Shown here one piece after another: positions 1 through 48,571 of a stretch of 48,571 bases of DNA. The stretch's first letter is position 1; the number at the start of each line of letters is the position of its first letter. Source of the stretch: a virus; the IMG/VR virus record IMGVR_UViG_3300046714_000131, positions 1-48,571 of that record. The stretch is one strand, 5' to 3'. A model generated the notes under the pieces. It was not told the DNA's origin. It ran no database searches and was given only the letters and a program-made list of their open reading frames with translations. Made by a program: the position numbers and the translations under genes.

Positions 1-22
1 ACGACGTGCCACGCCTTCCGAT
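1..22. repeat. Terminal direct repeat, left copy
   Basis: These 22 bases are identical to 48550-48571. Such a short exact overlap is what an assembler leaves when a circular or circularly permuted genome is written linearly. The minus-strand aminotransferase reading frame continues without interruption from 48549 into 2, 1 and on to an ATG at 29-27, which independently supports closure. It could also be a genuine very short terminal repeat, but that is less likely. Confidence 0.9.
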
Positions 23-25
23 CGC

Positions 26-1588
26 TCATCGCCGCGCCTTCTTCTTGTCCGCACGCTCTCGCTTCATCTTGAACATCTCACTCCCATAGGTGTCAGGCGA
101 TAGCGGCTCGGCGAAGGCGAGTTCCTTCCCGAAGCCGCGCGCGTAGTTGAACGTCTCATCCATGCGTGCCCCGTCTAGGCAGTGCTCGTCGCACTTCTCA
201 TCCGGGATGCTCTCGTCCTTGTCGCTGCCTGCCTTCCTGAGGTAGACCCAGGACTCGATCTCTTCCTCGTAGCACGTCGGGCGCCCAAGGCGGCGCAGCT
301 CTTCGTCGAGGCCCTCGGGGAAGGCGTCACGGAAGAGATAGGTGCGCTGATGGCCGTCTGCCGCGCCGAGCCCTTCACGCATGAGGTCGATCTGCGTGGA
401 CTTGTCGCGCGCCTGGCGATGGCCGCCGCCGATCGGAGGGCACTTCACGGCGAAGGCGGGGACGCCGCGCCCGACGCGCTTCCCGAGCCGGATGTTGAAG
501 TAGCTGATGGCCTCGGGGTTGGAGCGGTCGCAGGAGAAGTGACGCACGCCGTACTTTCCGAACCAGGATTCGGCCATATCGGCCCACTCTTCACGCTGCC
601 ACTTGAGCTTGCAGACCTCCGCCACGCGGAAGCGGCGGATGTGCTTGTGCCAGCGCGGCGAGTCGTAGGCCCAGAGCGACATGGCGCCTGGGTCAGGGTG
701 CCAGCCCCAGTCCACGCCGGCCGTGAAGTAGGCGATGCGGATGGGTTGGTCGATCCCCTTCAGATGTGCGAGCCACCCGCGCTGCTCATCGTTCTCCATC
801 TCGCCGTCCACGACGTGCTTCTCGGGATCCCAGTTGTCGAGGATGAGGCCGTCGGCGGCGGCCCACTGCCCGAGGTAGAAGCGCTTGTAGCGCACACCCG
901 TCAGGGTGGCCCTCAGGGTATCGACGTACTCAGCGCCCTCGCGCGTCCAGGAGCCCTCTGGGTAGATCCCGTTGTAGAAGAATGGGTTGTCCCAGTGACG
1001 GAAGCGGAAGCGCTGGCGCTGCGGTGTCGCCTGCCCTGTGCCGAAGCGCTTGTTCAGCCAGTGGCTAGGGGCCGCTGGGTTGCAGTCTGCGGTGATCTGG
1101 TGGTACGGCGTCTGGAACGAGCTCAGGCGCGTCGTGAGCGTCTCCCAGGCGGCCTCCTTGGTCTCCTCGGCCTGGACGACGTAGATCCGGTCCCATTTCG
1201 TTGAGAGGATGGGCGAGGCCGTGTCGAGCATCGACTCGAGCCCCGCGAAGTAGATCTCGCTGCCGTTCGGGTAGCGGTAGAGGTCCTGGTGGTCCCTCGA
1301 GGCGCTCTTCGAGATCGCGGGGTGGCCCTGCCAGAGGATCTCCTCGCGCCAGTCGCGGAGGATGGACTCGTTGAGGGACTTCCTGGTCTGGCGGCAGACG
1401 AGCTGGCGGGAGCCTGGATAGTTGCGCGCCGTGGCGTCGATCTTGAGCAGGAGGCTCCAGGACTTCGCGGAGCGGGTGGGCCCCTCGCAGAGAGCTTCCC
1501 GGCCCTCGTACATGACGTAGGCGGCCCCTGGGCCGCGCACGGTGCGGCGCCGGTCGATCACGTCAGGATTCGCGGCGGCGGCGCTCAT
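26..1588 (-). CDS. terL: Terminase large subunit (packaging ATPase-nuclease)
   Basis: This 520-residue protein would cut concatemeric DNA and drive it through the portal into the prohead. The ATPase half shows a Walker A-like loop (EGPTRSAKS, residues 35-43), a Walker B-like strand ending in acidic residues (about 133-142) and a coupling motif TADCNP (166-171). The nuclease half has the RNase H-like acidic set: D293 in GVDWGW, D354 in SCDRSNP and D472 in the DEHCLDGAR segment. Length and motif order fit Terminase_6-type large subunits. Its stop overlaps the ATG of the aminotransferase gene across the circle junction (ATGA), and it begins inside the end of the upstream small gene, so it is part of one leftward transcript. 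Unusually, six sugar and accessory genes separate it from the portal gene. Confidence 0.93.
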   Translation of the reverse strand: MSAAAANPDVIDRRRTVRGPGAAYVMYEGREALCEGPTRSAKSWSLLLKIDATARNYPGSRQLVCRQTRKSLNESILRDWREEILWQGHPAISKSASRDHQDLYRYPNGSEIYFAGLESMLDTASPILSTKWDRIYVVQAEETKEAAWETLTTRLSSFQTPYHQITADCNPAAPSHWLNKRFGTGQATPQRQRFRFRHWDNPFFYNGIYPEGSWTREGAEYVDTLRATLTGVRYKRFYLGQWAAADGLILDNWDPEKHVVDGEMENDEQRGWLAHLKGIDQPIRIAYFTAGVDWGWHPDPGAMSLWAYDSPRWHKHIRRFRVAEVCKLKWQREEWADMAESWFGKYGVRHFSCDRSNPEAISYFNIRLGKRVGRGVPAFAVKCPPIGGGHRQARDKSTQIDLMREGLGAADGHQRTYLFRDAFPEGLDEELRRLGRPTCYEEEIESWVYLRKAGSDKDESIPDEKCDEHCLDGARMDETFNYARGFGKELAFAEPLSPDTYGSEMFKMKRERADKKKARR

Positions 1589-1856
1589 CGCTCTCCTTGA
1601 GGCTCTCGGTCGGGTTCCAGATGGCGAGCACGCGCACTTGCTTCGAGGCCTTCATCAGCGTGAAGCCTGGCGGAATCGGGCCGGTTCTTCCGGCGCGGCG
1701 CGCGTCCGAAGTCGTGGCGTAGATTCCGAGCTTCACGAGGAGCTGCGGCAGGTCCTGCGCGGCGATCGTCTGGTAGAGCTCGGTGGAGCGTCCGTCGCCG
1801 AAGAGGAGATCCGCGTCGCCTGGCTCGATCTTGGAGCCTTCGATAATCACGTTCAC
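1563..1856 (-). CDS. Small phage protein upstream of terminase
   Basis: The product has 97 residues and starts at a GTG that overlaps the preceding stop (GTGA). The N-terminal half is hydrophilic. The C-terminal half has a pattern often seen in phage proteins next to the terminase: a helix (LPQLLVKLGIYATTSDARRAG), a turn and a short strand. It overlaps the terminase start by 26 bases, indicating translational coupling. It could be a DNA-binding or small-terminase-like factor, but no family can be named with confidence. Confidence 0.7.
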   Translation of the reverse strand: MNVIIEGSKIEPGDADLLFGDGRSTELYQTIAAQDLPQLLVKLGIYATTSDARRAGRTGPIPPGFTLMKASKQVRVLAIWNPTESLKESDERRRRES

Positions 1857-2257
1857 GGCGTCCTCTTCGGGTAGAGATCTATCGGCTCGGACCACTCCTC
1901 GATTTTCGTCCAGCCGTTCTTGGTGCGCGTGGTGCGGCGGAGCTGCCACAGGCGGGACTTGTTCGTGCCCCCGCGCTTGAGCTTGGGTCTACGCCACTCC
2001 CAGATCTCCACCATGAGGCCTGCGGCGAGGATGGGGGCGAGATTCGGGTGCGCCTCGATCGCGTCTCTGTGTGGCTTCAGGGAGCCGTAGGAGGCGTTCT
2101 GGACGAGGATGGCGCAGCAGGACAGGAGGAGCAGGCTGTCGGCGATCCCGAAGCAGTCGTGGCGCTGGCGGCCTCTCCAGCTCTGCACGGTCTCGCATGG
2201 GATGCCGTGCTTGGCACACCACCGGGCGGTTAAGGCGTTCGTGGAGAACCGAGCCAT
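1853..2257 (-). CDS. Putative restriction-endonuclease-fold (PDDEXK-like) protein
   Basis: This 134-residue protein has the arrangement I associate with small phage nuclease-like proteins: an HDCFGIADSLLLL segment (D34, D40), a strand with a buried polar residue (LVQNAS, Q53), then a helix and a C-terminal EIWEWRRPK strand. Catalytic-type positions are partly conserved (Asp and Gln, with no clear ExK), so it may be inactive or a variant. It is the first gene of the leftward unit and has a TACCGT hexamer 15 bases before its ATG. Function is inferred from pattern only. Confidence 0.5.
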   Translation of the reverse strand: MARFSTNALTARWCAKHGIPCETVQSWRGRQRHDCFGIADSLLLLSCCAILVQNASYGSLKPHRDAIEAHPNLAPILAAGLMVEIWEWRRPKLKRGGTNKSRLWQLRRTTRTKNGWTKIEEWSEPIDLYPKRTP

Positions 2258-2266
2258 TCTTGCGGC

Positions 2267-2272
2267 ACGGTA
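2267..2272 (-). promoter_or_regulatory. Putative -10 element for the leftward terminase unit
   Basis: On the minus strand this reads TACCGT, with its first base 15 bases upstream of the ATG at 2257. Transcription starting about 12-13 bases from the hexamer's first base would give an almost leaderless mRNA. The same hexamer heads the divergent rightward unit at 2750-2755. Confidence 0.4.
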
Positions 2273-2284
2273 TCGACCGCTCGA

Positions 2285-2745
2285 GCGAAAAAGAAGGGAG
2301 CCTCACCCGGTGGACGAATGAGACTCCCTTGAACGCTGTACCGGCGCCGGGTACATCGCTGGTGTCTTACTTCCAGGCAGATCGTCGCCGAGCCGAGCCT
2401 GCCGTTCAACTCCTAAGTCCACCCCGAGGGATAGTGGCGAGCCCGGCAAGACCCTCCCTGCTGACCCTGGTCGGCACGCGTGAGTCCAAGGCCCCAACGT
2501 CCGGCGCTCTGGCCTGAGCGCTGTCCGCGTGATTCTGCGCGTCCGGAGACCACGACTACCGGGGGGTCGCTGCAAAGGTGTGATCGTGGCTCCCTCGGCT
2601 AACTGCGTCCGGACGTTCACGGCGAGCCTGGGGCTTCCTGAGAGGCCCCAACTCCAGCACCGGTCCATTCCCAGCGAGCGTCTGGAGGTGCCCGATGGGC
2701 ACCGATGACACTTACCGAGAACGTACAACACGCCTGCGGCGTGCT
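2285..2745 (-). ncRNA. Candidate large structured non-coding RNA / structured intergenic region
   Basis: This 505-base gene-free gap (2258-2762) holds many perfect inverted repeats: 2337-2355 (TGTACC/GGTACA), GCGCTC/GAGCGC near 2502-2520, CGCG/CGCG, CCACGA/TCGTGG nested inside CGTCCGGA/TCCGGACG (about 2539-2617), 2687-2703 (GGTGCCC/GGGCACC) and 2729-2743 (CACGCC/GGCGTG). It ends in a leftward intrinsic terminator. A TACGTT hexamer (2725-2720 on the minus strand) could start an RNA of about 425 bases. Open frames here give arginine- and proline-rich nonsense. It could instead be an origin or packaging region, and the RNA call is inference. Confidence 0.35.
2288..2330 (-). terminator. Intrinsic terminator reading leftward
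   Basis: Inverted-repeat arms at 2294-2305 and 2319-2330 form a 12-bp stem on the minus-strand RNA (one G-U pair) around a 13-base loop, followed immediately by C and five U residues (2292-2288). On the plus strand the G-U becomes a C-A mismatch and there is no U run, so it acts on leftward RNA. No convincing gene lies upstream on that strand, which suggests that it ends a non-coding transcript. Confidence 0.75.
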
Positions 2746-2749
2746 CTGG

Positions 2750-2755
2750 TACCGT
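2750..2755 (+). promoter_or_regulatory. Putative -10 element for the rightward early unit
   Basis: TACCGT lies 13 bases before the GTG at 2763 and 11 before an out-of-frame ATG at 2761. The spacing matches other unit-leading genes in this genome and favours the GTG as a leaderless start. A perfect 15-base hairpin (2729-2743) lies just upstream and could be an operator. Confidence 0.4.
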
Positions 2756-2762
2756 TACTCAT

Positions 2763-3206
2763 GTGCTGGGGTCAAGTGATGTGGAGAGGTGCCTCGATCT
2801 CGTAGAGGCTGACGGCAGGCGGTGCCTGACCGTAGAGGAGCGGGAGAGCACCGCACGCTTCTGGATGCGGGAGTTCTCTGCCGAGACCCCGAAGGCGTTA
2901 GAGGGGGCTGTACTCACCTTCCTCCGGGAGAAGCCCAGAGGGCGCCCGTCCATCGGAGAGATCTGGGCCATCCTCCGCCGAGGTCAGAAGCCCCACAGCC
3001 CAGGCGAAGGGGCGCGCGCGCTGGAGCTGCGCTGGGCCTCCGAGATCCTGGAGAGTCCGGAGCGATTCCGGAACCCCAACTACGAACACACGATCCACAG
3101 CGCCGAGCGGGTGCTGAGGCGCTGGGGTGTAGCCTCATGGCAAGACGCCATGGCGGAGACGCATCCTGGTTGGACACCACCGATGACCAGAGAAGCCTAC
3201 CTATGA
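2763..3206 (+). CDS. Helicase-loader-like or hypothetical early protein
   Basis: A 147-residue product with GTG start, chosen because a TACCGT hexamer lies 13 bases upstream; a GTG at 2781 is an alternative. The segment with a conserved Trp and Phe (ARFWMREFSAETPKALEGAV) followed by a basic stretch and RPSIGEIWAIL resembles the helical pattern of phage replicative-helicase loaders (G40P-loader type), in which PSIxEI is common. That would place it in replication initiation, recruiting host DnaB helicase. The similarity is by eye and modest. It overlaps the next gene by ATGA. Confidence 0.55.
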   Translation: MLGSSDVERCLDLVEADGRRCLTVEERESTARFWMREFSAETPKALEGAVLTFLREKPRGRPSIGEIWAILRRGQKPHSPGEGARALELRWASEILESPERFRNPNYEHTIHSAERVLRRWGVASWQDAMAETHPGWTPPMTREAYL

Positions 3207-3451
3207 GCGAAGAGCAGACAGCCGATCCGAAGCCCCGGAAGCGCCGCACCGTGGAGGAGATCCGGGCCTGGCACGAGGCGGAGATCAAGGCGCTCGAGCA
3301 GAAGGAGAAGAACGAAGTGCATCGCCTTCTGGCTCACGCACACGACACGCTGAAGCAGGCCGGCGCGCTGAAGGCTGGGAAGACCCTTCCGGTGGCGCCG
3401 CTGACATCCACCATCTCGACCTGGATACAACAACTGGTACCGAAGTCGTGA
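3203..3451 (+). CDS. Small charged coiled-coil protein
   Basis: The product has 82 residues and is rich in Lys and Glu, with a likely helix or coiled coil (EEIRAWHEAEIKALEQKEK) followed by a Thr/Pro/Leu tail. Its ATG overlaps the stop of the upstream gene and its own stop overlaps the next GTG, so it is translated as part of a coupled string. No family recognised. Confidence 0.7.
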   Translation: MSEEQTADPKPRKRRTVEEIRAWHEAEIKALEQKEKNEVHRLLAHAHDTLKQAGALKAGKTLPVAPLTSTISTWIQQLVPKS

Positions 3452-4203
3452 AGCGCCTCGAGATCAGCGCCTCTGCGATCCTCTTCGGGCTCGCCGTCGC
3501 ATTCTGCTTCCACGTTATCATGCGCGAGAAGCAGCACGTTCTGGACGCCCGCCAGGCGGAGACTCGACCCCTCCAGCCAGCCGCGCGGGTTCCTCTCTCT
3601 CCTCCTGGTGACGTAGCGGAGGCGGGCGTCCAGTTTTCTTCTCCAGAGGCTGGCGATGCAGGGCGCACGACAGCCGGCGACGTTGCGGGGGGCCTACACC
3701 AGCCGCAGCTAGGCAGCGATCCCGTAGGGCTCGTCACGCCTCTGGAGGCTTTCGATGGCGTGGACGGCGACGCCTTCCAGGCCGACGCATCCGGCCTCTA
3801 CGCCATGACGACCGAGCTATGGTCGCAGTGCGGGTTCGTGGCGCTGACGACAGAGGAAGCGCGCGCGCTCCTCCCCGTGGCCGGAGATGAGCTTGGGACG
3901 CTCCCCACGACCATCTTCGCCCTCGTGGGAGGCTTCCCCACCATGGCGGACTGCGAGGCCGCCTGGCGTGTCCCAGGCGTGCAGCGAGCCAGCCGTGACT
4001 TCCTCGTGCTCGAGATCCTCCTGACCGAGATGCAGACGTGCCCACAGTGGCGCAGGACGCCCATGTTCGCCGAGCGGTACGCGAGAATGAAGAGCGAGCG
4101 GGCGACGGCGCTCGAGCAGCTCTACGCGGCGTGCGATGCCGCAGGCCCATACAAGAACTGGGCGCTCGTTGGGCGCCTGTTCACGGAGTGGGAGCGCCAG
4201 TGA
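3448..4203 (+). CDS. Membrane-anchored hypothetical protein
   Basis: A 251-residue product with a GTG start overlapping the previous stop. Residues about 8-25 (ASAILFGLAVAFCFHVIM) form a single membrane segment close to the N terminus, preceded by a positive residue. A low-complexity Pro/Ala/Gly linker follows (to about residue 95), then a soluble helical domain with several tryptophans and cysteines. The layout suggests an inner-membrane anchor with a domain held on one side. The family is unknown. Its GTGA stop/start overlap couples it to the mosaic gene that follows. Confidence 0.65.
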   Translation: MKRLEISASAILFGLAVAFCFHVIMREKQHVLDARQAETRPLQPAARVPLSPPGDVAEAGVQFSSPEAGDAGRTTAGDVAGGLHQPQLGSDPVGLVTPLEAFDGVDGDAFQADASGLYAMTTELWSQCGFVALTTEEARALLPVAGDELGTLPTTIFALVGGFPTMADCEAAWRVPGVQRASRDFLVLEILLTEMQTCPQWRRTPMFAERYARMKSERATALEQLYAACDAAGPYKNWALVGRLFTEWERQ

Positions 4204-6077
4204 CCCCCGCCCCCCAACCGTCGCGCGAGGATGCGCGTCTCCTACTTCGATCACTCGACCTAATCGCTACGCAAGGAGTCAGCGAGGCCGCGAAGGAAGA
4301 AGAGATCGCCTGCGCTCTGCGCGCCGCCGAGTCTCGTGGCCGCAGAGCCGGGCTGGAGCAGGCGGCGAATCTTGTGCAGCAGAAGAGGCGGTCGCAGTTC
4401 GAACAGGGCTACGACGCTGAATGCGCGTGGGCTGCGAAGGTCCTCGGCTTCACGCTCGACGAGATTGCCTCCCTCGCGTCCGGCTCCGCGGAACAGGAAC
4501 AAGGCCCGGGTGTTGTAACGGGAGCAGAGGGGCACGCCGCTAGCGGCTCACTGCCTCAAGGAGCAGGTTCGAGTCCTGCCCCGGGCGCCTCTCCAGCCGC
4601 GCGCGACGCGGCGATGGTCGAGCGGGCGCGAACGTTCCTACGACAGGAGTTCGGGCAGCTATGCCATCCCGACGCCGTAGAGTCGGAGTCGGCACGCTAT
4701 ACGCGCTTCGCTCGCTCCGAGTGCGCGACCCGCGACGCGCGGATCGCAGACACTGAGCGGCTCTACCACGAGCAATGCGAGCGGACGAACATGCACCGAG
4801 GGCGCGTCGCCGAGCTACGACAGACGTGCGAGGACCGTGGCCGTGCGATGGACTCTGCCGAGAAGCGAGTCGCCGAGCTGGAGGCGGAGGTCGAGCGGCT
4901 GCGTTCAGCCCCATGGCCTGGGCAAGGCAACGTCGTCTTGGAGGCATATCGAGCCGCCAACGTGGACCCGCACTGTGAGGTGCCGCACGAGGACATGGCC
5001 GAATTGATTGATCGCGCCGTACGAGAAAACGACAGGCTTCGCGCAGCAATGGATACCGCCGATCGCGCGTTAGCGTACTGCGATGAACCGCCCAGGCTTG
5101 TAGCCGCCGCTAGATCACAGATCCGAGCGGCCCTGCGCCGCCCCGAAGAAGAACAGCCGGGGGCGCCACGGCAAGGCGCCAAGACACCTGACGATCCTGA
5201 GGGGCGAAGCCCGCTTGTGCCTCAGGTAGGGGGCAGACCTGCGGGTCGTGCGCCCTCGGCTGCCTCCGCGCCGCCCAACCTCGCCGCGCTGACCGGCCCG
5301 TGGAAGATTGAGCGCGACGAGATCGGCCTGGCGGTCGCGCTCAGCCGAGGCGGTGTGTGGGTCGTGCATCTTCGAGAGGGCTCGTTCCGCAACAACAGCG
5401 AAGGTGGCGCCGAGGTCGTCTGCGCCGAGCTGAATCGGGCTGCCTCCGCGCCGCGCGAGTACGCGGAGACGCTGGAGTACCTTGAATGGATTGCTGAGAA
5501 CCACGAGAGGCAGAGCGGGCAGTTCGCGAGCGGCGTTCACTGGCTCGCAACGGAACTAATCGAAAGGCTCCGCACCGCCCCGCTCGCCTCGCCCGCTGGC
5601 GGAGAGGCGCGGCCGACATGCGTGTGGTCGCACGACGACGAGGATGGCGACCTCTGGGAAGGAACGTGCGGCGTCGCGTGGAGCCTGCCGAACGGCACGC
5701 CCAAGGAGAACGGCATGGGATGGTGCCCGAAGTGCGGGGAGGAACTCGTGGAGTACAGGGCCGAGGACTTCGACGACGCGCCCGACCAGTTGAAAGAACC
5801 CGCTCCGCCGCCCGCCACCGGCGACGTGTTCGAGTTCATCCGCATGGCGAACGAGATGAACGACCTGTGCGAGTTGGAGGCACCGTGGCTCGATTCCGCG
5901 ACCGAGTATCTCCGCTCCCGCTTCGGCGGCTGCGTCGCGGCGCTGGAGAATCTCCACAGAACGACGAGATATCTCGCCACTGCCGGAGGAACCGGAATCG
6001 GAACACGAGATGCTCTCAAAGAGGCCGAGCGAGTCCTGTCCGAGCTGCGCGCCGCGGGCGCGAAGAAGAAGGAGTAG
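4200..6077 (+). CDS. Long mosaic protein with coiled coil and C-terminal zinc ribbon
   Basis: One uninterrupted 625-residue frame from a GTG that overlaps the previous stop. It looks assembled from several small phage-protein modules joined by Ala/Pro-rich linkers: an N-terminal helical block (1-100), a strongly coiled-coil block (about 190-240), a short beta block with GPWKIERDEIGLAVAL, an amphipathic helix block, a zinc-ribbon-like block (TCGVAW...WCPKCGEEL, about 500-520) resembling Lar-type phage proteins, and a final helical block. Residues about 102-130 are encoded by a perfect tRNA-like cloverleaf, so the frame may be a fortuitous read-through joining separate genes. Treat it as one gene only provisionally. 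Confidence 0.55.
   Translation: MTPAPQPSREDARLLLRSLDLIATQGVSEAAKEEEIACALRAAESRGRRAGLEQAANLVQQKRRSQFEQGYDAECAWAAKVLGFTLDEIASLASGSAEQEQGPGVVTGAEGHAASGSLPQGAGSSPAPGASPAARDAAMVERARTFLRQEFGQLCHPDAVESESARYTRFARSECATRDARIADTERLYHEQCERTNMHRGRVAELRQTCEDRGRAMDSAEKRVAELEAEVERLRSAPWPGQGNVVLEAYRAANVDPHCEVPHEDMAELIDRAVRENDRLRAAMDTADRALAYCDEPPRLVAAARSQIRAALRRPEEEQPGAPRQGAKTPDDPEGRSPLVPQVGGRPAGRAPSAASAPPNLAALTGPWKIERDEIGLAVALSRGGVWVVHLREGSFRNNSEGGAEVVCAELNRAASAPREYAETLEYLEWIAENHERQSGQFASGVHWLATELIERLRTAPLASPAGGEARPTCVWSHDDEDGDLWEGTCGVAWSLPNGTPKENGMGWCPKCGEELVEYRAEDFDDAPDQLKEPAPPPATGDVFEFIRMANEMNDLCELEAPWLDSATEYLRSRFGGCVAALENLHRTTRYLATAGGTGIGTRDALKEAERVLSELRAAGAKKKE
4504..4587 (+). tRNA. tRNA-like cloverleaf with 12-base insertion in the anticodon loop
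   Basis: A 7-bp acceptor stem (GCCCGGG 4504-4510 with CCCGGGC 4580-4586), a weak 4-bp D arm (4513-4516/4524-4527) with a 7-base loop, a 5-bp anticodon stem (4529-4533/4553-4557), a 5-base variable loop and a perfect T arm (GCAGG-TTCGAGT-CCTGC, 4563-4579). CCA is not encoded. The anticodon loop has 19 bases instead of 7 and contains the perfect palindrome GCCGCTAGCGGC (4536-4547). No 12-base removal restores U33, so decoding ability is doubtful. It lies inside a protein frame. It could be a degenerate tRNA, a tRNA mimic, or an attachment site derived from a host tRNA. Confidence 0.6.
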
Positions 6078-6082
6078 AGCCG

Positions 6083-6382
6083 ATGAGCGAACGTCACTAT
6101 CGCGCCGTCTTCGGCTGGAACAACGGAGCGCCCACTATTGAATCGACAGAGATCCTCAAGAAAACGGCGAAGCGAATAGTCGTCGTTCGCGCTCCGGCCT
6201 CGCAGCATCGTGAATACCTAACGCCAGATGAGGTCAGCCTCACAGCAATTGACGCCATCCTCAAGGCGGTCCTCGAAGAAGAGGAGGCCATCACGCTCGC
6301 ACGGCAAAACCTGGTCAGGCGCGAGCACCGTCTAGCTCAGCTCCGCGAGCTTGCGCGCGAGACGGAGGACTCCAATGGCTAG
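6083..6382 (+). CDS. Hypothetical protein
   Basis: The product has 99 residues. The N-terminal half is a small beta-rich domain (HYRAVFGWN, RIVVVRAPASQ) and the C-terminal half is a long charged helix (about 60-97). The ATG is 5 bases after the preceding stop and its TAG overlaps the next ATG. I do not recognise the family. Confidence 0.7.
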   Translation: MSERHYRAVFGWNNGAPTIESTEILKKTAKRIVVVRAPASQHREYLTPDEVSLTAIDAILKAVLEEEEAITLARQNLVRREHRLAQLRELARETEDSNG

Positions 6383-6587
6383 GGTCGGAAAGAAGCCGAA
6401 GGCGGTACGAGTAAGGGAAGGCTGGTACAAGCACTCCAGGACCGGCGTGGAGCTTGCGCGCGTGTTCGTCGAGCAGTGGTGGTCCGTCGTGAAGTGGGAC
6501 GACGAGGACGATCCGGACTGCTACAAGACGGCAGGGCTGGAACCGATCCGCCCGCTGCCGCGCGCGAAGGGGAGGGGAAGCAAGTGA
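6375..6587 (+). CDS. Small basic hypothetical protein
   Basis: The product has 70 residues and starts at an ATG that overlaps the end of the previous gene by 8 bases. The N terminus is lysine- and arginine-rich (ARVGKKPKAVRVREGWYK), the centre has a paired tryptophan and an acidic stretch, and the tail is basic again. It may bind nucleic acid but nothing specific supports that. GTGA overlap with the next gene. Confidence 0.65.
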   Translation: MARVGKKPKAVRVREGWYKHSRTGVELARVFVEQWWSVVKWDDEDDPDCYKTAGLEPIRPLPRAKGRGSK

Positions 6588-6811
6588 GCGGCAAGGTCGA
6601 TCTGCGCAAGCTAGAGCCAATCCGCAAGAGCGTTGCCAGCGTCACGCTCTCTCAGAACGATGTCGGCGAGACTGTCCTGGACGTTAGTTATGGTATGGCC
6701 ACGCTTACCGTTGTTGTCGATCGTGTGGACCTGAACGACCTGCGCGCGCTAATGGCCCGGCCGCCTGGGCCTGGACCGAAGCGCCACGCCGCGCCCGAGG
6801 TGAAGCCGTGA
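6584..6811 (+). CDS. Hypothetical protein
   Basis: A 75-residue product with a GTG start overlapping the preceding stop. It contains a predicted beta-meander (VTLSQNDVGETVLDVSYGMATLTVVVD) followed by a short helix and a Pro/Gly-rich tail. The composition and the tight coupling to its neighbours support its being a real gene. No family is recognised. Confidence 0.6.
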   Translation: MSGKVDLRKLEPIRKSVASVTLSQNDVGETVLDVSYGMATLTVVVDRVDLNDLRALMARPPGPGPKRHAAPEVKP

Positions 6812-7161
6812 CGCCCGCCCCTGAACTCGTCAGCGACGCGCTCACCGTGGCGCGGTGGCGCGACCCGCACATCGAGGAATGGGAGGTTGGCGCGCAGAAC
6901 GTGCTCGCCGACACCTACGGACGAAACCGTGAGTGGGTCTCCCAGTGCGAATCGCTCATGGTCGAGCGCGGCCTCGGCGAGGCGTACGGGCAACAACTCA
7001 TGCGTGAGCTATACGATGTCTCCCCGCACCCGCTCGGCAAGGAGCGTCAGTATGTGGTGAGCGGCGAAGAGCTTGCCGCGATCCGCACCGCGCCGCTCTC
7101 CACCGTCCTGCGCGCGCTCGCGGCTGTCGTCAGGGCGGAGGGGATGGAGAAGTGCTGGTGA
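6808..7161 (+). CDS. Hypothetical protein
   Basis: The product has 117 residues with a GTG start in a GTGA overlap. It is mostly helical, with a conserved-looking VARWRDPHIEEWEV segment and an acidic face. It ends immediately before the TGT/DpdA-like gene, whose ATG overlaps its stop (TGATG), and its last codons contain that gene's ribosome-binding sequence. Its function is unknown. Confidence 0.65.
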   Translation: MTPAPELVSDALTVARWRDPHIEEWEVGAQNVLADTYGRNREWVSQCESLMVERGLGEAYGQQLMRELYDVSPHPLGKERQYVVSGEELAAIRTAPLSTVLRALAAVVRAEGMEKCW

Positions 7162-7784
7162 TGATCGCCAATCAATCCGGCCGTGAAGCGCGCGAACTGG
7201 CTGTCATGTATCCTGGAGCGATCGGACATCTATACTCTCCGGGTGGGCAACGTGGTCCGTTTCCATGCTTCCCGTACGCCTTGGATAATGGAGCCTTCGC
7301 GGCGTTCAAGAACGCTACGCAGTTGGATACCGGATCGTGGATGCGCCTGCTCGATTGGGCAGCGTCTAAAGCCCAGCGGCCACTGTGGGCACTTGTGCCC
7401 GACTGCGTTGGAGATCGCGGGCGTACACTGGAATTGTGGGATGAGTGGAAGGGCGCGGTCACCTCGCGTGAGATTCCCGCCGCGTTTGCCGCTCAGGACG
7501 GCATGACGCCGCGCGACGTGCCGATAGAGGCGTCCGTCGTGTTCATCGGCGGTACGCTGGCGTGGAAGTGGTCGGCGCTGCGCTCGTTCTCCGATGCCGG
7601 CTTGCGGTTGCATGTAGGTCGTGTGAATACGCTCGGCGGCCTGGATGCGTGTCTCGCGTGCGGAGTCGAATCGGTGGACGGCACTGGTTGGTTTCGCGGC
7701 AACCGGAGACAACTCGCTCGTCTCATCTCTTTTCTGAAGGAGCAGCACCATGGCAACGCAAGCCGACTCCCCTACCCGGCCTAA
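7161..7784 (+). CDS. TGT/DpdA-like TIM-barrel base-exchange enzyme
   Basis: A 207-residue protein (ATG at 7161, preceded by a purine-rich GGAGGGGATGGAGAAG; in-frame GTGs at 7152 and 7158 are alternatives). Its motifs follow the order of tRNA-guanine transglycosylases: LDNGAF (D42) for DSGGF, AAQDGM (112-115) for VQGG, FIGGT (129-132) for GGLxxG, and SVDGTGWFRG (D173) for the nucleophile motif DCVxPTR. It is much shorter than bacterial TGT and lacks its zinc-binding cysteine cluster, resembling phage DpdA-type proteins that insert 7-deazaguanine into DNA. No preQ0 synthesis genes (FolE, QueD, QueE, QueC) are present, so substrate would come from the host. The superfamily is fairly clear; the DNA substrate is inference. 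Confidence 0.6.
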   Translation: MIANQSGREARELAVMYPGAIGHLYSPGGQRGPFPCFPYALDNGAFAAFKNATQLDTGSWMRLLDWAASKAQRPLWALVPDCVGDRGRTLELWDEWKGAVTSREIPAAFAAQDGMTPRDVPIEASVVFIGGTLAWKWSALRSFSDAGLRLHVGRVNTLGGLDACLACGVESVDGTGWFRGNRRQLARLISFLKEQHHGNASRLPYPA

Positions 7785-8058
7785 GCGTAGCCGCGTGGCA
7801 TTCTCGCTGCACAACCTATGCGGCCATCCGCTAATGGAACTGGCGCACCTAATCGGTGCTGATCGCCTCGCGCGCTGGATTCATAGGGCCACACTTCCGA
7901 GCGACTTGCAAGATGCTGGTCGTCTCGCGCTGGAGATTGAGGCCGGCGAGTATCTTGGCCAGGGCGATGCCTGGCTGTCGCAAAAGGAGATCGACGCATC
8001 CATGGAACTGTATTGGGCAAGGCTCGCCCGCCGCGCGCAGGATCGAGGTGCCGAGTGA
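7750..8058 (+). CDS. Hypothetical helical protein
   Basis: The product has 102 residues. Its ATG lies inside the end of the base-exchange gene (35-base overlap), preceded by a GAAGGAGCAGCACC ribosome-binding sequence. After a basic N terminus (TRPKRSR) the protein is helical, with a run suggestive of small phage metabolic or regulatory proteins but no recognised motif. GTGA overlap with the following gene. Confidence 0.65.
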   Translation: MATQADSPTRPKRSRVAFSLHNLCGHPLMELAHLIGADRLARWIHRATLPSDLQDAGRLALEIEAGEYLGQGDAWLSQKEIDASMELYWARLARRAQDRGAE

Positions 8059-8372
8059 CGCTGCCGAGCAAGGAGCGTATGTGCGCGCTACGAGACCAAA
8101 TTGCATCTACGCAATTCGGATACCTGGACACGCGCGGACCGTTACTGCAACTAGAAGCGCTCGCTCTGCTCGACGCCGCAATCGCGCTGCGGCGTCTGGA
8201 GGAGTGGATGGAGCCGGGAGGCGCCCGAGCGCTGTTCGCAATCCACTTCCTCGAAAGTCACCAAGGCCAGTTCGGAGTTGATCTGGTAAACGAAGGCCAT
8301 GGCGCAGATGGGAAGGCCCACGATCTCTTGGGCGCTATCACCACCGCGCTCGACAAGGCGGGCGCGAAGTGA
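8055..8372 (+). CDS. Hypothetical helical protein
   Basis: The product has 105 residues and starts with a GTG in a GTGA overlap. It is almost entirely alpha-helical, with a heptad-like central region (LLQLEALALLDAAIALRRLE) that could form a helical pair. No domain recognised. Its stop overlaps the next start in the same way, keeping the unit coupled. Confidence 0.65.
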   Translation: MTLPSKERMCALRDQIASTQFGYLDTRGPLLQLEALALLDAAIALRRLEEWMEPGGARALFAIHFLESHQGQFGVDLVNEGHGADGKAHDLLGAITTALDKAGAK

Positions 8373-8530
8373 CGCCGCATCTTTGGGTCGTCTGGACGAC
8401 GGCGATGGTCGCGGCCTACTTCATCGGCCTAGGACGTGGGTACGCGAATGCCACGAAGCTCGTCAAGACGGCATTCGGAAGCGCAGAACACCCGCGCCAC
8501 AGCGACGCGGGCGCAACAGAAAGACCCTGA
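8369..8530 (+). CDS. Small single-span membrane protein
   Basis: A 53-residue product from a GTG overlapping the previous stop (GTGA). Residues 5-23 (LWVVWTTAMVAAYFIGLGR) form one membrane span, followed by a basic then polar tail. It sits directly before a gene with a signal peptide, so the pair may act at the cell envelope. Small phage membrane proteins of this kind include holin-like and exclusion proteins, but no specific assignment is possible. Confidence 0.6.
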   Translation: MTPHLWVVWTTAMVAAYFIGLGRGYANATKLVKTAFGSAEHPRHSDAGATERP

Positions 8531-8531
8531 C

Positions 8532-9059
8532 ATGAAGTATTCCCTTGTTGCGATGGCCCTACTCGGGCTCGCTGCGGCTGCGGAAGCCGGTGACATCCCC
8601 AACGACAGCCAATGGTCGGGAGGAGGTGGGGACGAGACGATCACGGTCGGTGTCACCGACGATCCGGCCACAGCCGGCGGGTCCGTCTTTTACAGCGTGA
8701 GCGACTCGACAGGCGGCAGCGCCGCAGTCCCCGGCGACATGGGCGCCAACGGCTCTGATCTCCACCCCACGGTCTCGACCGGCGAGGAGACGAGCACGAC
8801 TGGCGGCAACCACTACCGCGCCAACGGCGGCAAGATGCAGCGCAAGGCGCGCGACGGTCAGTGGAAGGACATGAAGCTGAAGAAGAAGCACACCCGCAAG
8901 GGTGGGCACTCGGATCACCTTCAGGCGGGTCAGCCCGCGCCGCACGACGGCTGGCTGTTCTCGCCCACGCATCGCACCATTCGGCTCTTCAAGGCGCAGG
9001 CAGCGCCGTGGAGCGGCTGGTTGACCGGCGGCGAGGAGATTACGAGCCTCCCAGAGTAA
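8532..9059 (+). CDS. Secreted hypothetical protein
   Basis: A 175-residue protein with a clear signal peptide: MKYSLVAMALLGLAAAAEAG, with a probable AEA-G cleavage site around residues 17-19. The mature N-terminal half is a Gly/Ser/Thr-rich, acidic, probably disordered region. The C-terminal half is strongly basic (KMKLKKKHTRK) and ends in a compact aromatic segment with several tryptophans. It is the last gene before a strong terminator, a typical moron position. A role at the host envelope (exclusion, surface change) is inference; no family recognised. Confidence 0.7.
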   Translation: MKYSLVAMALLGLAAAAEAGDIPNDSQWSGGGGDETITVGVTDDPATAGGSVFYSVSDSTGGSAAVPGDMGANGSDLHPTVSTGEETSTTGGNHYRANGGKMQRKARDGQWKDMKLKKKHTRKGGHSDHLQAGQPAPHDGWLFSPTHRTIRLFKAQAAPWSGWLTGGEEITSLPE

Positions 9060-9076
9060 ATCGCCACGTTGGCGAT

Positions 9077-9124
9077 CCGCAGCCCAGGTGATGTGTAGCG
9101 AGCACGCCTGGGCTGTGGCTTTTC
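9077..9124 (+). terminator. Intrinsic terminator after the early unit
   Basis: Arms at 9077-9088 and 9107-9118 give a 12-bp GC-rich stem with one G-U pair around an 18-base loop, followed by CTTTT (9119-9123). It separates the small early genes from the sugar-tailoring genes that begin at 9148. Confidence 0.8.
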
Positions 9125-9147
9125 CACACACGAGCACGAAAGAAAGC

Positions 9148-9864
9148 ATGAAGATCAAGGACTTGGAAGTCGTCCGGTACAGGGTAGAGGAGCCGCTGCA
9201 TCTGCCGGCGCAGCCTGGCTGCGAGCGCTACATCCACACGCTCGTTGGAGACGGCACCGTCACCACGATCTTCGATGAATTCGCCCTCGGCGCGAGGCGT
9301 TCCATCTTCGATCCGCCTGTCTTTGGGATACTCTTCCATGGATCGGTGGCGCTCACGATTCTTCCTAGAGGAAGCATCGATATCCTGGTGGCTACGGCGG
9401 TGGTGACGCCAGATGGCGTGGATATCTCGTCTGTCGATCCGAAGGTCCACCAGATCGGGGAAGGGAACCATGCCCGCACGGTCTACGAGATCCTGGGCGG
9501 CGACGGCCCTTCGCAGCGCCTGCGCTGCGGCGAGACGGTGAACGCCAAGGGCGGGTGGTCCTCCTGGCCTCCGCACAGCTTCGACCACTCGCCCGAGCTG
9601 GCGGACAAGTTCGAGGAGATCTTCGTGTGCTTCACGCGGCCACGGAACGGCTACGGGCTCATGCGCCGCAAGGGCGTTTGGAACGACGGCAGCGCGGTCG
9701 ATGACGTGATCGCGGTGCGCTCGGGCGACATGCAGCAGGTGCCCCTCGGCAGCCATCCGATCGTGGGCGCTCCGGACACCGAGTTGATGTACGTCTGGTT
9801 CTATCTGTCGCCCGTTCCGAAGATCTACGCCAAATGGGCCGAGGACGTAGGTGGGTACCAGTGA
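9148..9864 (+). CDS. IolB-like cupin (5-deoxy-glucuronate isomerase family)
   Basis: A 238-residue protein with the hallmarks of the IolB/KduI bicupin family: GGWSSWPPHSFD (about 136-147), then FEEIFVCFTRPRNGYGL and VPLGSHPIVGAP, which occupy the positions of the family's metal-binding and active-site segments. IolB isomerises 5-deoxy-glucuronate in inositol breakdown. Here the usual PPHKHD is PPHSFD, so one metal-ligand histidine is replaced by Phe, and the reaction may differ. It starts 24 bases after a terminator and heads a coupled set (SDR, methyltransferase, ATP-grasp), suggesting isomerisation of an unusual sugar rather than inositol catabolism. The ATG is preceded by AAAGAAAG. Confidence 0.72.
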   Translation: MKIKDLEVVRYRVEEPLHLPAQPGCERYIHTLVGDGTVTTIFDEFALGARRSIFDPPVFGILFHGSVALTILPRGSIDILVATAVVTPDGVDISSVDPKVHQIGEGNHARTVYEILGGDGPSQRLRCGETVNAKGGWSSWPPHSFDHSPELADKFEEIFVCFTRPRNGYGLMRRKGVWNDGSAVDDVIAVRSGDMQQVPLGSHPIVGAPDTELMYVWFYLSPVPKIYAKWAEDVGGYQ

Positions 9865-10535
9865 GGGTCGTCGTCACAGGCGCGCTCGGAGACATCGGGT
9901 CGGCGGTCGTGAAGCACCTCGCGGCGCAGGGCCACGATGTCATCCAGGGCACACGCGAGGTGTGTGACGTGACCTCGCTAGACAGCGTGCGCTCGTTCCT
10001 GGGGATGGCTTGGGGAGCGGAGGGCTTCGATGCCCTCGTGACGTGCCACGGCGCTCCAGGCTGCATCAAGGCGTCCTGCGACCTCACGGACGAGGAGTTC
10101 GGGCGCGTGCTCGAGATCGACCTCATTGGCACGTTCCGGGTGTGCCGCGAGGCGGCCAGGTACATGCTGGCGCGCCGGAAGGGCGCGATCGTGAACGTCT
10201 CTTCGATCCACGCCCTGGCGGCCTACCCCGAGCGGGCCGCGTACGCTGCGGCGAAGGCCGGGGTGTGCGGGCTGACACGGGCGCTCGCCGTCGAGTGGGC
10301 CTTGAGGGGCATCACCGTGAACGCCGTGCTGCCGGGCCAGGTCTTCGACACGCGGCGCACGGATAAGGTCTTCTGCTCACGCATGATCGACCGCTCTCCG
10401 AGTGGAGCGCTCGTCTACCCGGACGACGTGGCGGCTGCGATCCTCATGCTTTTGACATCCAAGGGCATCACCGGCCAGTGCCTGGCGGTGGACGACGGCT
10501 GGACGGCATCTGGCTACTTCAAGTCCCACACATGA
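9861..10535 (+). CDS. Short-chain dehydrogenase/reductase
   Basis: A 224-residue classical SDR: NAD(P)-binding TGALGDIG (6-13), the acidic DVTSLDSV strand end, a CHG segment in place of NNAG, Ser114/115 (NVSS) and the catalytic pair Y128xxxK132 (YAAAK). It would oxidise or reduce a hydroxyl/keto group on a small substrate. The GTG start overlaps the cupin stop (GTGA), so the two are co-translated. In bacterial surface-glycan clusters such SDRs often tailor nucleotide-activated or free deoxysugars; the substrate here is unknown. Confidence 0.9.
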   Translation: MRVVVTGALGDIGSAVVKHLAAQGHDVIQGTREVCDVTSLDSVRSFLGMAWGAEGFDALVTCHGAPGCIKASCDLTDEEFGRVLEIDLIGTFRVCREAARYMLARRKGAIVNVSSIHALAAYPERAAYAAAKAGVCGLTRALAVEWALRGITVNAVLPGQVFDTRRTDKVFCSRMIDRSPSGALVYPDDVAAAILMLLTSKGITGQCLAVDDGWTASGYFKSHT

Positions 10536-11308
10536 GCTGGAAGTGCCCGGAACGGCCAGAGAGCGTCGTCGCGCAGGCGTACAGGCTCGCAGTGCCATTT
10601 GGCCCGTTCACGCGGGTCGTCGAATTCGGCACCAACAGGACGCTGGCCATCACATACCTGAGTACCAGCGAGCTGGAGACGACCGAAGAGCGCCTCCTTG
10701 GATCACAGAGGCCGCTTCCGTATCCAGCAGACCTGGTAATCGCGCTGCATGTGCTGGAGCATACCGAGGACACTGGTACGGCGGTGGCTGATCTGTGGAG
10801 GTGCTCTACAGACTACCTTCTGGTGGAGGTTCCGGCGCTCGAAGCGGAGACGCCAGAGCAAGCCTTCGACGATATAAACCCAGGGCATCTACACCATCTG
10901 TCGATGGGCGACCTGATCCAGGCAGTCGGAGGGGCAGTTATGGCGTGCGAGGCTGTTCGGCATGGACCTTGGCCATGCAATCGCCTACTCGCACATCGGA
11001 ATGGTGCTTGCCTAGCGGCCAAGCAGACAGCCGCAGATATCATCTACGGGAAAGTCGCTGAGATTATCTCGAAGAGTGCGAACGCCGGGGATGCGTACCT
11101 AGGCGATGGATACTCGATGCGGCAGTTGTTGAAGGCTGGAGTCCCAGCTCTTCCGGTGTACGACACGTTCAAGCGACCAGCGCCGGAATACTTCAATGGG
11201 AGGTTTATCCTTACGCCACGATACTTGCCGACGCGCCTAGAGATGATCGAAGGCCTCAATCACACCCAGAGTTACATAGACCCATGGGAGAAACTTGCGC
11301 ACACCTAA
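10532..11308 (+). CDS. Putative class I SAM-dependent methyltransferase
   Basis: The product has 258 residues with an ATG overlapping the SDR stop. The N-terminal third has a Rossmann-like order: a first strand with an acidic end (RVVEFGTNRTLAI) and an ALHVLEHTED segment, the typical HVLEH motif of sugar- and lipid-modifying methyltransferases after strand four. The glycine-rich loop is degenerate (FGTN instead of GxGxG), and the C-terminal part (PALPVYDTFKRPAPEYFNG) is unfamiliar. It could be an O- or N-methyltransferase acting on a sugar, or a related non-methylating fold. Confidence 0.6.
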   Translation: MSWKCPERPESVVAQAYRLAVPFGPFTRVVEFGTNRTLAITYLSTSELETTEERLLGSQRPLPYPADLVIALHVLEHTEDTGTAVADLWRCSTDYLLVEVPALEAETPEQAFDDINPGHLHHLSMGDLIQAVGGAVMACEAVRHGPWPCNRLLAHRNGACLAAKQTAADIIYGKVAEIISKSANAGDAYLGDGYSMRQLLKAGVPALPVYDTFKRPAPEYFNGRFILTPRYLPTRLEMIEGLNHTQSYIDPWEKLAHT

Positions 11309-12413
11309 CGAATTGATCTCCGAGATAGAGCGCATCCGCGCCCGCAACAACGGCGCCTGGATGGACCTGGTGCGCCTAGCCTGGAAAGAGGCACCTGACG
11401 AGGCGCGCAAGATCAGCGCTGCGATCACGGAGAACGATGCGGCCATCCTGGAGCTCTCGAAGGAGATGGCGCAGCCGCGTGAAGCGCCCGTCGTGCGTAA
11501 CGGCGTGCTCATCCCCGGTGGCGGGATCCTGCACACCTACGCTGTGAAGGAGGCGCTCGCTCTCGGTCTGGTGCCGATCGTCACAGACAGGGATCCGAAG
11601 TGCCCATGCGCATCCATCCCAGGCGTCGTGTTCCATGAGATGGACTGCTACGACACGGAGTCCCATGTCGCGTTCACCACGAAGCACAAGACGGGCCTGA
11701 TTGGGGCCTTCTGTGGAGGGGCGGAGACGCACGAGCAGGTAGCGGCGGCGGCAGATGTGCTCGGATCCACCTGGGTGAAGCCGCGCACGTCACGCATCTG
11801 CCGTGACAAGACGACCTGCAAGCTCACTCTGCTTGATGCCGCGATCCCTACGGCAAAGTTCGTAGAGAGAGGACCGGCGATCTTCAAGCCGGCGCGCGGC
11901 TCAGGCTCGCGCGGCGTGCGCCGCTGCCTGGTGTCATCTGGGACGACCGGCGGGCACTTCGAGGAGATCCTGGAGGGGCCGGAGCAGTCCGTCGAGATCC
12001 TGATGGTGCCAGGCCGCCAGTGGCACGGCGTGAACGTCGTGGACCGCTACTTCGCCTGGGTCGATGACCAGCCGCTCGAGTGGGGGCACACGAACCCGGC
12101 ACGGCTTGCCGAGGACCAGATCTCGGAGCTCTACAAGCTCACCTACAACACCGCGCGCGCCGTGGGCGCTGACGTGGGCTTCTTCAAGTGCGACACCATC
12201 TGGACGAAGGACGGGCCGAAGGTCCTGGAATGCACCCCGCGCCTCTCGGGGGGCTTCGACAGCCAGCTCTCGACCCCGTGGTCCTCTGGCCGCAACCTGC
12301 TCCGGTACGGCCTCCAACTCGCCTGCGGGCTGCCGCTCGACGATAGCTTGCTCGAGCACAAGCGCCGTGAGTCCGTGACTGTCATCCACAGGCCTCACCT
12401 GGCGACGCTGTGA
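11295..12413 (+). CDS. ATP-grasp enzyme with N-terminal helical extension
   Basis: A 372-residue protein, start read as TTG at 11295 (14-base overlap with the previous gene; a TTG at 11313 is an alternative). Residues 1-60 form a helical segment (RARNNGAWMDLVRLA) of a type I recall, unverified, beside nonulosonate genes. Residues about 70-370 resemble CarB/PylC-type ATP-grasp ligases: a Rossmann N-domain (GVLIPGGGILH), the lysine-containing nucleotide strand AIFKPARGSGSRGV, and the metal/ATP segment KVLECTPRLSGGF. It should join a carboxylate to an amine or similar group. In this operon it may attach an acyl or amino-acid substituent to a sugar; the substrate is inference. Confidence 0.75.
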   Translation: MRTPNELISEIERIRARNNGAWMDLVRLAWKEAPDEARKISAAITENDAAILELSKEMAQPREAPVVRNGVLIPGGGILHTYAVKEALALGLVPIVTDRDPKCPCASIPGVVFHEMDCYDTESHVAFTTKHKTGLIGAFCGGAETHEQVAAAADVLGSTWVKPRTSRICRDKTTCKLTLLDAAIPTAKFVERGPAIFKPARGSGSRGVRRCLVSSGTTGGHFEEILEGPEQSVEILMVPGRQWHGVNVVDRYFAWVDDQPLEWGHTNPARLAEDQISELYKLTYNTARAVGADVGFFKCDTIWTKDGPKVLECTPRLSGGFDSQLSTPWSSGRNLLRYGLQLACGLPLDDSLLEHKRRESVTVIHRPHLATL

Positions 12414-12739
12414 AGAGCCCGGAAGATGTCACACTGAGCGACGCGCTCGAGCTCGCCGAGCGCCTCTCCTACAAGCCCGGCACGGGCTTCTCCGCGAAGC
12501 TGCACCCGTGCGTTGATGGGGTGCCAGAGATCGTCATCTTGATCCTTGAGTACGAAGGCCCTTCATCGACCGGAGACGGAGACATCAGGCTCACTTTCCA
12601 GCGCCCGTATGGAGGGGCAGACCTGATGGGCGAATTCCAGGCTCTAATCGACTTCTACGAGAAGCACGAGCGCGATGAGTGGCTCAAGCTGGACGGCAGG
12701 CGCCTCGTGGATCCACACCCCGAGCTCAAGCCTGGCTAG
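12410..12739 (+). CDS. Small hypothetical protein ending the sugar operon
   Basis: The product has 109 residues from a GTG in a GTGA overlap with the ATP-grasp gene. It has an N-terminal helix (SDALELAERLSY), a beta region (EIVILILEYEG) and a C-terminal acidic helix. No family recognised. Its last 14 bases overlap the end of the convergent minus-strand gene. Confidence 0.65.
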   Translation: MKSPEDVTLSDALELAERLSYKPGTGFSAKLHPCVDGVPEIVILILEYEGPSSTGDGDIRLTFQRPYGGADLMGEFQALIDFYEKHERDEWLKLDGRRLVDPHPELKPG

Positions 12740-12932
12740 TGCGCGCGCGCCTCTCACGTCGGAGCCTTCTTCGGCGATCGACCGAAGACTCGTAGGTGAC
12801 GACCGAAACGTGCCACTCACGCACCTTCGTCGGGTCGATCGGCTGCACTCCCGGCTGCCTGTGCCAGAACCGGCGCGCGCGCTCAGCTCTTCGCTTCGTG
12901 CGCTTCGACTGACGGATGCTGGGGTGACTCAT
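12726..12932 (-). CDS. Small arginine-rich protein
   Basis: The product has 68 residues, about a quarter of them arginine, with blocks RQSKRTKRRAERARR at the N terminus and DRRRRLRRERRART at the C terminus, and a short hydrophobic core between them. It would be a strong nucleic-acid binder if expressed. Its ATG lies directly next to the stop of the upstream zinc-finger gene. The high-GC arginine bias makes chance coding possible, so confidence is moderate. Confidence 0.45.
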   Translation of the reverse strand: MSHPSIRQSKRTKRRAERARRFWHRQPGVQPIDPTKVREWHVSVVTYESSVDRRRRLRRERRARTSQA

Positions 12933-13157
12933 CTAGAAGATCCCACCCACTACGGCGCGCGCCTTCTGTGCCAGGAGTCCCTCCAGCTCCGCCACACGAA
13001 TCCGCAGCGCCACGATCTCCCTGTCCTTCTGCCAGCGCCGCTCCCTGTGGTATGCGAGCCGGCACACGGCGCAGTACCCGCAGTTCTTGGCCCTAGGCCT
13101 AGCCCTGCACTTGCAGCACGGTCCTGAGCCCACACGCGACCTCTTCTTCTTGGTCAC
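12933..13157 (-). CDS. Small zinc-finger plus coiled-coil protein
   Basis: A 74-residue product from a GTG overlapping the previous stop. A four-cysteine cluster (C14/C15, C17, C26, C29, C32) fits a CxxC-type treble-clef or zinc-ribbon finger and is followed by a basic helix (YHRERRWQKDREI) and a leucine heptad (VAELEGLL) suggestive of dimerisation. The organisation suggests a DNA- or RNA-binding regulator or an HNH-like remnant. Confidence 0.65.
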   Translation of the reverse strand: MTKKKRSRVGSGPCCKCRARPRAKNCGYCAVCRLAYHRERRWQKDREIVALRIRVAELEGLLAQKARAVVGGIF

Positions 13158-13660
13158 GCCTCTGTCTTCCGCTCCAGCGCGCGCCGGGCGTGCAGATACG
13201 GGCATTCTTCGAGTTCGTAGTGGTGAGCGCACATGTCCTCCTCGCACCGGCACATGATCTCGCGCAGCGCCTCCTCGAGGACCTGCTCGCGCGTCTTGGA
13301 CTGCTCCTGCACCTTGAGCCAGGCTCTGCCCTGGCTCTCGCAAAGATCGATGTAGTCAGCGAGCCACGCCGGCTTCGTCCACGTCCGCACCTCACCAGGA
13401 GTAGGTTTGGTGAGGACCTGTTCCTTCTCCCTCACGGTGGAAAAGAGGGCGATCCTGGTTGCGCGCTCCGTGCCGCTGAACCACCCATCGTCGTATGCGC
13501 TGGCGTTGTCCTGGCGTGGCTTGCCTGAACTGATCGCCTGCGCGATCTCCTCCGCCCGCGCGTCGGCGGCCTCACGCGCGAGCTTGATCGCCTGCATGGA
13601 GGACACGCTCTGTTCACTCGGACCGAATCCCAGCTCACGCGCCCGCTTCTCTATGTCCAT
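13154..13660 (-). CDS. Hypothetical protein, first gene of a short minus-strand unit
   Basis: A 168-residue, mostly helical product. The ATG at 13660 is chosen because TACAAT lies exactly 13 bases upstream, the leaderless spacing seen elsewhere; the in-frame ATG at 13669 would fall inside the promoter. The C-terminal region has five cysteines and two adjacent histidines (CRCEEDMCAHHYELEECPYLH), a probable zinc site. Transcription is likely controlled at the palindrome overlapping its -10. Confidence 0.65.
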   Translation of the reverse strand: MDIEKRARELGFGPSEQSVSSMQAIKLAREAADARAEEIAQAISSGKPRQDNASAYDDGWFSGTERATRIALFSTVREKEQVLTKPTPGEVRTWTKPAWLADYIDLCESQGRAWLKVQEQSKTREQVLEEALREIMCRCEEDMCAHHYELEECPYLHARRALERKTEA

Positions 13661-13667
13661 ACACTGC

Positions 13668-13682
13668 ATTGTACCGCACAAT
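13668..13682 (-). promoter_or_regulatory. Promoter -10 overlapped by palindromic operator
   Basis: The sequence ATTGTACCGCACAAT is an inverted repeat (ATTGT, 5-base spacer, ACAAT). On the minus strand it contains TACAAT, 13 bases before the ATG at 13660. A nearly identical element, 14 of 15 bases, lies at 14412-14426. Two copies at neighbouring promoters suggest the binding site of one repressor. Confidence 0.55.
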
Positions 13683-13808
13683 CCAGCGCCCAGTTTGCAT
13701 TAGATCGGCTGAAGCCGTGATTAAGTGGAAGGACGGTACCGAGAATAGGATCGCCCCATTCCACGCACCGCCTCTCTAGAGGCCTAGAAGGCCATACCCA
13801 CCCCCAAC

Positions 13809-13840
13809 CAGGGACTCCTAGGGTGTCTCAGGGACTCCTA
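13809..13840. repeat. Direct repeat of 12 bases, 20-base period
   Basis: CAGGGACTCCTA occurs at 13809-13820 and 13829-13840. The pair overlaps the stop codon and the last codons of the DUF5681-like gene, so it probably arose by slippage or a small duplication at the gene end. Confidence 0.7.
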
Positions 13841-14354
13841 CAGGACCCCCTGTCTGTTCGACGAGATCCGCAGTGACGGGCTGCTCTAGATCTACCGAGA
13901 CGGGCTGTCCCACAATCGGAGTCCCATCATCCTGCGCCCGCGAAGCGCCTGGCGTGGCCCTGAGCATGGTGAGGGAGGCGCCCCCTGGCGTGAGCTCGAG
14001 CTTGAGGCCCTCGAGCACCTGCTTGCCCTGTGCTGCGTCCTGGGGGACGGGGTACAGGCGCTCCAGGATGTCACGCCGTGCGGCTGCATCCCCCTTGGCG
14101 GCAGCCTTGAGCCATCCCAGCACGATGCGCTCGCTCCACGTCCTGGTGCTCCGCTTGGCACTAGGCGCTCCCAGATGCTCTAGGAGCTGGGCTTCGATTG
14201 CATGAGCTCTGGTGCCTTTTCCGTCTTTGGTGAGCCCAGAGGGGTTCCCGGAGGTTCCCTTGGCCCATGGGGGCATGAGGAAGCCGCCCTTGTGAGGGAT
14301 AGCACCGTGAGGGATCGGTAGACCGTGAACGGTGATGGTGTCGGCGTCCGTCAT
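13818..14354 (-). CDS. DUF5681-like protein, possible small-terminase-type DNA binder
   Basis: A 178-residue protein. The segment PPWAKGTSGNPSGLTKDGK (about 29-47) matches the W-x-x-G-x-SGNP-x-G signature of DUF5681 proteins, which are common in phages and often lie near terminase or transposase-like genes. A helical domain follows (AIEAQLLEHLGAP..ILERLYPV) and then a Pro/Val-rich tail. No other terminase small subunit is obvious, so this is a candidate for that role although it is 12 kb from the large subunit. The ATG at 14354 lies about 60 bases downstream of an operator-like palindrome carrying TACAAT. Confidence 0.65.
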   Translation of the reverse strand: MTDADTITVHGLPIPHGAIPHKGGFLMPPWAKGTSGNPSGLTKDGKGTRAHAIEAQLLEHLGAPSAKRSTRTWSERIVLGWLKAAAKGDAAARRDILERLYPVPQDAAQGKQVLEGLKLELTPGGASLTMLRATPGASRAQDDGTPIVGQPVSVDLEQPVTADLVEQTGGPVGVPETP

Positions 14355-14411
14355 GCCTGGGATGCTAGCCGTCAGTCTGGAGTCTTTGGAGAGGGTAGGA
14401 GACGGCGCGGG

Positions 14412-14426
14412 ATTGTACGGCACAAT
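14412..14426 (-). promoter_or_regulatory. Second operator-like palindrome with TACAAT
   Basis: ATTGTACGGCACAAT differs from the element at 13668-13682 by one base in the spacer. Its minus-strand TACAAT could start the transcript of the gene at 14354 with a leader of about 50 bases. Confidence 0.5.
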
Positions 14427-14428
14427 CT

Positions 14429-14450
14429 CTCAAGGTGAGGTAGTCTTGAG
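14429..14450 (+). promoter_or_regulatory. Inverted repeat overlapping a rightward -10 candidate
   Basis: CTCAAG (14429-14434) and CTTGAG (14445-14450) flank a 10-base spacer. TAGTCT (14441-14446) inside it lies 14 bases before an ATG at 14455, the leaderless spacing used elsewhere in this genome. Confidence 0.35.
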
Positions 14451-14454
14451 GTCG

Positions 14455-14583
14455 ATGGGTCAATCTAGCCGCGGGCGATGGTGCTTGCGGCTTCACCTGA
14501 GAGGGCTGGAATGGAAGCGAAAGGGATATGGCGTGGAACGTCGCGGCCTTGCGACATGGTTGCCCAAGGGCAGAGCCCGGTAG
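14455..14583 (+). CDS. Possible 42-residue basic peptide
   Basis: An ATG 14 bases after TAGTCT opens a 42-residue frame rich in Arg, Lys, Trp and Leu (GRWCLRLHLRGLEWKRKGYG). The promoter spacing supports it, but the frame overlaps the next gene if that starts at 14511, and arginine-rich chance frames are common here. Confidence 0.3.
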   Translation: MGQSSRGRWCLRLHLRGLEWKRKGYGVERRGLATWLPKGRAR

Positions 14584-14801
14584 ACGTCGTGCGCGTCTAC
14601 GCGCTCGTCTCGCTCGAGGGGACTGATTGGCGCGTGACTTTCTACCCGGAGGGTGGGACGGAAGTCTCCGAGAGCATGAGAGTGAACGACCGCAGCGGCT
14701 GGTATGTGCCATCGAGTGGCCAAGACGAGACGATCGACCGCGTAGTAGCCGCTGCGCTGGCTTCCGTGGGTGGCGTGCATCCGTTCAAGGTGAGGAGTTG
14801 A
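14511..14801 (+). CDS. Hypothetical protein
   Basis: A product of up to 96 residues; the ATG at 14511 follows a GAGAGGG sequence, but ATG 14556 and GTG 14589 are possible and the conserved-looking part begins only near 14589 (VYALVSLEGTDWRVTFYPEG). It is a small beta-rich domain followed by a helix. No family recognised. It is followed 4 bases later by the lipoprotein-like gene. Confidence 0.55.
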   Translation: MEAKGIWRGTSRPCDMVAQGQSPVDVVRVYALVSLEGTDWRVTFYPEGGTEVSESMRVNDRSGWYVPSSGQDETIDRVVAAALASVGGVHPFKVRS

Positions 14802-14805
14802 GTCC

Positions 14806-15096
14806 ATGAAACGAGAACTAGGCTACGGCGTGGAGGACTTGACGGAGACAAGGCCTTGGGAGCGGTTCGAGCTCGTGGGGCCGGAGGAGCAGCGACGGAC
14901 GTGGGAGATTGCGTCGCTGGCCTTGTGCGCCCTGGGAGTAGGCGTGTGCCTGCTCTTGGGAGGGTGCAAGGGGAGTGAGAAGGGGCAGGCGATCCCGGAC
15001 GTAGCCGGGCCTTGCCCGCCGGCACCAGAGCTTGCCATGAGCGCGGTGCGGTTGGTGGACGGCAGCAACCTGTACATCCTGAGGAGGGTGCGTTGA
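14806..15096 (+). CDS. Membrane protein with lipobox-like segment
   Basis: The product has 96 residues, with ATG preceded by AGGTGAGGAG. After about 34 soluble residues comes a membrane span (IASLALCALGVGVCLLLGG) ending in LLGGC, a lipobox-like sequence at Cys54, then a short exported tail with Pro and Cys. The long N-terminal extension is unusual for a lipoprotein, so either the true start is later or it is a single-span membrane protein. Function unknown; its stop overlaps the next ATG (TGATG). Confidence 0.6.
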   Translation: MKRELGYGVEDLTETRPWERFELVGPEEQRRTWEIASLALCALGVGVCLLLGGCKGSEKGQAIPDVAGPCPPAPELAMSAVRLVDGSNLYILRRVR

Positions 15097-15335
15097 TGGG
15101 GACCGGAGAAGTACCGATCAAGCGGCTGGAGCCGATTGACATCGCGGCATACGCGAAGCAACACGACAAGCTCGCCCAGCTCGGCGCGAGGGTGCTGGAG
15201 ATCCTGCGCGCTACCCCGTGGCTTCCGACTGCGATAGACACGCTTTCGGAGCACGATGCGGCGAGCCTTGCGCGTGGCTTCCATGCCATCGCACGCTCGC
15301 TCGGCCTGCTCGGCGAAGGCGAGGCGAAGCCGTGA
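15096..15335 (+). CDS. Hypothetical helical protein
   Basis: A 79-residue product whose ATG overlaps the preceding stop and whose own stop overlaps the next GTG. It is all-helical, with a segment ARVLEILRATPWLPTAIDTL that resembles the repeated short helical modules found in other small proteins of this genome. No function assigned. Confidence 0.6.
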   Translation: MGTGEVPIKRLEPIDIAAYAKQHDKLAQLGARVLEILRATPWLPTAIDTLSEHDAASLARGFHAIARSLGLLGEGEAKP

Positions 15336-15661
15336 GCGACGCAAGCACGACGGAACGGCGCCGCAAGGCGAATGCAGAGCGGGCGCAGAAGGCCGCGCTC
15401 GAAGGCTACAACGGGTGGGACAACTACGAGACGTGGTGTGTCCACCTGTGGCTAGACAACGATCAGGGCTTGCAGGAGCAGGCGCAGTTCCTGGCCAGGA
15501 GCCAGGAGAGCGGAACGACGGCCGAGGAGCGGCTCAAGACATGGGTAGAGGAAGATCTCGTCCCTGATCTTGGGGCGAGCTTCGCGGCTGACCTGCTCGG
15601 CACAGCGCTGAGTGAGGTGAACTGGACCGAGGTCGCAGAAGCGTTCCGGGAGGACCAATGA
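15332..15661 (+). CDS. DUF7249-like phage protein (NYETW motif)
   Basis: The product has 109 residues with a GTG start in a GTGA overlap. It contains YNGWDNYETWCVHLWLDND (about 29-47), the diagnostic stretch of a small protein family common in phages and plasmids (I recall it as DUF7249), followed by the expected helices ending LLGTALSEVNWTEVAEAF. The family is uncharacterised; a role in replication or host takeover is often assumed without evidence. Confidence 0.75.
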   Translation: MSDASTTERRRKANAERAQKAALEGYNGWDNYETWCVHLWLDNDQGLQEQAQFLARSQESGTTAEERLKTWVEEDLVPDLGASFAADLLGTALSEVNWTEVAEAFREDQ

Positions 15662-15891
15662 GCAACCTAAGCGAAGCGCGCTGCGCCTCATGCCATCGGA
15701 TGCGCTCAGACGTGTTCAACTGCGGACCGATGGAGAGCATCTGCACGAGCTGCGCGTGGGACCTGGACACGATCCGGCTCACCGACGAGCAGGCCGACCG
15801 CGACCGTGACGCGCGTGCCGTGGGCGGTACGCGAGAGGCGACAGAGCGTTCCGAGCAGGAGCGCCAGGAAGAACGAGGGGGATGGCGATGA
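15658..15891 (+). CDS. Small zinc-ribbon protein
   Basis: A 77-residue product whose ATG overlaps the previous stop. The N-terminal 35 residues carry two CxxC-type pairs (CASC at 9-12 and CTSC at 29-32, with another Cys at 22), a typical zinc ribbon. The remainder is a highly charged disordered tail. Likely a nucleic-acid or protein adaptor; no family can be named. Confidence 0.65.
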   Translation: MSNLSEARCASCHRMRSDVFNCGPMESICTSCAWDLDTIRLTDEQADRDRDARAVGGTREATERSEQERQEERGGWR

Positions 15892-16082
15892 CCGATCAAG
15901 GGCTGCACGACACCACGCAATCCCAGGACTGGCAGGGCGGGCCGGAAGACCTGGAACGGTTCACGCACGAGCAATCCGAGCACGTCTATCGGACCGCGCT
16001 GCGCGTGCTCGAGGACTACGGGATCCCGTTCCTCCGCGCCGTCATACTGGCCGAACACATCCGAACGAAGGTGCGCGAATGA
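15888..16082 (+). CDS. Hypothetical protein
   Basis: A 64-residue product; ATG 15888 is chosen because it overlaps the upstream stop (ATGA), although an in-frame ATG lies at 15882. It is acidic at the N terminus with a C-terminal amphipathic helix (PFLRAVILAEHIRTKV). Its stop overlaps the ATG of the nuclease gene. No family recognised. Confidence 0.6.
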   Translation: MTDQGLHDTTQSQDWQGGPEDLERFTHEQSEHVYRTALRVLEDYGIPFLRAVILAEHIRTKVRE

Positions 16083-16867
16083 TCGTAGAGGCACTCAACG
16101 CGGCATATAGCGCCACAGAGAAGCCGGACAGCTCTCCATGGTTCCCACGCGCATCAGGCTGCGGCGGATGCTTGCGCGAGATGGCGCATAGGCTGGCAGG
16201 ATTCGAGGGCAGGCCGGACAGCCCAGAGTCGCTGCGCGTGTTCGAGCTAGGACACCAGCGCGGCGCAGCGCTGGAAGCAGTGGCGAAGCGTTGTTGGCCG
16301 GATGCTGTCCTCCAACTCGAGGTCACGATTCCAATCCCAGGCGTCGAGCGCCCGATGCTCGGTCACCTGGACCTGTGGATCCCGAGCCTGCGAACCATCG
16401 TGGACTTCAAGACGGCTGGCGGGTTCAAGATGGGGCTGCTCGCTACGGGCGCAGAGGGCGCGGGCGAGGACTACGAGCTCCAGCTCCAGGCCTACCGTCA
16501 CGGCGTAGCGCGAAACGCTAGCGTCTTCGTGACGGCGGAGGATGGCACTGAGCATCTGGTGCATGGATTCCTAGCACCGGAAGCCATCCGCTGCCTGCTC
16601 GTGTTCGAGGCGAAGGACTCGGACGCACGGAAAGGCGTGACGGCCGGGCAGCTCGTGGAGCTCGAGGTGCCCCACACGCCCGAGCTCGAGGCCCGCTTCC
16701 AATCCAGGCTAGCGGCGCTCTCCGTCATGCTCCAAGTACACGCGGCCGGACGACTCGATCCCAAGATCATCCCAGGGATGCCCGCCAAGCACTGGCGCTG
16801 CAAGACGGCGAAGGACGGGCGCCCGCTCTACTGCTCCATCGGCCCCACGGTCGGGGAGTGCGGATGA
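16079..16867 (+). CDS. Cas4/RecB-like PD-(D/E)XK exonuclease with possible Fe-S cluster
   Basis: A 262-residue nuclease. Motifs in order: a GH pair in LGHQRG (about 58-62), GHLDLW (D98), TIVDFKTA (D109, K111) and ELQLQAYRHG (Q135, Y139), the signature of RecB-family exonucleases. Cysteines at 28 and 31 near the N terminus and at 241, 252 and 261 near the C terminus are placed as in Cas4/AddB proteins, whose four cysteines hold a [4Fe-4S] cluster. It would resect double-stranded DNA ends during phage recombination or host DNA breakdown. No Cas1, Cas2 or array is present, so a CRISPR role is not indicated. Confidence 0.8.
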   Translation: MIVEALNAAYSATEKPDSSPWFPRASGCGGCLREMAHRLAGFEGRPDSPESLRVFELGHQRGAALEAVAKRCWPDAVLQLEVTIPIPGVERPMLGHLDLWIPSLRTIVDFKTAGGFKMGLLATGAEGAGEDYELQLQAYRHGVARNASVFVTAEDGTEHLVHGFLAPEAIRCLLVFEAKDSDARKGVTAGQLVELEVPHTPELEARFQSRLAALSVMLQVHAAGRLDPKIIPGMPAKHWRCKTAKDGRPLYCSIGPTVGECG

Positions 16868-17019
16868 AGCGCAAGGTGAAGACCAAGCGGCGACGCAGGG
16901 CGCACGCGCATCCGTTGATCGAACACATCCTCCGCCAGACCCTCAGGCGCAAGCCCACGAAGGCCGAGATGCAGCTAGCCGTCTACGTCTTCCACTACGG
17001 CGACTGGGCCAAGCCATGA
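16864..17019 (+). CDS. Small basic protein
   Basis: The product has 51 residues. Its ATG overlaps the nuclease stop and its own stop overlaps the next ATG. The N terminus is extremely basic (KRKVKTKRRRRAHAH), followed by an amphipathic helix and a VYVFHYGDWA tail. It may bind DNA together with the nuclease, judged only by position and charge. Confidence 0.6.
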   Translation: MKRKVKTKRRRRAHAHPLIEHILRQTLRRKPTKAEMQLAVYVFHYGDWAKP

Positions 17020-17525
17020 GCAACGCTATCGGTGTCTGGTGTGCAGCCGGCTCCAAGCTCCTCGCACCCATCCACGACGTGCCTCTGCTGCGCCTTGTCT
17101 CCAGACGCATTGGGCTGCCCGCCACGGCGCTCATCCCGTGGGCTAGTGATCTAGACCATCTGGACGCCGAAGTGCGCTCCTGGAAGGGCCTATTGCGTGT
17201 GCGTCGATGCTGGCCCGAGGAGCGCATCGCGATGCGGGACCTCGTGGTGGCGTCCGATGCATCGATAGGAGTGCTCATCGATGGCGCCTGTGGGGTGATC
17301 GACGAGGACGAAGTGCGCCTCGCGCTAGCCAGACTCGAGGGCAGTGCCGAGCGCTACGAGTCGCCCCGGATCAAGGGCTTCAAGCGTGCCGGCTGGCTCA
17401 CGATCAACGACACCGAAGAGTGGGCCGCGCCCTGCTCCCTGGACGAGCTGCGCAAGCTGCTCGGGCCGAACGAGCTGGACGCACGGATGGCGCAGGTTCT
17501 GGCCCGCCGAAAGCTCAACAGCTAG
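17016..17525 (+). CDS. Degenerate nucleotidyltransferase-like protein (SpsF-like fold?)
   Basis: A 169-residue protein. Its order of segments parallels SpsF/CMP-sugar cytidylyltransferases: an N-terminal strand and loop (GVWCAAGSKLLAPI) where GxSSRLPGK would be, VPLLRLVSRRI after it, an IDGACG strand where the ligand-binding RxxGDxP lies, and a late WLTINDTEEWA matching the V-x-N-T-x-E-D segment. Arg and Lys of the nucleotide loop are not conserved, so it may be inactive or use another substrate. The parallel is by eye. Its TAG shares the CTAG tetranucleotide with the stop of the convergent gene. Confidence 0.4.
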   Translation: MSNAIGVWCAAGSKLLAPIHDVPLLRLVSRRIGLPATALIPWASDLDHLDAEVRSWKGLLRVRRCWPEERIAMRDLVVASDASIGVLIDGACGVIDEDEVRLALARLEGSAERYESPRIKGFKRAGWLTINDTEEWAAPCSLDELRKLLGPNELDARMAQVLARRKLNS

Positions 17526-17911
17526 AGCGAGAGCAGGGCGATCACCTTCATGTCGAACACGACCGGGATGTAGCCCTGGCTCGTGTGCGGCAGGAGGTAG
17601 CTCAGCCGGTAGACGTGCCCACCCTCCCATGCCACGTCGTTCGAGCTCACGGCGTCCCGGAAGTTGTACCCGTCGCTGTCGATGTCCCACGTCTGGAGCG
17701 CGTTGAACAGCACGTTCGCCACCGCCACGGTGTTCGAGAGCACAGCCGTCGCAGGCGTCAGGCTGCTCATGTCGTAGACGCGCCGCTGCACCATGCCCGA
17801 GAAGTCGGCTTGGCTCACGATCGCCCCGTCCTTGTCCACGACTCGAGCGGTGGGGTACTTCGTCCCCGCCTCGAAGCGCTCACCCTGGAAGACGACCGGA
17901 GAGATCGGCAT
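17522..17911 (-). CDS. Tail or receptor-binding accessory protein
   Basis: A 129-residue beta-rich protein (GTKYPTARVVDKDGAIV, GHVYRLSYLL) with few charged runs, typical of small virion proteins. Its ATG overlaps the upstream stop (TGATG). It is the last gene of the tail-tip unit and ends in the shared CTAG with the convergent gene. Confidence 0.6.
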   Translation of the reverse strand: MPISPVVFQGERFEAGTKYPTARVVDKDGAIVSQADFSGMVQRRVYDMSSLTPATAVLSNTVAVANVLFNALQTWDIDSDGYNFRDAVSSNDVAWEGGHVYRLSYLLPHTSQGYIPVVFDMKVIALLSL

Positions 17912-18084
17912 CAGTACCCGTGCCCCTTCTTGTAGCGGGCGCTGGGCCTAGCGCCCTTCAGGATGCCCGTGCCCTTGTCGTGGCGGTTGAACTCACAGGC
18001 CACCTTCTTCGGGATGCCGAGCTTCGAGGTGCCATGACACGAGGCTGCCATCGCGCGGGCTTGAGCGGCTGAGGTAGAGGGCAT
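17911..18084 (-). CDS. Small conserved-looking basic phage protein
   Basis: A 57-residue product with a well-placed AAGGAG ribosome-binding site about 8 bases before the ATG. It contains SAAQARAMAASCHG and PKKVACEFNRHDKGTG, a pattern shared with short phage proteins that I know only as conserved hypotheticals. The basic C terminus (SARYKKGHGY) is typical. Possibly a virion or DNA-associated protein. Confidence 0.65.
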   Translation of the reverse strand: MPSTSAAQARAMAASCHGTSKLGIPKKVACEFNRHDKGTGILKGARPSARYKKGHGY

Positions 18085-18119
18085 GGGGTGCTCCTTGGCG
18101 TCTAGGGTACTCGGAGAGG

Positions 18120-19571
18120 TCAATAGATCCACCCAGCAGGGTCGGCCGTACCGAGAGAGGCAGCGAGCGCCATCTTCGTCGCGAAGCCATCCACGATGGT
18201 CTCCGTCTCACTCAGGGCGAACGTCTGCTCACCGTGCATGGCGAACGCATCTGTGAGGCTCTCTGTGTCGCCCGAGGCTTCCTTGAGGGCGAAGACGAAC
18301 CCATCGCTCAGCGTCTCGGTCTCGCCCTCCACCTGGGCCAGGGCGATGCCGAGGGCCGTCAGCGTCCCGGGCTCGGATGCCACAGAGAAGAGCAGGCCGA
18401 AATTCGCGCCGGTCCCGCCGGCCCATGTCGCGCGCTGCACGACGTTGCCCTGGTGGTCATATTGGAGGACGGCCACGTCCTCTTGCCGCGTGTGCGCGTC
18501 CGTCGTGGCGCGGTCGGCCGGGATGCTGATGCCCTCGCGCGTGTGCCAAGCGATTGCGCGCGAGGCGTAGCTTCCCGTGACGAAGTATGACATGCAGGAC
18601 GCGAGCGGTCCGTCCTGTTGAGCTGCATCGACCGCCGTGAGCAACGTGCCCATCCCGAGCACCATCCCAGGAGTGAACCCGTACGCCGTGAAGTTCTGGA
18701 GCGTCTCGGACGCGGCGAGCGAATGGTTGGCCACCCCCAGGCGAACGACACCCGAGAACTTCAGCGCCAGGTAGTGCGCGTTGACGGTCCCGGCGTCCGA
18801 CTGGTGCGTGAAGCCGGAGGCCGGGAAGGCCGAAATTGTCGATACCTCGCGGGCGCGAGTACCGGAGTTCATGTGTCCGAAGGCGTTGGCGCTGCGGATA
18901 AATCCGTCTGCGTCCGTCGGCTCCGTCGCGTCGTCAGCGTTGATGTGCGCGCAGACTTGGGCCAGCGATGCCTTGACCGCGAAGCCGATGTTCGGGAACG
19001 CGCCGATCCCGTTGGCCGGCGCTGTGCTGTTGGCGGTGTCGGATGCCGCGAAGATGACGAGATCCGGCGAGAATGTTCCAACGCCTGTATTCCCTACGGG
19101 TTCGGTCGCGCTGCTCGTGGTGGAGGAGACCGCATCGGCTGCGGCCCGAGTTAGGCCCGCGAACAAGATGGCCGTGATCTTGCCGGTGATGGTGCATGTG
19201 GTGACGTTCATGCGAACGCCGCCAGCGATGGACGAACCGTACTGGGCCTCAAGCACGACGGTGCCGGCGAGCGTCGTGTCCGTCAGGCTGATCGCGTGCG
19301 CGGTCGTCGTTGAGAATCCGGTCGCTGGCCCGGTGCCGTTGCCGTCCTCCGAGAAGGCCGACAGGGCTTGGTTTCCGCTCGCACCCGAACCGCTCTCGGC
19401 TGACACGAATCCGATGCCGATGTCCGCGCCAGCGCGGTCGGAGTTGTCGGTCGTCTCGCGCGTCACGAAGAAGACTGCGGCCGAGAACGCCTGCGTGATG
19501 GAAGGGTCGGTGAAGTCGAGGTTGCCGGTGGCCGAGACCGTCTTCGTGACTACCGCGATCTGGTCAACCAT
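18120..19571 (-). CDS. Tail fibre-like protein with C-terminal TET repeats
   Basis: A 483-residue protein from ATG 19571 (a GTG at 19580 is possible). Almost everything is Ser/Thr/Ala/Gly-rich beta structure, with two or three copies of a domain that begins with a PDLVIF or PGMVLGMG strand, a fold I associate with phage fibre lectin-like domains. The C-terminal 95 residues carry three copies of a TETxxDGF motif shared with the neighbouring protein encoded at 19564-21381. It is probably attached to the tail and contacts host surface glycans. It overlaps the previous gene by 8 bases. Confidence 0.65.
   Translation of the reverse strand: MVDQIAVVTKTVSATGNLDFTDPSITQAFSAAVFFVTRETTDNSDRAGADIGIGFVSAESGSGASGNQALSAFSEDGNGTGPATGFSTTTAHAISLTDTTLAGTVVLEAQYGSSIAGGVRMNVTTCTITGKITAILFAGLTRAAADAVSSTTSSATEPVGNTGVGTFSPDLVIFAASDTANSTAPANGIGAFPNIGFAVKASLAQVCAHINADDATEPTDADGFIRSANAFGHMNSGTRAREVSTISAFPASGFTHQSDAGTVNAHYLALKFSGVVRLGVANHSLAASETLQNFTAYGFTPGMVLGMGTLLTAVDAAQQDGPLASCMSYFVTGSYASRAIAWHTREGISIPADRATTDAHTRQEDVAVLQYDHQGNVVQRATWAGGTGANFGLLFSVASEPGTLTALGIALAQVEGETETLSDGFVFALKEASGDTESLTDAFAMHGEQTFALSETETIVDGFATKMALAASLGTADPAGWIY
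18190..18335 (-). repeat. TET repeats, second protein (3 copies)
   Basis: Three copies of a (D/E)TE(T/S)(I/L)xD motif are encoded here (GETETLSDGF, GDTESLTDAF, SETETIVDGF) at roughly 20-residue spacing. The DNA repeats the core GTCTCxGT on the plus strand. The same unit occurs eight times in the adjacent gene. Confidence 0.8.
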
Positions 19572-21381
19572 CGACTTCACCTCGCGCTACACCAGCGCCG
19601 TAGGTGAACCCAGCCTCAGCGCCCGCGCCCATGAGCGTCCCGCGATTGATGCCTCGGAATCCAGCAGCGGTCACCAGCACCGCTCCGTCCGTGATCGTCT
19701 CCGTGTCCCCGGACGAGAACACCGTGCCGAGATAGAGGAACGGCGTGTCGGTGATGGTCTCGGTGTCGTTCCCGAGCAGCGTGCCTGTGAGCGAGAAGCG
19801 CAGGCCGTCGTCGATCGTCTCCGTGTCGCCATCGACGAAGAGCAAGTCCCCAGCCGAGACCGTGACTGCCACGAAGTCATCCGTGATCGTCTCTGTGTCC
19901 GAGAAGGACACAGGCGCAGCAGCCAGCGCAGCGAACGAGTCGTCGATCGTCTCGGTGTCCGCCGATGGGAACGCGAGCGTCGTGACGACGAAGACCGCGC
20001 CATCGCTGATCGTCTCCGTGTCGGCGCTGGCTTGCGCCAGCATGAACGCGGTGCCGTCCGCGATCGTCTCGGTCTCGGCGTTGGCCGAGACGGCTGCCGT
20101 GAACAGCGCAACGAAACCGTCACTGAGCGTCTCGGTGTCGTTGCCGAAGAGGAGCGGCACCTCCTCGATCGCCATGTAGGCGGTCGGGCGGTCGTCGCCA
20201 GGCGTGGTCGTCGCCGTCGTGACGTTGCCCGTCCAGCCAGTCGCATCGAACGATGTGAACGTCGCACGCCAGTCATCGACTGCCGCCGTGCTCGGGATGC
20301 GGATGATGTCCGTGGCAGAGCTGGTGCAGCCGGCGCTTGATGTCGCCTGGTTGTCACGCCAGAAGCTCGTCCCAATCCCATTGCCGCTAGCACACGCACC
20401 ACCAATGCAGAGCTGCCCAGCGCCGCTGTTGATCGTGTTGATGTTCCCGACGCGGGTGCCGGCGATGAAGAGCGCGATGGGACGGAAGCCAGGATCCGTG
20501 CGTGAGAAACTCCCTGAGGTCGAGGCCGGCAGCGTAGGAGCTCCAGCCCACACGCGGGCGCCGATCTTGAACGAGAAGAGCATGACGCCGAGCGCGCCAG
20601 TGCTGCGTGTCGTGAGATCAAAGCCCGTTGAGTTATAGGCGGTGACCTCGAGCGTTTGCCCCTCACTCACGACGCCGGCCGTGCTCGTGAGTTGCACACT
20701 GACGCGATCGTTGTGCGTCTCGCAGCCGGCGGATGTGGATGTGGCCTTCCTGTTCTCCGCGCAAGATGTCGTACACGCTTGCGTGATTGACGGCAGACGC
20801 CCGGAGAATCCGACGGAGAGCATCCCTGGAGCGGACTGCCCATCCGCCACGAAGGCTTGGCCGACCGAGACCGCGATGATCCCGTCTGGGGTGGTGCCAA
20901 GCGCTGTAGAGGTGCTGACCGTGTTGATGACGGCCGAGCTCGTGATGTCTTCGACCGCGCACGCGAAGACATCTCCGTAGAAGAGATAGATCTGGCCGAC
21001 GACGGCGATCGCCGAGTCCCATGTGATCGAGATCGAGTCTGTGCCTAGCGCTGTCGCCGCACCTTCCGCGCCGAGGCCCAGGTTGCCGGTCGCGGTGAAC
21101 TGCGCCACGGTCGCCGTGTCGAAGCGAACGCCGGTATCAGCGCTCGCGGTGGCGACGTTGTTCTCGCCGTAGTCGCACACAGCGCGCTGGTTCGTGCCGT
21201 CGTACATGCCGACGCTGATGCGCTTCGGCGTGGTGATGCTGTCGGCCGCCCCGCTCGCCGTGAGCACCACGATGGCGCCCTTCGCCGTGAGGCCCGTGGG
21301 CTGGGACGAGACGGTGTAGGTCTTGGAGCCTGCGGCCGTCGTCTCCGCTACGTCGATCTTCCTGATGGCCCAGGCGGCCAT
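19564..21381 (-). CDS. Tail fibre-like protein with eight TET repeats
   Basis: A 605-residue protein; the ATG at 21381 lies just after the sulfatase stop. The N-terminal 400 residues hold two beta-sandwich-like domains (KTYTVSSQPTGLTAKGAIVV; DPGFRPIALFIAGTR) with cysteine pairs, resembling phage fibre modules. The C-terminal 165 residues are eight imperfect copies of a 20-24-residue repeat with core DTETIxDG, predicted as short beta hairpins. It is likely a receptor-binding or virion-decorating fibre, coupled to the sulfatase gene. The repeats could vary in number by recombination. Confidence 0.65.
   Translation of the reverse strand: MAAWAIRKIDVAETTAAGSKTYTVSSQPTGLTAKGAIVVLTASGAADSITTPKRISVGMYDGTNQRAVCDYGENNVATASADTGVRFDTATVAQFTATGNLGLGAEGAATALGTDSISITWDSAIAVVGQIYLFYGDVFACAVEDITSSAVINTVSTSTALGTTPDGIIAVSVGQAFVADGQSAPGMLSVGFSGRLPSITQACTTSCAENRKATSTSAGCETHNDRVSVQLTSTAGVVSEGQTLEVTAYNSTGFDLTTRSTGALGVMLFSFKIGARVWAGAPTLPASTSGSFSRTDPGFRPIALFIAGTRVGNINTINSGAGQLCIGGACASGNGIGTSFWRDNQATSSAGCTSSATDIIRIPSTAAVDDWRATFTSFDATGWTGNVTTATTTPGDDRPTAYMAIEEVPLLFGNDTETLSDGFVALFTAAVSANAETETIADGTAFMLAQASADTETISDGAVFVVTTLAFPSADTETIDDSFAALAAAPVSFSDTETITDDFVAVTVSAGDLLFVDGDTETIDDGLRFSLTGTLLGNDTETITDTPFLYLGTVFSSGDTETITDGAVLVTAAGFRGINRGTLMGAGAEAGFTYGAGVARGEVDG
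19675..20150 (-). repeat. TET repeat array (8 copies)
   Basis: Eight tandem units of about 60-75 bases encode the motif (N/G/S)DTETIxDG followed by a hydrophobic strand. The core DNA word ATCGTCTCsGTGTC recurs on the plus strand. No other part of the window except the next gene carries it. Confidence 0.85.
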
Positions 21382-21385
21382 GGGC

Positions 21386-22642
21386 CTACGGAGAGTGTGC
21401 TTGGATCCAGGCCCGATGAGCTGCAACGCGCGTAGCCTGCCCTGGATCGGCGATCAGGTTCACGCTCTCTCCTGGATTGGCGTTCAGGTCGTAGAACTGC
21501 TCCCCGTCCGGGATCGTGTCGCCATCTGTGTCTAGCTGGCGCAGCTTGTAGCCGTCGGCCGAGAGCGATGCCCGGTCTCCGTCAGGGGTGCCCCAGGCTG
21601 TCCCGAGCAGAACGAAGTCGTGCGGCGCGAAGTGAGGAACGTCGTCGAGGATGGGCATGAGCGAGACGCCATCCGCCACGGCCGTACCTCTGGCCTCCTC
21701 CACGCAGGTGGCGAAGATGTCGGCGATGTGGACGAGATCGTTGGCATCGCGGCCACCGTTCGTCACTCCTGCGCCGGCCACGATGAGCGGCACCTTCACG
21801 CCGCGCTCGAAGGTGGTGCCCTTTGCGCGGTTCTGCTCGAAGCCACCCACGACGCCGCCAGGCGTGCCGTTGTCTCCGATCACCCAGACCTGCGTGCTCG
21901 CCAGATCGACCACGGTGAGCATGTAGCCGATCAGCTCGTCATAGGCGCGGATCATGGCCTCGTACTTAGCGCGCTGCGTGGGCGTCAGCGGGTAGCCCGT
22001 AGGGAGCAGCCACGAAGGCGGCCGATGGTAGGGGCCGTGCGGGAGGTTGATGTTCACCACGGCGAGGCGCGGCTGCGTGGCGAGCGTCCAGCCGTGGACG
22101 AACTTGTCGGCCACGAGGAAGGGCTCGTAGAGCTTCTGGAGCTGCGAGGTGCAGCCGCTAGGCGTCGCGTTGACCTCGAGCCAATCGTTGTAGTCGTTGC
22201 CCCCGCACTCATCTACGTTGCCGGGCTGGCCCTCGTACCAGTAGGCGTAGCCCTGCGTGAGCGGCGCGCACTCCCAGGCCCCACCTGTCTGGTTGCCGCC
22301 GATGTGCCACTTCCCGAAGAAGGCAGAGGCGTAGCCGGGCAGCGCCTCGGGCAGGAAGACCTCGGAGAGCGGCGGGGTGTTGGCCTCAGGCGGGAAGCAG
22401 ACGCGGCCGTTCCCGGTGATCCACCAGCGGCCGGTGTTCAGCGAGCGGCGCGACGGAGAGCAGAACGGGTTGGCGTACGCGCTCGTGAAGCGCACGCCCT
22501 GCGCGGCGAGGCCCTCGATGTAGGGCGCATCGACACCACTCGGGACATAGAGGCCCATGTCCTTCGTCGCCACGTCATCGAGGACGATGATTAGGACATC
22601 GGGGCGCGTTTGGAGCGCCAGCGCCAAGAGGAGCGAAAGCAC
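21386..22642 (-). CDS. Type I sulfatase
   Basis: A 418-residue enzyme that should hydrolyse sulfate esters. The N-terminal metal site DD (22-23, in IVLDDV), the formylglycine motif C61-S-P-S-R65 in FCSPSRRSLNTGRW, the GKWHIGG motif (K111, H113), a late GDNG metal segment and a C-terminal QFYDLNANPGESVNL stretch all match bacterial arylsulfatases. The cysteine needs conversion by a host formylglycine-generating enzyme or equivalent. The GTG start gives a short hydrophobic leader (LSLLLALAL). Placed between tail-protein genes and co-translated with them, it may act on sulfated surface polysaccharide as a tail-linked enzyme. That placement is inference; sulfatases are rare in phages. Confidence 0.88.
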   Translation of the reverse strand: MLSLLLALALQTRPDVLIIVLDDVATKDMGLYVPSGVDAPYIEGLAAQGVRFTSAYANPFCSPSRRSLNTGRWWITGNGRVCFPPEANTPPLSEVFLPEALPGYASAFFGKWHIGGNQTGGAWECAPLTQGYAYWYEGQPGNVDECGGNDYNDWLEVNATPSGCTSQLQKLYEPFLVADKFVHGWTLATQPRLAVVNINLPHGPYHRPPSWLLPTGYPLTPTQRAKYEAMIRAYDELIGYMLTVVDLASTQVWVIGDNGTPGGVVGGFEQNRAKGTTFERGVKVPLIVAGAGVTNGGRDANDLVHIADIFATCVEEARGTAVADGVSLMPILDDVPHFAPHDFVLLGTAWGTPDGDRASLSADGYKLRQLDTDGDTIPDGEQFYDLNANPGESVNLIADPGQATRVAAHRAWIQAHSP

Positions 22643-22648
22643 CGCTGC

Positions 22649-23251
22649 TCACGTTCCGAGGAAGGTGTGATTGATGTACACGGTGAGCGTCAGCGAGCTC
22701 GTCTTGTTGATGAACTGCGCCGTGGTCAGCGTCTTGTAGGAGAGGAGCTGGCCGCTCGAACTGGTGGCGCCATTGAAGCGACAGATGCCGAGCGCGCGGA
22801 TCGTGTAGTTGGCCTGCGAGGTCGAGTAGACCCGCTTGTACGTCACGGCGTCGATCGTGCGCCCCGTGTTGTCCGTGTCTGAGTCGGCCGTCTTGGGATA
22901 GCCCGAGGCGAAGGACTGGCGCCCGGTGTAGGTGCCGCCCAGGCCGACGAACTTCCCGAACGTGGCCGTCTTGCCGCCCGAGGCCACGGTGATCTTGTAG
23001 CTCTTGGCTACGACCATCATGCCCTTGTTGAAGGTGAGCGTCGGCGTCTCGACGGCACCACGCTGCGCGTAGTACTTGTCGCCCTGGTCCGTGACGATGT
23101 TGGGACCGACTTCGACGGCCTGCACGACCCTGCCAGTGCGCGCGTCCTTCGTGACGAGCACGCAGGTCTCACGGAAGCGCTGCTTCTCTCGGCCGGTCTC
23201 GTCGTGCTTATAGAAGGCGGGAGCCGCTACGGTCTTTTGCTGAGCATCCAT
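22649..23251 (-). CDS. Structural (tail/baseplate-region) protein
   Basis: The product has 200 residues. It contains the segment EVGPNIVTDQGDKYYAQRG followed by beta-rich sequence, a pattern I know from minor virion proteins near phage tail fibre genes. The ATG lies within the end of the preceding gene (25-base overlap), and it is followed closely by the sulfatase gene, so all are coupled. The function within the virion is unknown. Confidence 0.65.
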   Translation of the reverse strand: MDAQQKTVAAPAFYKHDETGREKQRFRETCVLVTKDARTGRVVQAVEVGPNIVTDQGDKYYAQRGAVETPTLTFNKGMMVVAKSYKITVASGGKTATFGKFVGLGGTYTGRQSFASGYPKTADSDTDNTGRTIDAVTYKRVYSTSQANYTIRALGICRFNGATSSSGQLLSYKTLTTAQFINKTSSLTLTVYINHTFLGT

Positions 23252-23865
23252 CGTTCGATCCTTGCGCCGTTGGCGCGGTAGTGGCGCATCGAGAGAGCGA
23301 GCATCTTGCGCTCGACTTCCCAGCGGAACTGGTAGCCCTCGTCAGGCGCTTCCTGCCAGTCCTCGAGCATGGGGCTCGAGTTGCCGGCGAAGTCTGCGCC
23401 CAGGAGGTTGATCTTCGTGGCGCCTGCCGAGAGGAGCCAGCCGAGGAGCGAGAAGAGGGTGGGGACCACGGGCGCGAGCCCGTTCTCGTCCTTCATCTCG
23501 TCCATCGGGGTCTCGTGCCAGGCGTAGAGGCGTTCCATGGCGCCCGGCTCGATGTACTTCTGCCAGAGGATGACCTTGCTGTCGGTCGTGAAGAGCTTGG
23601 TCTCGGGCGGGAGGTGCGGGATGGACCACTCCCAGAGGTTCCTGGGGTCGTCGATCGCCGCCCACATGTCCACGGGGACGTAGCCCGAGAAGGCGAGCGC
23701 CCGGTTGACGGCCACCACAGGCCCCTCGAGCAGGCTCCCCTCCAGACGCTCTGGGTTGCGCCAGGAGCTAGGCCCCTCGCAGATGACGTTGACGGCCTCG
23801 CAGGGTGTCTCAGGCCAACTGGCGGCGAATGCGGGCGTCTGGGGCTCTAGGATCGTCTCCGGCAC
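23227..23865 (-). CDS. GPS-motif Rossmann-like protein, possible glycosyltransferase (DUF115/MptE or GT42-like)
   Basis: A 212-residue protein from a leaderless-type GTG (TAGGCT 13 bases upstream). It opens with VNVICEGPSSW, continues to VVAVNRALAFSG and DMWAAIDDP, and later has INLLGADFAG. The order GPS-loop, VxxNRAL and an acidic turn is shared with DUF115/MptE-like proteins (the Maf flagellin glycosylation factors belong here) and with GT42 sialyltransferases. A second copy of the pattern is at 46123-46902. It may transfer a nonulosonic acid made by the phage pathway; this is inference from motif and context. Confidence 0.5.
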   Translation of the reverse strand: MPETILEPQTPAFAASWPETPCEAVNVICEGPSSWRNPERLEGSLLEGPVVAVNRALAFSGYVPVDMWAAIDDPRNLWEWSIPHLPPETKLFTTDSKVILWQKYIEPGAMERLYAWHETPMDEMKDENGLAPVVPTLFSLLGWLLSAGATKINLLGADFAGNSSPMLEDWQEAPDEGYQFRWEVERKMLALSMRHYRANGARIERWMLSKRP

Positions 23866-23872
23866 GCCGGAG

Positions 23873-23878
23873 AGCCTA
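23873..23878 (-). promoter_or_regulatory. Leaderless-type -10, leftward
   Basis: TAGGCT on the minus strand lies 13 bases before the GTG at 23865. It is back-to-back with the rightward TAGGAT at 23900, giving a compact divergent promoter of about 48 bases. Confidence 0.5.
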
Positions 23879-23899
23879 GATAAGCGTTCCGCGCCTGAT

Positions 23900-23905
23900 T
23901 AGGAT
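23900..23905 (+). promoter_or_regulatory. Leaderless-type -10, rightward
   Basis: TAGGATCCCTCAAG ends directly at the ATG of 23914 with the hexamer 14 bases upstream. The same pattern, TAGGATnnCTCAAn, precedes the gene at 27107 with identical spacing. Confidence 0.55.
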
Positions 23906-23913
23906 CCCTCAAG

Positions 23914-24150
23914 ATGGTCGGACGAAGATCTTGGAACGCTGACGAGCGGCGCAGCCTCTCGGAGCACTTCAGCGCGATCGACAGCTCGCGGCTCCAGCGG
24001 CTGATCGAGGATCGCTCGGTGAAGGCCATCCGAGACCAAGCGCGCCGCATGGGGCTTAAGAAGTGCCACGAGCGTCTGCGTGAACTCGGCCGAGAGAACG
24101 TCGAGAAGCGCTGGGGTCCGCTCAGGACCCCGCCCGACATCAGCACCTAG
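23914..24150 (+). CDS. Myb/SANT-like or HTH DNA-binding protein
   Basis: The product has 78 residues. The pattern GRRSWNADERRSLSEHF, a second helix ending RLIEDRSVKAIRDQARRMGLKK, resembles homeodomain/Myb-like helix-turn-helix proteins in which W, the acidic helix and RSxxAI...A..GLKK recur. It is a lone plus-strand gene within minus-strand genes, with its own leaderless promoter, consistent with a transcription regulator. Family by eye only. Confidence 0.6.
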   Translation: MVGRRSWNADERRSLSEHFSAIDSSRLQRLIEDRSVKAIRDQARRMGLKKCHERLRELGRENVEKRWGPLRTPPDIST

Positions 24151-24156
24151 GAAAGG

Positions 24157-24245
24157 GGCTGGCTGCCCTCGTGCTGAAGGGCGGAAGGAGGGTCAATCCA
24201 GCCCAGGCCCCTGCGTGCCTAGGCCGTCTTCACGGGCAGCCAGCC
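24157..24245 (-). ncRNA. Candidate small structured RNA with base-paired ends
   Basis: Perfect 12-base inverted repeats, GGCTGGCTGCCC at 24157-24168 and its complement at 24234-24245, enclose 65 bases that can form further stems (GTG/CAC, AAG/CTT, GGG/CCC). On the minus strand a TAGGAT hexamer (24258-24253) sits 13 bases before 24245, so an RNA would begin exactly at the closing stem. Its 3' arm is followed by CCTTTCC, a weak terminator tail. No protein frame is convincing. It could also be a transcription attenuator for the leftward genes. Confidence 0.4.
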
Positions 24246-24263
24246 TTGAGCAATCCTACCAGG
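24246..24263 (-). promoter_or_regulatory. 18-base promoter element, leftward copy
   Basis: On the minus strand this reads CCTGGTAGGATTGCTCAA, identical over 18 bases to 27088-27105 on the plus strand. The embedded TAGGAT is a -10 candidate. Here no start codon follows at the leaderless distance, only the structured RNA candidate. Confidence 0.55.
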
Positions 24264-24292
24264 CGGCAGCGGTGAAGCAAGCTGGGCGCTAG

Positions 24293-24508
24293 TTACCGAT
24301 CTGAAGGCGGCGGGTGGGTCACCCTGGTCCCCACGATCGCCTCCAGGGCCGTCAGGCGCTGCGCGCAGTCCTCCATGGCCTGTAGGCGCGTCTCGACCCT
24401 GGCAACCCAGAAGGCGGCCGTCCAGACGCCCCCACAGATCACGAGCAGGAGCCCGATTGTGACTGCCGACGCATGGTCGATGACCGCATTCCGCGCCTTT
24501 TGGATCAC
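24293..24508 (-). CDS. Single-span membrane protein, holin- or spanin-like
   Basis: A 71-residue product from a GTG overlapping the previous stop. A short cytoplasmic N terminus is followed by a membrane span (AVTIGLLLVICGGVWTAAFWVA, about 15-36) and a periplasmic or cytoplasmic coiled-coil-like helix (RVETRLQAMEDCAQRLTALEAI). This layout is seen in class II/III holins and in inner-membrane spanin subunits. As no lysis genes are otherwise recognised, it is one of two small membrane proteins here that may serve in lysis. Confidence 0.55.
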   Translation of the reverse strand: MIQKARNAVIDHASAVTIGLLLVICGGVWTAAFWVARVETRLQAMEDCAQRLTALEAIVGTRVTHPPPSDR

Positions 24509-24597
24509 GGCGTAGACTTGGTGGCCTTGACCTTGCGTGACCGGATTCGCTTGCGACGTACTCGTGAGTGCGTCTTACGTTGCGGAGTCTTGGGCAT
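24505..24597 (-). CDS. Very small basic peptide
   Basis: A 30-residue frame, half of it Lys or Arg (KTHSRVRRKRIRSRKVKATK). Its ATG is two bases from the upstream stop and its stop overlaps the GTG of the membrane-protein gene, so tight coupling supports it. Function unknown. Confidence 0.45.
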   Translation of the reverse strand: MPKTPQRKTHSRVRRKRIRSRKVKATKSTP

Positions 24598-24599
24598 CG

Positions 24600-24836
24600 T
24601 TACGATCCGTTCAGGTAGGCCAACTCGGCCTCGATGGAGGGGGTGATGACAGGATCGTCCATCTCCAGAGCCAGCATGTCCAGCGCCTCCCGGTAGACGG
24701 GATCCGCTATGGCGACTTGTGACAGGACTTCCTCGATCCAGGAGCGCGCCGGGTAGCCGGCGTCGAGCAGCGCGCACGCGAGGTTGAACCAGTCGGCGAT
24801 GTCGGCGTCGGCGCGCTGGAGGATCTCGGTCCGCAC
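24600..24836 (-). CDS. Hypothetical helical protein
   Basis: A 78-residue acidic, helical product (ADIADWFNLACALLDAGY, EALDMLALEMDD). GTG 24836 is the only usable start, yet the same frame stays open upstream to about 24945 with a similarly acidic sequence and no ATG, GTG or TTG. A frameshift from the overlapping membrane-peptide gene could supply the missing N terminus. Confidence 0.5.
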   Translation of the reverse strand: MRTEILQRADADIADWFNLACALLDAGYPARSWIEEVLSQVAIADPVYREALDMLALEMDDPVITPSIEAELAYLNGS

Positions 24837-24927
24837 GCCGATCTCGGCGTCCCACTGCTCCGCGTCGGCGTAGGCGTCAGCCTCCTCGTCCGGATCGTCA
24901 CACGGATCTACGAAGGCCCAGCCCTGG

Positions 24928-25032
24928 TCAGGCGCGTCGCCGAAGACACCACGCGATGTAGCTCCACGCCACGAGCGGGAACGTCAGGACAGCGAAGAGC
25001 CACACGAGCAGCCTCCTCGCGCGCAGATTCAC
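24928..25032 (-). CDS. Tiny membrane peptide
   Basis: A 34-residue product from a GTG overlapping the tailspike stop (GTGA). Basic N terminus (NLRARR), one hydrophobic span (LLVWLFAVLTFPLVAWSYIAWCL) and a basic tail. It may be a small holin or anti-holin-like peptide, or a leader peptide. Position after the tailspike suits a lysis function, but this is inference. Confidence 0.45.
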   Translation of the reverse strand: MNLRARRLLVWLFAVLTFPLVAWSYIAWCLRRRA

Positions 25033-26174
25033 GGCTTCGGCACCGCCTGCACGATGTACTTCGACAGCGGGATCACGGCATCGTGCGTCGGGATGCCGGC
25101 CTCGAAGGTCACGTCCACGCCGAGCGCCTGCGCGTACTCCTTCGCCTGCGGCGTGTTGTTCTCGCGCACCGTGAGGCTCGGGATGTTGCTGAGCTGAAGC
25201 TGGAGGTTCTGCCCGTATACGGCGTTCTGCTCGATGAGCAGCGACTTCGCCACCTTGTGCGTGCCGGCGAACAGGTTGCCGACGCGGATGCACGGCGTGA
25301 GGTTTACGGTGCCTGGACCGGCGCGGAACAGGTTGCGGCGGATCACGATGTTGCCCGTGGCGAAGCCCTTGCCGACCTGGCCCGTGTTCACGTCGTAGAA
25401 GGCGGCAATCCCGTGGTTCGGGTCGTCGTCCACCATGATGCAGCGCGTGTGGCTCGCATCGGGCGGCGCCCAGAACTCGTTCCCCTGGATCAGCACGTCG
25501 CAGCCGACGCCCTGAAGTACGACGCCGCCGCCACCGCGAGACGACCACGGGCGATACCAGTCCTTGAACGTGCAGTCGATGACAGCGAGCGTGACCTTCG
25601 GGCCGGCCCAGAGCGTCTCGATCGGATCGAAGCGGCCCTTGATGCACTCGGCTGCGCACTCGTGGAAGCGCAGGCGCTCGTAGCGGCCCCCGCCAGGGCC
25701 GGCGTAGGCGTGTCCGTAGAAGGCGTGCTCGCGTGCAGGCCCCCACCAGATGTCGCCGTCACGTGCGTCGATGTTGCACTGGTAGCTGAAGATGCCCCAG
25801 GCGACGCGGCCGTAGGTGGGCGAGTTCTCCTCGGCGATCAGTTCGAAGTCGGCCAGCTCGAGCTTGAACTTCTTCTTCACCCCAGCCTTGTTGTCGCGGC
25901 CGGCCTGGATCGCGGCGCGTCCGTGACCGTGCAGCGAGAGCGACTCGAAGCGCACGATCCCGTCGTGCTGGTCGATGCCGATGGTGGTCCACACGCCCGA
26001 GCTTGGGCGGATGTGTGTCTTGCCCTTGCCGGCGCCGATGAAGCGCACGCCCGCGTAGCCCTGCGAGAGCCACACGCGCGGGTCGTACTGGCGCGTGCCG
26101 TTCTCCCAGCGGCCTCCGATGTCGAAGCCGAGCACGTCGCCCTCGGGCAGCTTGATCTCGTAGAGATTGCTCAT
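25029..26174 (-). CDS. Right-handed beta-helix tailspike-like protein
   Basis: A 381-residue protein whose sequence is organised as repeated short strands with Asn/Gly/Val turns (VRFESLSLHGHGRA, LAVIDCTFKDWYRPW, NIVIRRNLFRAG), typical of parallel beta-helix domains of the pectate-lyase type found in phage tailspikes. Such proteins bind and often cleave host surface polysaccharide. There is no long N-terminal virion-anchoring domain, so it may attach through another tail protein. It is divergent from the NeuB gene, with 40 bases between the two starts. Confidence 0.75.
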   Translation of the reverse strand: MSNLYEIKLPEGDVLGFDIGGRWENGTRQYDPRVWLSQGYAGVRFIGAGKGKTHIRPSSGVWTTIGIDQHDGIVRFESLSLHGHGRAAIQAGRDNKAGVKKKFKLELADFELIAEENSPTYGRVAWGIFSYQCNIDARDGDIWWGPAREHAFYGHAYAGPGGGRYERLRFHECAAECIKGRFDPIETLWAGPKVTLAVIDCTFKDWYRPWSSRGGGGVVLQGVGCDVLIQGNEFWAPPDASHTRCIMVDDDPNHGIAAFYDVNTGQVGKGFATGNIVIRRNLFRAGPGTVNLTPCIRVGNLFAGTHKVAKSLLIEQNAVYGQNLQLQLSNIPSLTVRENNTPQAKEYAQALGVDVTFEAGIPTHDAVIPLSKYIVQAVPKP

Positions 26175-26201
26175 GCGAACACCATGGGTTGGCCGACAGG
26201 A

Positions 26202-26207
26202 TAGCCT
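26202..26207 (+). promoter_or_regulatory. Leaderless-type -10 before NeuB gene
   Basis: TAGCCT lies 13 bases before the ATG at 26215, giving the synthase gene its own promoter in the 40-base divergent gap with the tailspike gene. Confidence 0.45.
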
Positions 26208-26214
26208 TGTGGGG

Positions 26215-27081
26215 ATGGGAACTCGCTTCGTCGCGGAAATAGGTTCGAATCACAACGGGGATCTCGCCCGCGCGCTCGCGCTCGTGGAGGCGGCTGCCAA
26301 GGCGGGCTTCTGGGCCGTGAAGAGCCAGCAGTACGACCCTGAGACCCTCTTCTCGGCCGAGGCGCTGCGGCACTCGCCGAGCCTCAAGGAGCGCCCACGC
26401 TTCCAGCCGGCGTGGCACGAGCACCTCGCTAAGGAGGCGCACAATCACGGTCTCCAGTATGGCATCAGCGTCTTCGACCCAGGGTCTGTGGAGGTTGCCG
26501 CGCAGTACGCGGACTTCCTGAAGGTCAGTTCCTACGAGATCCTAAACCTAGGCCTCATTCGCCGAGCGAGCGCCGCTACGTCGCGCTTCGTCTTCTCCTC
26601 TGGCATGGCCTCGATGGAGGAGTGCAAGACAGCGCTCGACGCCTGCGCGCTCATGTGCTCGAAGACCGTCCTGCACTGCGTCTCGGCCTATCCAGCCTCA
26701 TGGAAGGCCTGCAACCTCGCGGCAATCGACAACATGCAGAAGCAGCTCTGCGTGCCGATCGGATGGTCAGATCACACGCGAGACGAGGAGGTCGTGCTGC
26801 GTGCTGTGCGCCGCTGGCGCGTGACGATGGTGGAGGTGCATCTGGACCTCGAGGACCAAGCCGGCGCGGAGGGCCTGGCCCACTGCTGGACGCCCACCAT
26901 GATCGCTCCGGTGATCGAGCAAGCGGACGTGATGCCGGCGGAGATGGAGCGCTGGACGGCCATGGATGGTCACGGGCTCAAGGACCCAGCCAAGTGCGAA
27001 CTCGAGGAGCGCCGCTGGCGGGCCGACCCGTACGACGGCCAGCGCCCCAGGATCGAGCACAGGAGCTACCTGCGGAGATGA
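26215..27081 (+). CDS. NeuB/PseI-family nonulosonic acid synthase, short form
   Basis: A 288-residue TIM-barrel enzyme that should condense phosphoenolpyruvate with a hexosamine-type aldehyde to form a nine-carbon acid. Diagnostic segments: VAEIGSNHNGD (6-16), VKSQQYDPETLF, GISVFDPGS, LKVSSYEILNL, SSGMASMEE, HCVSAYPA, and PIGWSDHT followed by MVEVHL. Family members are about 335-360 residues; this one ends without the C-terminal SAF (antifreeze-like) domain that completes the active site in a dimer. It may therefore work differently or use a separate partner. It is transcribed opposite to the other sugar genes from its own promoter. Confidence 0.88.
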   Translation: MGTRFVAEIGSNHNGDLARALALVEAAAKAGFWAVKSQQYDPETLFSAEALRHSPSLKERPRFQPAWHEHLAKEAHNHGLQYGISVFDPGSVEVAAQYADFLKVSSYEILNLGLIRRASAATSRFVFSSGMASMEECKTALDACALMCSKTVLHCVSAYPASWKACNLAAIDNMQKQLCVPIGWSDHTRDEEVVLRAVRRWRVTMVEVHLDLEDQAGAEGLAHCWTPTMIAPVIEQADVMPAEMERWTAMDGHGLKDPAKCELEERRWRADPYDGQRPRIEHRSYLRR

Positions 27082-27087
27082 GTGCCC

Positions 27088-27105
27088 CCTGGTAGGATTG
27101 CTCAA
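27088..27105 (+). promoter_or_regulatory. 18-base promoter element, rightward copy
   Basis: CCTGGTAGGATTGCTCAA is an exact inverted copy of 24246-24263. Its TAGGAT lies 14 bases before the ATG at 27107, so the message would be leaderless. Confidence 0.6.
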
Positions 27106-27106
27106 C

Positions 27107-27685
27107 ATGCCTACCTTCCAAGACCTGCACATCTACGTCACTGGCGTCGTGGGCCGGGCCATGGGCTCCGGCAAGTTCGAGGCTACGTCCATCCTCTCGC
27201 TCTCCCAGGAGGCCCGCGCCGCGTTCGTGGCGGTGTTCGGGGAGCCAGAGGCTCCCAGGGCCTACCAGCCGCCTGCCGCGCCCACAGCGCAAGCCAGAGG
27301 CCCTCAGCCGATCGCAGGTGACTTCCAGGCCGCCGCCAGGGCCGCTGCGCAGTCCGGCACCCTGACGCCCGCTGCGGACCCCTCCACGTTCAACCAGTGG
27401 GCCGACAAGCCCTCCTACATCGGCGGCAAGGACGGCACGAAGTGGAGCGCCCCGAGCGGGAAGCTCTGGCGGGACACGACGTGGCGCGAGCTCCTGGACC
27501 TCGCCATCGGCGGAGACGGGAAGGCCACCAAGCTGCTCTCCTGGGCCTCCTCGCAAGCGCCTGGCGTTGACCCGAAGTGGCGCCAGAACGACATCCAGAA
27601 GATCGGGAACGCCAAGGCCGTGCTGCTCATGGCGCAGCAGATGCGCCAGGCGTCCATGCCGCCGAGCGAAGAGACGCCGTTCTAA
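27107..27685 (+). CDS. Hypothetical protein, possible DNA-associated
   Basis: A 192-residue product with a leaderless ATG. An N-terminal helical region is followed by a Pro/Ala linker (EAPRAYQPPAAPTAQARG) and a compact C-terminal domain rich in Trp and Lys (KWSAPSGKLWRDTTWRELLD, NDIQKIGNAKAVLLMAQQM). The two-part layout resembles small phage DNA-metabolism proteins, but no family is recognised. Confidence 0.6.
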   Translation: MPTFQDLHIYVTGVVGRAMGSGKFEATSILSLSQEARAAFVAVFGEPEAPRAYQPPAAPTAQARGPQPIAGDFQAAARAAAQSGTLTPAADPSTFNQWADKPSYIGGKDGTKWSAPSGKLWRDTTWRELLDLAIGGDGKATKLLSWASSQAPGVDPKWRQNDIQKIGNAKAVLLMAQQMRQASMPPSEETPF

Positions 27686-27689
27686 GGAC

Positions 27690-27962
27690 GTGGCCTACGT
27701 CGTCATCCTGCGCCGCAAGTCAGATGGCCTGGAACGCAGGGCTGTCTATTCGCTCCCGTGGGGAGAGTACAGCGCCTTCATGTGGCAAGGAGGGAACTAC
27801 GAATGCGACTGCAACCGTGAGTGCCTCTTTGCAGAAGCGGGCGGAGAGCCAATCCCAGACAATCCGGCATGTGGATCATCTCGATACGCCCTGGTTCGCA
27901 TCGAGGCCGAGGATGGGACGCCGCTCTTGGCGGGCGATCTAGAAGACCGCTCGACTAGGTGA
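27690..27962 (+). CDS. Hypothetical protein with CxC motif
   Basis: A 90-residue product from GTG 27690, five bases after the preceding stop. It contains AYVVILRRKSDG, then WQGGNYECDCNRECLF, a pattern (GNxxCDCNRxxxF) I have seen in small phage proteins. The paired cysteines could bind metal. Its stop overlaps the convergent lipoprotein gene by 8 bases. Confidence 0.6.
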   Translation: MAYVVILRRKSDGLERRAVYSLPWGEYSAFMWQGGNYECDCNRECLFAEAGGEPIPDNPACGSSRYALVRIEAEDGTPLLAGDLEDRSTR

Positions 27963-28269
27963 GCTGCTTCGCTAGCGCCTCGGCTTCGTCCTTCCCGATG
28001 ATGTGACGGTTCGGGAGGTAGCGGATGCCGAGGAACGCCGCCGCCAGGGTTGAGACCGCTGTGCCCGCCAGTGCGGGCCAGTCGATCCCTGGAGCGCTAA
28101 CGTACGCCTGCATCTTCGAGGAGATCGCGGTGCTCTCGGCACTCGTCACGACGCCATCGGCGGTCGCAGCGTTGACCACATCGGCGAGCGCTTGAGCTGC
28201 GGAATCCTGCGCCGCTGAACGACAGGAGGCGAGCGCTGCAAGGAGGATGAGCGGGATGGCTTGCTTCAT
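27955..28269 (-). CDS. Lipoprotein, possible spanin or holin-related
   Basis: The product has 104 residues. MKQAIPLILLAALASC is a lipoprotein signal with lipobox LASC (Cys16), followed by a Ser/Ala/Asp-rich helix and a second hydrophobic segment (ALAGTAVSTLAAAFLGIRYL, about 67-86). It is the last gene of the structural operon and overlaps the stop of the internal virion protein (ATGA). Outer-membrane spanin subunits are small lipoproteins, but the second span is unusual for them. Confidence 0.6.
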   Translation of the reverse strand: MKQAIPLILLAALASCRSAAQDSAAQALADVVNAATADGVVTSAESTAISSKMQAYVSAPGIDWPALAGTAVSTLAAAFLGIRYLPNRHIIGKDEAEALAKQLT

Positions 28270-31200
28270 TTGGTTTTCTTCGTGTCGGTGTATGTCTGCA
28301 CGTTATCCCCGAGCATCGCAAAGATGCCGAGGATGGCACCAGCGGGCACGCCGAGGCGGCGCATGGCCTGCACAGTGTCATCTACGGCACCAGGCAGCGG
28401 AGGCGCCAGGAGTGCCTGGCTTGGAGTGACCTTCTTGCCCGTGAACGTCTCGCCTGAGAGGGCGTCCGCGACCCTGCCCTGGAGTGGGCCGAGTTTGGAG
28501 CGCCCGAAGCGCAGCGCGACGTCGAGCCTGTTCTGGTCCACGCGGCTCTTCGGTGCCGACAGGTCCTTCACCTCGCCCGAGAGCGTCTTCGTCTTCCCGG
28601 TCACCATGCGGGCGAGGAACGTGGCCGTCTGCGAGAGACCGGCGAGCGGATCGAGGCGCACGTCTCCGATGCGCACCTTCCCGAAGTCCGAGGAGCGGAG
28701 ATCCGTCTCGATGTCCGTCGTCTCACCCCGCGACTTGGCCACGGCGGATGCGGCGCCCGCGAGTAGGCCGTAGTAAGCCATCTGCCCTGCGGCGTACTTG
28801 GCGAACTCCTTCCCGATCGCTCGCTTGGCGGCGAACGAGAGACGCTTGTCCAGCATCGCCGTGATGGGCTTCCCGAGTAGCTGGAAACGGCTCACAACGT
28901 ACTTCGGTGCCCAGAAGAGCTTGATGGCCTCGAGCTTCTGCGCGAACGCCTTGCCACTGCCTGAGGCTCGGCCGGTAGCGACGTTCACGAAGTCGGCGAT
29001 GGCCTGGGCCTCCTTCAACGGCGGCTTGTGTGGCAGCGAGTCGATGATCATGTCGAACGCCTGCGCGCGCTGGAGATTGAGGTAGGTGACGTACGCGCGG
29101 TTCGATCCCTTCACGCCAGGGATCTTGTCGGAGAGCGTGGAGCGGATCGCTTCCTCTCCAGGGCCAAGACCATCAGCCGAGGTCAACTCAAGCCCAGCGG
29201 CTTCGCCCAGTTCGTAGTTCGGCCGTGAGCGGATCGCCACGTCAGCCTCCAACGCGGCGCGCGGGTTGGCGAACGTCTTGAACATCTCGCCCGCGTGGCG
29301 CACCGAGCGGAACGGATGCGCCGAGGTGAAGAAGCCGCCCTGGCGGCGTACAGCGCTCGCATCGAAGGAGGAGAAGATGGCGCGCGGGAGGTCCAGCGCC
29401 TCGCTCGCAATGTCCCTCGCCTTCTCAACCGTAGTCCTATTGGCCCGCTCGTGCTGTGCCTTCTGCCGTTCGAACTGGCGGCGCGCCTGCTCGTAGTCCG
29501 CCTTGAGGCGGATCGCTTCCTTGTCCTGCGCAACCGGCGTCTCCCTGCGCTTCTTTCCGAAGAGCTTCTTCTCGCCTCGGTACTTGAGCGTCTCGATGTC
29601 CGACGCCTTGCGGGACTTGTAGGTCTTGAGCATCTGCTCGTCCTTCTCCTTCTGCGCCTGATCCCAGGCGGTGCGGAGGTAGGGACGAACGTGCTCGCCG
29701 ATCCTCTGGGCCATCTCGTCGGCCCAGACGTCGAAGTGCTGGTAGCCGAGGCGGATGTGCTCTGCGGCGAGTTGCCCAACGAGCTTGATCTTCTCGGGAT
29801 CAAGGTTCATGGCGGCCTTCGTGCCACCGGCCAGCTTGTCGATGATCTCGTCAATGCGCTTCCGCGTGGCGGCGATGCCGGCTTGCTTCTTCGCGCGCGT
29901 GGCCTTGCTCTCCAGCTTCTTCGAGTCGCGCAGAGCCATGTTCTCGAGCTCGAGCTTGGCCGCCTTGGCCTCAGCCTCAGCGCGTGCCAGCTCCACCTTC
30001 GAGACGTGCGCCTCGTGCGCGACGCGCGCCGCCTCCATCTTGTTGTGAAGATCCTTGACCTTCACTAGCTCATCGGGGGTGAGCTTCTCGCCACCCTTGG
30101 CGACTTGCATCGAGCGCTCCATCGCCGCGAGCGAGTAGTCGCGGGCGAGCATCATCTGGCGCGCGCGGCCTGACGCGCTCCATTCCGTGCCCGCCTTCTT
30201 CATGGCGTCGGCGGCTTGAGCGTAATCGGATCGGACCTGTTCGATGCGGGCCTGGTTCTCGGGCGTCGGGTTCTTGTTGAACTCTGCCTCGGCTGCATCC
30301 CGCTCGTTGATGAGGCGGTTGGCCTCGAAGGTGAGGACCGCGCCCTCCTGATCGCTGATGTTGCGGGGCTTGGCCAGGATCTCCTTCACTAGCTTCGCGC
30401 CCGCGTGCGCGTCCTTCTCGATGATCTCCTTGGCCTGCGCGTGCAGTTCGGTGTCCTTGGCGCGCTCGTTCTTGGGAGGTGGTGGCATCCCCATATCTGC
30501 GAGTTCGCGCTCGACTGTTCGGTTCTTGATGCCGGTCGTCTTCTGCGGCTCAGGCGCAGCCGTGGCGGGCGGCGCCGAACTCTCCGGGATCTCCGGAGGC
30601 TTGGCCTCGGTTGGCGGCGGCGTCACCTCTGGCAGCTTCCTCTCGATCCCAGGCGCTGGGACAGCAAGCGGCTGGATCTCTTCGGCCTTGGGAGCAGCGG
30701 TCGGCTCCGAACTCTTCGGAGTTTCCGAAGACTTGGCCCTCGCCTTCGCCTGCATCCGCTCGCCGACGACAGCATCGAGCCCGCTGAAGACCGTGCCCAC
30801 GAGCAGGGCAGGCGGCACGGCCTCCTTGATCCGTTTCCAGTTGTCGAGGTCCTCCCCGGTGAGGTGCTCCTCCATGAGGTCTCCGAGGCCCGTCTGCGCG
30901 CCGGCTACGGCACCGCCTGCGAGTGCGCCCAGCGCCGTCTTCGTGGCGACGTTGCGAAGCTCCTGGCCTACCATGCCCGTAGCGAACTTCTTGATGAGCG
31001 ACGCGGCCGGCTTCGCCACCCCGAACATGCCGAGCTGCCCGAGGGCGCCGCCGAAAAGCAGCGCGCCTGTCGCCTTCGCCTTGTCGCCCGTCTTCTCGAG
31101 CACCTTGTAGTACGCCGGCACGCCCATCTGGGCACCGAGCGCCACAGCCTCCATGGGGCCGCCGGCAGCCATGGCGGGCGCCAGCGAGGCAACGTCCCCG

Positions 31201-31646
31201 ACGAGACCACCCACCTTCTCCGGGAAGCCGCCTGTGCCCCTCCCGGCCTCCGGGTAGACCTTCTGCGCGGCGCCCTTGAGCCCGCCCGCCAGGGCCTCCA
31301 TCGGGCCGTGAAACTGCATCTGCGGCGCTGGATGTCCCGGGACATTGTTCGTCGCCTGGTACTGGGCCTCCTCTCGCGGGTTCCTGCCGCTCAGGACCTC
31401 CTGGACACCCGGAGAGGCGAGCTGATCGCCAGCCAAGCTGAACGCGTCAGGGATGGTGGAGAGCCCCTCCAGGGCATGGCCTGCGAGCGCGCCGAAGAAG
31501 CCGGGCTTCTCGCCTTGCGCAGCGGGCGCCTGAGTTGGAGCAGGCCGAGAAGCAGGCGCCTGCTCGTACTCGTCCAGCCAACTCTTCGACTTGGCCTTGG
31601 GCTCCTGCGTCGCTAGCGGAGCTTCGTATTCATCGAGCCAACTCAT
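28266..31646 (-). CDS. Large internal virion (ejection) protein
   Basis: A 1126-residue protein. It opens with two copies of SWLDEYE (residues 2-8 and 22-28), suggesting a short peptide repeat, then Gly/Ala-rich helices with membrane-active character (about 130-280), a Pro/Glu-rich linker, a long coiled-coil stretch (about 400-620), a compact segment HFDVWADEMAQRIGEHVRPY (about 640-660) that I associate with large polyvalent phage proteins, and a helical C-terminal domain. Size and position after the nozzle and internal proteins fit an ejection protein that enters the host envelope with DNA. No lytic transglycosylase motif was seen. Confidence 0.7.
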   Translation of the reverse strand: MSWLDEYEAPLATQEPKAKSKSWLDEYEQAPASRPAPTQAPAAQGEKPGFFGALAGHALEGLSTIPDAFSLAGDQLASPGVQEVLSGRNPREEAQYQATNNVPGHPAPQMQFHGPMEALAGGLKGAAQKVYPEAGRGTGGFPEKVGGLVGDVASLAPAMAAGGPMEAVALGAQMGVPAYYKVLEKTGDKAKATGALLFGGALGQLGMFGVAKPAASLIKKFATGMVGQELRNVATKTALGALAGGAVAGAQTGLGDLMEEHLTGEDLDNWKRIKEAVPPALLVGTVFSGLDAVVGERMQAKARAKSSETPKSSEPTAAPKAEEIQPLAVPAPGIERKLPEVTPPPTEAKPPEIPESSAPPATAAPEPQKTTGIKNRTVERELADMGMPPPPKNERAKDTELHAQAKEIIEKDAHAGAKLVKEILAKPRNISDQEGAVLTFEANRLINERDAAEAEFNKNPTPENQARIEQVRSDYAQAADAMKKAGTEWSASGRARQMMLARDYSLAAMERSMQVAKGGEKLTPDELVKVKDLHNKMEAARVAHEAHVSKVELARAEAEAKAAKLELENMALRDSKKLESKATRAKKQAGIAATRKRIDEIIDKLAGGTKAAMNLDPEKIKLVGQLAAEHIRLGYQHFDVWADEMAQRIGEHVRPYLRTAWDQAQKEKDEQMLKTYKSRKASDIETLKYRGEKKLFGKKRRETPVAQDKEAIRLKADYEQARRQFERQKAQHERANRTTVEKARDIASEALDLPRAIFSSFDASAVRRQGGFFTSAHPFRSVRHAGEMFKTFANPRAALEADVAIRSRPNYELGEAAGLELTSADGLGPGEEAIRSTLSDKIPGVKGSNRAYVTYLNLQRAQAFDMIIDSLPHKPPLKEAQAIADFVNVATGRASGSGKAFAQKLEAIKLFWAPKYVVSRFQLLGKPITAMLDKRLSFAAKRAIGKEFAKYAAGQMAYYGLLAGAASAVAKSRGETTDIETDLRSSDFGKVRIGDVRLDPLAGLSQTATFLARMVTGKTKTLSGEVKDLSAPKSRVDQNRLDVALRFGRSKLGPLQGRVADALSGETFTGKKVTPSQALLAPPLPGAVDDTVQAMRRLGVPAGAILGIFAMLGDNVQTYTDTKKTK

Positions 31647-32782
31647 CTCTGCACCGCACTTGCGCCTTGCTTCCTTAGCTCCAGGAGCTTGTTCGAGAGA
31701 CCAGACGGGATCGAGTCCGGATCAGAGATCCCCAGCTCTTGGAGCGCGGCGCGCATGTCTCCACCGCTCTTGGCTACCTGGGTCAGACTGCGCTCTGCGC
31801 GACGCTGTTGGGTCGTGGAGAGATTGGGCCATGGCTTCGCTTCCTTCGGCGGCGTGGCGCCGCGCTGCACCTTCCCAAGCTGGAGGGTCCTGTGCGCCTG
31901 CGGGCCGGTCGGCTCGAAGGCCTGGACATTCGGACCCCCGAAGCCCATGACTGGCTCGGCGCTCATCTCCTTGTTCCGTTGGCCGACCGTCATGCCGCCA
32001 AGGCCAGGTGCGGGCTGATTCGGGAAGTTCTCCCGCATCTGCTTCTCGTCCGCCACGGAGAGCACGAGCGCATCACGCACACGCTTCAACACCGTCTCCG
32101 CCATCCCAGGTTTCGCCTGCGCGGTCGGCGAATCCTTGAAGGCTTCGAGCGCGTGCTCTGCGAGCTTGCGTCCGCGCGTTCCCTTGGGCGCAGCGGCGAG
32201 GAATGCCTCCGCCTGCTGGAGCGCATCTGCCGACTCCTTCATCGCCGTGTTCGCTTCGATGCGCTGCGCACGGATCTTCATCGCTTCCTGCGCGATGTTC
32301 TCCGGCTTCTCGCCTGCGTCCATCCGCATCTTGAGCGCCTCGGCGTCGATGTGGCCATCGCCCACGCCTTGCTCGAGGATCTTCATGGCCGCCTGCTTCT
32401 GCTCGTCGGCTTGCAGCTCCTTGTGGACCTGAGCCACCTCGCCGAGCGCTGCCTGGCGCAACTTCGGATCCTGGATCCGAACGGCCGAGTGCGCGAGATC
32501 CATCAGGAACTGACGATTGGGCGGCTGGCCGGAGGCGCGTCCTTCGGCGGCTTGCGCCTGGATTGCCTGGAGGTCTCCCTGAGCGGCGGCGTCGTTCGTG
32601 GCCTTGAGCGCGCGGGCCTGCTCCATCTTGTGAGCGAGCATCGCCTTCTGAAGTAGCGCCTGAGTCTGTAGGCGCTGTTCGGCTTGCTGCGCGTTCGCCT
32701 GCGCGAAGCCACGACCGGCGGTGAGTCCTTCGAGGAGAGCCTGGTTCACGCTCTGCCCGGTCCCTGAGACGATGCGCGGCAC
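31643..32782 (-). CDS. Internal virion protein, helical
   Basis: A 379-residue product from GTG 32782, three bases from the upstream stop. It is Ala/Gln/Glu-rich and almost wholly coiled coil (QAEQRLQTQALLQKAMLAHK) up to about residue 250, with a Pro-rich C terminus. Helical proteins of this kind between the nozzle and ejection genes are typical podovirus internal core proteins. Its stop overlaps the start of the large ejection protein (ATGA). Confidence 0.65.
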   Translation of the reverse strand: MPRIVSGTGQSVNQALLEGLTAGRGFAQANAQQAEQRLQTQALLQKAMLAHKMEQARALKATNDAAAQGDLQAIQAQAAEGRASGQPPNRQFLMDLAHSAVRIQDPKLRQAALGEVAQVHKELQADEQKQAAMKILEQGVGDGHIDAEALKMRMDAGEKPENIAQEAMKIRAQRIEANTAMKESADALQQAEAFLAAAPKGTRGRKLAEHALEAFKDSPTAQAKPGMAETVLKRVRDALVLSVADEKQMRENFPNQPAPGLGGMTVGQRNKEMSAEPVMGFGGPNVQAFEPTGPQAHRTLQLGKVQRGATPPKEAKPWPNLSTTQQRRAERSLTQVAKSGGDMRAALQELGISDPDSIPSGLSNKLLELRKQGASAVQR

Positions 32783-32784
32783 GC

Positions 32785-33579
32785 TCAGCTTCCCGAGAAG
32801 GTGTTGAAGTAGTTCTGACCCTGCTGCTGCCCGCCATAGCCGTAGCCGCCGGGGTGCTGGCCGAAGAGCCAGGAGAGGTCCATCTGCTGGCCACCTTGTC
32901 CGCCACCGCCGCCTCCGAAGCCGCCCATGCCGCCGTACACGCCGAGGCCTGTCTGCGCGCCGGTCAGGAAGCTCTGCCCCATGCTGTTCGGGATCTCGGG
33001 CATCGGTCCACCACCGCCCCACGGCGACGCGCCGTAGAACTCTCCCATCGTTCCCATCTGCGCCAGGTTCGCGCCGAGTTGTCCGCGCTCTGCCGCGAGC
33101 CCTGCGAGCTGCTGTGAGCCTCCCGCTTGCGCCTGGGAGCGTCCCATCGCCAGATCTCCGTAGAGGCCCGCGAGCCCCTCGTCGATCCCCTGCGTCTGCC
33201 GCGTGAGGTCTGCGTTGATGCCGCGAGACGGGCCGGTGATGCTCGAGGTCAGCGAGCCGAGGCCACGGTCTGAAAGGTTCTGCTTCGCACTGGCTTCGAG
33301 CTGCGTCGCGCGATCCAGGGCGCCCTGCTTGCCGGCGCGGCCCACACGGCTCGCCTCCTTGCGCGCAGCGTCGTAGCCGCCGACGAGTTCCTGGGTGGCC
33401 TTGCGCGTCAGCCCCTCGCGCTGCGCGAGCTCGCGTCCACGGATGGACTCCGTGGCGTTGATGGCACCCTTGAAGCGCTTGTTGTAGCGCTTCTGTTGGC
33501 GCTTCTTGGCCTTCGACGCCAAGTAGTCCTGGGTGAAGGCTGCTGCGCCTCCACCTAGCGCGGCGATGATTGCGGGCAT
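32785..33579 (-). CDS. Internal virion protein, glycine-rich C terminus
   Basis: A 264-residue protein. An N-terminal hydrophobic Ala/Gly stretch (PAIIAALGGGAAAF) is followed by a basic helix (ASKAKKRQQKRYNKRFKGA), a helical middle and a Gly/Gln/Tyr-rich C terminus with GGGGGG and GYGYGGQQQG, probably disordered. This composition is usual for short internal proteins that sit between the nozzle and the core. Its start overlaps the sulfotransferase end by 25 bases. Confidence 0.65.
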   Translation of the reverse strand: MPAIIAALGGGAAAFTQDYLASKAKKRQQKRYNKRFKGAINATESIRGRELAQREGLTRKATQELVGGYDAARKEASRVGRAGKQGALDRATQLEASAKQNLSDRGLGSLTSSITGPSRGINADLTRQTQGIDEGLAGLYGDLAMGRSQAQAGGSQQLAGLAAERGQLGANLAQMGTMGEFYGASPWGGGGPMPEIPNSMGQSFLTGAQTGLGVYGGMGGFGGGGGGQGGQQMDLSWLFGQHPGGYGYGGQQQGQNYFNTFSGS

Positions 33580-34130
33580 GTGGCCTCCATGGGTTCGATG
33601 ATCTTCGTGGCGGCTTCGATCGCCGCGTAGTCGTTCTCAACGCCGAGGTACTTCGCCAACTGCGCGACTTCGAGCGCAGGGCACATGCGCGCCCACTCCA
33701 GGCCGAACGTGCGATCCGGGCGCACGCCGTCCAGCGCGCTGCGGATCTCATCCTGATCTTCCAGGGAGAGTTGCGGGTAGCGCGCCATCGACTGCTCGAT
33801 CTCCTTGTCCTCACGCTCCGTCACCAGCAAGAAGTCCGCACGCGGGCGCAGTTCAGGCAGGTAGAGCGCGAGGTAGGGCGACTTGATGCAGATGCCCTTG
33901 AAGCCAAGGACGCTGGCGGCAGCCTTCCGCTCCAGGATGTAGGCATCCCAGTCGATCTTGCGGCGCGCCATCAGCTTCTGGGTCAGGAACGGATCCTCCC
34001 AGTCGCTGCGCCACGCGGGAGGCGCGGGCGCCGGGATCCATGTCGCCACGGCGAAGCCAAGGCGATGCACGATGGCGGCGGCGAGCGATGTGCCCGAGCG
34101 CATCAGGCCAGTGATGAGCACCACCTTCAT
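33555..34130 (-). CDS. Sulfotransferase family protein
   Basis: A 191-residue protein with the 5'-phosphosulfate-binding loop LMRSGTSLAAA (9-19), the hallmark of PAPS-dependent sulfotransferases, and later FKGICIKSPYLALYL and DFLLVTEREDKEIEQSM, corresponding to the 3'-phosphate region. It would move sulfate from PAPS to a hydroxyl or amino group. It is shorter than most family members but all core segments are present. It lies inside the virion-protein operon, coupled to its neighbours (ATGA at its start), so it is expressed late. Its acceptor may be a glycan or a virion protein; the genome also encodes a sulfatase. Confidence 0.8.
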   Translation of the reverse strand: MKVVLITGLMRSGTSLAAAIVHRLGFAVATWIPAPAPPAWRSDWEDPFLTQKLMARRKIDWDAYILERKAAASVLGFKGICIKSPYLALYLPELRPRADFLLVTEREDKEIEQSMARYPQLSLEDQDEIRSALDGVRPDRTFGLEWARMCPALEVAQLAKYLGVENDYAAIEAATKIIEPMEATCPQSSPR

Positions 34131-34483
34131 TGCGGGATGCCCTTCATGTGTCCGGTGCGTTGCAGCTCGGCCAGGATCTCGTTCACCTTCGCCGCCACGG
34201 TCGCCGCCGTGGGCGCCGCTGCGAGGTCACGGATGGCGGAGAGCTGCGGACGGTTCTTCTCGCCCACCTGCTCAGCGTTCACCCTGAGCCCCTGCCGGGT
34301 CTCCTCGAGCCCTCCATTGCGCACCAGACGCGCACCAAGGCGGCCATCCTTCGCAACCTCCATGGAGTCGCCGTTGCGCTGCGTGGACTCCACGCCTGCA
34401 TCCAGGGCGCGACGCACTCGGCCGGGGAGGTTGCTGCCTGCGCGCGGGGTGAACCGCTGAGGCGTGTGTCGACTACGAGCCAT
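34127..34483 (-). CDS. Small tail-fibre-like protein
   Basis: A 118-residue product. The stretch STQRNGDSMEVAKDGRLGAR followed by LEETRQGLRVN resembles the strand-turn units of fibre shafts (GxLxV...GLxV), flanked by a basic N terminus and a helical C terminus. It lies directly after the nozzle genes, overlaps the upstream gene by 11 bases and the sulfotransferase start by 4. Confidence 0.6.
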   Translation of the reverse strand: MARSRHTPQRFTPRAGSNLPGRVRRALDAGVESTQRNGDSMEVAKDGRLGARLVRNGGLEETRQGLRVNAEQVGEKNRPQLSAIRDLAAAPTAATVAAKVNEILAELQRTGHMKGIPQ

Positions 34484-34691
34484 GGGTGACGGTGGGCGCC
34501 ACGCGCCTGTGAGAGACGATACAGGTTCCCGCCTCAGGGGACCAAACCACACGAGGGTTGCACCAGCAGCCCAGGTCCACATGGTGCATGTCAGGCCCAC
34601 CCTGCGGGACGATGTGGAAGCAGCCGTCCAGCATCTCCGACATGGCTCCGAGTTTCCTCGTGTCCACGAAGACCCAAGCGCCGCGCTGCAT
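34473..34691 (-). CDS. Small hypothetical protein next to nozzle
   Basis: The product has 72 residues, with an ATG overlapping the nozzle stop (TGATG). It is rich in Cys, His and Met (CFHIVPQGGPDMHHVDLGCWC), suggesting a metal-bound or disulfide-stabilised mini-domain. It may be a virion or assembly factor; no family recognised. Confidence 0.6.
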   Translation of the reverse strand: MQRGAWVFVDTRKLGAMSEMLDGCFHIVPQGGPDMHHVDLGCWCNPRVVWSPEAGTCIVSHRRVAPTVTHGS

Positions 34692-37600
34692 CAGTTCCTC
34701 GCTCTCACCCGCGCCATCCCAGCCGGGACGGCGTAGACGTAGCCGCGCTCGTAGGCCCAGCGCTCCTCCACGGCCGCATTCCGAAGGCGGATGCCGCAGT
34801 AGGTCCCTGTCACCCGCTCCCAGATCGGAGCGTTGCGCCCAGGGCGCAGGACGCCGTTGCGCCGCGCCTGCCCGAAGTCCTCCGGCTCGTCCGAGGAGAA
34901 GAGCTCGTAGCGGCAGCCATCGCCAGCGTCCGCCAGGTTCACCGTGAGCCCGTAGAACTCCGTCTCCATCCCCGTGACGCTCTCCGCGTCAGGCTGGATG
35001 GGGAAGATGGTCACGATCGAGTCGATGGCGATCTTGGTCGTCCCGTCCGTGCGCGTGTCGTCGGAGCGTGCATCCGGATCCCAGCGCCGCACCTGACCGT
35101 CCTCGCCTCCGATCAGGAGCACGCGGTCATCCACGTCGTCCCCGTCCACCACCATCACGGAGCAGGGCTGGATGTTGGTCACGGACGACGTGCCGAAGAG
35201 GTCCTTCGTGAAGGCGTCGCTCCCTTGCTCCCAGAACCAGTGCGAAACCTGCGTGCCGCCGTCCTCGAACGGGCACTGGAAGATGTGGATGCCGTCATCC
35301 TGGTAGTTCCACACCAGACGAACGTAGTAGCTGGCGAAGTCGATGTCCTGGAGCTGCCGCTCGATCTTCGTGGCGGAGATGCGCTCGGGCTTTGCGCCCG
35401 GCAGCCAGCGGAACATGCCGCCGCGCGAGCCTACGAAGTAGAGGACCCCGTTCGGGTCTTTGCACCAGGGGCGTCCAAACGCCATCCCTGTGATGTCAGA
35501 GACGAGTTCCAGTCGCCCACCAGCCGCAGGATCACCGACGAGCATCCAGATAGAGTGGTCGCCACCGAAGATGAGGATGTCTTCCGAATAAGGAACGAGA
35601 GTGTTGATGATGTCTGGGCAGAGACCGGCTGCCGAGTTGTTGCCGGCCACGGCGTCCGTCTCGGTTGGCGTCGCGGGGAAGAAGTCATAGTTGGTGGGGT
35701 CGTCCTTCTTGGACATGAACCAGTTGTGCGGTTCGTCCGCGCTGCGCGCGAGCACGATGCGACCGCGCCACATCTCGATCAGCGCGCAGCGTGACGGGAT
35801 GGCGCCAGCGCTGAGGCACTTGTACTCCGTGACTTCGTTGTCCACGGCGTTGTACTGCTTGTACTGCCGGCCGTCCGTCCAGTAGGCCTTCTTGTAGAGC
35901 GTCGCGCTCTGGACGTAGCGCGCGGTCGAGTCGAGCGCACCGCTGCCCCCCGTGGGCGTCGTGACGCCAGATGGCGTGAACACCACGATGTCGCCGCCAG
36001 AGACGCCGAGCGTCACTAGCGAGCGCGGCGAGCCGCTCACCTGAGCGGAGGACACGAGCCGCATCTTGTGCAGGTTGTCCGTGCCTACGTCGGCCTGGTT
36101 CGTGCCAACGATGACGTGCTCGACCGTCTTGTCCGTGAGGTCGTTCCTGTAGTCCGGGATCCGGCGATCGACCGCGATGCAGTATGAGGCGGTCTCTGGC
36201 CCAGTGATTCCGTCGTGGAGCAGCGTCCCGTCCTTCTTGTAGACGCGGTAGCCAGCTGCCGTCGGGCTTCTGTGAGGGAACGGGATGTAGAGATTGTCGA
36301 ACTCGTCGACGTCGATGCGCGGGAACTCGTACGTCTGATTCAGGTTGCTCGGGTAGGCCGTGCTCCACGCGCCCGTCGCCGACAGCGAGAAGTCTGTGCC
36401 CTGGTCGATGATGAGACGCACCTGGACGTGATTGCCGGCGGCGCCCGTCGGGTCAGGGCCGAGCGAGTAGATGTTGCCGTCCGAGTTCACAGCCACGGCG
36501 TAGCCATAGCCGCCGGAGCGTGCAGCGCTCTCCAGCTCCATCTCGTTCGCGCACCACTGGATCTTGCCCTCCGGGCTGTACTTCACGACACAACCGAAGC
36601 GCTTGTTGGCCAGCGCTTGCGCCGTGTTGACGCCAGTGCCGGCCTGATTCGGCGGACCGGAGAGGTAGTCGGGCGAGGAGCCGGTGAGACCGAACGGGTG
36701 CGGGAACGAGTCCGTGGACTTCGGCAGGCGGAGCTGGCATCCGAACCTATGTGCTGCCCATCCCGTCAGGAGCGTGTGCTCGTTGATCGTCTGGCTGCCT
36801 GGCGTGCTGCTCCATTCGAGCTGGTCGTAGGAGAGCACCCCATCGACCGAGCTCGAGCGCGTCTTCTTGTCGAGGACGACGATCTCGAGGAAGTCTCCGA
36901 GGAACCCGTTCACGGTCGGCAGCGCCGGCACGAACGCATCGAAGGCCTTCACCGCCCCCAGGTAGCTCGGCTGGAGCGAATTGTTCTGCGCGTCCGCGTC
37001 GAAGATGTCCGTCGTCAGCGGGTTTCCGTTGAGCGCGAGGAAGCTGCCAGTCGTCCCGACGCCGCCATCGTGCAGCATCGAGACGAGCAACACGTCAGGG
37101 TCTGTCGCTGCTGGCGTGAACGTGAACGACTTCACGCTGCCAGCCGTGCCGTCTCCGCCTGACTGGACGCCATTCGGCCCCTGAATCCAGGCCATCGAGC
37201 CAGCGCTCGCGCTCGGGTTCGTGAGCGCCGAGGCCGAGTTCAGGTAGAGGATGTGCGACCGGCCGCCCGCGAACTGGTTGTCCTTGTCCGTGCCCCACAC
37301 CCAGCGCGGCACGGCGCCGCTGCCTCCAGATGTGTCGGGGGTTGTAGAGCTTGGACGGATGGCCAGGAGTACGAAGAACTGCGAGTCGACGTAGGTCGGG
37401 ACCATGCTCCGCTGGCCGTCCGCGAGCGACTGCTGGATGGAGTAGTTGGGGTCCGTCTTCAGCACCTGGAACGGCTGCGCAGTCGTCGGCGAAGAGAAGC
37501 GGATGCCCTTGTGCTCCAAGCACGCATCGAGCGCGAGCACGGGTCCGTTGTCGCCGCCCGCCACGTCGGCCTTGAAGTTGCGCCCGTTCTCCGTGCGGTC

Positions 37601-38593
37601 GCGCCAGCGCAAGATCTCGATGCCGTCATTGACCTCGGCCTGCGCCATGTCCGTCTCGTCCACCTCGTCTCCTCGATACCAGTCCCAGATCCTCCGCTTG
37701 GAGTTCGTGAGCTGGAGAGGCGTCCAGTCCTCCGAGTCCGGCGCGAACGTCGGATACTTCGGATCAGGGTCGCGGAAGAAGAAGGCGGTCGTGTCGCCCG
37801 CAGGCTCGCAGGCCACGACCACGCTGCCGTCCTTCTTGACGGCGATGGAGTTCACCGGGTACGGCACGCGCCACGCCTGCGACTCCTCGGGATTCGGGTC
37901 GTCGAAGAACTCGTAGATGCGAACGTAGGCCTTCTTGCGGTCGGGCCTGTTCTGACAGGTGTAGAGCTTGTCGAGCGTGACGACGACATCCTCGATGTAC
38001 GCCTTCGTCTCGATCTCCCAGAGCTTCTGCGTCTTGCCGTCGAGGAGCTGTTCGAAGCAGAAGAGCTTCGCCTTGTCCTGCTCGCCGCCGGCCGAGACGC
38101 CGACGATCACGAGATCGAACTCGTCCACCGCGAGCGCGCGGCAGGTGTGGTTCGGATCTGCGACCGGGACCGAGAGCTGCCAGACCTTTTCGCCATCTGC
38201 CGAGTACTTGAAGATCGTCGTGCCGGTCAGGGCGTAGACGTTGCCCTGCCTGTCCGTCTTGACGTTCACGACGCTGTTCGCACCAGAGCTGACGTCGGTC
38301 GCCACCTCCCACGTCGCCGTCTCCGAGCCGGAGGCGATGGCCGTGTAGGTCACATGGCGGTTGTCCACCGTGTAGCTGATGAGGTCTGCGACTTTCGTCC
38401 CGATCGTCTTCAACGGCGCCGTCAGGTACTTCGTCTGACCGGAACGCTGCGAACCGCGCATCCGCTGGTTGGTCGGATCCTGTGCGCGCACGTTCTGGTA
38501 CTCGCGGGCTGAGTTCGCCGGCTGGTCCGAGAAACTCCACGCCTCCACGAGACCGCCGAACGGCCACTTGATCGGTAGCTGTGACTCTGCCAT
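34691..38593 (-). CDS. Tail nozzle protein (gp12-like) with inserted lectin-like domain
   Basis: A 1300-residue protein that should form the distal tail nozzle of a short-tailed phage. The N terminus (about 1-310) and the central part show beta-propeller blades (NSVVNVKTDRQGNVYALTG, NSIAVKKDGSVVVAC). The segment NWFMSKKDDPTNYDFFPATP with ILIFGGDHSIWMLVGDP (about 960-1030) is typical of gp12-like nozzles. Residues about 320-600 interrupt the propeller with a LamG/concanavalin-like domain (WRDRTENGRN ... FLEIVVLDKKTRSSSVDGV), probably carbohydrate-binding. At 1300 residues it is far longer than T7 gp12 (about 790). The ATG overlaps the adaptor stop. Confidence 0.82.
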   Translation of the reverse strand: MAESQLPIKWPFGGLVEAWSFSDQPANSAREYQNVRAQDPTNQRMRGSQRSGQTKYLTAPLKTIGTKVADLISYTVDNRHVTYTAIASGSETATWEVATDVSSGANSVVNVKTDRQGNVYALTGTTIFKYSADGEKVWQLSVPVADPNHTCRALAVDEFDLVIVGVSAGGEQDKAKLFCFEQLLDGKTQKLWEIETKAYIEDVVVTLDKLYTCQNRPDRKKAYVRIYEFFDDPNPEESQAWRVPYPVNSIAVKKDGSVVVACEPAGDTTAFFFRDPDPKYPTFAPDSEDWTPLQLTNSKRRIWDWYRGDEVDETDMAQAEVNDGIEILRWRDRTENGRNFKADVAGGDNGPVLALDACLEHKGIRFSSPTTAQPFQVLKTDPNYSIQQSLADGQRSMVPTYVDSQFFVLLAIRPSSTTPDTSGGSGAVPRWVWGTDKDNQFAGGRSHILYLNSASALTNPSASAGSMAWIQGPNGVQSGGDGTAGSVKSFTFTPAATDPDVLLVSMLHDGGVGTTGSFLALNGNPLTTDIFDADAQNNSLQPSYLGAVKAFDAFVPALPTVNGFLGDFLEIVVLDKKTRSSSVDGVLSYDQLEWSSTPGSQTINEHTLLTGWAAHRFGCQLRLPKSTDSFPHPFGLTGSSPDYLSGPPNQAGTGVNTAQALANKRFGCVVKYSPEGKIQWCANEMELESAARSGGYGYAVAVNSDGNIYSLGPDPTGAAGNHVQVRLIIDQGTDFSLSATGAWSTAYPSNLNQTYEFPRIDVDEFDNLYIPFPHRSPTAAGYRVYKKDGTLLHDGITGPETASYCIAVDRRIPDYRNDLTDKTVEHVIVGTNQADVGTDNLHKMRLVSSAQVSGSPRSLVTLGVSGGDIVVFTPSGVTTPTGGSGALDSTARYVQSATLYKKAYWTDGRQYKQYNAVDNEVTEYKCLSAGAIPSRCALIEMWRGRIVLARSADEPHNWFMSKKDDPTNYDFFPATPTETDAVAGNNSAAGLCPDIINTLVPYSEDILIFGGDHSIWMLVGDPAAGGRLELVSDITGMAFGRPWCKDPNGVLYFVGSRGGMFRWLPGAKPERISATKIERQLQDIDFASYYVRLVWNYQDDGIHIFQCPFEDGGTQVSHWFWEQGSDAFTKDLFGTSSVTNIQPCSVMVVDGDDVDDRVLLIGGEDGQVRRWDPDARSDDTRTDGTTKIAIDSIVTIFPIQPDAESVTGMETEFYGLTVNLADAGDGCRYELFSSDEPEDFGQARRNGVLRPGRNAPIWERVTGTYCGIRLRNAAVEERWAYERGYVYAVPAGMARVRARN

Positions 38594-39537
38594 CAGATCG
38601 GGGGGTCGATGCGGGAGGTCGTCTCGTAGAAGTTGGAGCGAGCGCGGTTGCGCCGCCAGATCACAGGACCTCCGTTCCGGAGCGTCCCGAAGTAGGGCTG
38701 GATGTTCCCATCCGAGCGTCTCGCCGCCACGAAGAGCGGCCCCACATCGATCTCGGCCAAGCGTGCCGTGAGCGAACCTTGGTCCTCACGGACGTAGGCG
38801 CGAGCGAACGCGCGCACGAGCTGCACGAGGAGCGCCTCCACGAACTCGGGCACATCAACGCTCGTGTTGTCGGTCGAAAGCCTCGCCCAGCGCGCACGGT
38901 AGAAGAGGCGGAACGCTCCCGTGACGTTGCTACCGCTCGCCGGCCCGATCTCGAGGATGGGCGTGGGCGGGCTGCCGACGTAGGAGACGGCGCCGTACCA
39001 GTAGCTGTCGTTCGGGCCGTCGATATTCCGGCGCTCGAGCACCTCCGTCAGGCTGGAGAGCGTGATCCGTCGCTGGATCGAGGTGGTGCCGACGATCGAG
39101 ATGATGTCCCGGAGGTCATCCGGGAGGTCGATCGAGTAGGGCTGGAGCGTGAAGTCCACGTCCGTCGCGTCAGCGCCGATCGAGGTCGTGAGCGTCACCG
39201 CGTTCGCCGAGACGCGGCTGGCGAGCGTGTAGAAGCCCGTCGTGACCGTCCCGTCCGTGATCTCGATCTGGTCGCCGTCCACGAAGGTGTAGTCCGTGAA
39301 CGCCCCAGTGCTCGTCAGGGTGAGCGTGGAACTGACCCAGGTGGCGTCCGTCCCGCTCGTCGTGCCCCGCAGGGAGAGCAGCGTGGAGCGTCCCTGAGCC
39401 CAGCGCCATGCGTGCATCGAGTGGAGGTGCTCGCCGGCCTGGTTGATGACCGAGATGGGGTCAAGGTCCGACGGCAGCTCAGACCCGCCCAGGGTGTCCC
39501 GGACGTGATCCAGGAGGTGCTTCAAAATGAGCGCCAT
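38593..39537 (-). CDS. Head-to-tail adaptor (gp11-like)
   Basis: A 314-residue protein beginning with LKHLLDHVRDTLGG, INQAGEHLHSMHAWRWAQG, the helical start and WxW motif typical of podovirus adaptor proteins (T7 gp11-like, connecting portal and nozzle). The rest is a beta-sandwich-like insertion (TLTLTSTGAFTDYTFVDGD) and a helical C terminus. It follows a terminator-like hairpin and is coupled to the nozzle gene, so the tail genes may be transcribed separately from the capsid genes. Confidence 0.8.
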   Translation of the reverse strand: MALILKHLLDHVRDTLGGSELPSDLDPISVINQAGEHLHSMHAWRWAQGRSTLLSLRGTTSGTDATWVSSTLTLTSTGAFTDYTFVDGDQIEITDGTVTTGFYTLASRVSANAVTLTTSIGADATDVDFTLQPYSIDLPDDLRDIISIVGTTSIQRRITLSSLTEVLERRNIDGPNDSYWYGAVSYVGSPPTPILEIGPASGSNVTGAFRLFYRARWARLSTDNTSVDVPEFVEALLVQLVRAFARAYVREDQGSLTARLAEIDVGPLFVAARRSDGNIQPYFGTLRNGGPVIWRRNRARSNFYETTSRIDPPI

Positions 39538-39552
39538 GGATGGGTCTCAAGG

Positions 39553-39591
39553 AAAAGGCCCTGCCCCCGCTAGGAGGACGGGAGCAGGGCC
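39553..39591 (-). terminator. Intrinsic terminator between capsid and tail genes
   Basis: On the minus strand GGCCCTGC (39591-39584) pairs with its complement at 39564-39557, extended by an inner CCCG/CGGG stem, and is followed by TTTT (39556-39553). It lies after the stop at 39622 and would partly end capsid-operon transcripts before the adaptor gene. Confidence 0.8.
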
Positions 39592-39621
39592 AGCGAGGAG
39601 CGCGAAGGGGGGATGGTCGGT

Positions 39622-40209
39622 CTAGCTGATCGCGGCAGGGGGCCGGTGCGGCGCGAAGAGCCCTTGGTGCAGGAAGACCTTCTTCAGCCGCTTCGTGGTC
39701 AACGCCGCGTTCGAAGTGGCGAGGTAGGTCGCCACCGCGCTCTCGGTAGTGGCCACGTCCGGGTCGAAGGTGTTGATGCGGGCGGTGCCGTTCGATCCGT
39801 AGACCGAGAGCGGCGAGCCGGGCTTGCAGGTGGTCGTGCTGGATCGGGCGACGTAGGCGTCCACGAAGCCGAAGAAGCAACAGGAGACGATCGCGTTGTC
39901 GCTGATCGACGTGTCCATGACGACGCCGAAGCAGCCGCCGCGTTGGATCGAGGAGCCGATCGTCGTGCTCGAGATCGGGTCGATGACCGTGTTCCACACG
40001 GTGTCGTTGGAGGCACCGGGGATGTAGCTATTCGCGTCGTTCGTGGCCGCCTCTGTGGCCTCGCCAGGCGTCCAGGCAAGCTGGACGACATCGCCCTTGC
40101 TGAGCGTGTGTCCGGTTCGATTCCAGCATCGCGCGCGGTCGCGAATCGGCGAGACCCCGCCTCCGGTCACGTCCGGAATCTTGGTCGGCTTCTCGAAGAA
40201 GATACCCAT
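39622..40209 (-). CDS. Structural protein next to the capsid gene
   Basis: A 195-residue product with a good AAGGAG ribosome-binding site. It is beta-rich with several cysteines (RCWNRTGHTLSKGDVVQLAW, NAIVSCCFFGFVDAYV), a composition usual for decoration or head-completion proteins encoded just after the major capsid protein. The N terminus (GIFFEKPTKIPDVTGGG) is flexible. No family named. It is followed by a terminator. Confidence 0.65.
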   Translation of the reverse strand: MGIFFEKPTKIPDVTGGGVSPIRDRARCWNRTGHTLSKGDVVQLAWTPGEATEAATNDANSYIPGASNDTVWNTVIDPISSTTIGSSIQRGGCFGVVMDTSISDNAIVSCCFFGFVDAYVARSSTTTCKPGSPLSVYGSNGTARINTFDPDVATTESAVATYLATSNAALTTKRLKKVFLHQGLFAPHRPPAAIS

Positions 40210-40236
40210 AGTTGTCTTGTCTCCTTCTAGGGGATG

Positions 40237-41508
40237 TCAGGCGTAGAGGTTCGGGCCGGTGCCGCCAGCGATGTAGAGGTCGCCGGAACCGCCGGGGCGG
40301 ATGAGGCACTGCCGCTGACGGCTGGTGCAGATCATGTTGCCCCAGATGAAGACCGGCATGACGAACGTGTCCGGATCGTTGAAGTGCTCACGCACCTTGC
40401 CGCGCTCGAAGAACATATCCTCGTCGAAGACGGGGTACAGGTAGTTCGAGTTGATGAAGTAGTAGCGCGGACCCGTCGGGTACAGCGCGGCGCTGTCGCT
40501 CTCGGCCACGTTGTTCGTGATCGTGCCCGCCGTGCCGGCCGGGTACAGCGTCGCGGTCTGGAGCGCCGTGACGTACTTCACCGGGATGAAGTTGAAGGAC
40601 GGATCCGTGAAGGCCGAGTCTTGGCGACCAGCGATCACGAAGAGGTCCTGCGAGGCGCGCAGCGCGATCGTGTAGGCGAGCTGTCCCGCCTCCGACGTGA
40701 AGATCTGCTGGTTGTTGTAGGCCGGATCCGAGAAGTACTCGCCCTGCATCGGCGGCTTCTCGAAGTGGACCTTCTTCCAGGCCTTGTCGAGCGCCACGAG
40801 GATCGTGTTCGGACCGACAAGGGAACCGTTCGACACGATCGCGTTTGAGTAGACGACGACCGGGTGCTTGAAGCGGTCCTGGCCACGGATCGTGCTCGTC
40901 GGGTCGATGCCCTCGATCGTGGTGAAGGCGTTGCCCGCCGTGCCCGTGTTGTTGTACAGGCCGTTCGTGTACTCGTTGACGAACGAGGGGATGTTGTAGA
41001 AGCGCCCCTCGGTGCCGCCTGCGGCGGCCTCGATCTCGGCGCCGTCCGGCTCGCTCCACTGGTAGGCCTCGTCGAAGTCCCAGTAGTCCGTCCACATCTG
41101 CTGCTCGAGGTGGCGGCGATGATCCACGAACTGGTGGAACATCTTGGTCGGGTCGCCCGAGCGTGCGCCCTCGTTGAGCATGATGGCTTGACGCGTCCAG
41201 GCCATGTGCGTCTCGCGGAAGCGCATCTTCACCGCGCCGTGGACGAGCTTCTGTGGCTGACTCCAGGTGCGCGTCTCACCGGGCTGGACGTGCTTCGTGA
41301 CCTGGCCGGTCTGGAAGAACGTGGCGAAGCGGATCTCGGATCCGCCTGACACCATCTTCTTCATGCCACGGTCGCCGCCCATCAACGCACCCGTCGAGTA
41401 GGTGCGGAAGAGCTGCGCGTCGTTCACCACGTCGCTCGGCGACGTGATGTACAGAGGCCCCTGGGCCTCCATGAAGTTGTTGTACAGGGTGACTGAAAGT
41501 CCAGACAT
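40237..41508 (-). CDS. Major capsid protein
   Basis: A 423-residue protein, placed between scaffold and head-completion genes. The N-terminal arm is followed by FATFFQTGQVTKHVQPGETR, a long helix with HQFVDHRRHLEQQMW, and large beta regions with Gly/Asn loops (SFVNEYTNGLYNNTGTAGNA). The size and position fit an HK97-fold capsid, and the C terminus (RQRQCLIRPGGSGDLY) is like those of T7/N4-like relatives. The ATG has AAGGA 8-12 bases upstream. This call relies mainly on gene order and composition. Confidence 0.8.
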   Translation of the reverse strand: MSGLSVTLYNNFMEAQGPLYITSPSDVVNDAQLFRTYSTGALMGGDRGMKKMVSGGSEIRFATFFQTGQVTKHVQPGETRTWSQPQKLVHGAVKMRFRETHMAWTRQAIMLNEGARSGDPTKMFHQFVDHRRHLEQQMWTDYWDFDEAYQWSEPDGAEIEAAAGGTEGRFYNIPSFVNEYTNGLYNNTGTAGNAFTTIEGIDPTSTIRGQDRFKHPVVVYSNAIVSNGSLVGPNTILVALDKAWKKVHFEKPPMQGEYFSDPAYNNQQIFTSEAGQLAYTIALRASQDLFVIAGRQDSAFTDPSFNFIPVKYVTALQTATLYPAGTAGTITNNVAESDSAALYPTGPRYYFINSNYLYPVFDEDMFFERGKVREHFNDPDTFVMPVFIWGNMICTSRQRQCLIRPGGSGDLYIAGGTGPNLYA

Positions 41509-41511
41509 GGA

Positions 41512-42363
41512 TCAATCCTTGGTGGCTTGGCGGGAGATCGCCTTCGCACCCGCGAGGTCATCCGGATGCTTGCGGAGGTGGTCGAAGATGGCGCGGGCCT
41601 TCTGGTCCACGTTGAGCTTGCGCTCCTGTTTCGTGCGGCCCGGCTGCGTGGGCTGGCTGGCCGCGATGCGGCTGGCCTCCTCCACGTCTTCCACCGAGGG
41701 GAGTTCAGGCGCGCTCTTGCGCCCGTACAGGAGTTGCGCGATGTCGTCGTACGCCTCTTCGGCCGAGTCGTACTTGTCCTGGTTATCGCGCATCGCCAGT
41801 TCGGCTTGCGCCTTCACGATGCCCCAGGCGCCGTCGCCTTCCTCGCCCTTGAGCTGAGGGTACGTCTCCGAGAGGCGCGAGCGATTGGTGCGCGCGATCT
41901 GGGAGCGTCCGCGCTTCATCCCGTCCTCGAGCATCTTCTCGATCTGCTCGATGCGGCGCTCGCGCGGCTCGACGAGGGCCTTCAGCGCCCGGCCGAGGGT
42001 CTTCCCCTCGTCCTCACCGAACTGCTCCATGAGCTGCGCCTGCACGGCCTCGAAGTCGCTGTCCTCGGTCTCGGGCTCGGGCTGTGCGCGCTCGGAGAGC
42101 AGGCGCTTCATCTCGGCCATCTCGGCCCGCATGGCCCGGAGATCCTCCTGGGCTTCCTGCTTGGGCTTCTCGGCCTTCGCTGGCTTGGGCTTCGGCTCCG
42201 CCTTGGGCTCGATTACGCGAGCGTCTTCCGGAACTTCCTCACCCTGCGCGATCTGATCCGCCTTCGTCTTCGCCAAGGCACCATCGAAGTTGGCCTTTGC
42301 CTCGGCGAACGCCTGCTCGGGAGTCTTCTGGGTGGGAGCCGCCTTCGTCGGTGTCTTGTCCAT
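41512..42363 (-). CDS. Scaffolding protein
   Basis: A 283-residue acidic, helical protein (ATG 42363; an in-frame TTG at 42372 is possible). Lys/Pro/Glu-rich N terminus (KAEPKPKPAKAEKPKQE), a long coiled coil (LRAMRAEMAEMKRLLSER) and a basic C-terminal helix (DQKARAIFDHLRKHP) follow the pattern of phage scaffolds, which template capsid assembly and exit through the portal. It lies directly upstream of the capsid gene, four bases apart. Confidence 0.85.
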   Translation of the reverse strand: MDKTPTKAAPTQKTPEQAFAEAKANFDGALAKTKADQIAQGEEVPEDARVIEPKAEPKPKPAKAEKPKQEAQEDLRAMRAEMAEMKRLLSERAQPEPETEDSDFEAVQAQLMEQFGEDEGKTLGRALKALVEPRERRIEQIEKMLEDGMKRGRSQIARTNRSRLSETYPQLKGEEGDGAWGIVKAQAELAMRDNQDKYDSAEEAYDDIAQLLYGRKSAPELPSVEDVEEASRIAASQPTQPGRTKQERKLNVDQKARAIFDHLRKHPDDLAGAKAISRQATKD

Positions 42364-42409
42364 CGAAGACAAGAAGTGACAGGGCTGCGGACAACGCCGC
42401 TACGATTCC

Positions 42410-42637
42410 TCAAGAATCAAAGCGAACGCGAGTCTGCTCTTTGTCCTGCAAGCGCTTGGCGATTTCCTGCGCTTCGTGGCGGCTCGTGAAGTACACGCGC
42501 CCCTTCAACGGGCCGCTCGGGATGTGACGGATCTTGCCCGAGCCATCGTCCCAGTCCTTCGGGATCTGGTAGCTGACGCCACCCTCGGCTCCGCCGCGCT
42601 TGTGGATCTCGAACCGATGTCGTCCGCCGCGCGCCAT
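42410..42637 (-). CDS. Small hypothetical protein between portal and scaffold
   Basis: A 75-residue basic protein (RHRFEIHKRGG, SYQIPKDWDDG, GPLKGRVYFTSRHEAQEIA) that starts immediately after the preceding stop. The EAQEIAKRLQ helix following a strand resembles small DNA-binding or DUF-type phage proteins. The role is unknown. Confidence 0.6.
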   Translation of the reverse strand: MARGGRHRFEIHKRGGAEGGVSYQIPKDWDDGSGKIRHIPSGPLKGRVYFTSRHEAQEIAKRLQDKEQTRVRFDS

Positions 42638-42898
42638 CTAGGCTCCTGTGCGTTGGCCACGGCCGCCTTTGCGGCCCTGGTACTTCTCTTCGAAGATGTC
42701 CGGGGCGCCATCGAGCCCGAGGTGCGCTCTGCGCCCGCCGAGGCGTGCATCCGGAGCGGGGCTCGCTCCAACCTTCTTCGGCGCATCTTCGATCGGGTGC
42801 ATCTTGTGCTCCTGCATCCCGGCCACATCGAGGCTGCGGCCGAAGGTCGGGATTAGGTCTTGGCCGTGCCCACGCTTGAACCGATTGCTGTTGTTCAT
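42638..42898 (-). CDS. Small hypothetical protein
   Basis: An 86-residue product, mostly disordered and rich in Arg, Gly and His (NNSNRFKRGHGQ, DARLGGRRAHLGL). It begins two bases after the upstream stop and ends directly before the next start. The gene order suggests an assembly factor between portal and scaffold. Low complexity limits confidence. Confidence 0.5.
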   Translation of the reverse strand: MNNSNRFKRGHGQDLIPTFGRSLDVAGMQEHKMHPIEDAPKKVGASPAPDARLGGRRAHLGLDGAPDIFEEKYQGRKGGRGQRTGA

Positions 42899-42900
42899 GG

Positions 42901-43110
42901 TCAGGAGTCCGGGACGAAGGGTTGCTTTCGTGCGCCTGCCCGTCGGTCCGTCTCGGCCCGAACGACGGAATCCCGCGCGGTTTCGGCCTTCATCTGCGCC
43001 TGCTCCTCCGCGCTTGCTGCGCAGGTCGTAGCGTTCTCCCAGCTCGGACGGGGCCGCTTCACGGCGTCCATCGAGGTGGCGAGCGTGTGTGAGCCTTGAG
43101 GTAGGGCCAT
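42901..43110 (-). CDS. Small hypothetical protein
   Basis: A 69-residue product with a helical, Ala/Glu/Arg-rich middle (AASAEEQAQMKAETARDSVV). It starts 9 bases after the upstream stop and ends 2 bases before the next start. Nothing else can be said of its function. Confidence 0.5.
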   Translation of the reverse strand: MALPQGSHTLATSMDAVKRPRPSWENATTCAASAEEQAQMKAETARDSVVRAETDRRAGARKQPFVPDS

Positions 43111-43119
43111 GGCGTTGTC

Positions 43120-43299
43120 TCAGTTCGGGAAGTTCGTCTGCGGGCCTGACTTCACACCCTGCTGCGTGATCGTCGAGCACTCGCAGGGGAAGACCGGCTT
43201 GACGCTCTTCGCCTCGCCCGCTTCGGCGGCAGCCTGGGAGGCCGTGCTGGGGGTCGTCTTCTTGTTGACGCCGCCCTGGAAGTTCATCTGGGTGGTCAT
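43120..43299 (-). CDS. Small hypothetical protein coupled to the portal gene
   Basis: The product has 59 residues with an ATG overlapping the portal stop (ATGA). A Thr/Ser/Ala-rich N terminus (QGGVNKKTTPSTASQ) precedes a CECS pair and a flexible tail. It is probably a minor virion-assembly peptide, but this is only from position. Confidence 0.5.
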   Translation of the reverse strand: MTTQMNFQGGVNKKTTPSTASQAAAEAGEAKSVKPVFPCECSTITQQGVKSGPQTNFPN

Positions 43300-45200
43300 G
43301 GGTTCACCTGTGACTGGTTGGAACTGGTCGTGCTGCTGGTCCCCGGCGCGCGGGGAGCCTTGTTCGCCTGCCCTCGGGCTGCGTTGCTGGCGGGGCGCGC
43401 GTTGCGCGAGAAGCCGGCCGGCGACTCGGAGGACTTGAGGGCCTGGAAGGGCTTGAAGTCGGCTGCAAGGCGCGGCTGGGGCGTCTGCTCGCCACCCTGG
43501 ATGCCCTGGAGGTTCATCTTCATCATCATCTGGCCGAAGGCCATCGCCTTCGGGAGGTTCACGATCCTAGCCCAAGACGGGTCGCGCCAGTTCTCAGCCT
43601 TGCGTGCGAGCACCTGATCCCATTCCACCCACGGGAGTTGCGGAATGAGCGGCGCGAAGGTGGCCAGCCACTGATCCTGCTGGGCGCTCATCTCCGCCTC
43701 TAGGAGCTCGGACGTGGCGCGCATGGAGATCGGCTCGACCTCGATGTCCATGTCCTCGAGTAGGTCGGCTGAGTCCATCCCGCCATTGAGCACGGGGTAC
43801 TCGATCGGCTCACCGGTCACGTCGTCGTGGAAGACGCCCTCCGCCTCCGGCCCGAGCGCGATGCGCGAGAGCGGGTGCATGGCGAGGTACCAGGCCTCCT
43901 TCTGCGCGATCGGCTTCACGACCGAGGTGATGAACTTCTCGGCCATATACCCCATCCGCTTGTTGGAGGACATGCTGGCGATCGAGGCCTCGGTCGCCGT
44001 GCTGGCGCCTGTCGCCTGCCCCTGTGCCGCCTCCGTGAGGCCGCTCGACTGTTCCAGGTTGTTCCGGAGGAGCTGGAGCATCTGGAGGTGCTGCGCGGTG
44101 ATGCCGCCCTTCTCCACGTCGCGGATTACCTTGTCGATGTCCTCGTGGCTCTCGAGCTCGAAGATGCCCTGGTCGTTGAACTCCGAGATCTTCTCCGCGA
44201 TGTCGGCGGCCGAACTCGAGGAGATGGCGATGCCCTTCTTGTAGTTGCGGATCGAGGCCACCGCCGCTGCCCACACCGAGTTGTGGATCTCCGCCTGCGC
44301 AGCGTTGGCTGCGAGCGGGGAGAGACTCACCACACGGTCCGGGACGTACAGGTAGCCGGAGAACGTGTACGGGCCGTCACGCGGTCCCCAGAACGGGCGT
44401 GGGGCGCGCAACTCTCCGCCGTTCCTGCCGACCGTGTAGATCGTCCCGTGGAAGCCACGCTGCGCCTCCGGGGTGAACTTGCGCCCCTTCTCGTCCTTCG
44501 CAGAGTCGAGTTCGGCCTCCGGCACCCAGATCTCCCAGAACTCGATCTCGTTGCGATCGTAGGTCTCGTTGAGCTCCTCGCCGCGTCCCTTGCGCTCCGG
44601 CGGCGTGCTGAGGAGCGCGATCGCCTGCTGGTCCCAGCCGCGATTCGGCTGCTCCTTCGCCTCACGCTGGAGGCTGTCAACGTCTCGGATGATGCGGTGC
44701 GCCTGGAAGCGACACTCGGCGTGCTGGATGGCGACCGGATCCCACACATAGTCCGTGAGGGACATACGCTTCGTCACCGGGCGGTAGGGCGGATCCTCGC
44801 GCTCGAGCATCCCCATCACTGGGCGCGGCGTCGTCATCGCCACGCAGTACTTGAACACCCAGTCCGTGCCGAGCTGCTCGATCGTGCGCTTGGCGTTCGT
44901 CAGCTCGAAGTTGCGGTTGACGGCGAGTTGCACCGCCTTGGCGAGCGCCGCCGCTGAGCCCTGCCTGGGCGTCTTGGTGCGGATGCGCGGGTTGCCCGAG
45001 GCCAGGATCGGCAGGAAGAGCGAGAGGTACTTGTAGGCGTGGTTGTCGAAGTCCACGTCCCCGTAGGTGCCCAGCCGATAGCCAGGCCCCACGAAGGCCG
45101 CGATCGACGTCTCGTAGGGCTGGCCAAGGAACTTGTCCCGGTGCTCTACGCCCTTGCGTACCTCGTCCCAGAGTCCTTCCGACGTGAGATCCAGCGCCAC
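43296..45200 (-). CDS. Portal protein
   Basis: A 634-residue protein that should form the dodecameric DNA channel at the capsid vertex. Segments typical of podovirus portals are present: DTHLARFLSLFLPILASG-like N-terminal helices (YKYLSLFLPILASGNPRI), the wing with SLTDYVWDPVAI, the stem helix TEASIASMSSNKRMGYMAEK preceded by GLTEAAQGQATGAST, and a Gln/Pro-rich C-terminal tail. The GTG start is 33 bases after the cytidylyltransferase stop. It lies about 3.4 kb from the terminase, which normally is adjacent. Confidence 0.85.
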   Translation of the reverse strand: MALDLTSEGLWDEVRKGVEHRDKFLGQPYETSIAAFVGPGYRLGTYGDVDFDNHAYKYLSLFLPILASGNPRIRTKTPRQGSAAALAKAVQLAVNRNFELTNAKRTIEQLGTDWVFKYCVAMTTPRPVMGMLEREDPPYRPVTKRMSLTDYVWDPVAIQHAECRFQAHRIIRDVDSLQREAKEQPNRGWDQQAIALLSTPPERKGRGEELNETYDRNEIEFWEIWVPEAELDSAKDEKGRKFTPEAQRGFHGTIYTVGRNGGELRAPRPFWGPRDGPYTFSGYLYVPDRVVSLSPLAANAAQAEIHNSVWAAAVASIRNYKKGIAISSSSAADIAEKISEFNDQGIFELESHEDIDKVIRDVEKGGITAQHLQMLQLLRNNLEQSSGLTEAAQGQATGASTATEASIASMSSNKRMGYMAEKFITSVVKPIAQKEAWYLAMHPLSRIALGPEAEGVFHDDVTGEPIEYPVLNGGMDSADLLEDMDIEVEPISMRATSELLEAEMSAQQDQWLATFAPLIPQLPWVEWDQVLARKAENWRDPSWARIVNLPKAMAFGQMMMKMNLQGIQGGEQTPQPRLAADFKPFQALKSSESPAGFSRNARPASNAARGQANKAPRAPGTSSTTSSNQSQVNP

Positions 45201-45233
45201 GCACGCGAAGGGTGGCGATTGAGGCGGCGTATG

Positions 45234-45788
45234 CTACGACTCCGCAAGGCGGCGTTCCGCCTCGGCGAAGTCCTCGGGCGTGTTCACCATCAGGTAGGAG
45301 GCGGGCACCAGATTGAGGTGCGGCGCTGCACGCTCGAACCAGTAGTAGCCCGCGTGGCTCCAGTCGGGCGGCTCCGTGGACTTGTCCGCTTCCTCCCAGT
45401 CCTGTTGCGTGCCGCAGTGCAGCGCGCGTGGGATGAAGGCTTTGCCAGCCTTGTGGACGGCGGCGGCAGCGATCCACTCGGCGCGCATGAATGGGGCGTC
45501 TCCACAGACCCGCACCAGCCGGTCTGGTTCGAGCTCGGCCGCCAGGCTCGTGTAGCGGCTCAGCACGTCCTCGAGCGAGCCCCTGCGGTACTCCATGCGC
45601 TGCTCCTCCAGCCAGCGCGCCAGCGGGTCATCCATGCGCGTGTCCGAGGTGAGAACCACGCGCCTCCAGGGGCCTCTGCAAGCGTCCCAGACGCGGCGCA
45701 GCATCGGGACGCCATGGAGGGGCATCAGGACCTTCCCCGGCAGCCTAGAGCTTCCTAGGCGCGCCTGGATCCCAACTACGATGCTCAT
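45234..45788 (-). CDS. SpsF/PseF-type cytidylyltransferase
   Basis: A 184-residue enzyme expected to activate a nonulosonic (or related) acid with CTP, giving a CMP-sugar. The nucleotide-binding loop IQARLGSSRLPGK (7-19), the segment SLEDVLSRY (71-79), and RVCGDAPF (93-100, with catalytic-type Asp97) match SpsF/PseF proteins of surface-polysaccharide pathways. Typical members are about 230 residues, so this is a compact form lacking part of the C-terminal dimerisation region. The ATG overlaps the preceding stop, and it is the last sugar gene before the portal. Confidence 0.85.
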   Translation of the reverse strand: MSIVVGIQARLGSSRLPGKVLMPLHGVPMLRRVWDACRGPWRRVVLTSDTRMDDPLARWLEEQRMEYRRGSLEDVLSRYTSLAAELEPDRLVRVCGDAPFMRAEWIAAAAVHKAGKAFIPRALHCGTQQDWEEADKSTEPPDWSHAGYYWFERAAPHLNLVPASYLMVNTPEDFAEAERRLAES

Positions 45789-46126
45789 GGCTCTCGTGGG
45801 AACTCCACGACCTTGACGCCGCGGCGCTTGGCCTTGCGAACCATGTCGGCCGTGCCGCGCCCGCCAGGAAAGGCGAGAACCATGTCTGGGTTGAATGCCT
45901 CCAACATGCGCTGATTTCGCAGAGGGCCAGCGGCTTTCCCATTGGCATCCCAGTCGGCGACGAATGCCGTGTGCAGCACGCGATGCCGCACACACCACTC
46001 AGCCGCGAGAGCATCTGCGCCAGTGGCTCCGCCGGTAGCTACAGCCTCCGGCTGGCATCCATCGAGTGCCAGCCAAACACGGCCACGATCTGAGAAGTCC
46101 CTGCCGCCACAGACGATGACCTTCAT
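45785..46126 (-). CDS. SLOG-superfamily protein (DUF2493, YspA type)
   Basis: A 113-residue Rossmann-like protein. GGRDFSD (7-13), GGATGADALA (about 32-41), GPLRNQRML and AFPGGRGTADMVRKA reproduce the DUF2493/cpYpsA-SLOG family, thought to bind nucleotide-derived ligands. It is frequent in phages; some SLOG proteins act in anti-phage signalling, where phage copies could sequester a nucleotide signal. Here it lies within the sugar cassette, coupled on both sides by ATGA overlaps. A role in the sugar pathway is not indicated. Confidence 0.85.
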   Translation of the reverse strand: MKVIVCGGRDFSDRGRVWLALDGCQPEAVATGGATGADALAAEWCVRHRVLHTAFVADWDANGKAAGPLRNQRMLEAFNPDMVLAFPGGRGTADMVRKAKRRGVKVVEFPREP

Positions 46127-46902
46127 GCCATGAGCACCGCCTGCGGCGTGCGGTACTCGAACTCCACCCCGATCTCCTTGGCGCGCGCCTCCAAGGCCTT
46201 GAGCTGCTCACGTTCGTGCTCCCAACGCTTGAACTTCACCGGGTCTCCGGTCTTGAGCAGCTCGTTGATCTCGCCCTGCAAGCTGTTGCGCATGAGGAGC
46301 GCCGTCTGGTCCTTGCCCTTCGACTCGTTGATCTTCTTCTGCACGTTCCCGAGGGAGCGGCGGTGCTGCTCCAGCTTGGATTGCTGCATCTCGCACTCAG
46401 CCTCCGTGAGGCCTGCCGCCCACGGCCCCATCATGTCGGCGCAGAGGATGCGCACTTTCTTCGGGCGGAACATCAGAACCCTCTCGATCGCGGCCAGCAG
46501 GCCGAACATGTAGCGCTTGACCCCATCCATGCCCTGCACCACGCCGAAGGGCGTCGTGCGGATGCCGACGGAAGCTGGGAGGTACGGTTCCCACAGCGGC
46601 ACCATGTCGATGAGCTGGATTACACCAGCGTCCGGGATGATCGCGCTGCGCGGGCACCAGAGCTGGATGGGCGGCACGAGGTGCCGGGCCAGGTCGAAGT
46701 GCTTCATCAGGTGGACCGGCGAGTCTGCGAACATGCAGAAATCGACCGTGATCCCATGGTCGATCACATCGATTGCCCTGTTGACCGTGACGACCGGGCA
46801 CTCGTCGATCAGGTCAGCGCGCGTCAAGAACTCCCGAGAGGGGCCTCCCGAGATCACGTTCCATGCTTCGGCTCTCTTCGTGGTCGTTGAAGGGGTTGTC
46901 AT
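46123..46902 (-). CDS. GPS-motif Rossmann-like protein, possible glycosyltransferase (DUF115/MptE or GT42-like)
   Basis: A 259-residue protein sharing with that at 23227-23865 the order NVISGGPSREF, VVTVNRAIDVI, DFCMFADSP and a later strand with RILCADMMG. Residues about 165-240 are a long coiled coil (EAECEMQQSKLEQHRRSLGN). DUF115-type proteins include the Maf factors that attach nonulosonic acids to flagellin, and GT42 enzymes are sialyltransferases. In a cassette of CMP-nonulosonate genes this is the best transferase candidate, though the link rests on short motifs. It overlaps the dehydratase gene by 89 bases. Confidence 0.5.
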   Translation of the reverse strand: MTTPSTTTKRAEAWNVISGGPSREFLTRADLIDECPVVTVNRAIDVIDHGITVDFCMFADSPVHLMKHFDLARHLVPPIQLWCPRSAIIPDAGVIQLIDMVPLWEPYLPASVGIRTTPFGVVQGMDGVKRYMFGLLAAIERVLMFRPKKVRILCADMMGPWAAGLTEAECEMQQSKLEQHRRSLGNVQKKINESKGKDQTALLMRNSLQGEINELLKTGDPVKFKRWEHEREQLKALEARAKEIGVEFEYRTPQAVLMA

Positions 46903-47776
46903 TCGATGCGTACCTGAGTGACTGGCCGTTCTTTCTCGGGCCTGTGGGGCGGATGACGAAGTGTGTGCCGGCGCTGGTGGCGAAGCCTGCCTCCATCTCG
47001 GAGATGAGGATCTCGTGCAGCTTCTCTCCGATGGGGACGCCGATCATGTCCGGCTCGGCGTCGGGCAGGATCTCCTTGGCGAAGGCGTAGGCGGTCGAGG
47101 AGCGCAGCTTCGGCACGAAGATCTCGGCGCCCTTCATGTCCTCGATGCGATCGATCACGAACTGCGCGGCGTCCTTCGCCTCCAGCCAGAAGCGCGTGGA
47201 CTCCATGCTGCGCAGCGGGAAGGACCGCGCGCCCTCGGCCTTGAGCCTGTGGAGTGTCTCCACGAACGAGCCGCGCGAGCCCAGCACGTTGCCGTAGCGC
47301 ACGCAGGAGAAGGCTGTGCGTCCTGGAGCGAGCGCGTTCGAGGCCATGAAGATGCGCTCCATGCAGAGCTTCGTTGCGCCGTAGAGGTTGATGGGATCAA
47401 CCGCCTTGTCGGAGGAGACGCCCATGACCTTCTTCACGCCGGCCGTGATCGCCGCCATCACGACGTTCTGCGAGCCAAGCACGTTCGTCTTGACGTGCTC
47501 GAACGGGTTGTGTTCTCCGCTCGGGACGTGCTTCAGAGCGGCGGCATGTACGACAGTATCCACGCCGCGCAGGGCGAAAAGGAGCCGGTCGTAGTCGCGC
47601 ACGTCTCCGATGAGCCAGCGCAAGCGCGGGTCGTCGTCAAGCTCACGACGCATCCGAAACTGCTTATCTTCGTCGCGCGAGTAGATGGCGATGCGCGAGT
47701 AGCGGCCCGAAGACAGCGCAGCAGGAACGAAGGCATGGCCGAAGGTGCCGGTGGCGCCAGTGACGAGGATGTTCAT
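46814..47776 (-). CDS. PseB/CapD-type UDP-sugar 4,6-dehydratase (SDR)
   Basis: A 320-residue extended SDR. It has TGATGTFG (6-13), the family hallmark AAALKHVPSGEHNPFEHVKTN (78-98), and SSDKAVDPINLYGATK (121-136), in which D123, K124, Y132 and K136 correspond to the Asp-Lys and YxxxK catalytic residues of PseB/FlaA1. PseB removes water from UDP-GlcNAc and inverts C5 as the first pseudaminic-acid step. Length and conservation suggest an active enzyme. The ATG overlaps the upstream stop and its C-terminal end overlaps the next gene by 89 bases. UDP-GlcNAc is the likely substrate; a CapD-like exocyclic variant is possible. Confidence 0.85.
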   Translation of the reverse strand: MNILVTGATGTFGHAFVPAALSSGRYSRIAIYSRDEDKQFRMRRELDDDPRLRWLIGDVRDYDRLLFALRGVDTVVHAAALKHVPSGEHNPFEHVKTNVLGSQNVVMAAITAGVKKVMGVSSDKAVDPINLYGATKLCMERIFMASNALAPGRTAFSCVRYGNVLGSRGSFVETLHRLKAEGARSFPLRSMESTRFWLEAKDAAQFVIDRIEDMKGAEIFVPKLRSSTAYAFAKEILPDAEPDMIGVPIGEKLHEILISEMEAGFATSAGTHFVIRPTGPRKNGQSLRYASNDNPFNDHEESRSMERDLGRPLSGVLDAR

Positions 47777-47976
47777 CGAAGGTTCCACGCCAGAAGTTTG
47801 GCTAGTTGGTGGTGGTGGACGTGCGTCGACACCTCCTGCGTGGCCTTCCATTGGGAGATCGGCTTCCTATACCCGCAGTCGCATGTCACCGTCCACGGAT
47901 ATAGGTTCTGTTTGGCAACTACGATTGGCCATCCCCAGCCGATGGGTTCGCGCCGGATAGTGTAGTCTCCACTCAT
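47773..47976 (-). CDS. Small His/Cys-rich protein
   Basis: A 67-residue protein with ATGA overlaps on both sides. TCDCGYRK (about 37-44) and HVHHHQ (about 56-61) could bind one zinc ion. Between them lies a short helix (QWKATQEVS). It may be a small structural partner of the neighbouring sugar enzymes or a regulator. No family recognised. Confidence 0.6.
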   Translation of the reverse strand: MSGDYTIRREPIGWGWPIVVAKQNLYPWTVTCDCGYRKPISQWKATQEVSTHVHHHQLAKLLAWNLR

Positions 47977-48571
47977 CTCCACTCCTTCTTGCTGAGGTCG
48001 GGATAGATGCCGGGCAGCGGCTTGTTGTCCTTCGGGAGCGACTGGAGCAGCCAGAGCCCGCGCGCCGCTTCGGGTGGCGTCATGTAGCAGTGCAGGCCCC
48101 ATCCGAATCCTTGCTGCTCGAAGACGTCGCTGTGCTGATCGCGGCCGTCGAATCGGGCGCGCTTGAACCACTTCGCTTCGTCTTCGTCGTCACAGAGGAT
48201 CGCGCCGCCGCGCCCGATGGGCAGATGCTTCGTGGCCTGAAACGACAGGCACGTTAGCGTCCCCGCCTGGTACATATTGGCGCGCAGCCAACGGGCGGCA
48301 TCGACGATGCCTGTGCCGGCGATCATGTATTCGCCGTCCCACTCCTGATCGTGGAAATCCACCATGAACCCAGCGTTGCGTGCTGCTTGAACGACGCCGA
48401 CGTAGGTGTACTTCGGCAGATATATGCCCTCCCGTTCTATGAGCGGATGCATACGCATGAAGCACAAGGCAAGCGCGTTTGTGCAGGAGTCCACGGCGAT
48501 GGCGTAGGGCGCGCCGCAGTAGTCGGCCAGCGCCTTCTCGAACTCATCCACGACGTGCCACGCCTTCCGAT
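47973..48571 (-). CDS. Compact DegT/PseC-type aminotransferase crossing the circle junction
   Basis: The frame runs off the right edge and continues at the left: positions 29-27 (ATG, overlapping the terminase stop), down to 1, then 48549 leftward, giving 201 residues. A GTG at 48551 is an internal codon. Residues 8-40 (HVVDEFEKALADYCGAPYAI; SCTNALAL) and the SFQATKHLPIGRGGA segment with K117, the PLP lysine, match DegT/DnrJ/EryC1 sugar aminotransferases such as PseC. Family members have about 370-400 residues; this one has a shortened middle and lacks the C-terminal domain. It should add an amino group at C4 of a 4-keto sugar if the reduced form is active. Confidence 0.82.
   Translation of the reverse strand, partial: RKAWHVVDEFEKALADYCGAPYAIAVDSCTNALALCFMRMHPLIEREGIYLPKYTYVGVVQAARNAGFMVDFHDQEWDGEYMIAGTGIVDAARWLRANMYQAGTLTCLSFQATKHLPIGRGGAILCDDEDEAKWFKRARFDGRDQHSDVFEQQGFGWGLHCYMTPPEAARGLWLLQSLPKDNKPLPGIYPDLSKKEWR
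48550..48571. repeat. Terminal direct repeat, right copy
   Basis: Identical to 1-22. The bases here are counted twice in the linear window, so the circular length is 48,549. Confidence 0.9.

Follow-up and report, generated by a model that had tools for sequence, protein, structure and literature searches.

A complete phage genome whose gene set suggests synthesis of a sialic-acid-like sugar by the virus itself

The window, which is the whole stretch of viral DNA that was analysed (48,571 nucleotides), represents a circular and complete phage genome of 48,549 bp, since a second record (L002) runs across both ends of the window, which share 22 bp, at 99.98-100% identity. Because the genome is complete, the gene absences reported below are real. 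A sister phage (G001, 45-68% amino acid identity) keeps nine core genes in unchanged order, and pN/pS values of 0.47-0.76 against it indicate frames under purifying selection and thus real genes. The following features are considered here, with amino acid identities to the sister phage where given; Sfm names refer to the bacterial sfm flagellin-modification system.

26-1588, minus strand: terminase large subunit, terL (matches Streptomyces phage terminases in tblastn, lowest E 7e-37; 72%)
9148-9864, plus strand: KduI/IolB-family protein, overlapping the start of the SDR gene (PF04962, E 6e-25; 53%)
9861-10535, plus strand: SDR oxidoreductase, candidate SfmC/FabG equivalent (PF13561, E 1.6e-38; 55%)
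10478-11308, plus strand: weak methyltransferase-like frame (PF08242, E 0.015)
11313-12413, plus strand: ATP-grasp ligase, candidate SfmE equivalent, amide or acyl ligase (59%)
23227-23865, minus strand: g34, smaller paralogue of g58 and candidate second transferase (GPS..VNRA motif aligned; 46%)
26215-27081, plus strand: NeuB-family synthase without C-terminal SAF domain, 288 aa (PF03102, E 5.7e-38; 48%)
43296-45200, minus strand: portal protein (PHROG 156 portal protein, E 8.5e-5; 70%)
45234-45788, minus strand: SpsF/KdsB-type cytidylyltransferase, 184 aa (PF02348, E 1.7e-15; 45%, and 45% in record L111)
45785-46126, minus strand: YspA/SLOG-family protein, 113 aa (PF10686, E 5e-17; 63% in L111)
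46123-46857, minus strand: g58, candidate transferase whose fold weakly resembles those of thiamin pyrophosphokinases and GT42/GT29 sialyltransferases (60%, and 54% in another related phage)
46814-47776, minus strand: PseB-type UDP-GlcNAc inverting 4,6-dehydratase, 320 aa (PF02719, E 7e-73; 68%)
47973-48571, minus strand: mini-DegT sugar aminotransferase, PseC-like, 201 aa (PF01041, E 1.8e-20; 52%)

The interval from terL to the portal gene comprises the mini-DegT aminotransferase, the PseB-type dehydratase, g58, the SLOG protein and the SpsF-type cytidylyltransferase. On the circular map, terL directly precedes the aminotransferase gene, and the portal gene is the downstream neighbour of the cytidylyltransferase gene. 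The NeuB, KduI/IolB, SDR and ATP-grasp genes are located elsewhere on the opposite strand, and the embedding in the late operon proposed by the first-pass annotation therefore holds for the terL-portal set but not for NeuB and the tailoring genes. Its assignment of PseB-type, DegT, SpsF-type and NeuB proteins was confirmed for all four, at the positions given, by Pfam matches. A sulfatase is also encoded in the genome.

The dehydratase scored best with the NCBIfam PseB model TIGR03589 (321 bits, E 6e-96, under the cut-off of 407.75), and its closest solved structure is H. pylori FlaA1/PseB (2gn4, E 1e-77), with which the catalytic SDKAVDPINLYGATK motif aligned; by family and motif, it is predicted to be the inverting 4,6-dehydratase of the PseB step. 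The top NCBIfam model for the aminotransferase is PseC, yet at 48 bits against a cut-off of 423.5, and the protein (201 aa versus about 380) misses some 70 positions in the middle of PF01041 and 120 at its C-terminal end. Truncation by the contig end was rejected, as the full 201-aa gene is intact across the circular junction in L002, its start codon (window positions 29-27) overlapping the terL stop codon. The PLP lysine Lys117 and Asp93 are invariant in six homologues, and an AlphaFold model (pLDDT 80) gave sugar aminotransferases, e.g. GDP-perosamine synthase (E 6e-7), as its top Foldseek matches.

The NeuB protein has the catalytic TIM barrel with the PEP and metal residues of its family, keeping the equivalents of NmNeuB E25, K53, Q55, K129, S132, S154 and Y186 as well as S213, H215, E234 and H236. 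It lacks the PGPD loop and the SAF (antifreeze-like) domain, with 79 residues after the His236 equivalent versus approximately 110 in SAF-type bacterial proteins; this domain is missing from all viral NeuBs found. Its closest solved match is 6ncs (290 aa), and its NCBIfam scores (PseI 123 bits, NnaB 140 bits) are both far under the cut-off. In the NeuB tree, it falls in a clade of 18 rows together with bacterial NeuBs (support 100/98), whose members share an HCW motif. The PF02348 protein, whose closest solved relative is the cytidylyltransferase 6oew, is by family a predicted CMP-sugar synthetase. The proposed comparison with Pse family models thus placed the PseB model on top for the dehydratase, but no protein exceeded its NCBI equivalog cut-off, and the exact sugar can consequently not be read off.

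The candidates for tailoring enzymes at 9148-12739 comprise the KduI/IolB protein, the SDR (E 2e-38) and the ATP-grasp ligase, the last of them weak at the level of family profiles (E 1e-4). Homology to members of a Solidesulfovibrio cluster supplies counterparts of the FabG-type SDR (SfmC) and the ATP-grasp (SfmE) of sfm-type systems: the ligase is 26% identical over 314 aa to the ATP-grasp of that cluster (E 3e-20), and the SDR 28% identical to its FabG (E 2e-9). Among 31 viral records, an SfmE-like ATP-grasp was found in G000, G001 and G003 only; it is present in all three viral records of the NeuB subclade of the window and in no other NeuB-bearing viral record searched, which suggests that the ligase may replace PseH. 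The KduI/IolB gene occurs in only two of the 31 records. No homologue of the methyltransferase-like frame was found in the sister phage, which carries a different methyltransferase gene (L105:1430-2200, PF13489, E 3e-19) ahead of its KduI/IolB gene.

Family searches with g58 gave no match, and a deeper alignment assembled for its fold holds five related sequences only. Its AlphaFold model (pLDDT 73) ranked thiamin pyrophosphokinases (E 2e-3) above the CstII/CstI sialyltransferases (E 0.03-0.2); sialyltransferases recur among the Foldseek matches, but with E > 0.01 and a TM of about 0.35. Structure prediction, suggested as a check in the earlier annotation, covered the aminotransferase and g58, with a weak fold match for the latter. 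Profiles of g58 and g34 against solved structures returned low-value noise only, and one L126 gene was matched by both g34 (26%) and g58 (31%). A tie of g58 to the Pse genes was weakened by records L126 and L127, which carry g58 and a terL-portal interval with no match to the aminotransferase, PseB or SpsF. The SLOG gene was not found in the sister phage, and membership of its product in the pathway is doubtful.

The expectation that PseH and PseG would go unrecognised was borne out by iterated profiles: no GNAT match to PseH was found in the complete genome, and no PseG match in the window or the sister phage; the same search was positive in the viral record L062 and many bacterial loci. The claim of a whole pathway accordingly fails, four of six Pse steps being represented. 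PseH-like GNATs are present in other viral NeuB loci. No SfmB-like TPP enzyme or transketolase was detected, either in the scanned proteins of the window or when window proteins were compared with those of the Solidesulfovibrio cluster (L003).

The search for the same gene set in related viral contigs found NeuB, a PF02348/SpsF homologue, a PF02719/PseB-type dehydratase and DegT together in ten other viral records (G001, G004-G007, G009, G012, G024, G029 and G030), one of which (G029) has both a mini-DegT and a longer DegT. When viral contigs were scanned with a single NeuB, PseB or g58 sequence, only the twin record of the window or nothing was recovered, and two-row alignments were needed as queries to find viral homologues. 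L111 keeps SpsF, the aminotransferase, SLOG, PseB and g58 between terL and portal, while L115 and L116 carry mini-DegT, PseB, NeuB, SpsF and a GNAT within one stretch. PF02348 was present in all 27 NeuB-bearing viral records searched, a count given with no background rate from random viral records. Among cultured phages, NeuB had a single weak match, and SpsF and g58 had none. A literature search for phage-encoded de novo synthesis of nonulosonates found no report, only tailoring genes. The functional link between the enzymes that had been put forward is strengthened by conservation in the sister phage, by the ten other viral records, and by bacterial relatives located in single clusters; the neighbours of bacterial relatives of the phage NeuB include genes for PseB, PseC, PseG, FabG, a methyltransferase, an ATP-grasp and a TPP enzyme.

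We conclude with moderate confidence that the genes specify an abbreviated pathway, most like the sfm system, whose product is a CMP-activated nonulosonic acid of the pseudaminic type. From the families, catalytic residues, conservation and co-occurrence observed, we infer the reactions, their order, the contribution of the host, what g58 and g34 do, and the target as follows. PseB would dehydrate and epimerise UDP-GlcNAc to a 4-keto-6-deoxy sugar, which the mini-DegT enzyme would aminate at C4. Standing in for the PseH acetyltransferase, the ATP-grasp ligase may then acylate or decorate an amino group with an acid that the SDR (and, in the sister phage, the methyltransferase) makes or trims. 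UDP would be removed by a PseG-like enzyme of the host, the SAF-less NeuB would condense the free sugar with phosphoenolpyruvate, and the SpsF-type enzyme would yield the CMP sugar, which g58 and g34 may transfer. As no flippase or lipid-carrier enzyme was recognised, our first guess for the target is a virion protein that would receive the sugar in the cytoplasm. Counting against this reading are the scores under the equivalog cut-offs, the absence of PseG and PseH, the positions missing from the mini-DegT and the longer DegT found with it in G029, the NeuB without SAF and PGPD loop, the dispersal of three gene groups in the phage, the absence of a recognised SfmB-like TPP enzyme, the weak fold match of g58 and its occurrence in relatives without the Pse genes in that interval, and the unexplained KduI/IolB gene.

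Tentatively, a miniaturised pathway of the phage's own, with an aminotransferase of 201 aa, a synthase devoid of SAF, a short cytidylyltransferase and an ATP-grasp ligase replacing PseH, would coat the virion with a sialic-acid-like sugar via GT42/MAF-like transferases, as part of a recurrent viral acquisition of SAF-less NeuB and CMP-sugar synthetase. Use of the same CMP-nonulosonate on the O-antigen, capsule or flagellin of the host, for example to block competing phages, with transfer by host glycosyltransferases, appears unlikely, though it agrees with known phage nonulosonate genes, which act on the host capsule (PMC12053666, PMC6586298). PseG must moreover be supplied by the host, which may therefore make such sugars itself, and the encoded sulfatase could act at the cell surface. 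The location of the core genes between terL and portal suggests expression with the virion genes, which is late for surface remodelling, and no integrase or other lysogeny gene was noticed in an unsystematic look.

Still less probable is a division into separate pathways. PseB and mini-DegT would then supply one glycan with a 4-amino-4,6-dideoxy sugar, NeuB and SpsF would turn a host precursor into another acid sugar, and the KduI, SDR and ATP-grasp proteins would serve a different purpose. The separate location of the three groups would fit such a division, as would the mini-DegT homologues of cultured phages, which sit in other glycan operons, and the distribution of DegT, found in 13 of the 27 NeuB-bearing viral records (not in G003) where the cytidylyltransferase is in every one; however, the sister phage keeps all groups together, and relatives of all groups except KduI occur in single bacterial clusters. 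That the sugar decorates phage DNA or nucleotides is highly improbable. Such a use has been suggested for Yersinia phage YerA41, whose DNA is modified and whose genome has a block of sugar-biosynthesis genes (PMC7354516), but here no nucleotide-hypermodification enzyme was recognised, the core genes belong to the packaging/structural operon, and protein glycans are what the close bacterial systems produce.

With shortened forms of the enzymes by which bacteria build a sialic-acid-like sugar for their flagella, some of them encoded within the virion-gene operon, the phage seems to make such a sugar on its own account, perhaps as a coat for its particles or for the host. If so, virions or infected cells could bear virus-made sialic-acid-like coats, with effects on receptor binding, superinfection and survival outside the host. 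The mini-DegT and the SAF-less NeuB also provide compact enzymes for asking which domains these reactions need.

Those phages known to act on nonulosonic acids alter sugars that the host has made. The Acinetobacter prophage genes epaA/epaB (PMC12053666) and phage-encoded O-acetyltransferases (PMC6586298), which act on nonulosonates of the host capsule, resemble the present case in being phage genes for pseudaminic or legionaminic acids, but the phage described here carries synthesis steps. Of the pseudaminic pathway of Campylobacter and Helicobacter (PseB-PseC-PseH-PseG-PseI-PseF), it has homologues for PseB, PseC, PseI and the cytidylyltransferase step; it differs by the absence of PseH and PseG, by a NeuB without SAF, and by a cytidylyltransferase that is SpsF/KdsB-like rather than PseF-like. 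The cluster on plasmid pDCAR1 of Solidesulfovibrio carbinolicus encodes PseB (49% identical to the phage protein), NeuB (41%, likewise SAF-less), ATP-grasp (26%) and SDR (28%), and in contrast to the phage a full-length PseC, a PseG-like protein, PseF and split transketolase genes, with no KduI.

The enzyme families originally proposed for pseudaminic or legionaminic synthesis are supported, but the closest bacterial system is the sfm type, with SDR, methyltransferase and ATP-grasp in the pathway, rather than standard Pse or Leg. In Shewanella oneidensis, sfmABCDE is a flagellin-modification operon whose mutants lose the pseudaminic-type flagellin glycan; the system comprises a 290-aa NeuB-domain protein, a FabG-type SDR, a methyltransferase and an ATP-grasp alongside PseB/PseC homologues, with no clear PseH, PseG, PseI or PseF (PMC3765264). 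The phage matches it with NeuB (288 aa), SDR, ATP-grasp, PseB and a PseC-like enzyme, a likeness of gene make-up rather than of the SO_3261-3265 sequences, which were not compared. Its SAF-less NeuB has the size of SfmA, and bacterial members of its clade lie in sfm-like clusters. A candidate counterpart of the SfmD methyltransferase is weak in the window (E 0.015), and the sister phage has a clear methyltransferase. Unlike the sfm system, the phage has a KduI/IolB gene instead of the TPP enzyme (SfmB), a miniature aminotransferase, genes scattered across a viral genome, and no flagellin as substrate. The gene set points to a widespread sfm-like cluster, which in 2013 was described as known from two Shewanella species.

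Both ends of the 48,571-base IMG/VR virus record carry the same 22 bp (positions 1-22 and 48550-48571, identical), and a second, near-identical record of this phage (L002) spans both window ends with 99.98-100% identity. Together these show that the phage genome is complete, with a length of 48,549 bp, and either circular or circularly permuted. It follows that the aminotransferase at the right window edge is intact and that genes not found are truly absent. The candidate gene set for making a sialic-acid-like (nonulosonic) sugar is arranged as follows:

Right window edge, minus strand: mini-DegT aminotransferase, complete (201 aa), its start codon overlapping the terL stop
From terL to portal, minus strand, in order: mini-DegT aminotransferase, PseB-type dehydratase, g58 (candidate transferase, 46123-46857), SLOG/YspA protein, SpsF-type cytidylyltransferase
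26215-27081, plus strand: NeuB
9148-12413, plus strand: KduI/IolB protein, SDR, weak methyltransferase-like frame, ATP-grasp protein
23227-23865: g34, a second, smaller g58-like protein

The first-pass annotation had embedded the pathway in the late operon, which holds for the five genes between terL and portal, but not for NeuB and the genes at 9148-12413, which lie elsewhere on the plus strand. In family searches of the kind it proposed, the dehydratase is the clearest assignment, with PseB as best family and Helicobacter pylori FlaA1 as best solved relative (E 1e-77). None of the phage pathway proteins reaches an NCBI equivalog cut-off, so that substrates are not assignable from scores. Among 31 viral records, the KduI/IolB protein (9148-9864, plus strand) was found only in the window and its sister phage (G001).

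As to whether the enzymes are likely to work, NeuB retains counterparts of Neisseria E25, K53, Q55, K129, S132, S154, Y186, S213, H215, E234 and H236, residues with functional roles in the NeuB family. The mini-DegT protein lacks approximately 190 residues of the usual DegT fold; its PLP lysine and aspartate are conserved across six homologues, and Foldseek matches its predicted model to the large domain of sugar aminotransferases (E 6e-7). No other DegT protein is encoded by the window, the sister phage or record G030, while G029 encodes it together with a longer DegT. Measured against the sister phage, the pathway genes have pN/pS values of 0.47-0.76, and terL and portal of 0.50. Mini-DegT homologues also occur in glycosyltransferase operons of cultured Flavobacterium (immuto, L121) and Synechococcus (S-SCSM2R, L120) phages.

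Four lines of evidence indicate that these genes belong together: conservation in the sister phage, a third lineage member, co-occurrence in other viral records, and bacterial clusters. All nine core genes are conserved in the sister phage at 45-68% identity, with order and positions unchanged; no counterpart was found there for SLOG, for the sulfotransferase-like gene or for the methyltransferase frame. The third member, L111, carries SpsF, aminotransferase, SLOG, PseB and g58 between terL and portal. The same gene set, which the first-pass annotation proposed to seek in related viral contigs, was indeed found: NeuB, cytidylyltransferase, PseB/PF02719-type dehydratase and DegT co-occur in G001 and nine further records (G004-G007, G009, G012, G024, G029 and G030), of which G004 and G005, with identical match coordinates and scores, are apparently near-identical. 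In L115 and L116, PseB, mini-DegT, methyltransferase, NeuB, SpsF and GNAT form a single stretch adjoining a terminase-like gene. PF02348 was present in 27 of the 27 NeuB-bearing viral records searched, a count that stands without a background rate. Bacterial relatives of the window's NeuB lie in clusters with PseB, PseC, PseG-like, and SpsF or PseF genes; FabG, a methyltransferase, ATP-grasp, and a TPP enzyme or transketolase are encoded in these clusters too.

PseH and PseG had been reported as not recognised, and neither a PseH-like GNAT nor PseG was found in the window or sister phage. For PseG, present in viral locus L062, this absence implies that the step is probably supplied by a host enzyme. 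For PseH, an SfmE-like ATP-grasp protein is a possible answer. Of 31 viral records, exactly three carry it (the window, the sister phage and G003), and these three make up the viral part of one NeuB subclade (98/93); it occurs in none of the remaining NeuB-bearing viral records searched (Fisher p 0.0003, for related records that are not independent samples). Since several further viral loci with NeuB do have PseH-like GNATs (L063-L066, L069, L075, L096, L115 and L116), we read the two as putative alternative routes to amino-group decoration.

The target of the sugar is approached through g58 and its paralogue g34. The g58 model (pLDDT 73) best matches thiamin pyrophosphokinases (E 2e-3), and recurrent matches to GT42 and GT29 sialyltransferases (E 0.03-0.2, TM about 0.35) are suggestive only. 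This protein may act independently of the Pse genes, because L126 and L127, two relatives, retain g58 ahead of portal, where aminotransferase, PseB and SpsF gave no match. Neither a flippase nor a lipid-carrier enzyme was recognised in the phage, which fits our guess, by analogy with flagellin, that the sugar would be transferred to protein in the cytoplasm.

Other window genes were noted. A sulfatase (21386-22642, minus strand; PF00884, E 9.5e-22) with a hydrophobic N-terminus adjoins the tail genes and has 38-40% identity in the sister phage. Two adjacent proteins (18120-21381, minus strand) repeat 'DTETI.D'-like motifs near their C-terminal halves, and a weak sulfotransferase-like protein (33555-34130, minus strand; PF17784, E 0.0066) has an RSGTS motif.

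A tree of 89 NeuB proteins puts the window's NeuB in an 18-member clade (support 100/98) made up of ten viral and eight bacterial proteins; the SAF domain is missing from the members checked, and an HCW motif takes the place of the PGPDH of standard NeuB in nearly all. At least three viral/non-viral switches are needed to explain the tree. Across 39 viral-contig NeuB loci the tail after the metal histidine is 28-85 residues, compared with about 110 in most bacterial relatives, a picture that may be biased by search patterns built from two SAF-less proteins. Two NeuB-like frames lie close together in each of viral L073, L076 and L095, and in bacterial L143 (9107-11028) a SAF-less NeuB adjoins a longer one. 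Cultured phages gave a single weak NeuB match and no SpsF or g58 match. The phage genes that we found in the literature are modifiers of host-made nonulosonates; no description of phage-encoded nonulosonate synthesis was found in the open-access literature.

The closest known system is the flagellin-modification operon sfmABCDE of Shewanella oneidensis, which encodes a 290-aa NeuB-domain protein, a TPP enzyme, a FabG-type reductase, a methyltransferase and an ATP-grasp protein, and acts with PseB/PseC homologues without clear PseH, PseG, PseI or PseF; the pseudaminic-type flagellin glycan is lost in sfm mutants (PMC3765264). This combination is that of the bacterial clusters around the window NeuB's relatives, and gammaproteobacterial L139 holds NeuB, FabG, methyltransferase, TPP enzyme and ATP-grasp in a single stretch. 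Viral L062 (record G003, 82.5 kb) comes close to a full sfm-type cluster: besides PseB-like and SAF-less NeuB genes it has a PseG-like gene, a methyltransferase, a split transketolase, an ATP-grasp gene and a cytidylyltransferase. By analogy with the published description of the Shewanella operon, we infer that the phage gene set is sfm-like.
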